This document shows positions 1-58,855 of a DNA stretch of 58,855 nt, piece by piece. Position numbers and translations under genes: made by a program. The notes beneath the pieces are model-generated. The model was not told the DNA's origin. It saw nothing but the letters and a program-made list of their open reading frames with translations, and searched no databases. Numbering within the stretch: the first letter of the stretch is position 1; the number at the start of each line of letters is the position of its first letter. The stretch lies in assembly GCA_016124315.1 (NCBI GenBank), contig WGNW01000087.1:1-58855 (forward strand). The letters run 5' to 3'. The DNA comes from Alphaproteobacteria bacterium (GTDB lineage Bacteria > Pseudomonadota > Alphaproteobacteria > SMXS01).

Positions 1-3000
1 CACCCTCAACGCGGCTGGCGCGATCACCGGCGGCGACGGCGACGGCGTGCACCTCGGCAACGGCAGCCATGTGTACGGCGCGACCACCATCACCGGCTAC
101 TGGGACGGCGCCCAGATCGTGGGCAGCAACAGCTCCGTGTCGGCCTCCGGCACCATCACCGGCCAGCACGGCGAAGGCGTCCAGATCGAGGGCAGCAGCA
201 ACACCGTCGGCAGCGGCGGCGTGACCTCGGTTCAGGACGGCGTCCAGATCAAGGGCAGCAGCAACACGGTGAACACCGCCGCCATCAACAGCTCCGGCGG
301 CGACGGCATCGACATCGAGAGCGGTTCGAGCAACACCATCACCGCCACCTCGGTGACGGGCACGGGCGGTTCGGGCGCCAACCTGGGTGCGAGCAATACC
401 CTCAACGCGGCCGGCGCGATCACCGGCGGCGCCGGCGACGGCGTCAACCTGACCGGCGGCAGCCATGTGAATGGCGCGACCACCATCACCGGCTCCGACG
501 ACGGCGCCGACATCAGCGGCTCGGGCAACTCCGTCTCCGCTAGCGGCCTGATCAAGGGCACGGGCGACGACGGCGTCTCGATCAGCGGCACCAGCAACAC
601 GGTGACGGGCGGCAGCGTCCAGGGCGAGGACGACGGCGTGGCGATCGTCGGCGGCGGCAACACCGTCTCCGCGACCGCGGGCGGCATCACCGGCATCACC
701 GGCGACGGCGTCGACATCTCCGGCGGCGACGGCAATACCGTCACCGCCACGGGCGTCATCTCCGGCGACCCGGGCGTGGTGATCACCAACTCCAACGGCA
801 ACACCGTCAGCGGCTCGTCCATTTCCGCCAAGAACGGCGGCGTCGTCGTGTCCGGTAACAGCAACACGATCAGCACCACCTCCGGCGCCATCGACGGCAA
901 CACCGACAACGACACGACCGGCATCGGCGTCAGCCTGTCGGGCAACAGCAACACCGTGACCTCGGCTGGCGCCATCACCGGCCAGGGCGGCGTGAGCATC
1001 ACCGGCACCAGCAACGGGGTGTCGTCGACCTCCATCGACGGCACCAAGGGCACCGGCACCGGCGACGGCGTGCACATCGCCGGCGGCTCCAACACGGTCA
1101 CCACCGGCGCCATCTCCGGCGCCGGCGACGGCATCGAGATCGCCAGCGGATCGAGCAACACCATCACCGCCGTCGGCGTACACGGCTACGGCGGGGCGGG
1201 CGCGCTGCTCGGCTCCGGCAACACGTTGCATGCGGGCGGCGCCATCACCGGCGATTCCGGCGTCGGCGCGAAGCTCGACGGCGACAGCCATGTGGACGGC
1301 GCGACCAGCATCACCGGCTCGACCATCGGCGCCGACGTCAACGGCGGCAGCAACACGGTTACCGCGTCGGGCACCATCACCGGCAACGGCGGCATCGGCG
1401 TCGACGTGGACGGCAACTCCAACACCATCGGGGCTGGCGGCATCTCCGGCAGCACCGGCGGCCTGACGCTGGACGGCTTGACCAACAATGTCACCGTCGG
1501 CGCTAACGGCGTCTATGGCGGCACGCTGGACGGCATCGGCATCACCGGCACCGGCAACGTGGTCACCTCGGGCGGCAGCGTCACCGGCGGCAACGACGGC
1601 GTGCACATCTCCGGCGGCACCAACAGCGTCTCGGTGACCGGCACCATCACCGGCGACACCAACAACAACAACAACGGCGTCGGCGACGGCGTCGACATCT
1701 CGGGCGGCGACGGCAACAACGTCACCGCGACGGGCGCCATCACCGGCGATCCGGGCGTGATCATCACCAATTCCAACAACAACACGGTCAGCGGCGCCAG
1801 CATCTCCGGCACCAATGGCGGCGTGATCGTCACCGGCAACGGCAACACGATCAGCACCACCTCCGGCAACATCGAGGGCAACACCGACGAAGACACGACC
1901 GGCGTCGGCGTCAGCCTCAACGGCACGGGCAACACGGTGTCGGCGGTCGGCGAGATCGGCGGCCAGGGCGGCGTCATCATCTCCGGCGGCGGCAACACGG
2001 TGTCGTCCGCCCTGATTAATGGCACGTACGGCACCGGCACCGGCGACGGCGTGAACATCTCCGGCAGCACCAACACGGTGACGACCGGCGCGATTTCCGG
2101 CGACGGCGACGGCATCCAGATCGTCAGCGGCACCGGCAACATCATCACCGCCACCAGCGTCACCGGCCTTGGCGGCGCGGGCGCCATCATGGGGGCGGGC
2201 AACACCCTGCACGCGGGCGGTGCGATCCACGGCTACAACGGCGACGGTGTGAACCTGTCCGGCGGCAGCACCGTCGACGGCGCGACCACCATCACCGGCT
2301 CCGCCGACGGCGCCGACCTCAGCGGCGACGGCAACCACGTCACCGCATCCGGCAGCATCATCGGCCAGAGCGGTGACGGCGTGATCATCGATGGCGGCAG
2401 CAACACGGTGTCGTCCAACAGCATCCAGGGTTATTGGGATGCCGTCCACATCGACGGCAGCAGCAACGTGGTGACGTCGTCCGGCGACATCCTCGGCCAG
2501 CATGCCGAGGGCGTGCAGATTGCCGGCGACAGCAACCACGTCAGTGCCGCGGGCGCCATCTACGCCGACCAGGTAAGCGGCTCCAACGACGCCGGCGTGA
2601 CCATCACCGGCAACAGCAACACCGTCAGCGCAGCCAACGTCATCCGGAGTTCGGGCGGTGACGGCGTCGCGATCAGCGGCAACAGCAACACCGTCAGTTC
2701 GACGAACAACAACTTCGAGGGCCTCGGCGGCGACGGCCTCAGCATCGACGGCAACAGCAACACCGCCAGTGCGGCCGGCGCCGTGGGCTACTGGGACGGC
2801 GTCGACATCAACAGCGGCACCCACAACAACGTCACCATCGGGGCCAACGGCATCACCGGCCTGCACGGCCAGGGCGTCGACATCTCGAGCGACAGCAACG
2901 AGGTCACCTCGGCCGACAACATCGTGGGTGCCACCGATGGTGTCCGCATCGGCACCACCGGCGCGCCTGCCAGCCACAACACCGTCACCGCCACCAACGA

Positions 3001-6000
3001 CATTACCGGTGCGGACGGCGCCGGTGTCGGCATCACCGGCACCGACAACCATGTCACGGCGCACGACGACATCCAGGGCACCTCGGTCGGCATCGGCATC
3101 GTCGGCGACAGCAACCACGTGACGGCGGACGACGACCTGTCGGCCACCGACGGCGACGGCGTCAACCTCGACGGCAACGGCAATGTCATCGTTGTCGGCG
3201 ACCGGATTTCGGCCGACGGCGACGGCGTCAACATCACCGGCAACCAGAACAACGTCACGTTCGACAACATCCACGACACCAGCGGCGACGGCGTCCAGAT
3301 CAACGGTGACCTGAACGACGTGAACGTCGGCTCGGCGATCGAGGTGGACGGCAACGGCGTCTGGTTCGACAGTGGCACCGGCAACAATGTCGACCTGCGG
3401 GGCGTCACGATCGACGCCGGGCTGGACGGCATCCTGGTCGACAATGCCGGCAACACCTTCCAGCACGACAGCGCCACCCACGTCATCGCGGGTGAGAACG
3501 GCATCGAGTATGGGTATGGCGGCACCACCAATGCCCCCGAGGCGCTGGTGTGGTACGGCACCATCGACGCGGCCGGCAACGGCATTCAGACCGGCGGCGA
3601 CTGGTTCTCCATCACCAACCACGGCACCATCAACGCCGACACCGACACCGATCAGGCCGGTACGGGCATCGTGCTCTCGTCCAACAACTACGTGAAGAAC
3701 GCCGGCGACGGCCTGATCACGGGCTGGAACGGCATCACCGGTCAGGACTACAACACCATCATCAACGACGGCACGATCGACGTCGTTAACGACGGTATCG
3801 TCCTCCACGATCACAACTACGTGGAGAACAACTCCAACCTGACCATCGAGAGCGGCGATGACGGCATCGTCGTCAACGACAACAACGAGGTGGTCAACAA
3901 CGGCGTCATTCATGCCGACACGGACAGCAGCGGCGCCGGCACCGGCATTGTCGCCAACGACCACAACGAGATCAGCAACACCGGCACGATCACCGGCTGG
4001 AACGGCGTGTCGATCCACGACAGCAACAAGCTGACCAACGACGGTTCCATCGACGCCAACAATTTCGGCGTCCTGGTCACCGCCGACAACAACACGATCG
4101 ACAACACCAACACGATCAACGGCGATCATGCCGGCGTCCGGGTCGTCTACGGTGAGGACAACACCATCACCAACGACGACACCATCTCGGGCGGCGACGA
4201 AGGCGTGCAGCTGGACAACTCGTCCAACAACCACATCGTCAACAACGACACCATCACGTCCGACGGTGAAGGCATCAACATCGAGAACAACTCGTCCGAC
4301 AACACCGTCGACAACTACGGGACGGTCGAGTCCACCGGCGAAAACGGCGAAGGCATTGAGATCGAATCGAACTCGAACGGCAATACCGTCAACAACTACG
4401 CGGGTGCGACCATCACCGGCTGGGAAGGTGTCGAGTTCGAGGACGATGCCACTGGTAACACCCTGAACAACTGGGGCACCATCAGCGGCGCCTACGCCAT
4501 CGACTTCGAGGAGAGCGCCGACTCCAACTACGTCAACAACTACGCCACGGTGACGGGCACCTACGACGCCGTCTACATCGACGACTCCTACTATACGGAG
4601 ATCTACAACAGCGGGTCGATGACCGGCGGCGACTACGGTGTCGAGGCCTACTACGCCGATGGCACCATCCTGACCAACGACAGCACTGGGACGATCAGCG
4701 GCACGGGCGAGGACGGCGTTTCCTTCGTCAACAGCGATGATGTCACGATCAACAACTACGGCTCGATCACCGGCGGCATCGACGGCGTCTACCTGCAGGG
4801 TGAAAACAACACCGTCAACAACTACGCCGTCGATACGATCCAGGGTTACAGCGGCAACGGCGTCACCATCGTCGGCGACGACAACACCGTCTACAATACC
4901 GGTGCGATCGCCGGTTACGACGAAGGCGTGGCGATCGACGGCGACGGCAACACCGTCGACAATCACGACGTGTATGCCACCATCACCGGCCAGCATGGTG
5001 ACGGCATCGACATCAACAGCGGTACCAACAACAGCATCACCAACTGGGGTACGATCACCGGCCACTGGCAGGGCGTCGACAACAGCAGCGGCAACCTGAC
5101 CATCAACCAGTATGCCGGCACGATCACCGGCCAGAACAGCGATGGTGTCCGGTCGAACACGGGCGAGGACGCCGGCCTCTACGACACGACCATCAACAAC
5201 TACTCGGTGAACTACGGAGAGGACGGCATCGTCGGCGGCGAGATCGTCGGCGCGACCAACGGCGTCGCCGTCGGCGGCTTCGACTTCACCCTGCTCAGCG
5301 GTACGAACAGCAATATCCAGGGCTTGGACGGCGACGGCATCGTTACCTGGGCGCTGACCAACGACATCGAGAACTACGGCACCATCCAGGGCACCGAGAT
5401 CGGCATCCACGACTACGGCGTCACCAATGGTGGCGACTACGACGGAACCACCATCTACAACGGCAGCACCGGCACGATCACCGGCACCCGGGCTGGCTAC
5501 CTCTACGAACCGGCCGGCGACGTGCAGACTTCGGCGTCCTACACCGACTACCCGAGCGACCACACGGTGGAGATTTACAACTACGGCACCATCTCGGTCA
5601 CCGGCGACGGCACGCTTCCCGACGGGTACAACAACCCGCCGGCGAACACCGAGCAGGGCACCCAGGTGTCCGGTGCGGTGGACACGACGCTGATCACCGG
5701 CGAGAACGCGGCCCCGGTCGCGGCCATCGACACCAGCCGCGGCGACGCGAGCCTGGAGACCTACGTTTACAACTGGGGCGTAATCCAGGGCGCCAACGAG
5801 TTCCAGACTCCGACCACGGGTGAAGACGGCGGCAACACCGATCAGTCCTCCACCGTGGCCCAGGCCGACGGCACCATCCAGCTCACCAACCGCTTCGCCA
5901 TCCTGGGCGGCGCGGGCAGCGAGTACGTGGCCAACTTCGCCGGCGGCACCATCAACGGCGACGTAGCCTTGCAGGGCAACGACGACTCTTTCGCCATGGA

Positions 6001-9000
6001 AATCGGCTCGACCTTCAACGGCAACCTGGACATGGGCCAGACCCTGACGGACGGCTTCGTGCTGGGCCCGATCCCCGACGATCCCGCCACCAAGGACGTG
6101 GACGAATCGAAGGGCGGCACCGCCTACGGCTGGGTCGCGTCCAAGGACCAGATCGACACGGGCGTGGACCTCGTCACCCTGTTCGGCGCCGGCGGCACCC
6201 AGAACTACAACGGCGACATCACCGAAGCCGAGGTGCTCTATGTCGACGACCGTGTAACGGAATCGGACATCATCAACGGCCTCAGCGCCGATGCGGTGCC
6301 CTATCCGCCGCTGCCCAACCAGCCCACTCCGGACGGCACCTGGAACCTGAACGGCAACGTTTCGGTCGACGGTACCCATCTGTGGAAGACCTTCGCCTAC
6401 GACTCCAACGGTGACGGCGTTGCGGATGCTGAATCCGATCCGCAGGTCATCGGCACGGTCGGCACGATCGTCAACAACGGCCGGCTGAACATCGGCGGCA
6501 CCGAGGCGGTCCAGGTCCAGGTTCCGGTCGACGCCAATAAGGACGGCGTGCAGGACACGGATCCGGATAGCGGTGATCCCCTCTTCACGACCGAGACCCA
6601 GTATGTCACCCATACCGAGGCGACGCTCACCACCCCGGTGGTCGACGTCTGGTCGGGCGGCACCCTGGGCGGCCACGGCACCATCGTGACCGATCCGGGC
6701 GCCGATGGCGGCAATGGCGGGGTCAACCTGACCGGCAAGGTCCAGGGCGACACCGAGTATCAGGTGGGCAGCCAGTCTCCGACCTACACCGTCTACACCC
6801 CGAGCGAGGCTCGCGGTTCGCTGATCACCGGCACCGCGGCTGGCGACCTGGTGACCCAGGGCGAGGACGGCACGGTGACCGACGCCACCAAGGGCGACGG
6901 TGTCAACGATTTCACCCTCGACACCAGCGGTGACACCCCGGTCAAGACGGACATCCAGTACACGGTGGACAGCGCCGGGAAGTACTATCCGGACATCACC
7001 CTGCCGGAAGGCTTCAAGTCGGAGAATTTCGACGGCGCCTTCGACTTCACCACCGACAGCCCGCGCTATGCCACCATCGCCCCCGGCGACGAGGTCAACC
7101 GGATCGGCACGCTGACGATCTACGGCAACGTGAACTTCGACAGCATGCAGACCGCGACGACCACCTACACCGTGGCCGTGGCGGACGATCCCGCCACCAA
7201 GGACGTGGATGAGTCGAAGGGCGGCACGGCGACCAAGGACATCGAGGGTCGCACCGTGGTCACCAACTGGGGTAGCCAGTTCCAGGCCGACCTGAAGGCC
7301 GATGGCGCCGGCGACCAGCTGCTGGTGAAGAAGACCGGCACCACCACCGCCATCACCAGCGACACGGTCGACACCACCGGTCCGGGCCCGGTCGACAAGG
7401 TCACCCAGGACTCCGACGGCAACATCACCGACTCGACCAAGGGCGACGGCGTCAACGACTTCACCGTCACCGGGACGGGCGCGGACGCGGTCAAGACCGA
7501 CATCCTGGAGCCTGGCAAGGGCGGTCCCGACGGTGTGCCGGACGGCGTGATCTACAAGGTCTCCGACGTGTCGGACGGCCACGTGCACCTGGCCGGTCGT
7601 CTCGACATCCGCCTCGACGGCCAGTTCGTCGACGAGGTGAACAACAGCGAGCCGGCGACCCTGCCGAACCCGGACACGGGCTGCAACGACGCGCCTGACG
7701 GCACGCCGAACTGCGATCCGATCAAGAACGACGCCCACTACGTGCCGGATGGCATCGCCGACGTGAATGCCGACGGCATCGCCACCCCGACGGCCGACTT
7801 CACCAAGCATGCTACGGTGTGGGACGTCATCGTCGCCGAAGGCGGCATCGACGGTAAGTTCGACGAGAAGGGCTTCGACGGCGGTGCCAACGACGGCGCG
7901 GTGGTCACCCGCTACCCCGGTGTCACCGTGGACGATCCGTCGACCCCCGACGTCAACGAGGGCGGCCAGCCGATCACCGAGGTCCGAGTCCAGCTGCTGA
8001 AGGCCTACCTGGAGTACCTGCCGGATCGTGTCCGGATCATCTCGATCCCGAACTTCGCCAATCTGGCTGACAGTCCGAACCAGGTGGCGATCGGCGAATA
8101 CCTCGACACGCTCAGCCAGTACGGCCTGAACGAGGACGAGCTGAGCGGCATCCTTGCCAGCCTTGGCCTGACGGGCGACATCCCCGCCGGTCTCGATGCC
8201 CTGAGCCCCGAGTGGTACAACGCCTTCAACGAGGTGGGTATCTCGATCGCTCACGGTGCCGAGGAGCAGGCATACGTCCGGACCATCGAGGCCCAGGGCT
8301 TCTCGAGCGGCCAGACCAACCGGGTCGTCATGCATGTGGGTGACCACTCGGCGGTCGGCTCCAGCGCCAACGACAAGCGGGCCAGCTTCTGGCTCTCCGC
8401 CCAGTACGGCAACAGCCATGTCGACAGCAACAAGGGCTTCCTGGAGTACAAGTACGATACCGTCAGCGGCTACGCCGGCTTCGACTACCTGGTCACGCCG
8501 AACGTCCTGCTCGGCATCCTGGGCGGCTTCGGCCACTCCAGCGTCGACAGCAAGAACGGCTACGACTCCGGCAAGGTCAACAACTGGCAGATCGGCGGCT
8601 ACGCCAGTGCCTTCGCGAACAACTGGTTCGTGAATGCCGGCGGCGGCTACGGCCACATGAGCATCAAGAGCACCCGGGACATCCAGTTCGGTTCCGACCT
8701 GGCGATGCAGATCTCCGAGGTGGCCCAGGCCGACTACAACGGCAACCTCACCTACCTGTACGGCAAGGCCGGCTACGGCCTGGATCTGGGCAACTCGGGC
8801 TGGAAACTGAGCCCCGAGCTCGGCCTGTCCTACGTCAAGGTGAAGCAGGATGCCTTTACCGAGACCAATGCCGGCCTGCTCAACCTTGCTGTTGACCGGC
8901 AGTCGGTCGACTCGCTCCGCGGTACCGCCCAGCTGCGTCTGTCCAAGACCTTCTGGAACGGCAATGGCGGCGGCTGGATGCCCTATGTCCGGTTCGGTGT

Positions 9001-9232
9001 TGCCGACGAGTTCAAGGACAACCTGCGGCCCATCTCGGCCAACTTCGCCTCCTCGGGCGGCAGCTTCACCATCTACGGCGACGCGCCGCGCGGCGGTGCC
9101 AGCGCCATCTTCGGCGCCGGTGTCACCGGGAAGGTCTCCGAGATGTTCAGCCTGTACCTCGACTACTCGGGTGAAATCGGCAGCGATTTCAAGGAGCACA
9201 TCATCAGCGGCGGCGCCCGGATCCACTTCTAG
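1..9232 (+). CDS. Giant autotransporter adhesin, beta-helix-like repeats (5' partial)
   Basis: The reading frame is open from the first bases, so the gene starts left of the window; the GTG at 47 is not a real start because the repeat frame continues upstream of it. At least 3,075 residues are visible. About the first 1,900 are imperfect rungs of roughly 20-25 residues with a core like G-D-G-V-x-I-x-G-x-x-N-T-V, as expected of a parallel beta-helix passenger with Asn/Thr turns. Early rungs are Gly/Ser/Thr-rich; from about nt 3600 they become Asn/Asp/Tyr-rich (NNYGTI-type). A non-rung region (about nt 5840-8370) holds Asp-rich motifs such as DSNGDGVAD. The last ~284 residues (from about nt 8380) look like the outer-membrane beta-barrel of type V secretion (PF03797-like), ending in aromatic Phe. 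Role inferred: surface adhesin or matrix protein. A strong terminator follows. Confidence 0.9.
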   Translation, partial: TLNAAGAITGGDGDGVHLGNGSHVYGATTITGYWDGAQIVGSNSSVSASGTITGQHGEGVQIEGSSNTVGSGGVTSVQDGVQIKGSSNTVNTAAINSSGGDGIDIESGSSNTITATSVTGTGGSGANLGASNTLNAAGAITGGAGDGVNLTGGSHVNGATTITGSDDGADISGSGNSVSASGLIKGTGDDGVSISGTSNTVTGGSVQGEDDGVAIVGGGNTVSATAGGITGITGDGVDISGGDGNTVTATGVISGDPGVVITNSNGNTVSGSSISAKNGGVVVSGNSNTISTTSGAIDGNTDNDTTGIGVSLSGNSNTVTSAGAITGQGGVSITGTSNGVSSTSIDGTKGTGTGDGVHIAGGSNTVTTGAISGAGDGIEIASGSSNTITAVGVHGYGGAGALLGSGNTLHAGGAITGDSGVGAKLDGDSHVDGATSITGSTIGADVNGGSNTVTASGTITGNGGIGVDVDGNSNTIGAGGISGSTGGLTLDGLTNNVTVGANGVYGGTLDGIGITGTGNVVTSGGSVTGGNDGVHISGGTNSVSVTGTITGDTNNNNNGVGDGVDISGGDGNNVTATGAITGDPGVIITNSNNNTVSGASISGTNGGVIVTGNGNTISTTSGNIEGNTDEDTTGVGVSLNGTGNTVSAVGEIGGQGGVIISGGGNTVSSALINGTYGTGTGDGVNISGSTNTVTTGAISGDGDGIQIVSGTGNIITATSVTGLGGAGAIMGAGNTLHAGGAIHGYNGDGVNLSGGSTVDGATTITGSADGADLSGDGNHVTASGSIIGQSGDGVIIDGGSNTVSSNSIQGYWDAVHIDGSSNVVTSSGDILGQHAEGVQIAGDSNHVSAAGAIYADQVSGSNDAGVTITGNSNTVSAANVIRSSGGDGVAISGNSNTVSSTNNNFEGLGGDGLSIDGNSNTASAAGAVGYWDGVDINSGTHNNVTIGANGITGLHGQGVDISSDSNEVTSADNIVGATDGVRIGTTGAPASHNTVTATNDITGADGAGVGITGTDNHVTAHDDIQGTSVGIGIVGDSNHVTADDDLSATDGDGVNLDGNGNVIVVGDRISADGDGVNITGNQNNVTFDNIHDTSGDGVQINGDLNDVNVGSAIEVDGNGVWFDSGTGNNVDLRGVTIDAGLDGILVDNAGNTFQHDSATHVIAGENGIEYGYGGTTNAPEALVWYGTIDAAGNGIQTGGDWFSITNHGTINADTDTDQAGTGIVLSSNNYVKNAGDGLITGWNGITGQDYNTIINDGTIDVVNDGIVLHDHNYVENNSNLTIESGDDGIVVNDNNEVVNNGVIHADTDSSGAGTGIVANDHNEISNTGTITGWNGVSIHDSNKLTNDGSIDANNFGVLVTADNNTIDNTNTINGDHAGVRVVYGEDNTITNDDTISGGDEGVQLDNSSNNHIVNNDTITSDGEGINIENNSSDNTVDNYGTVESTGENGEGIEIESNSNGNTVNNYAGATITGWEGVEFEDDATGNTLNNWGTISGAYAIDFEESADSNYVNNYATVTGTYDAVYIDDSYYTEIYNSGSMTGGDYGVEAYYADGTILTNDSTGTISGTGEDGVSFVNSDDVTINNYGSITGGIDGVYLQGENNTVNNYAVDTIQGYSGNGVTIVGDDNTVYNTGAIAGYDEGVAIDGDGNTVDNHDVYATITGQHGDGIDINSGTNNSITNWGTITGHWQGVDNSSGNLTINQYAGTITGQNSDGVRSNTGEDAGLYDTTINNYSVNYGEDGIVGGEIVGATNGVAVGGFDFTLLSGTNSNIQGLDGDGIVTWALTNDIENYGTIQGTEIGIHDYGVTNGGDYDGTTIYNGSTGTITGTRAGYLYEPAGDVQTSASYTDYPSDHTVEIYNYGTISVTGDGTLPDGYNNPPANTEQGTQVSGAVDTTLITGENAAPVAAIDTSRGDASLETYVYNWGVIQGANEFQTPTTGEDGGNTDQSSTVAQADGTIQLTNRFAILGGAGSEYVANFAGGTINGDVALQGNDDSFAMEIGSTFNGNLDMGQTLTDGFVLGPIPDDPATKDVDESKGGTAYGWVASKDQIDTGVDLVTLFGAGGTQNYNGDITEAEVLYVDDRVTESDIINGLSADAVPYPPLPNQPTPDGTWNLNGNVSVDGTHLWKTFAYDSNGDGVADAESDPQVIGTVGTIVNNGRLNIGGTEAVQVQVPVDANKDGVQDTDPDSGDPLFTTETQYVTHTEATLTTPVVDVWSGGTLGGHGTIVTDPGADGGNGGVNLTGKVQGDTEYQVGSQSPTYTVYTPSEARGSLITGTAAGDLVTQGEDGTVTDATKGDGVNDFTLDTSGDTPVKTDIQYTVDSAGKYYPDITLPEGFKSENFDGAFDFTTDSPRYATIAPGDEVNRIGTLTIYGNVNFDSMQTATTTYTVAVADDPATKDVDESKGGTATKDIEGRTVVTNWGSQFQADLKADGAGDQLLVKKTGTTTAITSDTVDTTGPGPVDKVTQDSDGNITDSTKGDGVNDFTVTGTGADAVKTDILEPGKGGPDGVPDGVIYKVSDVSDGHVHLAGRLDIRLDGQFVDEVNNSEPATLPNPDTGCNDAPDGTPNCDPIKNDAHYVPDGIADVNADGIATPTADFTKHATVWDVIVAEGGIDGKFDEKGFDGGANDGAVVTRYPGVTVDDPSTPDVNEGGQPITEVRVQLLKAYLEYLPDRVRIISIPNFANLADSPNQVAIGEYLDTLSQYGLNEDELSGILASLGLTGDIPAGLDALSPEWYNAFNEVGISIAHGAEEQAYVRTIEAQGFSSGQTNRVVMHVGDHSAVGSSANDKRASFWLSAQYGNSHVDSNKGFLEYKYDTVSGYAGFDYLVTPNVLLGILGGFGHSSVDSKNGYDSGKVNNWQIGGYASAFANNWFVNAGGGYGHMSIKSTRDIQFGSDLAMQISEVAQADYNGNLTYLYGKAGYGLDLGNSGWKLSPELGLSYVKVKQDAFTETNAGLLNLAVDRQSVDSLRGTAQLRLSKTFWNGNGGGWMPYVRFGVADEFKDNLRPISANFASSGGSFTIYGDAPRGGASAIFGAGVTGKVSEMFSLYLDYSGEIGSDFKEHIISGGARIHF
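2..2230 (+). repeat. Higher-order repeats inside the autotransporter passenger
   Basis: Above the ~22-residue rungs, a longer unit recurs. The block encoding TLNAAGAITGG or TLHAGGAI, followed within about 20 residues by V-(D/N/Y)-GAT-(T/S)-ITG, starts at nt 2, 398, 1223 and 2204. The spacings are 396, 825 and 981 nt, all multiples of three (132, 275 and 327 residues). Between copies the same order of sub-blocks is seen (for example GDPGV-ITNSN, ISTTSG then a DTTG block, then GTGTGDGV) around nt 765-1085 and 1745-2055. The copies differ at many codon positions, so they are old or diverging duplications rather than a recent expansion. Confidence 0.8.
6077..7231 (+). repeat. Duplicated module in the non-helical part of the autotransporter
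   Basis: A ~48-nt stretch encoding DDPATKDVDESKGGTA occurs at 6077-6124 and again at 7184-7231 with only a few silent differences. A second shared block encoding TKGDGVNDFT, followed by VKTDI, appears near 6889 and 7438. The region between passenger rungs and barrel was therefore built by internal duplication. The near-identity at DNA level of the 48-nt piece contrasts with the diverged rungs and suggests a more recent or constrained copy. Confidence 0.8.
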
Positions 9233-9267
9233 GACCCAGGCACCCGCCACTGGCGGAACTCAAGACG

Positions 9268-9300
9268 AAAGGGCGCCCCTCGGGGCGCCCTTTCTGCTTT
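9268..9300 (+). terminator. Rho-independent terminator after the autotransporter
   Basis: A perfect 12-bp inverted repeat (AAAGGGCGCCCC at 9268-9279 and its complement at 9282-9293) ends in TTT and is followed by CTGCTTT. It lies 36 nt after the autotransporter stop and separates it from the ion channel gene. Confidence 0.88.
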
Positions 9301-9358
9301 CGGGCCGACCGCTGCGCCCGTTGCGGATGCGTTACAAAGCGCGCAGACTTTTGCGGGG

Positions 9359-10132
9359 GTGGGGGAACCTGTGCTGGATCTGCTGAACGAGCTCTACAAC
9401 GGCGACACGCGGCGGGCCCACTGGTTCGGCTACGCCATGATGGTCTTCGACGCCGGCATGATCGCGTTCATCGTCGGCTCCTCCTTCGCCGCCGGCGGAT
9501 GGTTCATCGAGTTCGGCGACGTGGTGCTCGGCGTCGTGGTGGCGGCGGACGTCACCGCCCGGCTGGTGGTCTCCCGCAACCGCTGGCGGGAAATGCTGCA
9601 TCCGACCGGTGTCGCCGACCTGATCGTAATCGTTTCCCTGCTGGCTCCCGTCATCGGGCAGAATCTGGCGTTCCTGCGCGTCGCGCGAACCCTGCGCCTG
9701 TTCCGCTCCTACCGGCTGGTCGCGCGGCTCCGGCGCGACCTGCCGTTCTTCCGGCGGCACCAGGACCTGATCCAGGCCGCCGTCAACCTGCTGGTGTTCA
9801 TGTTCGTGATGACGGCCATCGTCTACGAGACCCAGCATCACCACAACCCGCAGATCGGCAACTACATCGACGCGCTCTACTTCACGGTCACGACGCTGAC
9901 CACGACCGGCTTCGGCGACGTCATCCTGTCGGGGCCGGGCGACCGGCTGCTGTCGGTGCTGATCATGATCTTCGGCGTCTCCCTGTTCATCCGCCTCATC
10001 CAGCTGATGTTCCGGCCGCCCAAACTGCACTGGCGCTGCCCCGAGTGCGGGCTGGTCCGTCACGAGCCCGATGCGCTGCACTGCAAGCATTGCGGCGCGG
10101 CGCTGAACGTCCCGCACGGCGACCTGGCGTAG
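9359..10132 (+). CDS. Voltage-gated-type potassium channel with C-terminal zinc ribbon
   Basis: Integral inner-membrane ion channel of 257 residues. Hydrophobic segments in the first half lead to an S4-like stretch rich in regularly spaced Arg (RVARTLRLFRSYRLVARLRR, about residues 106-125). A pore helix and selectivity filter follow, reading TLTTTGFGDV at about residues 180-189, then a last membrane segment. Canonical bacterial filters are TVGYGD or TTGYGD, so Phe replaces Tyr here. After the last helix a short cytoplasmic tail carries two pairs, CPECG and CKHCG (about residues 227-245), a zinc-ribbon pattern unusual on such a channel. The start is uncertain: GTG at 9359, or GTG at 9371 which sits behind a G-rich Shine-Dalgarno-like stretch. 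The channel assignment is firm; ion preference is inferred. Confidence 0.82.
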   Translation: MGEPVLDLLNELYNGDTRRAHWFGYAMMVFDAGMIAFIVGSSFAAGGWFIEFGDVVLGVVVAADVTARLVVSRNRWREMLHPTGVADLIVIVSLLAPVIGQNLAFLRVARTLRLFRSYRLVARLRRDLPFFRRHQDLIQAAVNLLVFMFVMTAIVYETQHHHNPQIGNYIDALYFTVTTLTTTGFGDVILSGPGDRLLSVLIMIFGVSLFIRLIQLMFRPPKLHWRCPECGLVRHEPDALHCKHCGAALNVPHGDLA

Positions 10133-10139
10133 GGGCCGG

Positions 10140-10928
10140 CTATCGCGGCGGCCAGGGAATGAAGGCGCTGGTGCGGCGGATGTAGTCGCGGTAGGCGGGC
10201 CGCCCCTCGGCGACGTGCCGCTCGGTGAGCGGCACGCCCGATACCTTCAGCAGCAGGAAGGTCACGACGGCCGGGCTGAACGCCGTCCAGGCGGCGCCCG
10301 GCGCGGGCAGCGCGGCAAGGAACAGCCCCCACCACACGCAGGCCTCGCCGAAATAGTTGGGGTGGCGGCTGTAGCGCCACAGGCCGGTGTCGAGCACCTT
10401 GCCCGCGTTTGCCGTATCGGCCTTGAACCGGGCGAGCTGGCGGTCGGCCATTGCCTCGAACAGGAAGCCGAACAGAAACAGGCCGGCGCCGCCGATCACC
10501 AGCGGCGCCCCGGCCCGCACCGCGCCGCCCTGGACGATGGCCACCTGCAGGGGCAGCGAGATCAGCCACATCAGCGCGCCCTGCAGCAGGAACACGGTGA
10601 CATAGCTGCGCAGCGCCCAGCCCGCGCCGGCCTTGCGCCGCATCTCCCGGTAGCGCCCGTCCTCGCCATGGGCGAGATTGCGGCGCAGCAGGTGCACGCC
10701 CAGCCTCGCGGCCCAGGCGACGGTCATGCCCACCAGCAGCAGGCGGTAGGGGGTGGCCGGCGGATCGAGCGCCAGGGCGACGACGGCGACGAGCGCGAAG
10801 CCCGGCCCCCAGAACGCGTCGACGATGCTGGCGTCCCGCCGGGCGAGGCTCACGAACCACACGCCGGTCATGGCCAGCCAGACGGCGAGGGCGGAGAAGG
10901 CGAAAGTCTGCAGGATGCCGGCGGCCAT
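10140..10928 (-). CDS. DUF1295 family membrane protein (steroid 5-alpha-reductase-like fold)
   Basis: 262-residue polytopic membrane protein. The C-terminal half carries RYSRHPNYFGEACVWWG, the hallmark of DUF1295, which is related to 3-oxo-5-alpha-steroid 4-dehydrogenases and isoprenylcysteine methyltransferases. NAD(P)H-dependent reduction of a lipid or steroid-like substrate is the family expectation; the substrate cannot be read from the sequence. I chose the ATG at 10928 (MAAGIL...) because the longer frame to 11009 starts with a charged, Arg-rich stretch that overlaps the terminator of the neighbouring acyl-CoA dehydrogenase gene. It converges with the ion channel gene, whose stop is only 7 nt away. 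Confidence 0.85.
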   Translation of the reverse strand: MAAGILQTFAFSALAVWLAMTGVWFVSLARRDASIVDAFWGPGFALVAVVALALDPPATPYRLLLVGMTVAWAARLGVHLLRRNLAHGEDGRYREMRRKAGAGWALRSYVTVFLLQGALMWLISLPLQVAIVQGGAVRAGAPLVIGGAGLFLFGFLFEAMADRQLARFKADTANAGKVLDTGLWRYSRHPNYFGEACVWWGLFLAALPAPGAAWTAFSPAVVTFLLLKVSGVPLTERHVAEGRPAYRDYIRRTSAFIPWPPR

Positions 10929-10976
10929 GCCCGTTCTACGCCGCCATGGGGTATCCGGATGTGCGGTCCGGCGCAC

Positions 10977-11004
10977 AAGAAAACGCGGGCCGGTGGGCCC
11001 GCGT
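10977..11004 (-). terminator. Rho-independent terminator of the acyl-CoA dehydrogenase gene
   Basis: A perfect 9-bp stem (ACGCGGGCC at 10983-10991 with its complement at 10996-11004, 4-nt loop) is followed on the minus strand by GTTTTCTTG. It lies 36 nt past the stop of the minus-strand acyl-CoA dehydrogenase gene. Confidence 0.82.
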
Positions 11005-11039
11005 GTCAAGTTGAGGGTTGTGGATAGGACTGAATATAG

Positions 11040-12278
<1,239 letters not shown>

Positions 12279-12365
12279 GATTGAGCCTTCCCCGAGAGTG
12301 AACCTGCGATGACGCCCTTCAGGACCTCTTCCCCGGCCGCGGGCGCTTCTGGTGAGTCGCGGCCG

Positions 12366-13580
12366 ATGTTAGCAGATGTCCGGGCGGCGGCTCAGACCAT
12401 TCGCGGCGCCGTCGAGGAGACGCCGCTGCGCCATGCCGTCGCCCTTTCGCGGCTGTCCGGCGCCGAGCTCTACATCAAGTTTGAGAACCGGCAGTTCACC
12501 TCGTCCTTCAAGGAGCGCGGCGCGCTCAACAAGCTGGCCGGCCTGTCGGAGGCCGAGCGGCGGCGCGGCGTCATCGCCATGTCGGCGGGCAACCACGCCC
12601 AGGCGGTGGCCTACCACGCCAGCCGCCTCGGCATCGCCGCCACCATCGTCATGCCCTGCGACACGCCGGAGGTGAAGGTGTCGAGCACCCGCGCCCATGG
12701 CGCCACCGTGGTGCTGGAGGGCGAGACCCTGATGGAGGCGTCCGAGCACGCGCACCGGCTGGCCGAGCGGGAAGGCCTGGTCTTCGTCCATCCCTACGAG
12801 GACCCGGCGATCATCGCCGGGCAGGGCACCGTCGCGCTGGAGATGCTGGCGGCCCGGCCCGACCTGGACGTCATCGTCGCGCCGGTGGGCGGTGGCGGGC
12901 TGATCTCCGGCATCGCCATCGCCGCCAAGGCGCTCAAGCCCGACATCGAGATCGTCGGCGTCCAGGCCGACCGCTATCCCGGCGTCGCCTGCGCCCTGCG
13001 GGGCGAGCCGGTGACCATCCAGGCCGGCACCATCGCCGAGGGCATCGCCGTCAAGCAGCCGGGGCCGATCACCCTCTCGGTCATCCGCGACCTTGTGCAC
13101 GACATCGTGCTGGTGAGCGAAGTGCAGCTCGAGCGGGCGATCGCGCTTTACGTCGGGGTCGAGAAGACCGTGGCCGAAGGCGCGGGAGCGGCGTCGCTGG
13201 CCGGCGTGCTGGCCCAGCCGGAGCGGTTCCACGGCCGCAAGGTGGGCATCGTGCTGTCGGGCGCGAACATAGACACCCGGCTGCTGTCCTCGGTACTGAT
13301 GCGCGACCTGGTGCACCAGGGCCGCATCGCCCGGCTCAGGGTCGGCATCCCCGACCGCCCGGGGGTGCTGGCGGCCGTCGCCGGCGCGGTGGGCGACGCC
13401 GGCGGCAACATCCTCGAGGTGCACCACAACCGCCTGTTCTCCCACGCCCAGGCCAAGGAGACCGACCTGGAACTGGTGGTCGAGGCACGCGATCCGGCGC
13501 ACATGCGCGCCATCGTCGAGGCGCTGATCGCCGAGGGCTTCCGGGTCCGCCTGCTGGACGCCGAGAACACTGACCTCTGA
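12366..13580 (+). CDS. Threonine ammonia-lyase (threonine dehydratase) with ACT domain
   Basis: PLP enzyme converting L-threonine to 2-oxobutanoate and ammonia. It is 404 residues from the ATG at 12366. The PLP lysine is K49 in SSFKERGA, and the phosphate-binding glycine loop is VGGGGLISG. After ~310 catalytic residues comes a single ACT regulatory domain starting at [16 protein letters not shown], as in the short TdcB/IlvA forms of Actinobacteria and Alphaproteobacteria. The frame also allows an ATG at 12309, but the extra 19 residues ([10 protein letters not shown]) look non-native and 12366 matches the usual family start. Whether it feeds isoleucine synthesis or degrades threonine/serine cannot be told; no ilv genes are adjacent. 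Confidence 0.9.
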
Positions 13581-13664
13581 TGAGGGATGCGCTTTGCGGT
13601 TCCCTTCCGGAGCCATCCGCACTAGCGTCCCGCGCGACAGGAAATGCACGACAGAGGAACCGCC

Positions 13665-14432
13665 ATGACCCTTCCCAGCTTCGACCTCAGCGGCAAGGTC
13701 TGCTTCATCACCGGCACCACCAGCGGGCTGGGCCGCCAGTTCGCCCTGTGCATGTCGGAGGCGGGCGCCAAGGTGGTGATCACCGGTCGCCGCAAGGAGC
13801 GGCTGGAGGCGCTGGCCGAGGAGATCCGCGCGGCCGGCGGCACCGCCCACCCCATCGCCTTCGACGTCACCGACCTGGACGCCGCTGCCGCCGCGGTGAC
13901 GGAGGCCGAGGAGAAGGTCGGCCCGATCTGGTGCCTGGTGAACAATTCCGGCGTCACCATCATGAAGGCGGCCCAGAAGCACACCCAGGACGACTACGAC
14001 GCGGTGATGGACACCAACCTGCGCGCGCCCTTCTACCTCAGCCAGGAGGTGGCGAAGCGGATGATCGACCGGGGCGCGCCGGGCCGGATCATCAACATCT
14101 CGTCCATGCACGCGGACGTGGAGCTGAAGGGCGGCATCACCTACTGCATGTCGAAGGCGGCGGTGGCCATGATGACCCAGTGCATGGCGCTGGAGTGGGC
14201 GCGCTACGGCATCCGGGTCAACGCCCTGTGCCCGGGCTACATCCGCACCGAGATCAACAGCGAATACTACGATTCCGAGAAGGGGCAGCAGGACATCAAG
14301 GGCTGGCCCATGCGCCGCATCGGCAAGGACACGGACCTCAACGGCATGCTGCTGCTGCTGGCCTCGGAGGCGGGCGATTTCGTTACCGGTTCGGCGCTGA
14401 AGATCGACGACGGCCAGTCGCTGGGCTTCTGA
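13665..14432 (+). CDS. SDR family NAD(P)-dependent oxidoreductase
   Basis: 255-residue classical short-chain dehydrogenase. Cofactor motif TGTTSGLG near the N-terminus, NNSG at about residue 90, catalytic Ser in NISSMH and the YCMSK tyrosine/lysine pair. The ending KIDDGQSLGF is typical of FabG-like SDRs. The start at 13665 is fixed by AGAGGA at 13653-13658. It lies 29 nt upstream of the amidase gene on the same strand, so the two are probably cotranscribed. Substrate unknown. Confidence 0.92.
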   Translation: MTLPSFDLSGKVCFITGTTSGLGRQFALCMSEAGAKVVITGRRKERLEALAEEIRAAGGTAHPIAFDVTDLDAAAAAVTEAEEKVGPIWCLVNNSGVTIMKAAQKHTQDDYDAVMDTNLRAPFYLSQEVAKRMIDRGAPGRIINISSMHADVELKGGITYCMSKAAVAMMTQCMALEWARYGIRVNALCPGYIRTEINSEYYDSEKGQQDIKGWPMRRIGKDTDLNGMLLLLASEAGDFVTGSALKIDDGQSLGF

Positions 14433-14461
14433 GCCGGACCGCCAAGGGGAGGGGAACCGAC

Positions 14462-15850
14462 ATGACCGACATCCATCTGCTGTCCGCATCCGACCTGGTT
14501 GCCCGCTACCGGCGCGGCACGCTGTCGCCGGTCGAGGCGACGACGGCGGCCCTCGACCGTATCGAGGCGCGCAACGAGGCGGTGAACGCCTATGTGCTGG
14601 TCGACCGCGACGGCGCGCTGAAGGAGGCGGAAAAGTCCGCGGCGCGCTGGAGCAAGTGCAAGCCGAAGGGCCTGCTGGACGGCGTGCCGCTCTCCATCAA
14701 GGAGCACATCGACGTCAAGGGCTGGCCGAGCCGCTACGGCTCGCCGGTCGTCCCCGCCTCCCACAAGGCGAAGCAGGACGCACCGGTCACCGCCCGGCTG
14801 CGGGAAGCGGGCGGCATCATCCTCGGCAAGACGGCGACGCCCGAGTTCTGCTGGAAGGGCGTCACCGACAGCGCGCTCTACGGCGTCACCCGCAACCCGT
14901 GGGACCCGGACAAGACGCCCGGCGGCTCGTCGGGCGGCGCGGGCGCGGCCTGCGCGCTGGGCATGGGCGCGCTGCATGTCGGCACGGACGCGGGCGGCTC
15001 GGTGCGCATCCCCGCCGCCTTCTGCGGCGTGTTCGGCCTGAAGCCGACCCAGTACCGGGTGCCGGGCGATCCGGCCTCGGTGTCGAGCCTGCTGTCCCAG
15101 GCCGGGCCGCTGACCCGCACGGTGGAGGACGGCGCGCTGATGCTGTCGGTGATGGCCCGGCCGGACGACCGCGATCCGACCGCCCTGACGTCCGATGGCG
15201 CCGACTATCGCGTCGGGCTGGGCGACGGCGTCGAGGGCCTGCGCATCGGCTTCTGGGACGGCACCCGGCTGATCGACTTCGATCCCGAGGTGAGCGCCGC
15301 GCTGGCCGGCGCGGCCGAAGTGTTCCGCGGCCTGGGCGCCGTGGTCGAGCCCGCCGATCCGGGGTTCGACAACCAGCTCGCCACCTTCCTCGCCTTCTGG
15401 CAGCCGATGACCGCCCGCTACCTGGAGGGCGCGAGCGAAAAGGCGCTGGAGCAGAGTGACCCCATGCTGGTCCGCTCGGCCCGCAAGGGCGCCGAGCAGC
15501 CCATCGTCCGCCACTATCAGGCCATGGCCGACCGGGGCGCGCTGATCGAGCGGATGGCGGCGTTCCACCGCCGCTACGACCTGCTGCTCGCGCCGGTGAC
15601 ACCGGTGCCGCCGTTCACGGCGGGCCGCGGCATCTACGGACCCGAGGGCGACGCCTACCGGCGCACCTGGACGCCCTTCACCTTTCCGTTCAACATCACC
15701 GGCCAGCCGGCCGCCAGCGTGCCCTGCGGCTTCACCGCGGCCGGGCTGCCGGTCGGGCTCCAGATCGTCGGGCCTTGGCGCGCGGAGGCGCTGGTGTTGC
15801 GGGCCGCGCGGGCCTTCGAGAGCGTCCGTCCCTTCGCCATGCCGGAGTAG
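14462..15850 (+). CDS. Amidase (amidase signature family)
   Basis: 462-residue amidase-signature hydrolase, cleaving carboxamides to acid plus amine or ammonia. The Ser-cisSer-Lys triad is visible: K80 in LSIKEH, the cis-Ser in GGSSGGA (residues 154-160), and the nucleophile S180 in DAGGSVRIPA. Start at ATG 14462 behind GGGGAGGGGAACCGAC; the open frame to 13580 is only the shadow of the SDR gene. Full length, no truncation. Pairing with an SDR suggests a small catabolic unit for an amide-containing compound, but GatA-like or aryl-acylamidase roles cannot be separated by sequence reading. Confidence 0.92.
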   Translation: MTDIHLLSASDLVARYRRGTLSPVEATTAALDRIEARNEAVNAYVLVDRDGALKEAEKSAARWSKCKPKGLLDGVPLSIKEHIDVKGWPSRYGSPVVPASHKAKQDAPVTARLREAGGIILGKTATPEFCWKGVTDSALYGVTRNPWDPDKTPGGSSGGAGAACALGMGALHVGTDAGGSVRIPAAFCGVFGLKPTQYRVPGDPASVSSLLSQAGPLTRTVEDGALMLSVMARPDDRDPTALTSDGADYRVGLGDGVEGLRIGFWDGTRLIDFDPEVSAALAGAAEVFRGLGAVVEPADPGFDNQLATFLAFWQPMTARYLEGASEKALEQSDPMLVRSARKGAEQPIVRHYQAMADRGALIERMAAFHRRYDLLLAPVTPVPPFTAGRGIYGPEGDAYRRTWTPFTFPFNITGQPAASVPCGFTAAGLPVGLQIVGPWRAEALVLRAARAFESVRPFAMPE

Positions 15851-15858
15851 GCCGCCCG

Positions 15859-15887
15859 AAAAGGAAAGGGCGGCTCCTGGCCGCCCC
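15859..15887 (-). terminator. Bidirectional terminator between convergent genes
   Basis: Stem GGGCGGC (15868-15874) / GCCGCCC (15880-15886) with a 5-nt loop. On the minus strand it runs into CTTTCCTTTTC, a good U-rich tail for the small secreted-protein gene; on the plus strand it can also end the amidase transcript. Confidence 0.7.
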
Positions 15888-15912
15888 TTCCTCGCACCCG
15901 TGTCATGCGCCG

Positions 15913-16296
15913 TCAGTCGGCCGAGTAGGTGCCTTCGACGATCCAACCTTCCGGCAGCTCTTCGGCCGGGCTGACCTTGACCTCCTTGGCCTCGAACATC
16001 AGGCAGTTGCCCGGCTGGATGATCTTCTCGATGCCGGCGTACTTCGCCTTGAGCGCGATCGGGCCGTGATTGTCCTCGGGCGTCGTCTTGGGCGGAGTCC
16101 CGCGGCTGGCGCAGACCGTGATGTCCTTGGGCTTCGAATAGTCGATGATTTCCACGTCGGACTGGTCCTTGAGATAGAACTTGCCCGGTGGCGCGAAGAA
16201 CGACGTCAGGTCGTTCGGAAGTGCCGCGGCCGTACCCATGCCGGCGGCGCTCATGCCGATCGCCAGCGTGGTCGTGGCGAGGATACGCATTTTCAT
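15913..16296 (-). CDS. Small secreted hypothetical protein
   Basis: 127 residues. A Sec signal peptide is clear: MKMR, then a hydrophobic stretch, ending at about GTAAALPND. The mature ~100 residues hold two cysteines (TVCASR and GNCLMF) that could form a disulfide in the periplasm, and no enzyme motif I recognise. The start is supported by GGGGAG 7 nt before the ATG. Monocistronic: convergent with the amidase, with a hairpin terminator between them. Function unknown. Confidence 0.8.
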   Translation of the reverse strand: MKMRILATTTLAIGMSAAGMGTAAALPNDLTSFFAPPGKFYLKDQSDVEIIDYSKPKDITVCASRGTPPKTTPEDNHGPIALKAKYAGIEKIIQPGNCLMFEAKEVKVSPAEELPEGWIVEGTYSAD

Positions 16297-16444
16297 GATG
16301 TTCTCCCCATCCGGTTGCTAGGAGGTGATGACAGACACCGACCTAACGGGACGAGGGGTAAAATGTTCCTCAAAGAGGCCGTGGGTTCGCCATGCTTTCG
16401 CCCGCCGGACGCCTTGATTTGCCCGGCGGGCCGGCATGGCCGGA

Positions 16445-17209
16445 CTACCTGAAGTCGTCGGCCTGGGGGAACTTGCCGAGTTGGGCGCCGCCGTTCACCT
16501 GGAGGTTGATGCCGGTGACGAACGCCTCGTCCGACGCCAGCCAGAGCGCCGCGTTGGCGATGTCGTCGACGGTGCCGAGCCGCGGCAGCCGCGTTTCCTT
16601 GAGGAAGGTCTGGGCGACGACCGGCGCGCCGTCGATGATCGGCGCGGTCATCTCCGAGTAGACCAGGCCGGGCGTGATCGCGTTGATGCGGATGTTGCGC
16701 TTGCCGTACTCAGTGGCGGCGATCTTCACCACATGGTCGACGCCCGCCTTGGTGCCGGCATAGGCGGTCATGCCCGCCGGCGCCAGCGTGGCGGTCAGCG
16801 ACGAGGTCATGACGATCGAGCCGCCGTCCTTCATGGCGGCGGCCATGTGCTTGATGAACAGGATCGCGCCGGTGAACTGGATGTCGATGGCGTCCTTCAG
16901 CTTGGCGGCATCGATGTCGGCCACGGGCGACGACACGTTGATGCCGGCGAAGTTGACCGCCGCGTCCAGGCGGCCATAGGTGTCGAGCGCCGCCGTGGCG
17001 AGGTCGGCGAGCTGCGCCTCCTGCGCGATGTCGCAGGGCACCGCGAGGGCGCCGATCTCCTGGGCGAGCGCCTCCAGCGGCTCGGCCCGGCGGGCGGCGA
17101 TCACCACCTTGGCGCCTTCCCGGGCGAAGCGCCGCGCCGTGGCCTGTCCCATGCTGCCCTGGCCCGAGGCTCCCATGACCACCACGACCTTGCCGTCCAT
17201 CCGCGCCAT
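16445..17209 (-). CDS. SDR family oxidoreductase
   Basis: 254-residue short-chain dehydrogenase. The glycine motif reads GASGQGSMG, slightly longer than the canonical TGxxxGxG, then NFAG and the catalytic YAGTK. The C-terminus ends GGAQLGKFPQ. Start at ATG 17209 behind GAGAAAGAG; an in-frame ATG at 17221 is the alternative. Transcribed away from the methyltransferase / ATP-grasp unit, so the 250-bp intergenic region holds divergent promoters. A GC stem (16401-16408 with 16423-16430) without a U-tract follows its stop. Substrate unknown. Confidence 0.9.
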   Translation of the reverse strand: MARMDGKVVVVMGASGQGSMGQATARRFAREGAKVVIAARRAEPLEALAQEIGALAVPCDIAQEAQLADLATAALDTYGRLDAAVNFAGINVSSPVADIDAAKLKDAIDIQFTGAILFIKHMAAAMKDGGSIVMTSSLTATLAPAGMTAYAGTKAGVDHVVKIAATEYGKRNIRINAITPGLVYSEMTAPIIDGAPVVAQTFLKETRLPRLGTVDDIANAALWLASDEAFVTGINLQVNGGAQLGKFPQADDFR

Positions 17210-17295
17210 CTCTTTCTCCATTTTTCCGTTGTTGAGGGCTTGCGTCCTTTGCGGGCGGCAGGGTACGACCGCCGCATCGGGATGTCGACCGGCGT

Positions 17296-17345
17296 CCCGC
17301 CGGACCCTCCTCGCCCGGCTTACCTCGTCCGGGAGGGCCGGCGGG
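17296..17345. other. GC-rich hairpin in divergent intergenic region
   Basis: Arms CCCGCCGGACCCTCC (17296-17310) and GGAGGGCCGGCGGG (17332-17345) pair with a one-base bulge, and an inner CCCGG/CCGGG can extend the stem. It lies about 60 nt upstream of the leader ORF of the methyltransferase unit. It could be an attenuator-like RNA structure or a dispersed palindrome. Confidence 0.45.
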
Positions 17346-17408
17346 GCGTGACAGCGCCAATCCCGCTGAACTAAGATGCGGCGGACGAGGTGAAGGAGAA
17401 TTCCATTC

Positions 17409-17465
17409 GTGAAACCGCGACGCTCCCGACGCCTCGCGCCGCCCGAGAGGCCGTTCCCAGTATGA
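17409..17465 (+). CDS. Putative 18-residue leader peptide upstream of methyltransferase
   Basis: A GTG at 17409 sits 10 nt after a strong Shine-Dalgarno (AAGGAG, 17393-17398). It opens an 18-codon frame encoding an Arg/Pro-rich peptide (VKPRRSRRLAPPERPFPV). Its TGA (17463-17465) overlaps the ATG (17462-17464) of the methyltransferase as ATGA. This is the geometry of a translationally coupled leader. The best ribosome site in this region serves the short ORF rather than the methyltransferase. Alternatively it is chance, and the methyltransferase is read from the weaker GAGAGG at 17445-17450. Confidence 0.4.
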   Translation: MKPRRSRRLAPPERPFPV

Positions 17466-18259
17466 GTAAAGGGCATCGCTCCGGCTCTGCCGCCGCCTAC
17501 CGGGCGGACCGCGACAACCGGACCAGCTACGAGGTTCTCTTCGAGTTTCGCGGCGCCTCCTACGACCGCGCCATGCGGCTGTTTCCGGATGCCAGGCGCG
17601 AGGAGTTCCTGCTGCCGATCGGCCGGTCGAACCTGCCGCCGGGCGCGACGGTCGCCGACGTGCCGTCCCACGGAGGATACCTCGCCAGGTACCTGCCGAG
17701 GGGATGCCGCTGGCTGGGCCACGAGCCCTGCGCCGTCTTCGGTCACGGCGCCGCGGGCGACGACCGCGGCCTGCTCCCCCTGCCCTGGGAGGACGATGCC
17801 GTGGACGCGGCGCTCAGCGTCGCCGGCGTGCATCACGTGGAGGACAAGGTCTCGCTGTTCAGGGAGCTGGCACGGGTCGTCCGGCCGGGCGGCCGCTTCG
17901 TCCTGGCCGACGTGCACGAGGCATCGGACGCGGCCCGCTTCCTCGATGGCTGGGTGGACGCCCACAACAGCACCGGCCATGACGGCCTCTTCCTCGGCGA
18001 GCACACCCTCGACGAGCTGGCGCGCGCCGGCTGGCGGGTGCTCTCGGCCGAACGGGTCGGCTATCACTGGCGCTTCGCGTCCCTCGAGGACATGGGCGAG
18101 TTCTGCCACGGGCTCTTCGACCTGCGCGCATCCACACCCGAGGAGACCGTGCGGGCGATCGACGAGGAGCTGGGCATCGATCGTCTGGAAGACGGCGTCG
18201 GCATGCGCTGGGAACTCTACATGGTGGTCGCGGAGCCTGCCGCGCCCCTCGTCGACTAG
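17462..18259 (+). CDS. Class I SAM-dependent methyltransferase
   Basis: 265 residues. Rossmann methyltransferase features: motif I-like ATVADVPSHGGYLARYL (about residues 61-77), an acidic LPWEDDAVDAALSVAGVHHV segment (motif IV region, about residues 104-123), then VRPGGRFVLADVHEASD. The glycine-rich loop reads DVPSHGG rather than DxGxGxG, so it belongs to a divergent group. It is followed after only 6 nt by the cyanophycin-synthetase-like ATP-grasp gene, so the two are almost certainly cotranscribed and probably act on the same molecule. Methyl acceptor unknown. Confidence 0.8.
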   Translation: MSKGHRSGSAAAYRADRDNRTSYEVLFEFRGASYDRAMRLFPDARREEFLLPIGRSNLPPGATVADVPSHGGYLARYLPRGCRWLGHEPCAVFGHGAAGDDRGLLPLPWEDDAVDAALSVAGVHHVEDKVSLFRELARVVRPGGRFVLADVHEASDAARFLDGWVDAHNSTGHDGLFLGEHTLDELARAGWRVLSAERVGYHWRFASLEDMGEFCHGLFDLRASTPEETVRAIDEELGIDRLEDGVGMRWELYMVVAEPAAPLVD

Positions 18260-18265
18260 GTTCCG

Positions 18266-20455
18266 ATGGCCGAGGCGACAACCGAAGAAGCCGAGTCCCG
18301 CGGGGACGGCGTTGCGCGGGTCGTGCGATGGGATTTCGCCATCAACGGCCTTGCCTTCGGTCTCGCACAGCCTTTTTTGAAAGGGACGGTCCGGATCGAC
18401 CTTCCGCAGAACCCGGCCTGGGAAGAAGCGGAGGACCTGATCGGCGGCGTGCTCTCCTGCGCGGCGGCATTCAACCGAACCGCGCCGTCCGAGGACGAAC
18501 TGCTGATCGCGCGGCTGATCCGCTGGACGGCGGCGCTGGAAGCCGCCGTGGGCGCCCCCGACCTGGAGCGCGGCAGGATGCTGGGCGCGATTCGCGAGAA
18601 GCGCCTCTATTCGATCGCCCTGCCGACCCTGGATCACAACCTCACGTCGCGCGCCTTCAAGGCCGTAGTCAGCCTTTACGGCGCCCGGCTTGCGAACGCC
18701 GACGGGCCCCGTCTCGCGGCGGCGGGCGAGGAGCTAGAAGCGTTCCTCAAGACCGCGAAAGTCTCGATGTTCGGCGGTTCCAACACGCTGCGGCTGCTGG
18801 AAGCGGCCCATAAGCGCCGGATGCCCTGGAGCCACCTGGCCGGTAACGCCTTCGTCATCGGGCATGGCGCGCGGGCGCGCTGGATCGACAGCTCGTTCAC
18901 CGACCAGACCGGCGTGGTCGGCACCAACCTCGCCCGCAACAAGGCGGCCGCCGCAAGCCTGCTTCGCCAGTCGGGCATCCCCGTGCCGGCGCATGGACGG
19001 GCCGCGGACGTCGCCTCGGCGCAGCGCATTGCCAAGGAACTGGGCTATCCCGTGGTGGTGAAGCCCATGGACAGGGACGGCGGCCTGGGCGTCTCCGCGG
19101 GCATCGCCTCGCCTGAACGTCTGGAAAGGGCGTTCAACGAAGCCCTGAAGATCTCGAGCAACGTGCTGGTGGAAAAGCATGTGGAGGGGCGCGATTACCG
19201 CCTGATCGTCCACGACGGCGAGCTGATCTGGGCGCTGGAGAGGGTTCCGGGCGGCGTGACCGGCGACGGGCGGCGGACGGTGCGCGAGCTCGTCGACGCC
19301 GTCAACGCCGATCCCGCCCGCCGCAAGGAGCCCTGGGCGCCGCTCAAGCCGCTGGAGTTGAACGACGAGGCGATGGACCTGCTCGCGGAGGCAGGGCTGG
19401 ACGGCGACAGCGTGCTCGAGGTCGGCCGACGGCTGCGGCTTCGGCGCGCCGCCAACATCGCGTCGGGCGGCACGCCGGTGGCCGTGCTCGACAAGGTGCA
19501 TCCGGTCAACCGCGAACTGGCCGAGCGGGCGGCGAAGGTGATGCGCCTCGACCTGGCGGGGGTCGACCTTCTGATCCCCGACATCTCCGTGCCCTGGACC
19601 GAGAGCGGCGGCGCCGTGTGCGAGGTCAACGCCCAGCCCACCATCGGCGCCACCACCGCCTCGCACCTCTATGGCGAGATACTGGGCAGGATGATCGTGG
19701 CGAACGGGCGTATTCCCATCGCGCTGATCGTCGGCGCCCCGGAGGAATCGCCAGTGCCCGAACTGGTCGCGCGGATGCTGGCCGCCACCGGGCGGCGGGT
19801 CGGACTGGCCACCCCCAAGGTCCTCAGGATCGGCGGCCGGCCGGCGGAGGCGCCGTCGTTCGACGCCTACGGCTATTGCCGGTTCATGCTGCTCTCGGCG
19901 GATGTCGAAGCCGCGGTGCTTTCCGTATCGAGCCGGTCCGTGCTGGCTTCGTGCCTGCCGTTCGACCGCGCCAGCGTCGTCTGTCTCGCCGGCACCGAGA
20001 TCAGCGGCGCGCAGGACCACCGCGCGGACTTGAACACCCTCATGCGCATGGTGCTGCCCATGACCTGGGGACCCGTCGTGGTGAACGCCGAGCATCCGGA
20101 GCTCGTGGCCCTGCTGTCGGTGATCCGCGGCGGCACGATCACGCTGGCGGCCGCCGATGGCGACGCGCCGGCCCTCGCCGCCCACCGGGACGCGGGCGGG
20201 GCGACGGCGGCGATCGAGGGTGTGGCCGGCGCTCGTGAACTGGTCTACGGACCGCGCAGGGGAGACTTCGTGCGACTCCCGCTGGACTCCGGTGGCAGGG
20301 ATGCGCTGGCCTGCACGCCCGCCGACATCGCCCTGGCGGCTTCGGCCGCCTTCGCCGTGGGGTGCACGCCGGCACAGATCCAGACCGGACTGGGCGGCCT
20401 GCGCCTCCTGGAGCGCGCCAGGCTCGCCCGCGCGAAAGCTACAGAGCCATCCTGA
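18266..20455 (+). CDS. Cyanophycin-synthetase-like ATP-grasp ligase with inactive Mur-like domain
   Basis: 729 residues, arranged like CphA: an N-terminal region (~1-220), an ATP-grasp module (~225-470) and a C-terminal Mur-ligase-like region (~480-729). ATP-grasp residues are present: YPVVVKPMD with K266, LVEKHVEGRDYRLIV, GGVTGDGRRTV, and the metal-binding pair in VCEVNAQP (E453, N455). In true CphA1 the next block is GRIPI-x-x-V-TGTNGKT; here it reads GRIPIALIVGAPEES (loop at 490-495), so the second ATP site should be dead although the fold continues (RVGLATPKVLRIGGRP). It should form one kind of amide bond through an acyl-phosphate; the substrate is unknown. No cyanophycinase is nearby. 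The 3' end overlaps the convergent chrA-like gene by 17 nt. Confidence 0.82.
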   Translation: MAEATTEEAESRGDGVARVVRWDFAINGLAFGLAQPFLKGTVRIDLPQNPAWEEAEDLIGGVLSCAAAFNRTAPSEDELLIARLIRWTAALEAAVGAPDLERGRMLGAIREKRLYSIALPTLDHNLTSRAFKAVVSLYGARLANADGPRLAAAGEELEAFLKTAKVSMFGGSNTLRLLEAAHKRRMPWSHLAGNAFVIGHGARARWIDSSFTDQTGVVGTNLARNKAAAASLLRQSGIPVPAHGRAADVASAQRIAKELGYPVVVKPMDRDGGLGVSAGIASPERLERAFNEALKISSNVLVEKHVEGRDYRLIVHDGELIWALERVPGGVTGDGRRTVRELVDAVNADPARRKEPWAPLKPLELNDEAMDLLAEAGLDGDSVLEVGRRLRLRRAANIASGGTPVAVLDKVHPVNRELAERAAKVMRLDLAGVDLLIPDISVPWTESGGAVCEVNAQPTIGATTASHLYGEILGRMIVANGRIPIALIVGAPEESPVPELVARMLAATGRRVGLATPKVLRIGGRPAEAPSFDAYGYCRFMLLSADVEAAVLSVSSRSVLASCLPFDRASVVCLAGTEISGAQDHRADLNTLMRMVLPMTWGPVVVNAEHPELVALLSVIRGGTITLAAADGDAPALAAHRDAGGATAAIEGVAGARELVYGPRRGDFVRLPLDSGGRDALACTPADIALAASAAFAVGCTPAQIQTGLGGLRLLERARLARAKATEPS

Positions 20456-21788
20456 GGAGGGCGCCGCCGGCGGCGCAGCCGCCCAGCACCGCGATCAGCC
20501 CGAGGCGGAAGCGCAGCAGGGCCACCATCGCGGCGCCGGTCACCAGCAGCGCGGCGGGATCGAGCGCCCGCGGATCGGGAAGCTCCAGGAAGACCGGCCC
20601 CCACGAAACCGCCTGCTGCGCGCTGAACAGCACATGCAGCGCAAACCAGAGGGCGAGGTTGAGGATGACGCCGACCACCGCGGCGGTGACGGCCGCCAGC
20701 GCCAGCGACAGCCGACGGTCGGCGATCACCCGCTCCACGTAGGGTGCGCCCAGCAGAATCCACAGGAAGCAGGGCGCGAAGGTCACCCAGGTGGCGAGAA
20801 GCGCGCCCAGCATGGCGCCGACCAGCGGGTCCACGCCGGCCGCCTCGCGGAACCCGGCGATGAACCCCACATAGGTCAGCACCAGGATCAGCGGTCCTGG
20901 CGTGGTCTCGGCGAGGGCGAGGCCGTCGAGCATCTCGCCCGGGCGCAGCCAGCCCAGGCCGGTGACCGCTTCCTGGGCGACATAGGCGAGCACGGCGTAG
21001 GCGCCGCCGAAGGTCACCACCGCCATCTTGGAGAAGAAAACGGCCATCGGTGCATAGACGCTGTGCCAGCCGAAGACGGCGGCGAACAGCAGCGGCAGGC
21101 TGGCCCACACCGTCCCCCAGACGGCGATGGTCGAGAGCGCCCGGCGCCAGGTCGGGCGGACCGCAGGCAGGCTGTCGGTGGCGCGGGGCGGCTCCTTCTC
21201 AGCGTCCGCAGGCGGTTTCAGCAGGTCCGGCCGGCGCCCCGCGACGGCGTAGCCAACCAGGCCGGCGCCGGCGATCACCACGGGAAAGGGCAGGTGCAGG
21301 AGAAAGAGGGCCAGAAAGGCGAGGGCGGCGATCGTCTCCATCAGCCGCGTCTTGAGCGCCCGCCCGGCGATCCGCAGCAGCGCCTGAACGACGATCGCCA
21401 GCACCGCCGCCTTGAGACCGAAGAACAGCGTCTCCAGCCACGCGGTTTCCTGGAACAGCATGTAGGCGGTGCTGAGCCCGAGGATGACCACGAAGCCGGG
21501 CAGGATGAACAGCAGGCCGGCTGCCAGGGCGCCCGCCGTCCGGTGCATCAGCCATCCCACATAGGTGGCGAGCTGTTGGGCCTCCGGGCCGGGCAGCAGC
21601 ATGCAGTAGTTGAGGGCGTGGAGGAAGCGCGTCTCGCCGATCCAGCCCTTCTCCTCCACCAGGATGCGGTGCATCAGGGCGATCTGGCCGGCGGGCCCGC
21701 CGAAGCCGAGCACGCCGATCCTGGCCCAGGTCCGCAAGGCTTCACCGAACGGGACGGGTCTGGAAGGGTCGGTGGCGGCGCTGTCCAT
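20439..21788 (-). CDS. chrA: ChrA-type chromate transporter
   Basis: 449-residue two-domain CHR family transporter (long-chain type). The N-terminal half has GVLGFGGPAGQIALMH and the LPGPEAQQLATYVGW motif. The C-terminal half repeats the theme with MAVVTFGGAYAVLAYV and LAETTPGPLILVLTYVGF. About 10-12 membrane segments are expected, with a charged linker near residues 195-215. Family role: chromate/sulfate export or exchange at the inner membrane; not every member confers chromate resistance. Start supported by AGAGGAAAC before the ATG. It overlaps the 3' end of the ATP-grasp gene by 17 nt in convergent orientation, and is followed upstream by the DUF4336 gene on the same strand. Confidence 0.92.
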   Translation of the reverse strand: MDSAATDPSRPVPFGEALRTWARIGVLGFGGPAGQIALMHRILVEEKGWIGETRFLHALNYCMLLPGPEAQQLATYVGWLMHRTAGALAAGLLFILPGFVVILGLSTAYMLFQETAWLETLFFGLKAAVLAIVVQALLRIAGRALKTRLMETIAALAFLALFLLHLPFPVVIAGAGLVGYAVAGRRPDLLKPPADAEKEPPRATDSLPAVRPTWRRALSTIAVWGTVWASLPLLFAAVFGWHSVYAPMAVFFSKMAVVTFGGAYAVLAYVAQEAVTGLGWLRPGEMLDGLALAETTPGPLILVLTYVGFIAGFREAAGVDPLVGAMLGALLATWVTFAPCFLWILLGAPYVERVIADRRLSLALAAVTAAVVGVILNLALWFALHVLFSAQQAVSWGPVFLELPDPRALDPAALLVTGAAMVALLRFRLGLIAVLGGCAAGGALLRMAL

Positions 21789-21812
21789 GTTTCCTCTCTG
21801 CGGGTAGGCCGC

Positions 21813-22559
21813 TCAGCCCAGCAGCCAGCCGAACGCTCGGCGCAGGGCCGCCACGCCGTCGGTTTCGAACCATCGGCCGTGGGCGATGACGATTCTCTCC
21901 GGCCGCCACGCGATCATCCGCTCGACCGCCGTGCGCAGCGCCTCTCGCTGGTGGCGGAAGGTGAGGCGCATATCGCGCGGCATGCCGCCATGGGGCGCCA
22001 GCACGCCTCCGAGCCGGGCGACGAGCCGGAACGCCGGTCCGAGCCGCTCGGCCTCGAAGTTCTCGATCAGGTCGGTGAGCACCAGGGTCCGGCTGGGCCG
22101 ATGGAAAAAGACGATCTCGGTCATGAAGTCGCCGGCGACGGGCAGCGTGTCGATCTCCTTGTCCCACGGATAGCCCGCCGACCCGTCAAGCGTGCGCGCC
22201 TCGAAATCGATCCGGTCGCCGGCCTGCCGCCGGACCTTCGGCGCCAGATAGACCTCGGCGCCGGGAAACGCGGCGCGCCAGTCGGGGATCCACCAGTAGT
22301 GAAGCCGGTTGGGCCCGACGATCCAGCGCACCCTGCCTTCGCGCTCGACGGCGCGCCGCAAGTCGGGCGTCAGCCGGGTGGGGGAATGCACGAACAGGTC
22401 GTCGTCGGCGAGGCGGAGGATCGTCATGCGGGTCGGGAACGAGAACTTCGGCCAGGGCATGCCGAAGCGGATGACCGGGCCATCGACCACCCACACGTCC
22501 GGAGCCACGTCCTTCAGCGTGTCGAGGGGCGCGTAGGTGGTGGCAGCAGGCTGTCGCAT
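21813..22559 (-). CDS. DUF4336 domain protein (metallo-beta-lactamase-like fold)
   Basis: 248 residues. The pattern LFVHSPTRLTPDLRRAV, WIVGPNRLHYWWIPDW and FPGAEVYLAPKVR is that of DUF4336, a family with a degenerate metallo-beta-lactamase-like fold. IVIAHGRWF near the C-terminus could hold one of the remaining metal ligands. No demonstrated reaction is known to me. It lies 24 nt upstream of chrA on the same strand, so cotranscription is likely, but no functional link is evident. Confidence 0.82.
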   Translation of the reverse strand: MRQPAATTYAPLDTLKDVAPDVWVVDGPVIRFGMPWPKFSFPTRMTILRLADDDLFVHSPTRLTPDLRRAVEREGRVRWIVGPNRLHYWWIPDWRAAFPGAEVYLAPKVRRQAGDRIDFEARTLDGSAGYPWDKEIDTLPVAGDFMTEIVFFHRPSRTLVLTDLIENFEAERLGPAFRLVARLGGVLAPHGGMPRDMRLTFRHQREALRTAVERMIAWRPERIVIAHGRWFETDGVAALRRAFGWLLG

Positions 22560-22690
22560 GTCTCAGGATGCCTATGGTAGCCCAGCATGGTGACTGTCCC
22601 ATGTCGGCGGCGCAATGTCGCCGGACTTTCCAGCCCTGGCGAACCTTCCTATGCTCTGGGCCGTTCCGGAAGGCGCGAGAGGAGTGAGCG

Positions 22691-23575
22691 ATGGCCGAAA
22701 AGGTGGCGTTCCTGGGCCTGGGCGTGATGGGCTTTCCCATGGCGGGCCACCTCCAGGCGGCGGGATACGAGGTGACCGTCTACAACCGCACCGCCGCCCG
22801 GGCCGAGTCCTGGGTCGAGAGACATGGCGGCCGTGCCGCCGCCACGCCGGCGGAAGCGGCCGCGGGCCGCGCGCTGGTGTTCTCCTGCGTCGGCAACGAC
22901 GACGACGTGCGCCAGGTCATCCTGGGCAGGGCGGGGGCGTTTTCGTCCATGGAAAAGGGCAGTGTCCTGGTCGATCACACCACCGCATCCGCCACCCTTG
23001 CCCGCGAGTTGGACGAGGCCGGCAAGGAGCACGGCATCGGCGTGCTCGACGCGCCTGTCTCGGGCGGCCAGGCCGGGGCGGAGAACGGCAAGCTGACGGT
23101 GATGGTGGGAGGCGATCCGGCCGTCTTCGCCAGGGCCGAGAAGGCCATGCAGGTCTACGCCAAGGCGGTGCGGCTGATGGGGCCCGCCGGCCACGGCCAG
23201 CTCACCAAGATGGTCAACCAGATCTGCATCGCCGGCGTGGTGCAGGGGCTCTCCGAGGGCATCCATTTCGCCAAGCAGGCGGGCCTCGACCCGCGCGCGG
23301 TGGTCGACGTGATCCGCCACGGCGCCGCCCAGAGCTGGCAGATGGAGAACCGCTACGAAACCATGGCCGACGGGCTGTTCGAGCACGGCTTCGCCGTCGA
23401 CTGGATGCGCAAGGATCTGGGCATGGCCATCGACGAGGCGCGCCGCAACGGCGCCCACCTGCCGCTCACGGCCCTCGTCGACCAGTTCTACGGCGAGGTG
23501 CAGGGGCTGGGCGGCAACCGCTGGGACACCTCCAGCCTGATCGCCCGGCTGGAGGCGCTGACCCGGCGCGACTGA
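22691..23575 (+). CDS. Tartronate semialdehyde reductase-like beta-hydroxyacid dehydrogenase
   Basis: 294-residue NAD(P)-dependent beta-hydroxyacid dehydrogenase. Dinucleotide motif GLGVMGFPMAGHL near the N-terminus, substrate signature DAPVSGGQAGAENGKLTVM in mid-protein, and the catalytic lysine in GHGQLTKMVNQ. 3-Hydroxyisobutyrate dehydrogenase, 2-hydroxy-3-oxopropionate reductase (GarR/GlxR) and related enzymes look alike. The deciding clue is the downstream glycerate 2-kinase, whose ATG overlaps this stop codon, so reduction of tartronate semialdehyde to D-glycerate is the best guess. Start supported by GAGGAG 7 nt upstream of the ATG. Confidence 0.88.
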   Translation: MAEKVAFLGLGVMGFPMAGHLQAAGYEVTVYNRTAARAESWVERHGGRAAATPAEAAAGRALVFSCVGNDDDVRQVILGRAGAFSSMEKGSVLVDHTTASATLARELDEAGKEHGIGVLDAPVSGGQAGAENGKLTVMVGGDPAVFARAEKAMQVYAKAVRLMGPAGHGQLTKMVNQICIAGVVQGLSEGIHFAKQAGLDPRAVVDVIRHGAAQSWQMENRYETMADGLFEHGFAVDWMRKDLGMAIDEARRNGAHLPLTALVDQFYGEVQGLGGNRWDTSSLIARLEALTRRD

Positions 23576-24801
23576 TGGCGGGCGCGCTGCTGCGGCGGAT
23601 GTTCGAGGCGGCCGTCGCCGCCGCCCAGCCGGAGAACTGCCTGCCGCCGCACCTGCCGCCGCCGCCCGCCGGTCGCACCGTCGTGGTGGGCGCCGGCAAG
23701 GCCAGCGCCGAGATGGCGCGGGTATTGGAGGCGCATTATCCCGCACCGGTCGAGGGCCTTGTCGCCACCCGCTACGGCCATGCCGTGCCGACCCGGTCCG
23801 TGGAGGTGGTCGAGGCCGGACATCCGGTGCCGGACGCCAATGGCGAGGCGGCGGCCCGGCGCATGCTTGCCCTGGTCGCCGGCCTCGCCGAGGACGACCT
23901 GGTGATCTGCCTGCTGTCGGGCGGCGGCTCGGCGCTGCTGCCGATGCCCGCGCCGGGCCTGACCCTGGACGACAAGCGGGCGGTGACCGGCGCGCTGCTG
24001 CGGGCCGGCGCCACCATCGCCGAGATCAATTGCGTGCGCCGGCATCTCTCGGCGATCAAGGGCGGCCGGCTCGCCCTCGCCGCGCGCCCGGCGCGGCTGC
24101 TGACGCTGGCCATCTCCGACGTCGCCGGCGACGACCCGCTGGTCATCGCCTCCGGCCCGACCGTGCCGGACCCGACCAGCTTCGCCGATGCCCGCGCCAT
24201 CGTCGCCCGTTATGGCCTCGTCGTGCCGGACGGGGTGCGGCGGCACCTGGAGACGGCGCGGGACGAGCCGTCGGCCCCCTGGGGCGACTACGTGCTGATC
24301 GCCCGGCCGGCGCAGGCCGTGGCGGCGGCGGCAGAGGTGGTGCGGGCCGCCGGCTACCGGCCCGTCCTGCTGGGCGACGCGGTGGAGGGCGAGGCCGCCG
24401 CGGTGGGCGCGGCACATGCGCGGCTTGCCCGGGAGCATCTGGCACGGGGCGAGAAGGTCGCCCTCGTCTCTGGTGGGGAAGTGACGGTCACCGTCAGGGG
24501 AGACGGCATCGGCGGCCCCAGCCACGAATACGCTCTGTCGCTGATGCTCGGCTGCGGCGGCGCGCCCGGGCTGTCGGGCATCGCCTGCGACACCGACGGC
24601 ATCGACGGCGCCACCGAGGCAGCCGGCGCCTGGTACGACGGCGCCACGCTGGCGCGCGCCGCGGCGCGCGGTCTCGATCCGCGGGCGGCGCAGGCGCGCA
24701 ACGACGCCGGCGGGTTCTTCGCTGCCCTCGGCCAGCAGGTGGTGAGCGGACCGACGCGTACCAACGTCAACGATATCCGGGCGGTGCTTGTCGATCCCTG
24801 A
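23575..24801 (+). CDS. Glycerate 2-kinase (MOFRL/DUF4147 family)
   Basis: 408 residues. N-terminal DUF4147 domain with VVVGAGKASAEMARVLE and the LLSGGGSALLPMP loop; KGGRLA and LAISDVAGDDPLVIASGP follow; the C-terminal MOFRL domain has LVSGGEVTVTVRG and ACDTDGIDG. This is the glycerate 2-kinase (GckA/TtuD) family, ATP-dependent phosphorylation of D-glycerate to 2-phosphoglycerate. The ATG at 23575 shares the sequence TGATG with the reductase stop, so the pair is translationally coupled and forms the last two steps of glyoxylate/glycolate (glycerate pathway) assimilation. Confidence 0.92.
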   Translation: MAGALLRRMFEAAVAAAQPENCLPPHLPPPPAGRTVVVGAGKASAEMARVLEAHYPAPVEGLVATRYGHAVPTRSVEVVEAGHPVPDANGEAAARRMLALVAGLAEDDLVICLLSGGGSALLPMPAPGLTLDDKRAVTGALLRAGATIAEINCVRRHLSAIKGGRLALAARPARLLTLAISDVAGDDPLVIASGPTVPDPTSFADARAIVARYGLVVPDGVRRHLETARDEPSAPWGDYVLIARPAQAVAAAAEVVRAAGYRPVLLGDAVEGEAAAVGAAHARLAREHLARGEKVALVSGGEVTVTVRGDGIGGPSHEYALSLMLGCGGAPGLSGIACDTDGIDGATEAAGAWYDGATLARAAARGLDPRAAQARNDAGGFFAALGQQVVSGPTRTNVNDIRAVLVDP

Positions 24802-24862
24802 TCGCTGTCGCCTAGAGCATATGTTCGTGTTACGTTCCGACAATTCGGGCAGGAGCGTTGCG

Positions 24863-25465
24863 ATGACCATGAAACTCTATTGGGCACCGAAGAGCCGGGC
24901 GTTCCGGGCGGCGTGGATGCTGGAGGAGTCGGGCGCGCCCTACGAGCGGGTGCTGGTGGATATCCGCGCCGGCCAGCAGTCCACGCCGGAGTTTGCGCGG
25001 ATCAATCCGATGCAGAAGGTGCCGGCACTGACCGACGGCGAGGCGACGGTGGCCGAATCGGCCGCCATCTGCGCCTATGTCGCCGAACGGGTGCCTGGCG
25101 CCGGGCTTGCGCCGCCCATGGATAGTCCGTTGCGCGGCCGCTACTGGCACCTGCTGTTCTTCGCGGCCTCCTGCATCGAGGGCGCCTTCCTGGAAAAGTT
25201 CGCCAACGTCTCACCGCCCGGCATGTCGGCCGGCTGGGGCAGCCTCGACCGGGTCATGGATGCGCTCGAGGGGTTCGTGACGCCGGGGCCGTGGGTGCTG
25301 GGCGAGCAGTTCACCGCCGCCGACGTGATGATCGGCGCCGACCTCTACTACGGCATCGAACTGTTCGGCCTGTTCGAGCGCAGGCCGGCCTTCGCCGCCT
25401 ATCTGGAGCGGATAACGAAAAGGCCCGCCTTTCAGCGGGCCCTCGCCTTCGACGAAGCCGGATAG
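24863..25465 (+). CDS. Glutathione S-transferase family protein
   Basis: 200 residues. Thioredoxin-like N-domain beginning MTMKLYWAPKSRAFRAAWML, with INPMQKVPALTDGEATVAESAAIC as glutathione-binding signature, then an all-helical C-domain with GEQFTAADVMIGADLY. Start chosen at 24863 because AGGAG lies 7 nt upstream. It follows the glycerate kinase by 61 nt on the same strand and converges with the TetR gene, whose transcription terminator lies inside this gene's last codons. Substrate unknown. Confidence 0.9.
   Translation: MTMKLYWAPKSRAFRAAWMLEESGAPYERVLVDIRAGQQSTPEFARINPMQKVPALTDGEATVAESAAICAYVAERVPGAGLAPPMDSPLRGRYWHLLFFAASCIEGAFLEKFANVSPPGMSAGWGSLDRVMDALEGFVTPGPWVLGEQFTAADVMIGADLYYGIELFGLFERRPAFAAYLERITKRPAFQRALAFDEAG
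25417..25441 (-). terminator. Intrinsic terminator of tetR embedded in the GST coding sequence
   Basis: GGCCCGC (25422-25428) and GCGGGCC (25435-25441) form a perfect 7-bp stem with a 6-nt loop. On the minus strand the stem is followed at once by TTTTCGTT. It lies 26 nt past the stop of the minus-strand TetR gene, but inside codons of the plus-strand glutathione S-transferase (the KRPAFQRA region). Confidence 0.8.
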
Positions 25466-25466
25466 G

Positions 25467-26147
25467 CTATTCGGCGGCCTTGCTCGCCGGACGCGGCCGC
25501 AGTTCGCGCAGCCGGGTCTCCAGGTAATCGAGCATCCGCTCGGTGTGGCTGTCGGGCTTGCCCTCCTTGAGGTTGAGCGCCATGCCGTCGAGCATGTACT
25601 GCAGCAGGTCGAGGGCGATCTCCAGGCCCTCGGGGTCGTCGGCCCATTCGGGAAACAGCTCGCGCGCGGTTTCCGTCCACTCTTCCTCGAACGCCGCCTG
25701 GGCCGGCTCGAGAATCTCGGCCAGTTCCGGGTCGGTCCGCGCCGTCACCTTGAGTTCGACGAAGGCGAAGAACAGCGGGTGGGTGACGTGGTTCCAGTAG
25801 GCGCTCAGCGCCGCGCGCAGCTTGTCGCCGCCGGGCGGGATCGCCGACACTGCCTTGCGGAAGGCTCGCAGGCGCTTGGCATGCAGATAGTCCACCGCCG
25901 CCCGGACCACCTCGGCCTTGGAGGGGAAGTGGTGCAGCATGGCGCCCCGGGAAAGCCCCGCGCGGTCGGCGATCAGGGTCGTTGTCGTACGAGCATAGCC
26001 CGCTTCCACGAAGCAGGCGATCGCCGCCTCGAGCACGCGCCGCTGGGTCGCAGCGCTCTTCTGCGCCTGCCAGCCCATGGACGCGGACTGGGTGCTGTCC
26101 AGGCTCACCTTTACTGGTCGGCGATGCATCCGTCTCGACACAGCCAC
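25467..26147 (-). CDS. TetR/AcrR family transcriptional regulator
   Basis: About 226 residues. N-terminal helix-turn-helix domain: RRVLEAAIACFVEAGYARTT, then IADRAGLSRGAMLHHFPSK (recognition region). The ligand domain has the block ARTDPELAEILEP shared with the other two TetR proteins in this window. Start: AAAGGAGG at 26153-26160 points to the GTG at 26147 (5-nt spacing) or 26141 (11 nt); the first GTG at 26153 is inside the ribosome site. Divergent from the coxG-type operon across about 260 bp that holds two candidate operators, so it probably controls that operon and itself. Confidence 0.88.
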   Translation of the reverse strand: MAVSRRMHRRPVKVSLDSTQSASMGWQAQKSAATQRRVLEAAIACFVEAGYARTTTTLIADRAGLSRGAMLHHFPSKAEVVRAAVDYLHAKRLRAFRKAVSAIPPGGDKLRAALSAYWNHVTHPLFFAFVELKVTARTDPELAEILEPAQAAFEEEWTETARELFPEWADDPEGLEIALDLLQYMLDGMALNLKEGKPDSHTERMLDYLETRLRELRPRPASKAAE

Positions 26148-26175
26148 CGGCACCTCCTTTCAAACAATTCCGACA

Positions 26176-26198
26176 GGAATGTCTAAAAAAGACAATCC
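26176..26198. promoter_or_regulatory. Candidate TetR operator
   Basis: Inverted repeat GGAATGTC - 7 nt (TAAAAAA) - GACAATCC, with 7 of 8 arm positions matching, centred 40 bp upstream of the tetR start. Size, A/T centre and position between divergent genes fit a TetR-family operator; binding is inferred. Confidence 0.5.
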
Positions 26199-26323
26199 AA
26201 CGAGAATGTAGCTTTTTTGCCCCGCCGTCGCCAGCGTCGATTTGCGGAGCATCTGCATGCCTGCCTTGTGGATTCGCTGAATCCGCGGCGTGTTGCCCCG
26301 AAACGAGGCGCGGCACAAAACGC

Positions 26324-26335
26324 TTTGATATCAAA
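26324..26335. promoter_or_regulatory. Palindrome TTTGATATCAAA upstream of coxG
   Basis: Perfect 12-bp AT-rich palindrome about 74 bp before the coxG-type start, striking in a very GC-rich region. A TATACA hexamer at 26376-26381 could be a -10 element between it and the gene. Candidate binding site for a dimeric regulator. Confidence 0.4.
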
Positions 26336-26408
26336 AGCAGAGGTTCTAGTTTTCACTCGGAACGGGCACCCTGCCTATACACATCTGCGTTGGAAGAGGG
26401 GTTTTTCC

Positions 26409-27065
26409 ATGGATATCAGCGGTGAATATAGGATTCCCGCGCCCCGGCCGCAGGTCTGGGAGGCGCTCAACGATCCCGATGTCCTCGGACAGTGCATTCC
26501 CGGCTGCGAGTCCATCGAGAAGACCTCGGATACTGAAATGAACGCCGTCGTGCAGGCGAAGGTCGGCCCGGTCAGCGCCAAGTTCTCCGGGGCGGTGACG
26601 CTCGAGGACATGGACCCGCCCAACGGCTATACCATCCGCGGCGAGGGCAAGGGCGGAGTCGCCGGCTTCGCCAAGGGCACCGCCCGGGTGGACCTGGCCG
26701 ACGAGGGCGACGCCACGCTGCTCACCTACAAGGTCGACGCGACCGTCGGCGGCAAGCTCGCCCAGGTCGGCGCCCGGCTGGTCGGCAGCACGGTGCGCAA
26801 GATGGCCGACGAATTCTTCGGCCGGTTCTCGGAGATCGTCGGCGGCGCGGGCGAGGCGAGCGCGCCCGCGGCGGAACCCGCGGCCGCCCCCGAGGCGCCG
26901 CCATCCTCGCGCGCAGACGAGCCGGCGGCCCCGGCGAGGCCCGATTCCGGGGAAATCCGCCAGGCCGCCGCCTCGAGCAAGGTCGAGAAAAGCTGGGGCT
27001 CGCCCTTCACCATCGGCTTCCTCGTGATCGCCGCGATCCTGGTGATATACTTCCTGGTAACGTAG
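26409..27065 (+). CDS. coxG: CoxG-like SRPBCC protein with C-terminal membrane anchor
   Basis: 218 residues. An SRPBCC (Bet v1-like) lipid/ligand-binding domain fills the first ~145 residues ([38 protein letters not shown]). An Ala/Pro-rich linker follows (~150-190), then one hydrophobic segment ([15 protein letters not shown]) at the extreme C-terminus. This is the CoxG design: a membrane-anchored protein that recruits the cytoplasmic CO-dehydrogenase-type molybdoenzyme to the respiratory membrane. Start ATG 26409 behind GGAAGAGGG. It leads the coxG-S-L-M operon. Confidence 0.88.
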
Positions 27066-27102
27066 CGGATTCGAAGACTTTCTCAGGGACACGGGGAACA
27101 GA

Positions 27103-27570
27103 ATGACGGTCAAGGTGACGACGACGGTAAACGGCGGCCAGGTGTCGGGCGACGTGGAGCCCAACACGCTGCTGGTGCACTTCATCCGTGAGACCCTGGG
27201 GCTCACCGGCACCCATGTGGGCTGCGACACCAGCCAGTGCGGCGCCTGCACGGTGCATTTCGACGGCGTGCCGATCAAGTCGTGCACCCTCCTGGCGCTC
27301 CAGGCCGAAGGCCACGATGTCACCACCATCGAGGGCATCGGCGAGCCGGGGCACCTGCATCCCATGCAGGCCGCCTTCCAGGAGAACCACGGCCTGCAGT
27401 GCGGCTTCTGTACGCCGGGCATGATCATGGCCGGCATCGGCATCGTCGAGCGCAACAAGGGCGGCCTGACGGAAGAGACCATCCGGCACGAGCTGGAAGG
27501 CAACATCTGCCGCTGCACCGGCTACCACAACATCGTGAAATCCATCGCGGCCGCCGCGCGGGACATGTAG
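27103..27570 (+). CDS. coxS: Small [2Fe-2S] subunit, CO/xanthine dehydrogenase family (CoxS-like)
   Basis: 155 residues, full length. Plant-type [2Fe-2S] cluster in the N-terminal half ([15 protein letters not shown] plus the next Cys in KSCTL) and a second cluster in the helical C-terminal half ([12 protein letters not shown] and [13 protein letters not shown]). It passes electrons from the molybdenum centre of the large subunit to FAD on the medium subunit. The gene lies 37 nt downstream of coxG and 66 nt upstream of the large-subunit gene. Confidence 0.95.
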
Positions 27571-27636
27571 CCCCGAGCGGCCGACCGGACGGCGAACCGG
27601 GCGACCTTCGCCGGACAGACGAACGGGGAGCGGGCG

Positions 27637-30009
27637 ATGACGGCGGAAACCGGAATTGGCGCGCGCGTCACACGCAAGGAGGACGTGCGCTTCATCACCG
27701 GGCGGGGACGCTACACGGACGACATCAATGGTCACGGGCAGCTCCACGCGGTGTTCGCGCGCTCGCCCTACGCCCATGCGCGCATCAGGTCGCTGAACCT
27801 GGCGGCGGCGCGGCAAGCGCCGGGCGTCGCTGCGGTGCTGACGGGCGAAGACCTGGCGGCCGGTGGCGTGGGCGCGCTGCCCTGTGGCTGGATGATCCAT
27901 TCCCGCGACGGCTCGCCCATGAAGCAGCCGGCCCATCCGGCGCTCGCCCAGGGCACTGTCCGCTATGTGGGCGAGCCCTACGCCGTGGTGATCGCCGCCA
28001 GCCGCGAGCAGGCGCAGGCGGCGGCCGAGCTGATCGACGGGGATTTCGAGGAACTGCCGGCCAACGTGGACACCGGCTCGGCCCAGTCGTTCCAGCCGAT
28101 CCACGCCGACATCCCGAACAACCTCTGCTACGACTGGACGCTGGGCGACGAGGCGGCGACGGACGCGGCGTTCGCCGGCGCGGCCCATGTGGTCGAGCTG
28201 GACATCGTCAACAACCGGCTGATCCCCAACGCCATCGAGCCGCGCGCGGCGCTGGGCGACTACGATCCCGGCACCGACGTCCTGACCCTGTTCACCACCA
28301 GCCAGAACCCGCACCTCGCCCGGCTCGTCCTGTCGGCGTTCGTCGGCCTGGCGCCCGAGCACAAGCTGCGGGTCGTCTCGCCCGACGTGGGCGGCGGCTT
28401 CGGCTCGAAGATCTTCATCTATTCCGAGGAAACCGTCTGCGGCTGGGCCTCGAAGAAGCTGCGCCGGCCGGTGAAGTGGACCGCCGATCGCTCGGAGGCC
28501 TTCCTCAACGACGCCCATGGCCGCGACCACGTCACCAGGGCGCGCCTGGCGCTCGACGCGGACGGCAGGTTCCTGGGCCTCAAGGTCTCGACCATCGCCA
28601 ATCTGGGCGCCTACATGTCGACCTTCTCGTCGTCGATCCCCACCTACCTCTACGGCACGCTGCTCGCCGGCCAGTACACCACGCCGGCCATCTTCGTCGA
28701 GGTGAAGGCGGTGTTCACCAACACCACGCCGGTCGACGCCTACCGCGGCGCCGGGCGGCCCGAGGCCACCTTCCTGCTGGAGCGCATCGTCGAGACCGCG
28801 GCCCGCGACCTGGGCATGGACCCGGCCGCCCTGCGACGGAAGAATATGGTGCCGAGGGACGCCTTCCCCTACGCTACCCCGGTCGCCCTGGTCTACGACA
28901 CGGGCGACTACCAGGCCTGCCTGGACAAGGCGCTCGCCATGGCCGACTACGATGGCTTCCCGGCGCGGCGCGAGGCCGCCAGGGCGCGGGGCAGGCTGCG
29001 CGGTATCGGCCTGTCCTGCTACATCGAGGCCTGCGGGCTGGCGCCGTCGCGCCTCGCCGGCCAGCTCGGCGCGGGCGTCGGCCTTTACGAATCCGCCGAG
29101 ATCCGCGTCAATCCCACCGGCAACGTGACCGTCTTCACCGGCACCCACAGCCACGGCCAGGGCCACGAGACCACCTTCGCACAGGTGGTGTCCGACCGCT
29201 TCGGCATTCCCCTCGACCAGGTGGAGGTGGTGCATGGCGACACCGCCCAGGGCCAGTTCGGCCTCGGCACCTACGGCTCGCGCTCGCTGGCGGTGGGCGG
29301 CTCGGCGCTGATGAAGGCGAGCGACAAGGTGATCGCCAAGGGCACCCGCATCGCCGCCTACCTGTTGGAGACCACGCCTGACGACATCGACTTCGAGGGC
29401 GGCGTCTTCCGTGCGCGCGGCACCAACAAGACCAAGACGTTCGGCGAGATCGCCTTCGCCGCCTACGTGCCGCACAACTATCCGCTGGAGGAGCTGGAGC
29501 CGGGCCTGCAGGAGACAGCGTTCTACGACCCGCAGAACTTCACCTATCCCGCCGGCACCTATGTGTGCGAAGTGGAGGTGGACCCGGAGACCGGCGGGAC
29601 GGAGATCGTCAAGTTCACCGCCGTCGACGATTTCGGCCAGGTGATCAACCCGATGATCGTCGAGGGCCAGGTGCATGGCGGCATCGCCCAGGGCATCGGC
29701 CAGGCGCTGCTGGAGGCCTGCCGCTACGACCGGGAGAGCGGCCAGCTCCTCAGCGGCTCGCTGATGGACTACGCCATGCCGCGGGCCGACGACCTGGTGA
29801 ACTTCGACCTGGACGTGGTGCGCACCGACTGCACCCACAACCCGCTGGGCGTCAAGGGCTGCGGCGAGGCGGGCGCCATCGGCTCGCCGCCGGCGGTGAT
29901 CAACGCCATTACCGACGCCATCGGCGTGCGGACCCTCGACATGCCCGCCACGCCGCTTAAAGTATGGACCGCAATGCAGGCCGGGAACGCGGCCGCCACA
30001 GGGAGCTGA
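27637..30009 (+). CDS. Molybdenum hydroxylase large subunit, CoxL form II-like
   Basis: 790 residues of the xanthine oxidase family, binding the molybdopterin-cytosine-dinucleotide cofactor. [16 protein letters not shown] and the C-terminal [15 protein letters not shown] (with the conserved catalytic Glu) are present. The active-site loop reads AYRGAGR at residues 368-374. Form I (verified CO-oxidising) CoxL has the AYxCSFR loop with a Cys; AYRGAGR is the form II or other hydroxylase pattern, so a CO substrate should not be assumed. Order S-L-M with coxG in front. The next gene, for the FAD subunit, begins 3 nt after this stop. Confidence 0.93.
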
Positions 30010-30011
30010 GG

Positions 30012-30806
30012 ATGTACAATTTCACCTATCACCGTGCCGGAAGCGTCGACGCCGCGGCCGCCAAGCTGGCCGAGGGCGACGATCCGAAGCTGCTCGCCGG
30101 CGGCATGACCCTACTGCCCACCATGAAGCAGCGCCTCGCCATGCCCTCGGACCTGGTGGACCTCAACGAGATCGGCGAGCTGAAGGGCATCACCGTCTCG
30201 GGCGGTACCGTCACCATCGGCGCCATGACCCGCCATGCGGAGGTGGCCGCCTCCGCCGAGGTCAGGCAGGCGATCCCGGCGCTGGCCAAGCTGGCCGGCC
30301 TGATCGGCGATCCGTCGGTGCGCAACCGCGGCACCATCGGCGGCTCCATCGCCAACAACGATCCGTCGGCCGACTATCCGGCGGCGGTGGTCGGCCTGGG
30401 CGCCACGGTCGTCACCAACAAGCGCGAGATCGCCGGCGACGACTTCTTCACCGGCATGTTCGAGACGGCGCTGGAGGACGGCGAGATCGTCACGGCCGTG
30501 CGCTTCCCGGTGCCGGAGAAGGCCGCCTACTGCAAGTTCCCCAACCCGGCGTCCCGCTATGCCGTGGTGGGCGTGATGGTGGCGAAGACCGCCGGCGGCG
30601 TGCGCGTCGCGGTGACCGGCGCCGGCCCCTGCGTGTTCCGCCAGGCGGACATGGAAAAGGCGCTGTCGAGCAATTTCAGCGCCGACGCGCTCTCCGGCAT
30701 CACCCAGCCGGCCGACGACCTCAATGACGACATCCACGCCTCCGCCGCCTACCGCGCCAGCCTGGTCGCCGTCGGCGCCAAGCGGGCCGTCGCCGAGATC
30801 GCGTAA
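30012..30806 (+). CDS. coxM: FAD-binding medium subunit, CO/xanthine dehydrogenase family (CoxM-like)
   Basis: 264 residues. FAD-binding motifs AGGMTLLPTMKQRL (about residues 32-45) and TIGGSIANNDPSADYP (about residues 110-125), then the CO dehydrogenase flavoprotein C-terminal domain. It accepts electrons from the [2Fe-2S] subunit. ATG 30012 lies 3 nt after the stop of the large subunit, so translation is tightly coupled. It is the last gene of the operon; palindromic elements follow before the convergent MoCo gene. Confidence 0.92.
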   Translation: MYNFTYHRAGSVDAAAAKLAEGDDPKLLAGGMTLLPTMKQRLAMPSDLVDLNEIGELKGITVSGGTVTIGAMTRHAEVAASAEVRQAIPALAKLAGLIGDPSVRNRGTIGGSIANNDPSADYPAAVVGLGATVVTNKREIAGDDFFTGMFETALEDGEIVTAVRFPVPEKAAYCKFPNPASRYAVVGVMVAKTAGGVRVAVTGAGPCVFRQADMEKALSSNFSADALSGITQPADDLNDDIHASAAYRASLVAVGAKRAVAEIA

Positions 30807-30820
30807 CTCCCGGCAGCCAG

Positions 30821-30875
30821 CCCTTCGACCGCTCGCATCGAGCGCGGCCCGCAGGGCCGCGTATCGAGATGCGCC
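30821..30875. repeat. Dispersed palindromic element A (copy 1)
   Basis: GCGGCCC-GCA-GGGCCGC perfect hairpin (30844-30860) flanked by GCTCGCATCGAG on the left and TATCGAGAT on the right. The reverse complement resembles a segment at 58290-58327 that carries ATCTCGATGCG and CTCGATGCGAGC. Untranslated and between convergent genes. Confidence 0.6.
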
Positions 30876-30947
30876 ACGCGCCTGATCCGGGGGCTCGATA
30901 CAATCCGGCGCGGCGCGGCGGATCGCTCGACCGGCGCGGATAGAAGG

Positions 30948-31029
30948 CGTCCTTGCGAGCGAAGCGAAGCAACCCAGGAGCCGCTTCGGCCCTGGATTGC
31001 CGCGTCGCCTTCGGCTCCTCGCAAGGACG
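30948..31029. repeat. Dispersed palindromic element B (copy 1)
   Basis: Long imperfect inverted repeat. The left arm begins CGTCCTTGCGAG and ends CCCAGG (30948-30978); the right arm begins CCTGGATTGCCGCG and ends CCTCGCAAGGACG (30991-31029). A related half occurs at 56341-56376 (TTGCGAG then GCGGCAATCCAGG). This looks like the widespread intergenic palindromes of proteobacterial genomes. Confidence 0.72.
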
Positions 31030-31045
31030 GCAGCACTTTCAGGCT

Positions 31046-31072
31046 GTCATCCCCGAATGAATCGGGGATGAC
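31046..31072. terminator. Hairpin between convergent genes, possible bidirectional terminator
   Basis: GTCATCCCCGA (31046-31056) and TCGGGGATGAC (31062-31072) form a perfect 11-bp stem with a 5-nt loop. There is no U-tract on either side, so it may end transcription weakly, stabilise 3' ends, or simply be a dispersed repeat. The same GTCATCCCCG core recurs at 56140 and, inverted, ends at 56272. Confidence 0.45.
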
Positions 31073-31096
31073 AAGGGAAGGCGAGACTCCCTTGCC

Positions 31097-32704
31097 CTAT
31101 CCGAACGCCTCCGGCGTGTCGAAGTCCCGCAGGATGCCAGCGTCGTCCATGGGCACCTCGCATAGGGTCTCGGCGTAGGTGTGCAGCAGGCCGCGGGCGC
31201 CCTTGTCGCCGGTGATCGCCCGCATCTCGGCGAAGTAGCGGCGCGACCACAGCACCGGGTTGCCCCACTTGCCGTCATGGGTCGGCACGCAGATGGTGCG
31301 GCCCTCGTCCTCGTCGAAGGCGGCGATCAGCCGGTCGATGTGATGGGCGCTCACCAGCGGCATGTCGCCCAGCGCCACCACCACGCCGTCCGCGTCCTGG
31401 GGCAGGGCCTCTATGCCGGTCTTCAGGCTGCCCGCCATGCCGTCCGCGAAGGCCGGGTTGTGGGCGAAGCGCACGTCGAGGCCGTCGAGCGCGGCCCGCA
31501 CGGCGTCGGCATCCCGGCCGGTCACCACCACCACTGGCGCGGCGGCGCTGGCCGCCACGGCCTCGGCGGTGCGGCGGATCATCGGCAGGCCGTCCATGTC
31601 CTGCAGCAGCTTGTTGCGGCCGCCCATGCGGCTCGACGTGCCGGCGGCCAGCACGATGGCGGCGATCCGCGGCGCCCGGGCGGGGGCGGGGGCCGCGCCG
31701 GTCGCCTGGGCGCGGGGCAGCGGCCGCGTGCCGATCTCCTTCAGCAGGCCGCCGGCGCCCATGCGCATGACGTCCTCGCGGGTGACCGCCAGCCCCGCCG
31801 CCAGCCGGTGGAGCACGAAGTCGAAGCCGTTGACCTTGGGCGAGCGGGCGCAGCCGGGCAGGCCGACCACCGGCACCTCCCCGACGCGGGCCAGCAACAG
31901 CAGGTTGCCGGGATCGACGGGCATGCCGAAATGGTCGATGGCGCCCCCGGCCGCGACGATGCCGGCCGGCACCACGTCGCGCCGGTCGGTGGTGGCGCTG
32001 GCGCCGGCGATCAGCACCAGGTCGCATCCCGCTTCGAGCTGCGCGGCCAATGCTGCCGCCACCTCGCCGGCCTCGTGGCCGCACTGGGCGGTCTGCGCCA
32101 GCGCTGCGCCCACCGAGGCGAGCCGGTCGCGGGTGACGCGGACCAGCTTGTCCGACGGCTTGTTGCGGCCGCCGGGAATCACCGTTTCCACCAGCCCGAC
32201 CTTCAGTCCCCGGTAGGGCGCCACCGACAGCAGCTTGCCGCCGACCAGGAAGCCGGCGCCACGCTCCAGCGGCGCCCGGCCGACGGCGAACGGGATGATC
32301 TTCACGGTGGCGATCATCTGCCCCTCGCGCACCGGCTCGTAGGGTGGCAGCGCGGCGATGGTGATGGCTTCGTCCATCAGGTTGAGGGCGTCCAGCCGCT
32401 CCCGGTCGTAGGCCAGCACGCCGTCCGCCGCGGCGAACAGATTGCAGCGGCCGGTGAAGGCGGCGCTGCGCGTGGTTTGCGGCCCGGCCGCCGCTCCGGC
32501 GATCCGGTCCGCGGCCTCATCCTCGCCCACGTCGTCCGGCTCCAGGCGGAACCCGGCGATTCTGAAGACGCCCGCGTCGCGCAGGGCCGCGATGTCGCCG
32601 TGGGATACCCTGTGGCCCTTCGGCAGCTTGCGCTGTCCGGCGAACACGCCGTGCGCCAGGATGGCACCCTCGGCCTCGTCCACGGGCATGTCGGCGTAGA
32701 TCAT
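31097..32704 (-). CDS. MoeA/molybdopterin-binding domain fused to MobA-like nucleotidyltransferase
   Basis: 535 residues. The first ~335 resemble a MoeA/MogA-type molybdopterin-binding protein (LPKGHRVSHGDIAALRDAGV, PPYEPVREGQMIATVKIIP, LVLIAGASATTDRRD). From about residue 345 a MobA/MocA-type nucleotidyltransferase begins with IAAIVLAAGTSSRMGGRNKLL, followed by VVVALGDMPLV and GNPVLWSRRYF. It probably performs late molybdenum-cofactor steps (cytidylyl transfer to molybdopterin) for the CoxL-type enzymes on either side. Third gene of the minus-strand coxL2-xdhC unit, separated from xdhC by a palindromic repeat. Confidence 0.88.
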   Translation of the reverse strand: MIYADMPVDEAEGAILAHGVFAGQRKLPKGHRVSHGDIAALRDAGVFRIAGFRLEPDDVGEDEAADRIAGAAAGPQTTRSAAFTGRCNLFAAADGVLAYDRERLDALNLMDEAITIAALPPYEPVREGQMIATVKIIPFAVGRAPLERGAGFLVGGKLLSVAPYRGLKVGLVETVIPGGRNKPSDKLVRVTRDRLASVGAALAQTAQCGHEAGEVAAALAAQLEAGCDLVLIAGASATTDRRDVVPAGIVAAGGAIDHFGMPVDPGNLLLLARVGEVPVVGLPGCARSPKVNGFDFVLHRLAAGLAVTREDVMRMGAGGLLKEIGTRPLPRAQATGAAPAPARAPRIAAIVLAAGTSSRMGGRNKLLQDMDGLPMIRRTAEAVAASAAAPVVVVTGRDADAVRAALDGLDVRFAHNPAFADGMAGSLKTGIEALPQDADGVVVALGDMPLVSAHHIDRLIAAFDEDEGRTICVPTHDGKWGNPVLWSRRYFAEMRAITGDKGARGLLHTYAETLCEVPMDDAGILRDFDTPEAFG

Positions 32705-32728
32705 GGGTCGATCTTAGCGGTGGCCGTG

Positions 32729-32831
32729 CTTCGCGACGCCGCTTTCGCGGCTCCTCAGCACGAACGGCATTGGCTGGGGATGCACATCCAGCAATCCGCT
32801 CGCCCTGAGGAGCGCGCAGCGCGTCGCGAAG
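32729..32831. repeat. Dispersed palindromic element C
   Basis: The left arm starts CTTCGCGACGC and ends GGCTCCTCAG (32729-32758); the right arm starts CTGAGGAGCGCG and ends GCGTCGCGAAG (32805-32831). The arms pair over about 25 positions with few mismatches. It resembles the common CCTGAGGAGCGC...GCGAAGG intergenic repeats. It interrupts the coxL2-xdhC-mobA-like gene string. Confidence 0.7.
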
Positions 32832-32853
32832 GGCCGGATGGCGCGAAGGCCGC

Positions 32854-33816
32854 TCATGCCGCCGCGCCGCGCTGGACGGCGATGATCTGGGCGAGGATGG
32901 AGACGGCGATCTCGGCGGGGGACTGGGCACGGATGTCGAGGCCGACCGGCCCGTGGATGCGGCCGATCTGGGCGTCGGTGAAGCCGGCCTCCTTCAGCCG
33001 GGAGACCCGTTTGGCCTGGGTCCGGCTGGAGCCGAGGGCGCCCACATAGAACGCGTCCGACGCCAGCGCCACGTCGAGCGCCGGGTCGTCCAGCTTGGGG
33101 TCGTGGGTGAGGGTGACGACGGCGGTGCGCGGGTCGATCTCCAGGGTTCTGAGCGCCGCGTCCGGCCATTCGGTGGAGAGGGTGACGCCCGGGAAGCGCT
33201 CCGGGCTGGCGAACGCTTGGCGCGGATCGATGACGGTGACGTCGAAGCCCGCCTGGCGCGCCATGGGCACCAGCTCCTGGGCGATGTGCACCGCGCCCAC
33301 CACCGCCAGCCGGCGCGGCGTGTTGAACACCCGCACGAAGCCGTGCTCGCCCAGCGGCCGGCTCCGGTCGTCGCGCATGGCGTCGCGCACCTCGCCGGGT
33401 GCGCCGTCGGCCTCGTAGAGGGCGTGGACGCCGGTCTCCAGGTCGGTGGTCAGCGCCACCGAGCGCTTGGCGGCGCCGGCGTCCAGCACCGCGTCGATCT
33501 CGGCCGGCGCCGGCTCGACGAACACCCGGATGGTGCCGCCGCAGGCGAGGCCCACCTCCCACGCCTGGTCGTCGGAGACGGAGAACTCCAGGTTGCGGAT
33601 CCTGCCGTCCTTGATGGACTTGCGGGCCTCGCCGATCACCGCCCCCTCGATGCAGCCGCCCGACACCGAGCCGACGAAGTTGCCCTCGTCGTCGGCGGCG
33701 AGCTGGCTGCCCACGGGGAACGGCGCCGAGCCCCACGTGCTCGACACCGTGGCGATGGCGACGCCGCGCCCTGCCTCGCGCCAGTCCCGTGCGGTCTTGA
33801 GGACCTCGATGGACAT
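32854..33816 (-). CDS. XdhC/CoxI family molybdenum cofactor insertion protein
   Basis: 320 residues. N-terminal XdhC_CoxI domain with TVSSTWGSAPFPVGSQL, GSVSGGCIEGAVIGEA and GLACGGTIRVFVEP (the conserved Cys-containing motifs). The C-terminal XdhC Rossmann domain has VVGAVHIAQELVPMARQ, TLTHDPKLDDPAL and YVGALGSSRTQ. It binds, sulfurates or inserts MoCo into xanthine-dehydrogenase-family enzymes. ATG 33816 is preceded by GGGAG that overlaps the end of coxL2 (10-nt gap), so the two are coupled. Confidence 0.93.
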   Translation of the reverse strand: MSIEVLKTARDWREAGRGVAIATVSSTWGSAPFPVGSQLAADDEGNFVGSVSGGCIEGAVIGEARKSIKDGRIRNLEFSVSDDQAWEVGLACGGTIRVFVEPAPAEIDAVLDAGAAKRSVALTTDLETGVHALYEADGAPGEVRDAMRDDRSRPLGEHGFVRVFNTPRRLAVVGAVHIAQELVPMARQAGFDVTVIDPRQAFASPERFPGVTLSTEWPDAALRTLEIDPRTAVVTLTHDPKLDDPALDVALASDAFYVGALGSSRTQAKRVSRLKEAGFTDAQIGRIHGPVGLDIRAQSPAEIAVSILAQIIAVQRGAAA

Positions 33817-33826
33817 GGCGCTCCCG

Positions 33827-36190
<2,364 letters not shown>

Positions 36191-36342
36191 GTTCCCTGCT
36201 CCCTGGAATGTCTTAAGGCTTGTGCCGTTGGCGCGTAGTCTGCCCCGGCCAAGGCCGGATTGCCAAGCCCCCGTGTGAACGGGTGGCGCCCGAATTCAGG
36301 CCGCCGCGCCGCCGGCCGGGACGCCCGGCGCAGCGCGGGCGG

Positions 36343-37128
36343 TCAGCCCCGATCCGAGCGCATGCTGCGGATGCGGTAGACGATGGCGTGGATCGAGGCG
36401 AACACGGTTATCACCAGCGTGAAGCTCAGGCCGGCCACCACCATGGCGGTCAGCGGCGCGCCGATCACCCGCAGCAGGTTGTTGACCAGCCCCTCCACCA
36501 GCAGCAGGCCGAAGGTCACCGACGCGAACAGCGAGGCAAGCCGCGTGTGGTCGGCCAGGGTCGTGGGCGACTGGGGCGATTCGGCTTCCGCCGGAATGTC
36601 CATGGAGCGCTCCACCAGCATCCGCGAGGCCAGGGCGAAGAACAGGCACAGCACGAACACCATCATCAGGATCTGGATCATGTTGAACAGCCAGCTGCCG
36701 GATCCCAGCGTCGCGGTGACCAGCGTCACCGGAATCATGGCGAGGCTCGACGCCAGGCAGATGCCGAGGAACAGCCCGACATTCCACAGCACCCGGACGG
36801 GCCAGCGCGCCGGGTTGTCCACCAGGGCGAGGCGCGGCCCGAGCAGCGTCACCCGCACCCAGAAGGTGAACAGGATGGCGCAGAGCGGCAGCGCGACGGC
36901 ATAGGCGACGCTGAGTTCGCCGACCGCCTTGGCGACCGTCTCGGGGTCCGACGTGCCGGAGAGCGTCTGCAGGCCGGCGAGGGCGGGCGCCAGCATCAGC
37001 ACGATCGGCGTCGCGAAGACCGCCGCCGCCGCGAACAGCACCAGGATGTGCCGCCAGTGCAGCCGCGCGGTTTCCTGCAGGATCGACAGCACCGGCAACG
37101 GGGCGCCGCCCGGAATCGGATGCATCAT
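36343..37128 (-). CDS. Hypothetical integral membrane protein
   Basis: 261 residues with about six hydrophobic segments (for example HILVLFAAAAVFATPIVLML, FWVRVTLLGPRLALVDN, VRVLWNVGLFLGICLASSLA). A conserved-looking loop TRLASLFASVTFGLLLVEGL follows, and the tail IHAIVYRIRSM is short. No enzymatic motif is recognised. Flanked by unrelated genes on the same strand (coxL2 downstream, SDR upstream), apparently monocistronic. Function unknown. Confidence 0.75.
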   Translation of the reverse strand: MMHPIPGGAPLPVLSILQETARLHWRHILVLFAAAAVFATPIVLMLAPALAGLQTLSGTSDPETVAKAVGELSVAYAVALPLCAILFTFWVRVTLLGPRLALVDNPARWPVRVLWNVGLFLGICLASSLAMIPVTLVTATLGSGSWLFNMIQILMMVFVLCLFFALASRMLVERSMDIPAEAESPQSPTTLADHTRLASLFASVTFGLLLVEGLVNNLLRVIGAPLTAMVVAGLSFTLVITVFASIHAIVYRIRSMRSDRG

Positions 37129-37291
37129 GGGCAGGCCCGTTGCGGCTGGACCGGCTTCGAGAACGTCATCAGCACTTCCCCCCTTCGGCAGCGTGCTCCT
37201 TTTCGCGCTAGGATAGGGGCTGTCGACGCCGAAGGGGAGAGAAAGACGCGCCGCCGGCCAACCACAATGGGTTAGCCCCGGACATGGCGAT

Positions 37292-37323
37292 GGAGGCGCG
37301 CGTCATCATGGCGCGCGGCCTCC
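37292..37323. other. GC hairpin downstream of SDR gene
   Basis: GGAGGCGCGCG (37292-37302) pairs with CGCGC-GCCTCC (37312-37323) with one bulged base and a 9-nt loop. It lies about 20 nt past the stop of the minus-strand SDR gene, without a U-tract. Possible weak terminator. Confidence 0.35.
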
Positions 37324-37343
37324 GCGCCGATTGAGGCAGAGCC

Positions 37344-38105
37344 TCAGAGGGTCGTGCCGCCGTCCAGCATCAGCTCGGTGCCGTTGGCGTACTTCGATTC
37401 GTCGGACACCAGGAACAGCACCCCGGCCGCGATGTCCTCGGCGGCGCCCAGCACGCCGAACGGGCTGGCTTGGCCGGGCTTGAACTGCTCGTGGGCGCCG
37501 GCGCCCATGGCGCCGTCCAGCACGTTGTTGGTCATCGGCGTCAGGATCGGGCCGGGGAACACGCCGTTCACCCGCACGCCGTTCGCCTGCTCCTTGCAGT
37601 ACTTGGCCTGGGACTTGTAGAGCGAGCGCACCGCCGCCTTGGAGGCGCAGTAGCCGATCAGGCCGGACGCCGCCGAATAGGAGGCGATGGAGCAGAACTG
37701 GATGATCTGCCCGCCGCCCTGCGCGGCCAGCACCGGGATCGCGTGCTTGCCGCACAGGAAGCTGCCGTCGACGTTGACGGTGAACACCCGCCGCCATTGC
37801 TCCAGGGTCATTTCCACCGGGTTGCCCGGCACCACGATGCCGGCGCAGTTGACCACCACGTCGAGCTTGCCGAAATGGCTGCGCGCCGCCTCCAGGTTGG
37901 CCGGCCAGTCGGCTTCGTTGGTCACGTCGTGCCTGAGGCAGATGGCCTTGTCGCCATACGGCTCGGCGACGGCCTTGACCGCCGCCTCGTTGATGTCGGC
38001 CAGCGCCACCCGGGCGCCCTCGCGCACCAGCCAGGCGGCGGATTCCTTGCCGATGCCCGACGCCCCGCCGGTGATGTAGACGACCTTGCCTTCGCAGCGA
38101 CCCAT
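37344..38105 (-). CDS. SDR family oxidoreductase
   Basis: 253-residue classical short-chain dehydrogenase: TGGASGIG cofactor motif (residues 12-19), NCAGIV, catalytic Ser in FCSIASYS and the YCASK pair, C-terminal NGTELMLDGGTTL. It lies 91 nt downstream of the TonB receptor gene on the same strand, so it may share its transcript. Substrate unknown; the presence of four SDRs or SDR-like reductases in the window fits a catabolic generalist. Confidence 0.9.
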   Translation of the reverse strand: MGRCEGKVVYITGGASGIGKESAAWLVREGARVALADINEAAVKAVAEPYGDKAICLRHDVTNEADWPANLEAARSHFGKLDVVVNCAGIVVPGNPVEMTLEQWRRVFTVNVDGSFLCGKHAIPVLAAQGGGQIIQFCSIASYSAASGLIGYCASKAAVRSLYKSQAKYCKEQANGVRVNGVFPGPILTPMTNNVLDGAMGAGAHEQFKPGQASPFGVLGAAEDIAAGVLFLVSDESKYANGTELMLDGGTTL

Positions 38106-38196
38106 GTGCTCCTCCCCAATTTTGGACCGGGTTTCAGAAATACAGCCTGACAGGCGGCAGGAAAAGGAATTTGACGGACACGGCCGAAACTCCCGC

Positions 38197-40242
38197 CTAG
38201 AAGCTCACCCCTACGCCGCCGAACAGGGTGCGCGGCAGGCCCGGCTTCAGTTCGACGCCGTTGAAGGCGGTATAGCGTCCGTTGGTGGCATAGCGCTGGT
38301 TGAGCACGTTGTGCAGCCGCACGAACACCTCGACGCCCTTGGCCACGAACATGTTGGCGCTGAGGTGCAGCAGGTCGTGGCCGCCATAGGTGTGGGTGTT
38401 GTCGTCGTCCAGGTAGTACGAGCCCAGGTGTTCCCAGGAAACCTCGAATCGGCCGCCGTTGAGGAAGCCGGGCCGCCAGTCCAGGCGGGCGCTGCCCACG
38501 TCCTTGGGCGATCGGTTGATCTTGTTGCCGGACAGGTCGACGCCGCTCACCGGTGTCCAGTCGATGAAGTGGTTGTCGGTCCGGGCATAGGACGCCGACA
38601 GGCTGAGCGTGGGCGTCACGTCGACGGTCACGCCCAGCTCGACGCCCTTGTGACGGGTGTCGCCGGCGTTCTGGATGTCGCGCACGCCGGTGGCGTTGTC
38701 GGTGAACACCAGGATGTCGTTCTTGATCTCCATAGTGTAGAGCGACAGGTCGAAGCTCACCCGCTGCCAGCGGCCGCGCAGCCCCACCTCGAAGCTCTCC
38801 GCCTTCACCGGCTTGAGGTCGGTGGAGCTTGACGAGGTGCCGGGCCGGAAGAGCTGGGCGGTGGTCGGCACCCGGAACGCCTGGCGATAGGAGAAGAAGG
38901 CATTCAGCCGGTCGGTGATGTCGTAGGTGAAGCCGGCCTTCGGAGTGAAGTTGCCGAAATGCAGCGTCTGGCTGGGCGGCCGGTTATGGGCCGCGGTCGG
39001 GTCGACCACGGTGCTCAAATTGTTGGTGTAGTCGTAGTGGGTGTAGTCGTAGCGCAGGCCCGCCGTCAGCCGCAGCCGCGGCGTGATCTGCCATTCGCCG
39101 TGCAGGTAGGGCGACAGAGTCAGCGCCTTGACGTTGAAGTCGTAGATGGTGCCCGCGTCGCTGAAGCTCACATAGAACTTGCCGTTCTTCACCGGGACGA
39201 TCCGGGTGTCGACCCGGCCGCCTGACGTGTGGTCGATGTCGAAGCCGGCGATCAGCCGGAACGAGTCGGAGAAGTCGTGGCGGAACTTGATCAATGCGCC
39301 CAGCGAGGTGGCGCTCTCGTCGAAATACGCCGGGTCGAAGGACAGCTGGAAGAACGGCAGCAGCTTGGTGCGGCCCCAGCGCACATAGGGATCGACGCTC
39401 AGCAGGCTGTCGCCGGCGGCATAGTCGATCAGGCTGTAGAAGCGCACGGATTCCACCAGCCGGAAGTCGATGGGCGACAGGTTGATGCGCGGATTGTTTC
39501 GGTAGTCGGCGAAGCTGAGGTTGGAGCCCGGCGAATCCTGGTTGACCCGCGCCAGCACCAGCACGTTGCGCACCGTCAGTGGCCCGCCATTGTCGATGGT
39601 CCAGGTGAGGGTGCCGAGCTGGTGATCGGCCTCGGTGGCGTCGCGCCAGCCGCTGTCCTGCATCAGGTTGATGTCGGCGCGGATGCCGTGCACGCCGACG
39701 GTGCCGCCCAGCGAGACCAGCGCCTGCTTGTAGCCGCGGGTGCTGCCCTGGAGCTGGATGCTGCCTTCGAAGTCCTTGGGCGGGCTGGGGGTGACGATGT
39801 TGATGACGCCGGCCACGGCGTCGGAGCCGTAGAGCGCGGTGCCCGGCCCCTTGGTGATCTCCATCCGCTCGATCTGCGACACGTTCATGTCGAACATGGC
39901 GTTGGTCTCGAAGAAGCCGGGCGCCTGCTTGGGCACGCCGTTCTCCAGGTAGAGGTAGAGCGGGTTGAAGTTGATCGGCTGGCGGATGGCGGTGACGTGG
40001 TGGTCGCCGCTCAGCCATCCCTGATAGACCCCGGGGATGCGGCCCATGATCTCCGACGGGTGGGTGACGTGGGCCTCGGCCAGTTCCTGCGCGTCCAGTA
40101 CGCCGATGCTTTCCGGCAGGTCGAACAGCGGCGTACCCTCGCGCGTCGCCGTCACCACCACCTGGCCCGGCTCGGCCGCCGCCGCGGCGGACAGGCCGAC
40201 GGCGGTGATCGCTGCCAGAGAGGCTGCAAGAATTGGCTTGAT
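38197..40242 (-). CDS. TonB-dependent outer-membrane receptor with non-canonical ATC start
   Basis: About 681 residues if read from the ATC at 40242. That frame begins (I/M)KPILAASLAAITAVGLSA, a textbook Sec signal peptide ending AAAAAEPG, followed by the TonB box VVVTATREG. The plug domain has VERMEI-type QIERMEITKGPGTALYGSDA and VAGVINIVTP; a 22-strand barrel follows, ending in Phe (LFGGVGVSF). The first ATG/GTG available is the GTG at 40161, inside the TonB box, which would delete the signal peptide and cannot give an exported receptor. A GGGGGAGCGG ribosome site lies just before the ATC. Ligand (ferric siderophore, cobalamin or other) not determinable. Divergent from the Rieske oxygenase operon. 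Confidence 0.85.
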   Translation of the reverse strand: MKPILAASLAAITAVGLSAAAAAEPGQVVVTATREGTPLFDLPESIGVLDAQELAEAHVTHPSEIMGRIPGVYQGWLSGDHHVTAIRQPINFNPLYLYLENGVPKQAPGFFETNAMFDMNVSQIERMEITKGPGTALYGSDAVAGVINIVTPSPPKDFEGSIQLQGSTRGYKQALVSLGGTVGVHGIRADINLMQDSGWRDATEADHQLGTLTWTIDNGGPLTVRNVLVLARVNQDSPGSNLSFADYRNNPRINLSPIDFRLVESVRFYSLIDYAAGDSLLSVDPYVRWGRTKLLPFFQLSFDPAYFDESATSLGALIKFRHDFSDSFRLIAGFDIDHTSGGRVDTRIVPVKNGKFYVSFSDAGTIYDFNVKALTLSPYLHGEWQITPRLRLTAGLRYDYTHYDYTNNLSTVVDPTAAHNRPPSQTLHFGNFTPKAGFTYDITDRLNAFFSYRQAFRVPTTAQLFRPGTSSSSTDLKPVKAESFEVGLRGRWQRVSFDLSLYTMEIKNDILVFTDNATGVRDIQNAGDTRHKGVELGVTVDVTPTLSLSASYARTDNHFIDWTPVSGVDLSGNKINRSPKDVGSARLDWRPGFLNGGRFEVSWEHLGSYYLDDDNTHTYGGHDLLHLSANMFVAKGVEVFVRLHNVLNQRYATNGRYTAFNGVELKPGLPRTLFGGVGVSF

Positions 40243-40442
40243 GGTCCGCTCCCCCTTCAGATGCGGCGGTGAGTTAAGGGCTGCGGTAACGGGGTGTCAA
40301 GCAGCGCGGTCGGACGCGCCGGTAACAAACAGTACAGATATCCCGTAACCGGACGCCGGTCTGGCAAGCCGGCCGCCTTGCTGCTATGGTGCGCCTCGAC
40401 CCGGCGTCCTGCGCCGGCTGAACGCTCATGGGAGACGGGACG

Positions 40443-41762
40443 ATGAACAAGCCGAACCTGCAACAGCTCAAGGCTCTGGACGGCGGCAGCAGCGCCAACC
40501 TGCGCGGCGACGCCATCACCGGCGACCGCTATTACTCGAAGGAGTTCATGGAGCGGGAGTGGGACCGCATGTGGACCCGCGTCTGGCACGTCGGCGCCCG
40601 CGTCGCCCAGCTCGCCCAGCCCGGCGACTACGCGGTTCACAATTTCCGCCACGAGTCGGTGCTGCTGGTGCGCGACGGCGAGGGCCAGTTCCGCGCCTTC
40701 TACAATGTCTGCAAGCATCGCGGGAACCGGCTGGTGTGGACCGACGAGGGCACCGCGCCTGCGTTCTCCTGCGCCTATCACGGCTGGACCTACGGTCTCG
40801 ACGGCGCGCTGCAGCACGTGCAGGACCCTGACAATTTCGCCGGCGGCAACCCGTGCGACGACGTGAGGCTGGAGGAACTGCCCTGCGACAGCTGGGGCGG
40901 CCTGGTCTGGTACAGCATGGACCCGGACGCCAAGCCGCTGCTGGAGTTCCTGCACCCCATCCCCGACCTGCTGCGCAACCGCAACATGGACGAGATGGTG
41001 CGGGTGGTCTGGCGCAAGGTCGACGTGCAGACCAACTGGAAGTTCGCCTCGGACAATTTCAACGAGTCGTACCATCTGCCGACGGTCCATCCCCAGATGA
41101 AGGCGAACATCGAGGAGGACTGGGCCAACACCGACTTCGAGATGTATCCCAGCGGCCACAACCGGATGATCGAGAAGGGCCAGCCGTCGCGGCGCAGCGA
41201 CCTGTTCGTGCCCGACGCCGTGTGGTCCGACTTCCTCGCCGCCTGGGACATGGACGCGGGCGACTGGCTGGGCCGGCCGGCGGAGGCGCGCATCGAGCTC
41301 CAGCGCCGCAAGCGCGAGGTGGGGCCGGCGCGCGGCCACCATTACATCGACCGGCTCAACGACGAGGAGCTGACCGACTATTTCCACCACACCATCTTCC
41401 CCAACCTCACCGTCACCGGCACGCCCATCGACGGCGGCATGCACGTGTTCCGCACCGAGCCCCATCCCACGGACCCGGAGCGCTGCACCTTCGAGTACTG
41501 GGCGCTGACGCCGGTCATCGAGGGCGCGGAGGCGGTGCCGACGGTGGCGGGCATGATGCCGCTCGCCGAGGCGGAGCTGGAGGAACTGACCTACGGCGTC
41601 GATCCGGTGGGCGATTTCGTCGACCAGGACCTCAGCGTCGCCGTGATGCAGCAGAAGGGGCTGCACTCCCGCGGCTACCGCGACGCCCGGCTCAGCGAGC
41701 AGGAGACGCGGGTGCGGCGGTTCCACGAGGTGCTCAACGACTACCTGGAGGGGCGGCGCTGA
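40443..41762 (+). CDS. Rieske non-haem iron oxygenase, alpha subunit
   Basis: 439 residues, aromatic-ring-hydroxylating dioxygenase alpha subunit. Rieske cluster ligands are C90 and H92 (NVCKHRGN) and C110 and H113 (CAYHGW). The mononuclear iron site lies in DNFNESYHLPTVHP at about residues 205-218. Start ATG 40443 with GGAGACGGG upstream; ATG at 40428 is a poorer alternative. It is the first gene of a three-gene unit whose stops and starts overlap. Ferredoxin and reductase partners are not in the window. Substrate unknown. Confidence 0.92.
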   Translation: MNKPNLQQLKALDGGSSANLRGDAITGDRYYSKEFMEREWDRMWTRVWHVGARVAQLAQPGDYAVHNFRHESVLLVRDGEGQFRAFYNVCKHRGNRLVWTDEGTAPAFSCAYHGWTYGLDGALQHVQDPDNFAGGNPCDDVRLEELPCDSWGGLVWYSMDPDAKPLLEFLHPIPDLLRNRNMDEMVRVVWRKVDVQTNWKFASDNFNESYHLPTVHPQMKANIEEDWANTDFEMYPSGHNRMIEKGQPSRRSDLFVPDAVWSDFLAAWDMDAGDWLGRPAEARIELQRRKREVGPARGHHYIDRLNDEELTDYFHHTIFPNLTVTGTPIDGGMHVFRTEPHPTDPERCTFEYWALTPVIEGAEAVPTVAGMMPLAEAELEELTYGVDPVGDFVDQDLSVAVMQQKGLHSRGYRDARLSEQETRVRRFHEVLNDYLEGRR

Positions 41763-42325
41763 TGACCGGCGTCGTCCGCTCGCGGGAGCGGCGGCTCGAC
41801 GACCTGCTGGCGAAGGACGCCATCTACGACCTGCTCTGCCGCTACTGCCACGGCATCGACCGCTGCGACGCCGAGGTGCTGAAGTCGGCCTACTGGCCGG
41901 ACGCCACCGAGACCCACGGCACCTTCGACGGCAATGCCTGGGCGTTCGCCGAGTTCATGACCGACAACATGCGGCGCACCATGCTGCGCAGCATGCAGAA
42001 GATCGGCAACGCCTGGATCACCATCGACGAGGACGGCGTCCACGGCCGCGGCGAGATCTACGTGACCGGCTACATGGACGTGCCCGGCGAAGCTGGCGGC
42101 GTGACCGAGATGACCGTCGGCGGCCGCTACCTGGACCGCTACGAGAAGCGCGGCGGGGAGTGGCGCATCATCGACCGGCTCTACGTCATGGACTGGAACC
42201 GCAACGGCCCGTCCACTGCCGAGTGGGAACAGGGCCTCTACGACATGCTGCGCACCCGCGGCGCCCGCCATCCCGAGGACCCGTGGGACCGCGGCCTGCC
42301 GGCCCGGCGGACGGGCGCGCCATGA
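41762..42325 (+). CDS. SnoaL-like / NTF2-fold protein, candidate beta subunit of the Rieske oxygenase
   Basis: 187 residues of the SnoaL_4-like group: LAKDAIYDLLCRYCHGIDRC at about residues 17-36, then SAYWPDATETHGTFDG, GRYLDRYEKRGGEWRI and IDRLYVMDWNR near the end. The same cone-shaped alpha+beta fold is used by small subunits of ring-hydroxylating dioxygenases and by stand-alone isomerases/dehydratases. The ATG overlaps the stop of the alpha subunit (TGATG), which supports a stoichiometric partnership, but this is inference. Confidence 0.8.
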   Translation: MTGVVRSRERRLDDLLAKDAIYDLLCRYCHGIDRCDAEVLKSAYWPDATETHGTFDGNAWAFAEFMTDNMRRTMLRSMQKIGNAWITIDEDGVHGRGEIYVTGYMDVPGEAGGVTEMTVGGRYLDRYEKRGGEWRIIDRLYVMDWNRNGPSTAEWEQGLYDMLRTRGARHPEDPWDRGLPARRTGAP

Positions 42326-43038
42326 GCGACGAGGCCGAGGACCTGCTGCGCCGGCTGATGCCGGACGCCTTCACGCCGGCGGACGCCACCCTGCAGGAGC
42401 GGCGCAGCGCGTCGACCCGGCTGACCATCCTCGACGCGGCGATCCGCTGCCTCGCCGAGCACGGCTATGCCGGCATGACCACGGCGCGGGTGGTCGAGAT
42501 GGCGCGGGCCTCGCGCGGCGCGGTGCTGCACCACTACCCGAGCAAGCAGGCGCTGCTCGAGGCGACCATCGACTACGCCTTTTACAAGCGGATGAGCCGC
42601 TACATCGCCGACGTGGCGCGCATGACCGAGGCGGAGCGGGTCGACGCCAACCTGGGCGTGCAGGCCCATTGGGAAGGCTACCTGACGCCCGAATACCAGG
42701 CCTATCTGGAGCTGCACGTCGCGGCCCGCACCGACGAGGAGCTGCGCCGCATCTTCATTCCGCGCGCCCGCCAGTTCGACGCGGTCTGGCGCGACGAGGT
42801 GGCCAAGGTTTTCCCCGAATGGTCCGCCTCCCGCTGGCGGTTCGACTTCGGCACCTATTTCGCCCGCGCCGTGCACGAGGGCATGGCGCTCAACCGCGAG
42901 ATCTGGAACAGCCCCGAACTGGAGCGGATCATGCTGGAGTTCGTCAGTGCCGCCGAGATCATGATCCGCGAAGGACGCCTCGACATCCGGCAGCCCGGCG
43001 AGGGCGAGGAGCCGGAGAAGCAGGCGGCGGCGAGATAG
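42322..43038 (+). CDS. TetR/AcrR family regulator of the Rieske operon
   Basis: 238 residues. HTH region LTILDAAIRCLAEHGYAGMT then VEMARASRGAVLHHYPSK; the ligand domain has ARTDEELRRIFIPRARQF, matching the block in the regulators at 25467 and 52261. Start ATG 42322 overlaps the SnoaL-like stop (ATGA). Because it is the last gene of the operon it probably regulates its own operon, and possibly the divergent TonB receptor. It converges with kdpE, with only 9 nt between stops and no terminator seen. Confidence 0.9.
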   Translation: MSDEAEDLLRRLMPDAFTPADATLQERRSASTRLTILDAAIRCLAEHGYAGMTTARVVEMARASRGAVLHHYPSKQALLEATIDYAFYKRMSRYIADVARMTEAERVDANLGVQAHWEGYLTPEYQAYLELHVAARTDEELRRIFIPRARQFDAVWRDEVAKVFPEWSASRWRFDFGTYFARAVHEGMALNREIWNSPELERIMLEFVSAAEIMIREGRLDIRQPGEGEEPEKQAAAR

Positions 43039-43047
43039 GCTCGGCCG

Positions 43048-43725
43048 TCAATCGGCCAGCCGGTAGCCGATGCCCGGCTCGTTGCGGATCAGCCTCGGCT
43101 GGGAAGGGTCCGCCTCCAGCTTGAGCCGCAGGGCACGGATCACCACCCTCAGATATTCGACGTCGTTCAGGTGGGCCCGGCCCCATACCTGCTCCAGCAG
43201 GGCGGCGTGCGTCAGGACCCGGCCGCCGGCTTCCACCAGCGCCTCCAGCACCGCGAACTCCCGCGGCGTCAGGGCGATCTCGCGGCCCTCCGATGTGACG
43301 CGGTGACGGCTGCGGTCGACGGCGATTCCGCCATGGCCCAGAATCGCCTCTCCAGCGGTCCGGGCCGCGGTGCGTCGCAGCGCCGCGCGCAGCCGTGCCA
43401 GGAGCTCGTCGCCGTCGAACGGCTTGGTCACGTAGTCATCGGCGCCCAGGTCGAGGGCGGCGATCTTCTCGGCTGTGGCGTCGCGGGCGCTCAGCACCAG
43501 GATGGGAACGGTCGAGCGCGACCGCAGCGCGGCGATCAGTTCGAGGCCGTCCCGGTCGGGCAGGCCGAGATCGACGATGGCCGCGTCCGGCGCTGCCCGC
43601 TCAAACTCGGCGAGCGCCGCTCGGCCGGTGGCAGCCGCCACGGCGGCATGGCCGCCTCGCGCCAGCACCGCCGACACCAGGCGCTGGATTGCGGCTTCGT
43701 CGTCGACAACCAGGATCCGGCTCAT
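43048..43725 (-). CDS. kdpE: KdpE-like response regulator
   Basis: 225-residue OmpR-family regulator. Receiver domain with acidic pair DDE (residues 8-10), phospho-acceptor D52 in IVDLGLPDRDG and the conserved K in DDYVTKPFD; C-terminal winged helix with LTPREFAVLEALVE, LLEQVWG and PGIGYRL. Sequence and the adjoining KdpD-like kinase mark it as KdpE. Its ATG overlaps the kdpD stop (ATGA). No kdpFABC is in the window; the target is more likely the kup gene in the same operon. Confidence 0.9.
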   Translation of the reverse strand: MSRILVVDDEAAIQRLVSAVLARGGHAAVAAATGRAALAEFERAAPDAAIVDLGLPDRDGLELIAALRSRSTVPILVLSARDATAEKIAALDLGADDYVTKPFDGDELLARLRAALRRTAARTAGEAILGHGGIAVDRSRHRVTSEGREIALTPREFAVLEALVEAGGRVLTHAALLEQVWGRAHLNDVEYLRVVIRALRLKLEADPSQPRLIRNEPGIGYRLAD

Positions 43726-45167
43726 GACCGGATTCCGAAGACGGGCATCGTCAGCGTGAAGCGGGCGCCGCCGGCCGGACCGTTGCCGGCGCGCACCTCA
43801 ATTCCCATCGCGTCGCAGAACCCCTTGACGATGGCGAGGCCGAGTCCGCTGCCGCCGGTGCGGTCGCCGCCGGCCAGCCGTACGAACCGGTCGAAGATGG
43901 CTGCTTCCTCGCCCGCCGGAATGCCCGGTCCATCGTCGGACACCGTCAGGGTCACGCCCGCGCCGGCCTCGGCGGCCGAAATCTCGATGGTGGAGGCCGC
44001 GTGGTGCATGGCGTTGTCCAGCAGGTTGGTCATCACGTGGCGCAACAGTACCGGATCGGCGTGCACAAGGGGCAGGTCGGCGGCGACGTCGCGGATCAGG
44101 CGGAAGCCAGCGAGCGCCGGTCCGGCTGCTTCGGCGGCGCCGGCGACGATATCCACGAGGTCGACGGGCTCGGGCGCCGGCAGCAGCGCGCCGCCCTCGA
44201 TCCGGGCGATTCCCAGCAGATCGTCCATCATCCGGTCGAGCCGGTTCGCTTGCGCCAGCATCCGCTCGACGGCAGGGCCGGGCGATTCCTGCGCGAGGGA
44301 TTCGAGATCGCCGTGCAGAACCGTCAGGGGCGTGCGGAAATCGTGTGCCAGGGAGGCCAGCAGGGTTCGCCGCAGCGCGTCCCTCTCCTCCAGTTGCTGG
44401 CGCGCGCGCCGTTCCTCCAGGAGGCCCAGCCGGTCGCGGGCCTCGCCCAGCACCGCGGCCTGCGCCCGCAGCCGGGCCAGCGACTGCGGCGAGCGGGGCG
44501 TGCCGTCGGCGGGACGGACCGCGGCGAGCACGTCCACGTCGCCGCCGCCTCGGCGGCCGAGGGGCAGGAATGTCCAATCCGCGCCGCCGACGATGCCCGT
44601 GCCGTGGCCGGCGGGATCGCCGTTGTGCACCGCCCATGCGGCGGCCGAGAGGTCGAGCGCGCCGAAGTCGTCCCGGTTCTCCAAGGGCTCGTCGTGCCGC
44701 AGCACGCGCGCGGCGCCGTGGCGGGCCTCGACGAAGCTGTGGCCGACCTTGACGGCCGAGGCCAGATCCTCGCGGCCGGCGAGCAGCGCCGCGAGCTGGG
44801 CGGCCTCGGCGCTGGCGTGGGCCTCCGCCTCGGCTTCCCGCTGCCGCGCCTTGAGCGCGGTGGCGAGGCGGCTGGTGACGAGGGCGACGGCCAGCAGGAC
44901 CACAAAGCTGACCACGTTGTCGAAGCCGTGCACGCGCAAGGTATAGCGGGGCGGCAGCAGGAAGAAGTTGTAGGCGAGCGCACCGGTCGCCGCAGCGAAC
45001 AGGCCGGGGCCGACGCCGCGCGCCGATACCAGCAGCACGGGCAGCAGGAACAGCAGCGCCGAGGAGGCCAGGCCGAGCGTGCCGATCCAGCGTCCGGTGA
45101 CGACCGTCACCAGCGCGACCGAGGCGGCCGCCAGCAGGTAGGGCTGCGCCTGGCGATGGCCGTCCAC
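43722..45167 (-). CDS. Short KdpD-like sensor histidine kinase
   Basis: About 481 residues from GTG 45167. It starts directly with the four-helix KdpD transmembrane unit (DUF4118: PYLLAAASVALVTVVTGRWI ... LAYNFFLLPPRYTLRV). A GAF-like segment follows, then the kinase core with the phospho-histidine H275 in SLAHDFRTPL, N-box NLLDNAMHH and G-box DDGPGIPAGEE / GSGLGLAIV. Classical KdpD (~890 residues) has an N-terminal KdpD/USP sensor of ~370 residues, which is absent here. Start: GGAG inside the end of kup 10 nt upstream suggests coupling; the longer frame to 45248 is Arg/Trp-rich and overlaps kup. Confidence 0.85.
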   Translation of the reverse strand: MDGHRQAQPYLLAAASVALVTVVTGRWIGTLGLASSALLFLLPVLLVSARGVGPGLFAAATGALAYNFFLLPPRYTLRVHGFDNVVSFVVLLAVALVTSRLATALKARQREAEAEAHASAEAAQLAALLAGREDLASAVKVGHSFVEARHGAARVLRHDEPLENRDDFGALDLSAAAWAVHNGDPAGHGTGIVGGADWTFLPLGRRGGGDVDVLAAVRPADGTPRSPQSLARLRAQAAVLGEARDRLGLLEERRARQQLEERDALRRTLLASLAHDFRTPLTVLHGDLESLAQESPGPAVERMLAQANRLDRMMDDLLGIARIEGGALLPAPEPVDLVDIVAGAAEAAGPALAGFRLIRDVAADLPLVHADPVLLRHVMTNLLDNAMHHAASTIEISAAEAGAGVTLTVSDDGPGIPAGEEAAIFDRFVRLAGGDRTGGSGLGLAIVKGFCDAMGIEVRAGNGPAGGARFTLTMPVFGIRS

Positions 45168-45171
45168 GGCG

Positions 45172-47079
45172 CTAGATCTCCACCAGCGAGCCGAGCTCGA
45201 CCACCCGGTTCGCGGGAATGCCGAAGAACGCGGTGGGGTCCGCCGCATTGCGGTGCAGGAAGGTGTAGAGCGTCGTCATCCATGCCGGCAGCAGCGGGCG
45301 GGCCGAACGGCGGATGGCGTTGCGCCCCACATAGAAGGAGGTGCCGCCCGGCGCCGACAGCAGCGACGGACCGCGCGCCAGGTCGCTGGGCAGGTCGACC
45401 TCGTCCATGTAGCCGTAGTGCAGGGTGGCGCGCACGAAATGCTCGTCGACGCCGCGCACTTCCAGCCGCTCCCGCACCGGCACGTGCGGGTCTTCCTCGG
45501 TCACCACCCAGAGCAGAATATTCTTCCGGTGCAGCGCCTTGTTGTGCTTGAGGTTGTGCAACAGCGCCGAGGGCGCGCTGGCCGGATCCTGGGTCAGGAA
45601 CACGGCGACGCCGTCGACGATGGCCGGCGGTCGGTTGGCCAGCACCCGGGCCAGTTCGTCGATGGGAACGCTCTGTTCGCCGCCCCGGCGCAATACGGTC
45701 CGGCGGCCCCGCATCCATGTGAGGATGACGAGGCCGACGACGGCGGCCACCAGCAGCGGCACCCAGCCGCCTTCGCTCACCCGCAGGAAGTTGGCGCCGA
45801 AGAACACCAGGTCGAGGACGAGGAAGGGCGCGATGAACAGTGCCGATCCCCAGACCGGCCAGCCCCATGCGCGCCAGACGATCACGAAGGCGAGACAGGT
45901 GGTGACCACCATGGTGCCGGTGACGGCGATGCCGTAGGCGGCCGCCATCGCCGAGCTGCTGCGGAAGGCGAAGACCAGCAGCATGACGCCCGCCAGCAGC
46001 AGCCAGTTCACCACCGGCATGTAGATCTGGCCGATCTTGTCGGCGGAGGTGCGGCGGATGGTGAGCCGGGGCAGCAGGCCGAGGGCGATCGCCTGCTGGG
46101 AGAGCGAGTAGGCGCCGGTGATCACCGCCTGGCTGGCGATGATGGTCGCGAGCGTGGCCAGGATCACCAGCGGAGCGCGCAAGGCGTCGGGCGCCATCAG
46201 GAAAAACCAGTCGGCGTTGGCGAACGGCCGGCCCGCGGCCTGGGCGGCGTGGAGCGCAGACAGGGCGAAGGCGCCCTGGCCCAGGTAGTTCAGGGTGAGC
46301 GCCGGCCAGACGAAGCCGAGCCAGCCGAGCTGGATCGGCAGCCTTCCGAAATGCCCCAGGTCGGCGATCAGCGCCTCCGCGCCGGTGACCGTCAGGAACA
46401 CGGCTCCCAGCACGAACAGGCCGGCGACGCCGTGGCCGGCGAGGAACGTCACGGCGTACCCCGGATCGAACGCCAGCAGGATCTGCGGCGCGTCGGCAAT
46501 GTGCCAGATCCCGAGTCCGGCGATGGCGAGAAACCAGACGGCGCAGACCGGTCCGAACAGGCGCGCGACCCTGGCCGTGCCCCGCGACTGGATGGAGAAC
46601 AGGCCCAGCAGGATGCCGGCGGTCAGGCCGAGGGTCAGCGGCTCGCTCATGACGTCGTTCAGGCCCGGCACCGTGCCGAGCCCCTCGACGGCCGACAGCA
46701 CGGACAGGGCGGGTGTGATGATCGCGTCGCCGAAGAACAGGGCGGCGCCGGCGGCTCCGAGCAGGAGGACCAGGGGCCATGCGCCGCGCGTCGCCCGGTT
46801 GGCCAGCGCCATCAGCGACAAGACGCCACCCTCGCCGCGATTGTCGGCACGGGTGAGGAAGAGGACATATTTCACCGTCACGACGATGATCAGCGCCCAC
46901 AGAGCGAGCGAGAGTACACCCAGAATCTCGCTGCGGACAATGCCGCCGCCGGCGGCCTGTGCCAACGCCTCGCGGAATGCGTAGAGCGGGCTTGTGCCGA
47001 TGGCGCCGTAGACGACGCCGATGGCGCCGAGCGTCAGGCCGGCGACATCGGCGCGGGGCTGGGCCGGATTGGCGGGCAT
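45172..47079 (-). CDS. kup: Kup-type potassium uptake protein
   Basis: 635 residues from ATG 47079, chosen because GGAGGA lies 7 nt upstream (the frame extends to 47118). K+/H+ symporter of the KUP/HAK/KT family: N-terminal GAIGVVYGAIGTSPLYAF, RADNRGEGGVLSLMALA, ALFFGDAIITPALSVLSAVEG, and about 12 membrane segments, then a cytoplasmic C-terminal ~170 residues ending in FFGIPANRVVELG. It is the first gene of kup-kdpD-kdpE (4-nt gap to kdpD), so uptake and its presumed sensor system are on one transcript. Confidence 0.94.
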   Translation of the reverse strand: MPANPAQPRADVAGLTLGAIGVVYGAIGTSPLYAFREALAQAAGGGIVRSEILGVLSLALWALIIVVTVKYVLFLTRADNRGEGGVLSLMALANRATRGAWPLVLLLGAAGAALFFGDAIITPALSVLSAVEGLGTVPGLNDVMSEPLTLGLTAGILLGLFSIQSRGTARVARLFGPVCAVWFLAIAGLGIWHIADAPQILLAFDPGYAVTFLAGHGVAGLFVLGAVFLTVTGAEALIADLGHFGRLPIQLGWLGFVWPALTLNYLGQGAFALSALHAAQAAGRPFANADWFFLMAPDALRAPLVILATLATIIASQAVITGAYSLSQQAIALGLLPRLTIRRTSADKIGQIYMPVVNWLLLAGVMLLVFAFRSSSAMAAAYGIAVTGTMVVTTCLAFVIVWRAWGWPVWGSALFIAPFLVLDLVFFGANFLRVSEGGWVPLLVAAVVGLVILTWMRGRRTVLRRGGEQSVPIDELARVLANRPPAIVDGVAVFLTQDPASAPSALLHNLKHNKALHRKNILLWVVTEEDPHVPVRERLEVRGVDEHFVRATLHYGYMDEVDLPSDLARGPSLLSAPGGTSFYVGRNAIRRSARPLLPAWMTTLYTFLHRNAADPTAFFGIPANRVVELGSLVEI

Positions 47080-47233
47080 GGGGCGGTCCTCCGTGATGAG
47101 CGCCCCGTCGTGCCGCAAGACCGCGTTACGGCGCCATCGGGAACCGGGCCACCAGGCGTAAAATCCGCGTAAAGGCGCTGGCTGACGATGGGTGCGTCGC
47201 GCTGTCGCAGACCAGGTGAGGCACTAGCACCAG

Positions 47234-47320
47234 CCGTCATACAGGCGCAGGCCGGTATCCAAGCTCGTGGGTATGGTCGTCTCGACAGTGACTGGATGCC
47301 GGCCTGCGCCGGCATGACGG
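47234..47320. repeat. Dispersed palindromic element D
   Basis: Two 28-nt arms (47234-47261, beginning CCGTCAT and ending GGTATCCA; 47293-47320, beginning TGGATGCCGG and ending GGCATGACGG) pair at about 24 of 28 positions around a 31-nt loop. This is the familiar CCGTCAT..GCAGGCCGG.ATCCA intergenic repeat. It fills the gap between the kup start and the phosphodiesterase stop. Confidence 0.8.
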
Positions 47321-47353
47321 CTTTGTGGATGTGCCAAAGCAGACGTCTTGTCT

Positions 47354-48958
47354 TCAGATACCGGCCATTACCGAACCGATCGGCCTGCCTTCGACGTGCT
47401 CGGGTATGTCCACTCCCATCCTGTCCAGCAGGGTGGCGGTCACATCCGCCGTCTTGACCGGCGGCAGGCGGGTGCCGGGGGCGAAGCCGTCGCCGCGGGC
47501 CAGCACGAAGCCCTGGGTGGCGTGGCCGCCGCTTCGGAAGTAGGGGACGGGACCGATGCGCCCGAGCGTGGGATGCTCGACGCAGTCGGCGGAAAGATCG
47601 TCGCGCCACAGCACCATCAGGTCGGCGGGAGAGCTGCCGGGGTCCTGCTCCGGCGTGGCGCGGACGCGGATGATCTCGCGGGCCAGCGGCGCGCCCGTCC
47701 GCGCGTCGGCGAGTCCCTGCACGACGGCCGTCACCTCGTCGCAGACTCGGCCGAAATCCGCCGGGTCGACGCCGCCGGTTCCGTCGCGGCCCGCCACGTT
47801 CAGCCGGATCAGGCCTTCCGAATAGCCGGGCAGGGTGAAGGCGCGCATGGAAGGCCACAGCGGCCGGAACCAGTTGCCGGGATCCCAGTCCAGCGGGTCG
47901 CGCCGCGCTTCCTGCGCGGCGGGCGAGTCCAGCACCGTGTCGCCGTGTTCGGTCCGCAGGTCCCAGACCTCCTCGCTCCAGTGGCGCCGGTAGTCGACGC
48001 GTGGCGGCGGGACCGGCCCGGCCGCCGCGCGGCCGGCGAATGCTGCCTCGCCGCTGCTCCAGCGGTAGAGCAGCTCGGGCAGGAACAGCATGGAGCTGAG
48101 GTCGATGGAATTGGCCTGCATGCCGTGAGGCGAGAAGACGAACAGCCTGGCATCGGCCGGCAGCTCCTCGCTCAGCACGCCGAGGCCCGAGTCGATCGCC
48201 TGGAGGATGTCGAGCACGTAGTCGCTGCCAGCCTGCGCACGCAGAGCCTCCTGCAGCAGATGCGGCTGGCTGAGATGCCAGAACAGGTGGCCGGCGGTAT
48301 GGATTTCGGCGTACACGCCGATCAACAGGTCCCAGCGTTCCCGGCGCATCAGGTCGCGGATGATGGCGGTGCGCTGGTGCGTCGACGCGATCAGCTTGTC
48401 GCGGACGCCGCGCTGCACCTCCACGTCGTAGAGGCACGGGATGCGGTAGGACAGCGTCTCCGTGCCGTCGTCCGCGTTGGTGATGGTATCGTAGAGCGGA
48501 TGGCGCCCGTGGCGCGCGATGACTTGCGCCATCAGGTCCGGCGGCGAGGACTGCCGCAGGATCTGGTTCACTTCCGTTCCCCAGCCCAGGAGCTGTACGC
48601 CGTCGACGTCATCGACGAGGCCTGTCAGCGGCACGTCGAAGACGGCGACGCGGCGCCGGTCGCCCAGGGCGTAGAACGGCTGGAAGTGCTTGAAGCCGTA
48701 CGCGGCACGCTCCCGCAGTTCGTAGCTGCTGGCGGTGTAGTCCTGGTGTCCCCACTCATGGCTGGTTTCGGCGGAGCAGCCGTGCAGCAGCGTCAGCCAG
48801 CTGTTCTCGGTGCGGTAGAGGCTGAAATTGTCCTGTCGGGCATAGAGCCCGTCGTCGAACAGCCGAGCCAGATTGGGCAGCAGTCCCTGCCCGACCCAGT
48901 CCTCGAGCATGTCAGGCGCCAGCGCGTCGAGGCCGATGGCAATCACGGGAGCGGGCAT
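47354..48958 (-). CDS. Alkaline phosphatase superfamily protein (type I phosphodiesterase/nucleotide pyrophosphatase-like)
   Basis: 534 residues. Metal-site elements of the superfamily: IGLDALAPDML (Asp10), a likely Thr nucleophile in RTENSWLTLLHG, YAEIHTAGHLFWH (E-x-H-x-x-G-H in place of the usual D-x-x-x-H) and FSPHGMQAN, then GHATQGFVLARGDG. The His-type ligands are those of a bacterial subfamily of putative phospho- or sulfo-hydrolases often found near sugar or surface-polymer genes. No signal peptide, so probably cytoplasmic. It lies 21 nt downstream of the glycosyltransferase gene on the same strand and belongs to the second ATP-grasp locus. Confidence 0.83.
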   Translation of the reverse strand: MPAPVIAIGLDALAPDMLEDWVGQGLLPNLARLFDDGLYARQDNFSLYRTENSWLTLLHGCSAETSHEWGHQDYTASSYELRERAAYGFKHFQPFYALGDRRRVAVFDVPLTGLVDDVDGVQLLGWGTEVNQILRQSSPPDLMAQVIARHGRHPLYDTITNADDGTETLSYRIPCLYDVEVQRGVRDKLIASTHQRTAIIRDLMRRERWDLLIGVYAEIHTAGHLFWHLSQPHLLQEALRAQAGSDYVLDILQAIDSGLGVLSEELPADARLFVFSPHGMQANSIDLSSMLFLPELLYRWSSGEAAFAGRAAAGPVPPPRVDYRRHWSEEVWDLRTEHGDTVLDSPAAQEARRDPLDWDPGNWFRPLWPSMRAFTLPGYSEGLIRLNVAGRDGTGGVDPADFGRVCDEVTAVVQGLADARTGAPLAREIIRVRATPEQDPGSSPADLMVLWRDDLSADCVEHPTLGRIGPVPYFRSGGHATQGFVLARGDGFAPGTRLPPVKTADVTATLLDRMGVDIPEHVEGRPIGSVMAGI

Positions 48959-48979
48959 TAACGGGCCTCCGTCAGCATC

Positions 48980-49906
48980 TCAATAGGGAAAGGCATAAGG
49001 GCGGACGGCGTCAAGCCGGCCGCTGGCGGCGTCGCAAGCCGCCTGTTCGAGCCAGCCGCCGAGCCGGAAGTTCACCCTGACCTCGAAGTCGTCCGCCACC
49101 TGGCGATGGTATCGCCGCGCGCCCTCCAGCACCGCCTCGGCTTCCGGCCGCCGGCCGCGGGCGGCTTCGATGCCGGCAAGGACCATGGACGCGTTGAGGG
49201 ATTCGACGGGAAACCGCGCCGGCCGTCGCTCGTGAACCGGGCGCAGTATCGCCTCCGCCTCGTCGACTCGGTGGTTGCGATAGGCCATGTAGCCGCTGAA
49301 CCAGTCGTACCGGAGCCAGTCCGGCTGGCGGCGCCGGGCGCAGAGTAGCCGCCATGAATAGCGGATTTCCTTTTCCTGGAGGCGCGACGGGTCGGGGACG
49401 TGCCGGATGCGCAGGCCAGGCGACCAGCACGCGGTCTCGCCGCTGTCGCGCAGGCTGGGCTGCACCGTGTCGTGGATCAGTCCCTGGTGCCTGTGGTTGC
49501 TGCGGAACATGTTGAGCTTGTAGTCCTCGATGACGCAGCCATCGCCATAGTCGGTGTCCCAGGCGGAGAAAAGCCCTGCCGGCAGATCCCGGTCGTCGAG
49601 GGCGATCACCGCCTCGAGCTGTGACCGCTCGATGCGCTCGTCGGCGTCGAGGGTCATCAGCCAGGGCGTCGACAGGCGCTCGAACCCCGAATTGCGCAGC
49701 GTCGACAGCGAGAAGCAATTCGTGGGGGCGAGCTCGGCGACGATCGGCTCGATGCCGAACCGGTCGCGCAGCAGGTCGCAGGTGCGGTCGCGCGAGCCGG
49801 TATCGATGATCACGATCTGCGCAAACAGGTCGGCGATCGGCGACAGGCAGGCGACGATGTTCGCCTCCTCGTCCTTCACGGTCATGCACAGGCCGATGTC
49901 GCGCAT
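48980..49906 (-). CDS. Family 2 glycosyltransferase with helical C-terminal region
   Basis: 308 residues. GT-A fold start MRDIGLCMTVKDEEANIVAC, nucleotide-binding VIIDTGSRDRTCDLLRDRFG and metal-binding LTLDADERIERSQLE (D-x-D-type DAD). The C-terminal ~110 residues look like TPR-type helices (YMAYRNHRVDEAEAILRPV, GIEAARGRRPEAEAVLEGAR). This layout matches GT2 proteins of the SunS/TPR group that modify peptides or proteins as well as sugars. It lies between the phosphodiesterase (21 nt) and the ATP-grasp gene (112 nt), all on the minus strand. Start at ATG 49906 with GAGGGG somewhat far upstream; acceptor unknown. Confidence 0.85.
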   Translation of the reverse strand: MRDIGLCMTVKDEEANIVACLSPIADLFAQIVIIDTGSRDRTCDLLRDRFGIEPIVAELAPTNCFSLSTLRNSGFERLSTPWLMTLDADERIERSQLEAVIALDDRDLPAGLFSAWDTDYGDGCVIEDYKLNMFRSNHRHQGLIHDTVQPSLRDSGETACWSPGLRIRHVPDPSRLQEKEIRYSWRLLCARRRQPDWLRYDWFSGYMAYRNHRVDEAEAILRPVHERRPARFPVESLNASMVLAGIEAARGRRPEAEAVLEGARRYHRQVADDFEVRVNFRLGGWLEQAACDAASGRLDAVRPYAFPY

Positions 49907-50018
49907 GGCGGCTTCGCAGTTCCCCTCTCTGCCGGTCGCCCGTAATGGAGCGCCGCAGCCTATACACGCGATCTGGGTGGGAAGTGCAAGCCCCGTAACG
50001 AGCCGGCCATGGTGGGGG

Positions 50019-51803
50019 CTATTCCGGGACCAGAACGTCGGTGTGCGGCGCCGCCATCGCCAGGATCGTTTCGAGGTCCTCGACCGGGCCAACCACGCGG
50101 ATGCTCTCGAACCGGTCGGTCGGCAGGCCCGCTTGAACGATCTCCCCCGCTGCGATGACGCATAGGGCGGTCTTCGCCGCCGTTTCTTCCAGCATGATGC
50201 GCGCCGCGTGGAAACTGCCCTGGGGCCGGGCGGCAACCTTCCTGCCGTCGATCCAAACGCCGGCCGGCGTCGCCAGTGCATTGCATCCCAGACGGTCGAG
50301 CAGTTGCCGGACGTCGGCCGCCGGGATGCCGGAGGCGCCGACGATCACCAGGTGCACCGGAATGCGATGGCCGCCGCGCATGAGCGACGCGAGAATCTCC
50401 CGGTAGATGTCCGGCGTCGTATTGACGCCGACCTGCGGCTGGGCGTTGACCTCGCAGATCAGCGCCCCGCTCTCGAGCCAGGACGTCGCGATATCGTCGA
50501 TGATCAGGTCCACGCCGGCGAAATCGAGCCGCAGCAGCGCCGCGGCGCGCACGGCGAGATCCCGGTTGTCGGGATGGACACGCTCCGGGGGCACCAGAAT
50601 CTGCATGCCGCCGGTCGAGATGTTGTTCTTGCGCCGGAGCGTTACATACGCGCCCGCGTCGGGAACGCTGTCGGCCGTCATGCCCGCCTCGCCGAGCATG
50701 CCGAGCGCCTCGGCGTCGAGGCTCAGCGGAAAGCGTCCGCTGGTCCTCATGACCTTGCGGAACCGCGGCGTCTGCTGGAGCACGTCCACGAGTTGCCCGA
50801 CCGTGGAGACGCCGTCGCCGGTCACGCCGCCGGCGACCCGGTTCTCGACCTTGACGACCCGGCCGTCGACGACGGTCAGACGGTAGTCGCGGCCGTGAAA
50901 GTGCTTCTCGACCAGAATCTCCCTGGAGAAGGTGAGGGCGGTGGCGAAGGCCTCCCGCACGGCGTCCGGTTCGGCCAGCCCTGCGGCGACGCCGCGTCCC
51001 TGCTCCTGATCGAGGGGCTTGACGACCACCGGATAGCCGAGCGTCTCCGCCGCGCCGACGGCTTCGGCCTCCGTCGTCACCCGCAGGTGGGAAGGTCCGG
51101 GCAGACCGCCGCGCAGCAGGACTTGCGCCGTCGCCAGCTTGCTGTGCGCCAGGTTGACGCCGATCTGCCCCGTCCTGTCGGTGAAGGAACTGTTCAGCCA
51201 CCGGGTGTGCCGGCCGGTGCCGAAGGTGTAGACCGCGCCGAACAGTCTTGTTGTGGGAATGTCCAGATGGTCGGCGGCCCTCAGGAAGTGGAAGGCGTTG
51301 ATCCCCTGCACCTTCCACTGGCGCAGGCGCACGCGCAGGGCCTCCAGCCGCTCGCGCAGGATTTCGGTTCCCGCGTCGGGACGGTTTGCGATCAGGTCGT
51401 CGAGCACGCGGCCGACCCAGTCCAGCATCGCGTGGGAGGCGTCCTTGGTGAAGCAGGGCATCGCCACGGGAACGGCGGTGGCGCCGTCATCGAGGAGGAT
51501 CGCGGGGCCGGCCCGGAACCGGTCGGAAACCGGAATGTTGCACTCCTGCTGGAGGAGCGCCATCCACTGGGCGGCGCGGCAGGCGACCGCCGTCGCGGCG
51601 TCGGGCGCGTCCATCGGTCGCGGCAGCGGATCTTCCGCCATGGCGGCAATGGCCGCGTCGAGGACGGCCAGGTCGAAATCGTCGGGGAGCCTGATCCTGA
51701 ACCGCCCCAGCAGGGTGGACTGCCTGAGTCCATAGCCCATGCCGCCCAGCAGCTTCCAGGAGGATTCCGGTTTGAAGTGGGGCGCGGCGGCTGGCGGGCT
51801 CAT
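50019..51803 (-). CDS. Second cyanophycin-synthetase-like ATP-grasp ligase, truncated Mur-like tail
   Basis: 594 residues, paralogue of the protein at 18266. Shared landmarks in order: RWLNSSFTDRTGQIGVNLAH (RWIDSSFTDQTGVVGTNLAR in the other), YPVVVKPLDQEQGRG with K262, LVEKHFHGRDYRLTVVDG, GGVTGDGVSTV, LDFAGVDLIIDD and ICEVNAQPQVG. After this, CphA1 would have TGTNGKT; here HLVIVGASGIPAADV (loop at 489-494) lacks the P-loop lysine, while LATPAGVWIDGRKV retains the look of the Mur-like domain. The protein stops ~130 residues earlier than its paralogue. One working ATP-grasp site is predicted. Start at ATG 51803 has no clear ribosome site; the frame extends to 51854. Confidence 0.82.
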   Translation of the reverse strand: MSPPAAAPHFKPESSWKLLGGMGYGLRQSTLLGRFRIRLPDDFDLAVLDAAIAAMAEDPLPRPMDAPDAATAVACRAAQWMALLQQECNIPVSDRFRAGPAILLDDGATAVPVAMPCFTKDASHAMLDWVGRVLDDLIANRPDAGTEILRERLEALRVRLRQWKVQGINAFHFLRAADHLDIPTTRLFGAVYTFGTGRHTRWLNSSFTDRTGQIGVNLAHSKLATAQVLLRGGLPGPSHLRVTTEAEAVGAAETLGYPVVVKPLDQEQGRGVAAGLAEPDAVREAFATALTFSREILVEKHFHGRDYRLTVVDGRVVKVENRVAGGVTGDGVSTVGQLVDVLQQTPRFRKVMRTSGRFPLSLDAEALGMLGEAGMTADSVPDAGAYVTLRRKNNISTGGMQILVPPERVHPDNRDLAVRAAALLRLDFAGVDLIIDDIATSWLESGALICEVNAQPQVGVNTTPDIYREILASLMRGGHRIPVHLVIVGASGIPAADVRQLLDRLGCNALATPAGVWIDGRKVAARPQGSFHAARIMLEETAAKTALCVIAAGEIVQAGLPTDRFESIRVVGPVEDLETILAMAAPHTDVLVPE

Positions 51804-51927
51804 GGCGTCACGGGGACAACAGGGTGTGAAAAGCGATCCAAACGGGCGCCACAACCGTGCGCCGCTGGCGGCGGGAAGGCGACGATCGTTCCAGGGAAAG
51901 GCCCGCCCCTGAGACTTCGCAGGCTAG

Positions 51928-51980
51928 CCGATGGAGTGTCCGGCGCCTGATATCCCCCTCAGCGCCGGACATTCCATCGG
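51928..51980. other. Long hairpin upstream of the second ATP-grasp gene
   Basis: Arms of 19 nt (51928-51946, CCGATGGAGTGTCCGGCGC; 51962-51980) pair at 18 of 19 positions around a 15-nt loop. No U-tract on either strand and no relation to palindromes A-D. It lies 125-177 nt upstream of the ATP-grasp start, where it could be in the 5' leader RNA. Confidence 0.7.
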
Positions 51981-52138
51981 ACACCGGTCTCGCGTCGCCT
52001 GTCTTGGGCGCCGCCCGGCGATTCAACGGTCTTGGGCATCGTGGAGGGCCGTTGCCCAAAAGCCGTGAAGGACGCGGAGCTTAGCACGAAATCTCGGGCG
52101 CGGCCAGCATTGGTGCCGCCAGGCCGGATGCCGGATGG

Positions 52139-52154
52139 CCGGTAATATTGCCGG
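52139..52154. promoter_or_regulatory. Candidate operator upstream of tetR
   Basis: CCGG-T-AATATT-G-CCGG is a palindrome apart from one symmetric mismatch pair, with an AATATT core rare in this GC-rich DNA, about 107 bp before the TetR start. Confidence 0.35.
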
Positions 52155-52260
52155 TTGCCCGCCTCGGCTTCTACACGATAAATTGAATCGTAGACCGAAG
52201 TGCAATAATCGCGGCCCTGCAGCGGCGGGCGCACGGGAAAGGGAGTGGATCGATCCCATC

Positions 52261-52905
52261 ATGGCATCCTCACCGGCAATGACGAATTCGCGTCGAAGGC
52301 GAGTAAGGAGCCTCGCCACTCGGCAGGAGATCATCGAGGCGACGCTGTCGTGCTTCGTGGACATCGGCTACTTCCGGACCACTACCACCGAGATCGCGCG
52401 CAAGGCGGGCGTGACGCGGGGGGCGGTGCAGCATTACTTTCCGACCACCCAGCACGTCATCGAGGCGTCCATCGATTTCCTGCGGGAGAAGTGGCTCGAG
52501 GCCTATTTCGAGGCGGCGCACCGGACGCCGGTGGGCAAGGACTACATCGACCAGGCCGTCGACAACATGTGGGAACTGGCGAACAGCCGGCTGTCCACTG
52601 TCTGGATGGAACTGATCTCCGCTTCCCGCACCGACGCGGAGTTGCGTGCGATCCTGGAGCCGGCCGCGGCGGAATATGAGAAGGCGCGGCTGGAGGCGGG
52701 GCGCCGCGCCTATCCCGATTTCGCGCTGGCGCAGCGGCAGGTGTTCGACCGCTACCGCGACATGCTGGAGTTCCTCGCGGAAGGCATGATGCGCTCGGTC
52801 ATCATTCACGACCGGGAAGCCCGTATCAAGAATCAGCTCGACTGGCTCAAGCAGGAGCTTCACAAGGTCTGGGAAACCCAGGCCGACAAGGTCCGCATCC
52901 GCTAG
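52261..52905 (+). CDS. TetR/AcrR family transcriptional regulator
   Basis: 214 residues. HTH domain: ATRQEIIEATLSCFVDIGYF, then IARKAGVTRGAVQHYFPTT. The ligand domain contains ASRTDAELRAILEPAAAEYE, the block also seen in the regulators at 25467 and 42322. Start at ATG 52261, or ATG 52279, since the ribosome site is weak for both. Divergent from the ATP-grasp/GT2/phosphodiesterase locus and convergent with the MFS transporter gene (24 nt between stops). A natural candidate to control the divergent locus, unproven. Confidence 0.88.
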   Translation: MASSPAMTNSRRRRVRSLATRQEIIEATLSCFVDIGYFRTTTTEIARKAGVTRGAVQHYFPTTQHVIEASIDFLREKWLEAYFEAAHRTPVGKDYIDQAVDNMWELANSRLSTVWMELISASRTDAELRAILEPAAAEYEKARLEAGRRAYPDFALAQRQVFDRYRDMLEFLAEGMMRSVIIHDREARIKNQLDWLKQELHKVWETQADKVRIR

Positions 52906-52929
52906 CTTGGCGGCGGCGGCGCTGGGTGC

Positions 52930-54288
52930 TCAGGCTTCCCAGTCCTCCGCGTGGCGCAGCGCCGCCCGGTAATGCTTCAGGCCGAACGCCAGGCAGATCG
53001 CGGCCGTGGGATAGGTGAACGCGGCCATGGTCGACAGCGAGAAACCGATGGACGCGTCGCCCAGGAACACGTGGTCGTTGAGCAGGGCCACCACCAGCGG
53101 CGCAAACAGGTAGGACAGGAAGTTCACGGTGATCAGGTAGAACGCCATCACCTGGCCGCGCAGCTCGTTGGGGGCGATCACCTGCAGCGAGGCGTTGCCC
53201 AGGCCCGGCGGCATGCTCATGAAGAAGGTGATGGGCACCAGCAGCACGACGGCGAGCCAGGGCGAGGGCACCAGCGTCATGGCGACGGCCAGCGGCGCCA
53301 CGAACACGGCGCTCCACATCACCAGCCGCAGGGTGGCGTCGGGCGTGCCGCGGCGGATCATACTCCCCGCGTAGAGGCCGCTCGCCATGCTGCCGGCGAG
53401 GCCGACGACCAGGGCGATGCCGCCGTAGAGCAGCCCGATCTCGCCCCGGCCCATGCCGTGCACCCGGACGAAGAACGAGATGATCCACGCGAACAGCGCG
53501 AAGCCCTGGGTCGACAGGCACAGGAAGGCGGCGAAGTGCAGGGCGAAATATTTCCAGCGCGACCCGATGAACCGCACGATCTCGATCATCGGCACGGTCC
53601 TCGGCGCTCCCGTCGGGTCTTCGGCGACGGCGAGACGGCCGCGCCGTTGCGGCTCCTTCAGCAGCAGCACCAGCACCGACAGCAGGATGCCGGGGACGCC
53701 CACCGCCAGGAAGGTGAGCTGCCACGAGAACACCTGTCCCACTACCGGCAGGTCGATGGGCGGCACCGCGTGGAGATACTCGGTAAGCGGCCCGCCCAGC
53801 ATGAAGGCGAGGCCGACGCCGATGAACGGCGACGCCGAGAACAGCGAGATGGCCGCCGGCAGCTTCTCGCGGGAGAAATAGTCGGTGAGCATGGAATAGG
53901 CGGCGGGCGCCAGCAGCGCCTCGCCTACGCCGACGCCCATGCGGGCGAGGAACAGGTGCGGATAGGTGTGCGCGACGCCGCTGAAGGCGGTCATCAGGCT
54001 CCACAGGAAGACGCCGACGCCCATCACCAGCCGGCGCGAGAACCGGTCGGCCAGCCAGCCGGCCGGGATGCTGAGGGCGGTGTAGAAGCTGACGAAGGCG
54101 AGGCCGAGCAGCAGCGCCACCTGGGTGTCGGTGATGTGCAGGTCCTGCTTCACCGGCTCGATCATCACCGCGAGCACCTGCCGGTCGATGAACGACAGAG
54201 TGGCGGCGACGGTCAGTACGACGGTGGCGTACCAGATGTAGCTCGTGCTGTAGCGCGGCGTCCCCGCGCCCGGAACCTGCTTGTGCAC
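52930..54288 (-). CDS. MFS transporter (spinster-like)
   Basis: 452 residues with ~12 membrane segments. LSFIDRQVLAVMIEPVKQDL, then GWLADRFSRRLVMGVG (the MFS A-motif G-x-L-a-D-r-x-g-r-r) and ARMGVGVGEALLAPAAYSML mark the spinster-like group. A charged central loop (KEPQRRGRLAVAEDP) separates the halves. Likely exporter or importer of an organic acid or lipid-like compound. Start uncertain: GTG 54288 has GGAGG almost adjoining, too close for ideal spacing, and no better codon is in frame. Confidence 0.9.
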   Translation of the reverse strand: MHKQVPGAGTPRYSTSYIWYATVVLTVAATLSFIDRQVLAVMIEPVKQDLHITDTQVALLLGLAFVSFYTALSIPAGWLADRFSRRLVMGVGVFLWSLMTAFSGVAHTYPHLFLARMGVGVGEALLAPAAYSMLTDYFSREKLPAAISLFSASPFIGVGLAFMLGGPLTEYLHAVPPIDLPVVGQVFSWQLTFLAVGVPGILLSVLVLLLKEPQRRGRLAVAEDPTGAPRTVPMIEIVRFIGSRWKYFALHFAAFLCLSTQGFALFAWIISFFVRVHGMGRGEIGLLYGGIALVVGLAGSMASGLYAGSMIRRGTPDATLRLVMWSAVFVAPLAVAMTLVPSPWLAVVLLVPITFFMSMPPGLGNASLQVIAPNELRGQVMAFYLITVNFLSYLFAPLVVALLNDHVFLGDASIGFSLSTMAAFTYPTAAICLAFGLKHYRAALRHAEDWEA

Positions 54289-54410
54289 CCTCCGGCGTCT
54301 CCCCGCTGTCTTCCCGGCTGAAGGCGGCTAGCCTAACCGGCCGGCCCCGCCGGTCAACGGGAATCGGCCACCTCCCGGAATCGCCGTCGGCACTCTTCCC
54401 CGGAGGGAAA

Positions 54411-55415
54411 CTAACCGGCCACGTCGAGCACAGCCGCGCCCTCGAAGCGGCCGGCGCGCAGGTCGTCCAGCGCGTCGTTGGCCCGCTCCAGCGGATAGAG
54501 ATGGGTCGTGGTGCGCACCGGTACCTGGGGCGCGATGCGCAGGAATTCCTCGCCGTCCCGGCGGGTCAGGTTGGCGACGGAGAGCAGGGTCCGCTCGCGC
54601 CACAGCAGGTCATAGGGAAACGACGGGATGTCGCTCATGTGGATGCCGGCGCACACCACCGTGCCGCCCGGCGCGACGGCCCTGAGCGCCGCCGGCACCA
54701 GGGCGCCCACCGGCGCGAACAGGATGGCGGCGTCGAGCGGCTCGGGCGGCGCGTCGTCCGAGCCGCCCGCCCAAACGCAGCCCAGCGAGCGGGCGAAGTC
54801 CTGCGCGGCCGCGTCGCCCGGCTTGGTGAAGCCGTAGAGTTCGCGGCCCTGCCACGCCGCCACCTGGGCGATGATATGCGCCGCCGCGCCGAAGCCGTAG
54901 AGGCCGAGGCGCCGCGCGTCGCCCGCCTTCACCAGCGAGCGGTAGCCGATCAGCCCGGCGCACATCAGCGGCGCCGCCTCGGCGTCCGAGTAGAAGTCCG
55001 GGATGGCGAAGCAGAAATGCGGGTCGGCCACCATCCAGTCGGCGAAGCCGCCGTCCAGGGTGTAGCCGGTGAAGCGCGCCTCCGGGCACAGGTTCTCCCG
55101 GCCCGACAGGCAGTAGGCGCATTCGCCGCAGGTCATGCCCAGCCACGGAACGCCGACCCGGTCGTCGACCGCGAACCGGTCGACGCCGGCGCCCAGCGCG
55201 GCGACCGTGCCGATCACCTCGTGGCCGGGCACCACGTCGGGCTTCGGCGCGGTCAGCTCGCCGTCGACCACGTGCAGGTCGGTGCGGCAGACCGCGCACT
55301 TGTGCACCCGGATCAGCACCTGGCCCGGCCCGGGCGCTGGCCGCGCCACGCGCCGCAGGCTCACCCGGCCGCTGCCCGGCCGCTCCAGCACCATCGCGCG
55401 CATGTCCTCGCCCAT
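54411..55415 (-). CDS. Zinc-dependent alcohol dehydrogenase family protein
   Basis: 334 residues of the medium-chain dehydrogenase family. Catalytic-zinc Cys in HKCAVCRTDLH, proton-relay/zinc region PGHEVIGTV, four structural-zinc cysteines in CGECAYCLSGRENLC. The nucleotide-binding loop reads GLYGFGAAAHIIAQVA. The pattern matches the AdhA-type Zn-alcohol dehydrogenases. Start ATG 55415 with AAAGGA upstream. Divergent from the HAD hydrolase across 73 bp. Confidence 0.92.
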   Translation of the reverse strand: MGEDMRAMVLERPGSGRVSLRRVARPAPGPGQVLIRVHKCAVCRTDLHVVDGELTAPKPDVVPGHEVIGTVAALGAGVDRFAVDDRVGVPWLGMTCGECAYCLSGRENLCPEARFTGYTLDGGFADWMVADPHFCFAIPDFYSDAEAAPLMCAGLIGYRSLVKAGDARRLGLYGFGAAAHIIAQVAAWQGRELYGFTKPGDAAAQDFARSLGCVWAGGSDDAPPEPLDAAILFAPVGALVPAALRAVAPGGTVVCAGIHMSDIPSFPYDLLWRERTLLSVANLTRRDGEEFLRIAPQVPVRTTTHLYPLERANDALDDLRAGRFEGAAVLDVAG

Positions 55416-55488
55416 GACGTCCTTTCCGGTGGACCCGATTCCGCTTTGTCCAGTATATGCGCCCGGAAGCAGGATTCGGAGGAAGCGG

Positions 55489-56130
55489 ATGGTCAAGGCG
55501 GTGATCTGGGATTTCGGCGGGGTGCTGACGACGAGCCCGTTCGAGGCGTTCAACCGGTACGAGGCGGAGCGCGGCCTGCCCAAGGACCTGATCCGCGGCA
55601 TCAACGCCACCAACCCGGACACCAACGCCTGGGCGCTGTTCGAGCGCAGCGAGGTGTCGCTGGACGAGTTCGACCGGCTGTTCGCCCTGGAGGCCGAGGC
55701 GCTGGGTCACACGGTGCCGGGCAAGGACGTGGTGGCGTTGCTGTCGGGCGACCTGCGGCCGAAGATGGTCGAGGCGCTGCGCCGGATCAGCGAGCGCCTG
55801 GTCACCGGCTGCATCACCAACAACGTCCGCCACGGCTCGGGCGCCGGCATGGCCCGCACCGAGGAACGCGCCGCCGAGGTGCTGGAGGTCATGGGCCTGT
55901 TCAAGGTGGTGATCGAAAGCTCCAAGGTCGGCGTGCGCAAGCCCAGCCCGGAGATCTACCGGATGGCCTGCGACGCGCTGGACGTGGCGCCGGCCGACGC
56001 CGTCTACCTGGACGATTTGGGCATCAACCTGAAGCCGGCCCGGGCGCTGGGCATGCACACCATCAAGGTGGTCGACCCGGACGCGGCGCTGGCCGAGCTG
56101 GAGGAGATCGTCGGCTTCCCGCTGGCGTAG
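55489..56130 (+). CDS. HAD-IA hydrolase of the ACAD10/epoxide-hydrolase N-domain type
   Basis: 213 residues. The nucleophile motif is VIWDFGGVLTTSPFE (Asp8): the +2 residue is Gly, not the Asp or Thr of ordinary HAD phosphatases, as in the HAD domains of soluble epoxide hydrolase and ACAD10. Motif II in TGCITNNVR, motif III Lys in GVRKPSPEIYRMA, motif IV YLDDLGINLKPARALG. Start set by GGAGG at 55479-55483. In animals the corresponding HAD domain is fused to an acyl-CoA dehydrogenase; here they are separate genes 43 kb apart (see 11040). Phosphatase activity on a lipid-derived substrate is inferred. Confidence 0.88.
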   Translation: MVKAVIWDFGGVLTTSPFEAFNRYEAERGLPKDLIRGINATNPDTNAWALFERSEVSLDEFDRLFALEAEALGHTVPGKDVVALLSGDLRPKMVEALRRISERLVTGCITNNVRHGSGAGMARTEERAAEVLEVMGLFKVVIESSKVGVRKPSPEIYRMACDALDVAPADAVYLDDLGINLKPARALGMHTIKVVDPDAALAELEEIVGFPLA

Positions 56131-56468
56131 CCCCGGATCGTCATCCCCGGCTTGTCCGGGGAGCCATCTATCCGCCTGCAAGACTGAGAATTCGTTTGGA
56201 GGAGCGTCCGGGCTTTACGGCCTCTTCCGCTGCTGCCCCAGGCACGGATCCCCGAACAGGTCGGGGATGACGGGAGGGACGCTTCATCTTCGTCGGCTGC
56301 GCTCCTCGCAAAGACTGCGCGGGACAGGGCATATCCTCCGTCGTTGCGAGCCTCCGAAGGAGGCGCGGCAATCCAGGGGCGGTCGCGCTACCGGACCTGG
56401 GCGCCGCGAAGCCGGCGGCCTGAACGGCCGGCTTCCGCCGCAGCGGCGGCGATAGTACCCTCCCGGCC
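56131..56468. repeat. Intergenic region of dispersed palindromes (elements E and B)
   Basis: 338 bp without a gene. Element E: the left arm from 56139 (CGTCATCCCCGGCTTGTCC...) and the inverted right arm ending at 56272 (...ACAGGTCGGGGATGACG) are complementary over ~30 nt. Element B copy 2: TTGCGAG at 56344 to GCGGCAATCCAGG ending at 56376, related to 30948-31029. The rest is GC-rich with no ORF I can support. The methyltransferase promoter is presumably in the last 70 bp. Confidence 0.7.
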
Positions 56469-57092
56469 ATGGACAGCCCGTTCAAGCCCATGCACTTCGC
56501 CCGCGTCGACGAGACGCCCGATACGGTCTTCTACCGGCCGCCGCGCATCGTCTCCCACATCGACGAGCCGGCCCAGGCGGCGCTGGCAGCGTTCTACCGG
56601 GAGCGGCTGCCGGCGGGGGGCCGGATCCTCGACCTGATGTCGTCCTGCGTGTCGCACCTGCCGGCGGGCGTGAGCTTCGACCGGGTGATCGGCCACGGCA
56701 TGAACGTGACCGAGCTGAAGGCGAATCCCCAGCTCACGGGCGGCTTCGTGCAGGACCTCAACCGCAGCCCGCCGCTGCCCTTCGCCGACGCCACCTTCGA
56801 CGCCTGCGTGCTCGCCGTCTCGGTCCAGTACCTGACGCGGCCGCTGGAGGTGTTCGCCGAGGTCGCGCGGGTGCTGAAGCCGGGTGCGCCGTTCGTCATT
56901 TCCTTCTCCAACCGCATGTTCCCCACCAAGGCGGTCGCCCTCTGGCGGGCGCTGGACGACCACCGGCACGGCAGTCTCGTCGACATGTATTTCCGCCACG
57001 CGGGCGGCTTCGGCGCGTCCGACTTCCTCGACATCTCGCCGCTGCCCGGCCGGTCGGACCCGCTCTACGTCGTCGTCGCGAACCGCGCATAG
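56469..57092 (+). CDS. SAM-dependent methyltransferase domain protein
   Basis: 207 residues. Core methyltransferase strand ILDLMSSCVSHLPAG replaces the glycine-rich motif I, then LPFADATFDACVLAVSVQYL (motif IV region) and VLKPGAPFVISFSNRMF (motif VI region). The N-terminus FKPMHFARVDETPDTVFYR is characteristic of a proteobacterial/cyanobacterial methyltransferase group of unknown substrate. Preceded by a repeat-filled gap and followed after 100 nt by a small ORF on the same strand. Confidence 0.82.
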   Translation: MDSPFKPMHFARVDETPDTVFYRPPRIVSHIDEPAQAALAAFYRERLPAGGRILDLMSSCVSHLPAGVSFDRVIGHGMNVTELKANPQLTGGFVQDLNRSPPLPFADATFDACVLAVSVQYLTRPLEVFAEVARVLKPGAPFVISFSNRMFPTKAVALWRALDDHRHGSLVDMYFRHAGGFGASDFLDISPLPGRSDPLYVVVANRA

Positions 57093-57192
57093 GCCGGCGG
57101 ACGGAGCCGGAACGCCAAAGGGCCCCAGGGCGTTGAACCGTCACGCGCGGCTGGTAGGCTGCAGGGACCGGCGACGAACAGGGAGCGAGCGG

Positions 57193-57432
57193 ATGTGGAG
57201 CGAACAGGAACTGGATGACTTCTACGACGAGTTCGACGCCCTGCTGCTCGCCCACAACATCCTGGTGCGCAACCTGATCCGCAAGGAGCTGGTGGACCGG
57301 GATGCCTGGTCCGCCGACATCCGCGTCGCCGCCGACGACGAGCGGCTCCGCCCCGAGGTGCGCGCCACCATGGGCCGCATCCTCGCCAGCGTCACCAAGG
57401 CTGCCCGCGGCCGGGCGGAGGGGGCGGAGTAG
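57193..57432 (+). CDS. Small hypothetical protein, 79 residues
   Basis: MWSEQELDDFYDEFDALLLA..., an acidic, helical small protein with an Arg/Lys-rich second half and no cysteine or membrane segment. GGGAG 7-11 nt before the ATG is a good ribosome site, and the codon positions show the G/C-rich third base of neighbouring genes. Convergent with the GST gene (12 nt between stops). No family recognised; could be a regulator or adaptor, unproven. Confidence 0.65.
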   Translation: MWSEQELDDFYDEFDALLLAHNILVRNLIRKELVDRDAWSADIRVAADDERLRPEVRATMGRILASVTKAARGRAEGAE

Positions 57433-57444
57433 CGCTGGCGCTGC

Positions 57445-58125
57445 TCAGCCCCGTTCCCAGTCGCGGAACCGGACGGGCATGGCGTCGTAGAACGGGAAAT
57501 ACTGGAGGAAGGGCTGGGCCTCGGCCAGCGCGCGGCGGTAGGACGGGCGCGCCAGCAGCCGCTCGAAATAGGCCGCCAAGTGGGCATGGGCGTCGAACGG
57601 CTCGATGACGCCGGCGAATAACAGGCCGGGCGCCGCAGCGCAGTCGGCGATGCTGAAGCCGTCGCCCGCCGCCCAGGTCCGGCCCGCCATGTGGGCGTCG
57701 ATCATGGTGTAGGCGGACTTCAGGCCGGCGCGCGCGTCGGCGACGCCGCGCGGGTCATGCTCGCCCACCGGGCGCAGCCGGTCGGAGACGATCTTCTGCA
57801 TGGGTACTTCCACATAGAGGTCGAACAGCCGGTCCCACAACCGCGCCTCGAGCCGCGCCTCCGGGTCGGCGGGCAGCAGAGGGTGTCGGCCGGGGTAACG
57901 CCGGTCCAGGTACTCGATCTGCACCGAGGTCTCGACGATGGCGCGCTCGCCGTCCTGCAGGATGGGAATCTTGCCCATGGGCGAGAGCTTCAGATATTCG
58001 GCCCGCGCCGCCGGGTCCATCAGGTCGACGATGCGGGCTTCGAAGGGCGCGCCGTTCTCGTAGAGCGCCGTCGCCACCTTCTGGGAGAACGACGACAGCG
58101 GGTGGTAGTGCAGGACAAGCGACAT
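57445..58125 (-). CDS. Glutathione S-transferase family protein
   Basis: 226 residues. Thioredoxin-like N-domain LHYHPLSSFSQKVATALYE, with the Ser-x-x-Ser region at the catalytic position, and SPMGKIPILQDGERAIVETS, the glutathione-binding signature. The C-terminal helical domain has FSIADCAAAPGLLFA. Start ATG 58125 with GGAGA upstream; the longer frame to 58203 is not needed. Distinct from the GST at 24863 (about the same size, low identity). Substrate unknown. Confidence 0.92.
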   Translation of the reverse strand: MSLVLHYHPLSSFSQKVATALYENGAPFEARIVDLMDPAARAEYLKLSPMGKIPILQDGERAIVETSVQIEYLDRRYPGRHPLLPADPEARLEARLWDRLFDLYVEVPMQKIVSDRLRPVGEHDPRGVADARAGLKSAYTMIDAHMAGRTWAAGDGFSIADCAAAPGLLFAGVIEPFDAHAHLAAYFERLLARPSYRRALAEAQPFLQYFPFYDAMPVRFRDWERG

Positions 58126-58432
58126 AGGAGCGTCTCCTCGACCGTCGCGCCGACTATGCACCGGGTCGCATGGCTTGGCGAGCGGCGGCGCGCGGAAGGT
58201 CATGTCCGCTGCTCATCTCGCCGCTCGGGTCGAGTGATTTGGCGCTGTGTGCCAAATCGTATCGAGACCCGGACAGGCGCTTGCGCGGCATCTCGATGCG
58301 CCGCTGCGCGGCACTCGATGCGAGCGGGAACGATGCACGTGGCGTTCGGCCGATTCCCAACGCGCGGTTGGCGAGGGCCGTCATTCCCGCTAGGTGTGGG
58401 GGTCCGAGCAACAGAGCGGCAGCAACCCGTCC
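58126..58432. repeat. Intergenic region with element A copy 2 and a perfect small hairpin
   Basis: 307 bp, no gene seen. GATTTGGC-7 nt-GCCAAATC (58236-58258) is a perfect 8-bp stem. 58290-58327 (ATCTCGATGCG ... CTCGATGCGAGC) is an inverted relative of the element at 30821-30875. Divergent promoters for the GST and the rRNA methyltransferase must also lie here; I cannot name them. Confidence 0.6.
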
Positions 58433-58855
58433 ATGAGCCTTCCCGCCATCCGCCTCAATCCGCGCATGCACCTGCGCGTGCAGCACGGGCATCCGTGGAT
58501 CTACTCCAACGAGATCGCCATGGACGCCGCCGCCAAGGCGCTGCCCCGCGGCGCACTGGTGCGCTTCCAGACCGGCGAGGGCCGGGCGCTGGGCACGGGC
58601 ATGTTCAACCCGCACACGCTGATCGCCGGGCGCATCCTCTGCCGCGATCCCGCCGAGGCGGTCGACACCGACTTCTTCCGCCGGCGCATCGGCGCCGCGC
58701 TGCGGCTGCGCGAGCGGCTGTTCGACCGGCCGTTCTACCGGCTGATCCATGCCGAGGCGGACGGCCTGCCCGGCCTGGTGATCGACCGGTTCGGCGACGT
58801 GGCGGTGGTGCAGGCGAACACGGCGGGCATGGACGCGCTCGCCGAGCGCATCGTC
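58433..58855 (+). CDS. RlmI-like 23S rRNA methyltransferase (3' partial)
   Basis: The first 141 codons are visible; the gene runs off the right edge. N-terminal PUA-like domain: RLNPRMHLRVQHGHPWIYSN, then ALVRFQTGEGRALGTGMFNP; the RNA methyltransferase region begins LIHAEADGLPGLVIDRFGD. This is the class I rRNA (cytosine-C5) methyltransferase RlmI/RlmK-like family. The catalytic domain lies outside the window, so activity cannot be checked. Confidence 0.88.
   Translation, partial: MSLPAIRLNPRMHLRVQHGHPWIYSNEIAMDAAAKALPRGALVRFQTGEGRALGTGMFNPHTLIAGRILCRDPAEAVDTDFFRRRIGAALRLRERLFDRPFYRLIHAEADGLPGLVIDRFGDVAVVQANTAGMDALAERIV

Follow-up and report, generated by a model that had tools for sequence, protein, structure and literature searches.

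Three adjacent minus-strand genes in the window, by which we mean the whole stretch of 58,855 nucleotides analysed, raise the question why a ligase resembling cyanophycin synthetase stands beside a glycosyltransferase and an enzyme of the alkaline phosphatase (AP) superfamily. Ligases of this kind, lacking the Mur-type P-loop, score below cut-off against the cyanophycin synthetase models and may be mistaken for true synthetases or for pseudogenes. In the literature searched, which lay mostly outside subscription papers and preprints, no description of this P-loop-less family or of the operon was found. On balance, we lean towards a biosynthetic operon of modular type: a single-site amide ligase and a pair formed by the AP-fold enzyme (PDE) and a glycosyltransferase (GT) would act together on a glycosylated amino-acid-like metabolite. 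The features of the trio are:

50019-51803, minus strand: CphA-like ligase, 594 aa from ATG (the list of open reading frames has a TTG start at 51854)
50322-50339, minus strand: codons for ligase residues 489-494 (GASGIP), where the Mur P-loop has been lost; position counted from the start at 51803
48980-49906, minus strand: family 2 glycosyltransferase (GT2), 308 aa, PF00535
47354-48958, minus strand: AP-superfamily enzyme (PDE), 534 aa, PF01663

The spacing of 112 and 21 nt given in the initial annotation agrees with these coordinates.

Results and Discussion

The ligase is composed of an N-domain, an ATP-grasp site and a reduced Mur-like C-domain without P-loop. With 272.6 bits against NF010623 (NCBIfam, cut-off 877) and 247.2 bits against TIGR02068 (cut-off 850) the membership score of CphA1 is not reached, and the profile match stops near position 565 of about 865. 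Residues 489-494 read GASGIP, whereas CphA1 carries GTNGKT, the Mur-type P-loop of the M domain. The ATP- and Mg-binding Lys/Lys/Glu/Glu/Asn set is present (K222, K262, E299, E451, N453). Residues matching K220, K261, R309, R323, N394, S396 and the E/N pair, for which roles are given in PMC9427784, are kept in all ten PDE-adjacent ligases of our tree.

Two further columns were compared. The Arg458 column holds G459 in the window ligase and R in 15 of 15 CphA1 rows. Arginine is found there in all 26 rows with P-loop. Within the P-loop-lost clade it occurs in 0 of 55 rows (four with a gap at this column); three of 66 P-loop-lost rows keep it (L117, L123, L193), all outside that clade. At the His267 column the window ligase has Q268, but since the CphA1 rows are themselves divided (12 of 15 H, 3 of 15 Q), this change alone is not diagnostic. 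That Arg458 is missing speaks for substrates other than those of cyanophycin. With this residue, which holds the incoming aspartate, gone and a different acyl-phosphate loop, cyanophycin is most likely not the product, and other amino-acid-like units come into consideration.

The AlphaFold2 model of the ligase (mean pLDDT 92.4) matches the fold of both CphA1 and CphA2, and its C-domain is predicted to be folded (block pLDDT 70-98). A search of relatives, suggested in the initial annotation, found the trio in the same order in three of six other genus members (four of seven genomes with the window's own). Relaxed selection with dN/dS near 1, named there as the mark of pseudogenes, was not observed; values (NG86) between G002 and G004 were 0.28 for the ligase, 0.20 for GT2 and 0.15 for the PDE, corresponding to purifying selection. 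On the ligase value and the predicted folded C-domain, a pseudogene was rejected. Between the window and its relatives the ligase reaches 0.48-0.49, above its partners, while the PDE ranges from 0.10 to 0.24 among trio copies. One of the four trio ligases (G001) has an in-frame TGA.

The following features lie around the trio:

52135-52905, plus strand: divergent TetR-family regulator (profile search)
51928-51980, no strand: 19-nt inverted repeat between ligase and TetR gene, 95% complementary, 15-nt spacer
52930-54288, minus strand: MFS transporter adjoining the TetR gene (profile search)
38197-40227, minus strand: TonB-dependent receptor

All three relatives with the trio also carry a TetR gene upstream and an MFS-family homologue at the corresponding place (Pfam run: G004 only). 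The inverted repeat is a possible operator. A homologue of the TonB-dependent receptor adjoins the PDE in three relatives; in the window other genes lie between the two, including Kup (45172-47118). In three relatives a P450 gene also lies on the upstream side of the ligase. Since the genome of the window has 40 P450-like places, it was not counted as a trio member.

The family 2 assignment of the glycosyltransferase was confirmed by PF00535 (37.6 bits, cut-off 23.3) and by a DxD motif, DAD, at residues 87-89. The proposed TPR tail could not be retained, as no TPR model matched at E<=0.001 (Pfam). Profile comparison revealed remote similarity to GmaR, TagF and SunS. At E<=1e-30, the matches listed place GT2 homologues in at least four of the 385 genomes searched; G001 and G002 also carry GT2.

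PF01663 and His220 support the earlier description of the third protein as a His-variant enzyme of the AP superfamily. Foldseek assigns the AP fold with a probability of 1.00 (TMq 0.38-0.49 among the 50 matches listed). The underlying model is of low quality (mean pLDDT 76, against 42-58 for the other four; six sequences), and the active site was therefore read from the alignment. Asp11, Thr50, His220, His224 and His479 are kept in all four trio copies. Asp11, Thr50, His224 and His479 fall on AP-superfamily motif positions in the alignment. His220 occupies the usual Asp position of the DxxxH motif. SPHG stands where SDHG is usual, i.e. Pro for Asp; in this region the trio PDEs may be shifted by one column relative to the GT4-linked ones. 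The second metal site is degenerate, so that two complete metal sites are not present; the nucleophile Thr50 is kept. In the GT4-linked PDEs examined (L046, L047, L061, L064, L128, L078, L208) Asn replaces Thr50.

Outside the genus, a ligase-PDE-GT4 set with a glycosyltransferase of another family was found in eight loci (the seven just named and L209). Hosts include Ramlibacter, Synechococcus/Cyanobium and a Porticoccaceae MAG in which ligase and PDE form one ORF. The fusion ORF of L078 comprises 985 aa, and L182 holds a shorter, apparently interrupted set with a GT4 piece. Records with adjacent ligase and PDE are titled beta-, gamma- and alphaproteobacteria and cyanobacteria. The GT4 partners remotely resemble MshA, stp2 and GlcN-PG synthase. 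Sulfotransferases come after GT4 in L047, and one adjoins a PDE in L198.

Partners were counted around ligases without P-loop (60 ORFs, 56 loci) and with P-loop (43 ORFs, 43 loci). Four loci are mixed (L064, L100, L101, L128), the interrupted G001 ligase was counted as two ORFs, and five duplicates were dropped (L060, L063, L073, L077, L079). Of the 56 loci with P-loop-lost ligases 9 have a PDE nearby, compared to 2 of the 43 with P-loop-bearing ligases, both of them mixed, i.e. also holding a P-loop-lost ligase.

The pair of GT2 and PDE also occurs in places where the stretch retrieved contains no ligase. In L211 (Ramlibacter) a GT2 with 61% identity to that of the window adjoins the PDE; in L212 and L213 (genomes G742 and G644) the two genes are convergent, and the genome search found no ligase in G742 and G644 at E<=1e-20. 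L054 contains a PDE with GT4 and no ligase, and L210 two PDEs and no ligase, GT2 or GT4 homologue. These three GT2-PDE loci mark PDE and GT as the tightest pair and the ligase as a frequent third partner; with the PDE-GT4 locus they indicate that the PDE-GT pair does not need the ligase. The initial annotation was partly supported: ligase, GT2 and PDE hold as a conserved unit that is not in decay, but not as a strict trio, and the proposed joining of amino-acid-like units, with glycosylation and then dephosphorylation or desulfation of the product, is putative.

Of 300 genomes from the order to which Ramlibacter belongs, four contained a PDE at E<=1e-40, three of these with a PDE beside such a ligase. 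One Ramlibacter genome has 13 CphA-like ligase places, one of them with P-loop. The relative of the window ligase in Ramlibacter sp. WS9 shows 40% identity to it. A search of cyanobacterial genomes gave matches in 153 of 194 at E<=1e-20; among the matches listed, a close one occurred in the query's own genome only, followed by 2e-56. A plasmid search gave 38 records, all with less than 80% query coverage. Their annotations read CphA, GshAB, NAGGN synthetase, other, or nothing.

The tree comprises 92 of 122 candidate rows; the 30 left out were duplicates, most of the similar CphA1 rows and cut or interrupted ligases. All ten PDE-adjacent ligases fall into a single 14-row clade with an SH-aLRT of 94 (not starred); the tree was built quickly and carries no bootstrap values. 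L181, the sole probable CphA2 included, lies beside a Peptidase_S51 gene and on a long branch outside the 55-row clade (97*). Cyanophycinase is encoded near 29 of 43 P-loop-bearing ligase ORFs vs 0 of 60 P-loop-lost ones. It was found in none of 13 genomes, the window's own included, with both positive controls (G087, G132) detected. P-loop, Arg458, tree position and cyanophycinase together rule out an ordinary CphA1.

The window holds a second ligase locus:

17390-18259, plus strand: SAM methyltransferase (profile search)
18266-20455, plus strand: paralogous P-loop-less ligase of another subclade, 729 aa, beside the methyltransferase

The initial annotation had regarded this ligase as a paralogue with the same lost loop, in line with 38% identity and the missing P-loop. 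Homologues of the methyltransferase occur near P-loop-lost ligases in 13 loci. In four genus genomes both ligase types lie 22-30 kb apart on a single contig, and in L208 a methyltransferase-ligase pair is 1.3 kb from the ligase-PDE-GT4 module. The window's genome (84% complete) encodes four CphA-like ligases, none with P-loop, one fused to a Glyco_tranf_2_4 domain. Partner sets observed for P-loop-lost ligases are the PDE-GT pair (GT4 or GT2), a SAM methyltransferase, and a 155-aa protein with a P450.

In the mechanism that we propose, the ATP-grasp site of the ligase would phosphorylate a carboxylate and join it to an amine. With the Mur-type second site of CphA1 lost, as in CphA2, the ligase would be a single-site amide-bond former for amino-acid-like units other than those of cyanophycin. 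GT and AP-fold enzyme may act as a tight pair, the sugar being attached and a phosphate- or sulfate-linked group processed, putatively by phosphodiesterase chemistry. The ligase could supply or modify the acceptor.

Four other explanations were weighed. A CphA2-type ligase that re-polymerises beta-Asp-Arg dipeptides to cyanophycin, next to an unrelated GT2 and PDE, would share the domain anatomy and the lost Mur P-loop, and the model does match Gloeothece CphA2 (7ta5, TMt 0.76). The missing cyanophycinase, the absence of P-loop-bearing ligases among the four of its own genome, the recurring partners and the position of L181, though long-branched, make it highly improbable. We consider equally improbable that the ligase merely stayed by an unrelated GT2-PDE pair within one genus. 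The TetR, MFS and TonB receptor flanks are conserved too and the pair occurs alone, but ligase-PDE adjacency in diverse taxa with a different GT family, the fusion and the single clade of PDE-adjacent ligases speak against such ordinary synteny.

A cell-surface glycan or glycolipid, with GT and AP-fold enzyme building a phospho- or sulfo-glycan to which the ligase adds amino acids, appears rather unlikely, yet would account for GT-PDE pairs without ligase, for the remote relatives of GT4 and for the sulfotransferases. The annotated genes around the trio, which cover part of the neighbourhood, include no recognised flippase, polymerase or export function, and GT2 remotely resembles the protein and peptide glycosyltransferases GmaR and SunS. 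Somewhat less weight is given to the idea that the AP-fold protein is no phosphatase but assists GT and ligase in a non-hydrolytic role; the degenerate metal site, Asn for Thr50 in the GT4-linked relatives and the L078 fusion point in this direction, whereas the five active-site residues kept in the four trio copies and the strong constraint on the PDE speak against it.

Returning to the modular operon, we conclude that the probable product of the trio, and of similar sets in unrelated bacteria, is a small molecule carrying a sugar that has not been described so far. More tentatively, P-loop-less CphA-like ligases might lie at the centre of modular biosynthetic operons of a widespread and undescribed class, the PDE-linked clade leading to new glycosylated, phosphate- or sulfate-processed amino-acid conjugates, and both ligase loci in the window maybe belonging to one pathway. 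If true, a separate one-site family with its own recurring partners would represent a so far unnoticed way of making small molecules with amide bonds, and the lost P-loop and Arg458 would be simple markers against nitrogen-storage genes. Attention would also be drawn to the unexplained PDE-GT enzyme pair.

Comparison with Known Systems

CphA2 shares with the window ligase the N-domain, the ATP-grasp G-domain and a truncated Mur-like M domain without P-loop, with a whole-length fold match. The window ligase differs in its clade, apparently separate from the one probable CphA2 included, which is long-branched, in a genome without cyanophycinase and in its GT and AP-fold partners. L181 has Y instead of G at the R458 column and K instead of Q at the H267 column. 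The N- and G-domains of CphA1 are homologous to those of the window ligase (22-27% identity in fold alignments) and the ATP-grasp residues are kept; in contrast to CphA1, the window ligase has no Mur P-loop, has lost Arg458 and has other neighbours. At the His267 column it carries Q, where most CphA1 rows have H.

Nucleotide pyrophosphatase/phosphodiesterases and the SPAP alkaline phosphatase have the same fold as the window PDE, which deviates from them by His220 for Asp and SPHG for SDHG and shows 10-15% identity to the listed AP-superfamily matches. With SunS/GmaR-like GT2s the window GT2 has the GT-A start and the DxD motif in common, in line with the remote profile similarity, but compared to the SunS peptide S-glycosyltransferase it scores 19.9 bits against an equivalog cut-off of 350.

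Results and Discussion

As the initial annotation had it, three minus-strand genes lie at 47354-51803 with gaps of 112 and 21 nt (listed here together with a nearby repeat):

50019-51803, minus strand: ligase, RimK/ATP-grasp by Pfam/NCBIfam, with a cyanophycin synthetase score far under the curated cut-off
48980-49906, minus strand: family 2 glycosyltransferase (GT2), PF00535
47354-48958, minus strand: putative phosphodiesterase (PDE), PF01663
51928-51980: near-perfect 19-nt inverted repeat between the ligase and a TetR gene

Beyond the ligase, the divergent TetR gene is followed by an MFS gene; no further copy of the inverted-repeat arm was found in the window with up to 3 mismatches allowed. 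An open frame of 3061 aa occupies 47-9232. The own genome (3.95 Mb, 84% complete) yielded four CphA-like ligases, none with the Mur-type P-loop. On its contig C50, a 952-aa ORF fuses a ligase with a Glyco_tranf_2_4 domain (L053:7266-10124).

It had been considered that the trio might occur in no relative, or that the ligase might be under relaxed selection with dN/dS near 1. Ligase, GT2 and PDE were found in the same order in three of the six other genomes of the genus (G001, G002, G004), with gaps of 63 and 15-16 nt and a GT2 of 308 aa in each. Ligase, GT2 and PDE gave dN/dS (NG86) values of 0.28, 0.20 and 0.15 between G002 and G004, and of 0.48-0.49, 0.22-0.26 and 0.20-0.24 between the window and its relatives. 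The G001 trio ligase (L045:11026-12576) contains a single in-frame TGA, either real or a sequencing error. The trio forms a genuine unit under selection, one case of a wider module set.

The trio genomes also carry, 22-30 kb off on the same contig, counterparts of the ligase at 18266 with its methyltransferase. Near this ligase, an amidase, an AMP-binding enzyme, a second methyltransferase, a chorismate-binding enzyme and a cupin-like protein are encoded in the relatives (L044:2555-12967 and others); these surroundings look like a fuller biosynthetic cluster.

Outside the trio, ligase and PDE are joined by GT4, a glycosyltransferase of a different Pfam family from GT2. This set was found in the window's genus (L046, L047), Ramlibacter sp. 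WS9 (L061), Cyanobium (L064), Synechococcus sp. Cruz-7E5 (L128), Porticoccaceae KatS3mg124 (L078) and the genomes G434 (L208) and G563 (L209), with GT4 identities of 39-73% across six of these loci. A second Ramlibacter locus (L182) combines a ligase with a partial PDE and part of a GT4. In L078, where the contig end truncates the ligase N-terminus, one 985-aa open frame comprises ligase and PDE. Ramlibacter and G434 encode a DUF1932/NAD-binding dehydrogenase ahead of the ligase. Four P-loop-less ligases, a methyltransferase, PDE and GT4 lie inside 13 kb at L208:3508-16231. In records titled cyanobacteria, a CphA-like protein whose P-loop reads GSxGKT directly adjoins a P-loop-less ligase (L064:7358-9946, L128:7370-9955) or lies near one (L100:13830-15959).

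The GT2-PDE pair is tighter than the trio, since it also occurs without a ligase: at the GT2 loci seen, a PDE adjoins in 7/7 and a ligase in 4/7. Ramlibacter locus L211 (8042-10587) encodes GT2 and PDE 61% and 64% identical to those of the window; their order is unchanged, and the 18 kb fetched contain no ligase homologue. Two genomes of the window's class, G742 (L212:8378-10899) and G644 (L213:10-2082), have a GT2 (46% identity) adjoining a convergent PDE, and a genome search at E<=1e-20 found no ligase in either. A PDE stands with GT4 but no ligase in L054, and L210 has two PDEs without a ligase, GT2 or GT4 homologue. In a same-family genome a PDE homologue adjoins a sulfotransferase gene (PF00685; L198:8860-11444). 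Ligase, GT2 and PDE are thus not inseparable, and the ligase-less pairs are the main counter-result. The undescribed pathway initially proposed is partly supported: the unit is conserved.

A quick IQ-TREE without bootstrap (92 rows, 320 ATP-grasp columns) placed 55 P-loop-lost rows in one starred branch (97), outside which lie CphA1 (100) and a probable CphA2; P-loop presence requires four changes. All ten PDE-adjacent ligases fall within a 14-row branch (94, not starred) nested in a 21-row starred branch (99). PDE adjacency is 10/14 there versus 0/78 elsewhere (Fisher p 1e-10, ignoring relatedness and with flanks of varying extent). No PDE was seen beside the remaining four, L062, L070, L095 and L183; a TctA-family gene adjoins L062, and homologues of it adjoin L070 and L095.

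Neighbourhoods were recounted within 5 kb for 60 P-loop-lost ORFs (56 loci) and 43 P-loop-bearing ORFs (43 loci).

Loci with each neighbour, P-loop-lost (of 56) and P-loop-bearing (of 43)
Cyanophycinase: 0; 29
P450 family: 13; 1 (L100)
Methyltransferase: 13; 0
PDE: 9; 2 (L064, L128)
155-aa protein: 8; 0
GT4: 6; 2 (L064, L128)

The exceptions L064, L128 and L100 are mixed loci, with a P-loop-lost ligase present as well. Trio relatives account for three of the 13 P450 loci and carry a P450 type that is abundant in the genome. The cyanophycinase contrast gave Fisher p 2e-15, relatedness ignored; the family is Peptidase_S51 by Pfam (three proteins tested). Cyanophycinase was found in none of 13 genomes searched (the own genome, six others of the genus, two of the same family and four of the same class). 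In three control genomes both known carriers were detected, and G010, one of the 13, was again empty.

Six loci (L065, L066, L082, L085, L088, L092) show a row of ligase, 155-aa protein and P450; the L085 protein matched no Pfam family over cut-off. A TauD-like gene (Pfam) follows the row in L092, with homologues in L082, L085 and L100. Ramlibacter sp. WS9 (7 Mb; L061, L182-L191) has CphA-like ligases at 13 places, one with the P-loop; at L188, three ligases stand in tandem close to a gene for an ABC transporter.

The ATP loop of the window ligase is lost as claimed, GASGIP standing at the Mur P-loop place. Residues matching TeCphA1 K220, K261, R309, R323, N394, S396 and the E/N pair are kept. 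PMC9427784 describes Arg458 as contacting the incoming aspartate at its alpha-carboxylate, and His267 as stabilising the acyl-phosphate; H267A serves as a G-domain-inactivating mutation in PMC9262961. The Arg458 column reads R in 26/26 P-loop rows and in 0/55 of the P-loop-lost clade (53 tabulated rows: 31 G, 9 S, 4 gaps, 9 others; remaining two: A, P). Three P-loop-lost rows outside this clade have R (L117, L123, L193). At the His267 column, Q is found in 10/10 PDE-adjacent ligases; CphA1 rows have H in 12/15 and Q in 3/15. Because of these three, Arg458, R throughout the P-loop rows, is the cleaner sign.

The PDE is predicted to adopt the AP fold. At ligand positions that we presume from AP-superfamily motifs, His220 replaces Asp of DxxxH and Pro replaces Asp of SDHG. 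Asp11, Thr50, His224 and His479 are kept in all four trio copies; the Thr50 position is Asn in seven GT4-linked relatives examined.

No description of a ligase-PDE-GT set was found in the papers searched. As the most likely function, which we favour at slightly better than even chances, a one-site ligase would form an amide-type metabolite together with the GT-PDE pair, the product being glycosylated.

The closest comparison is CphA2, which polymerises beta-Asp-Arg according to PMC9262961. The AlphaFold2 model of the window ligase (mean pLDDT 92.4), with a predicted folded C-terminal domain, matches CphA1 (7wae) with TMq 0.75 and Gloeothece CphA2 (7ta5) with TMq 0.75 and TMt 0.76. The ligase is thus similar to CphA2 in anatomy but differs in partners, at Arg458, where the probable CphA2 has Y, and apparently in clade.
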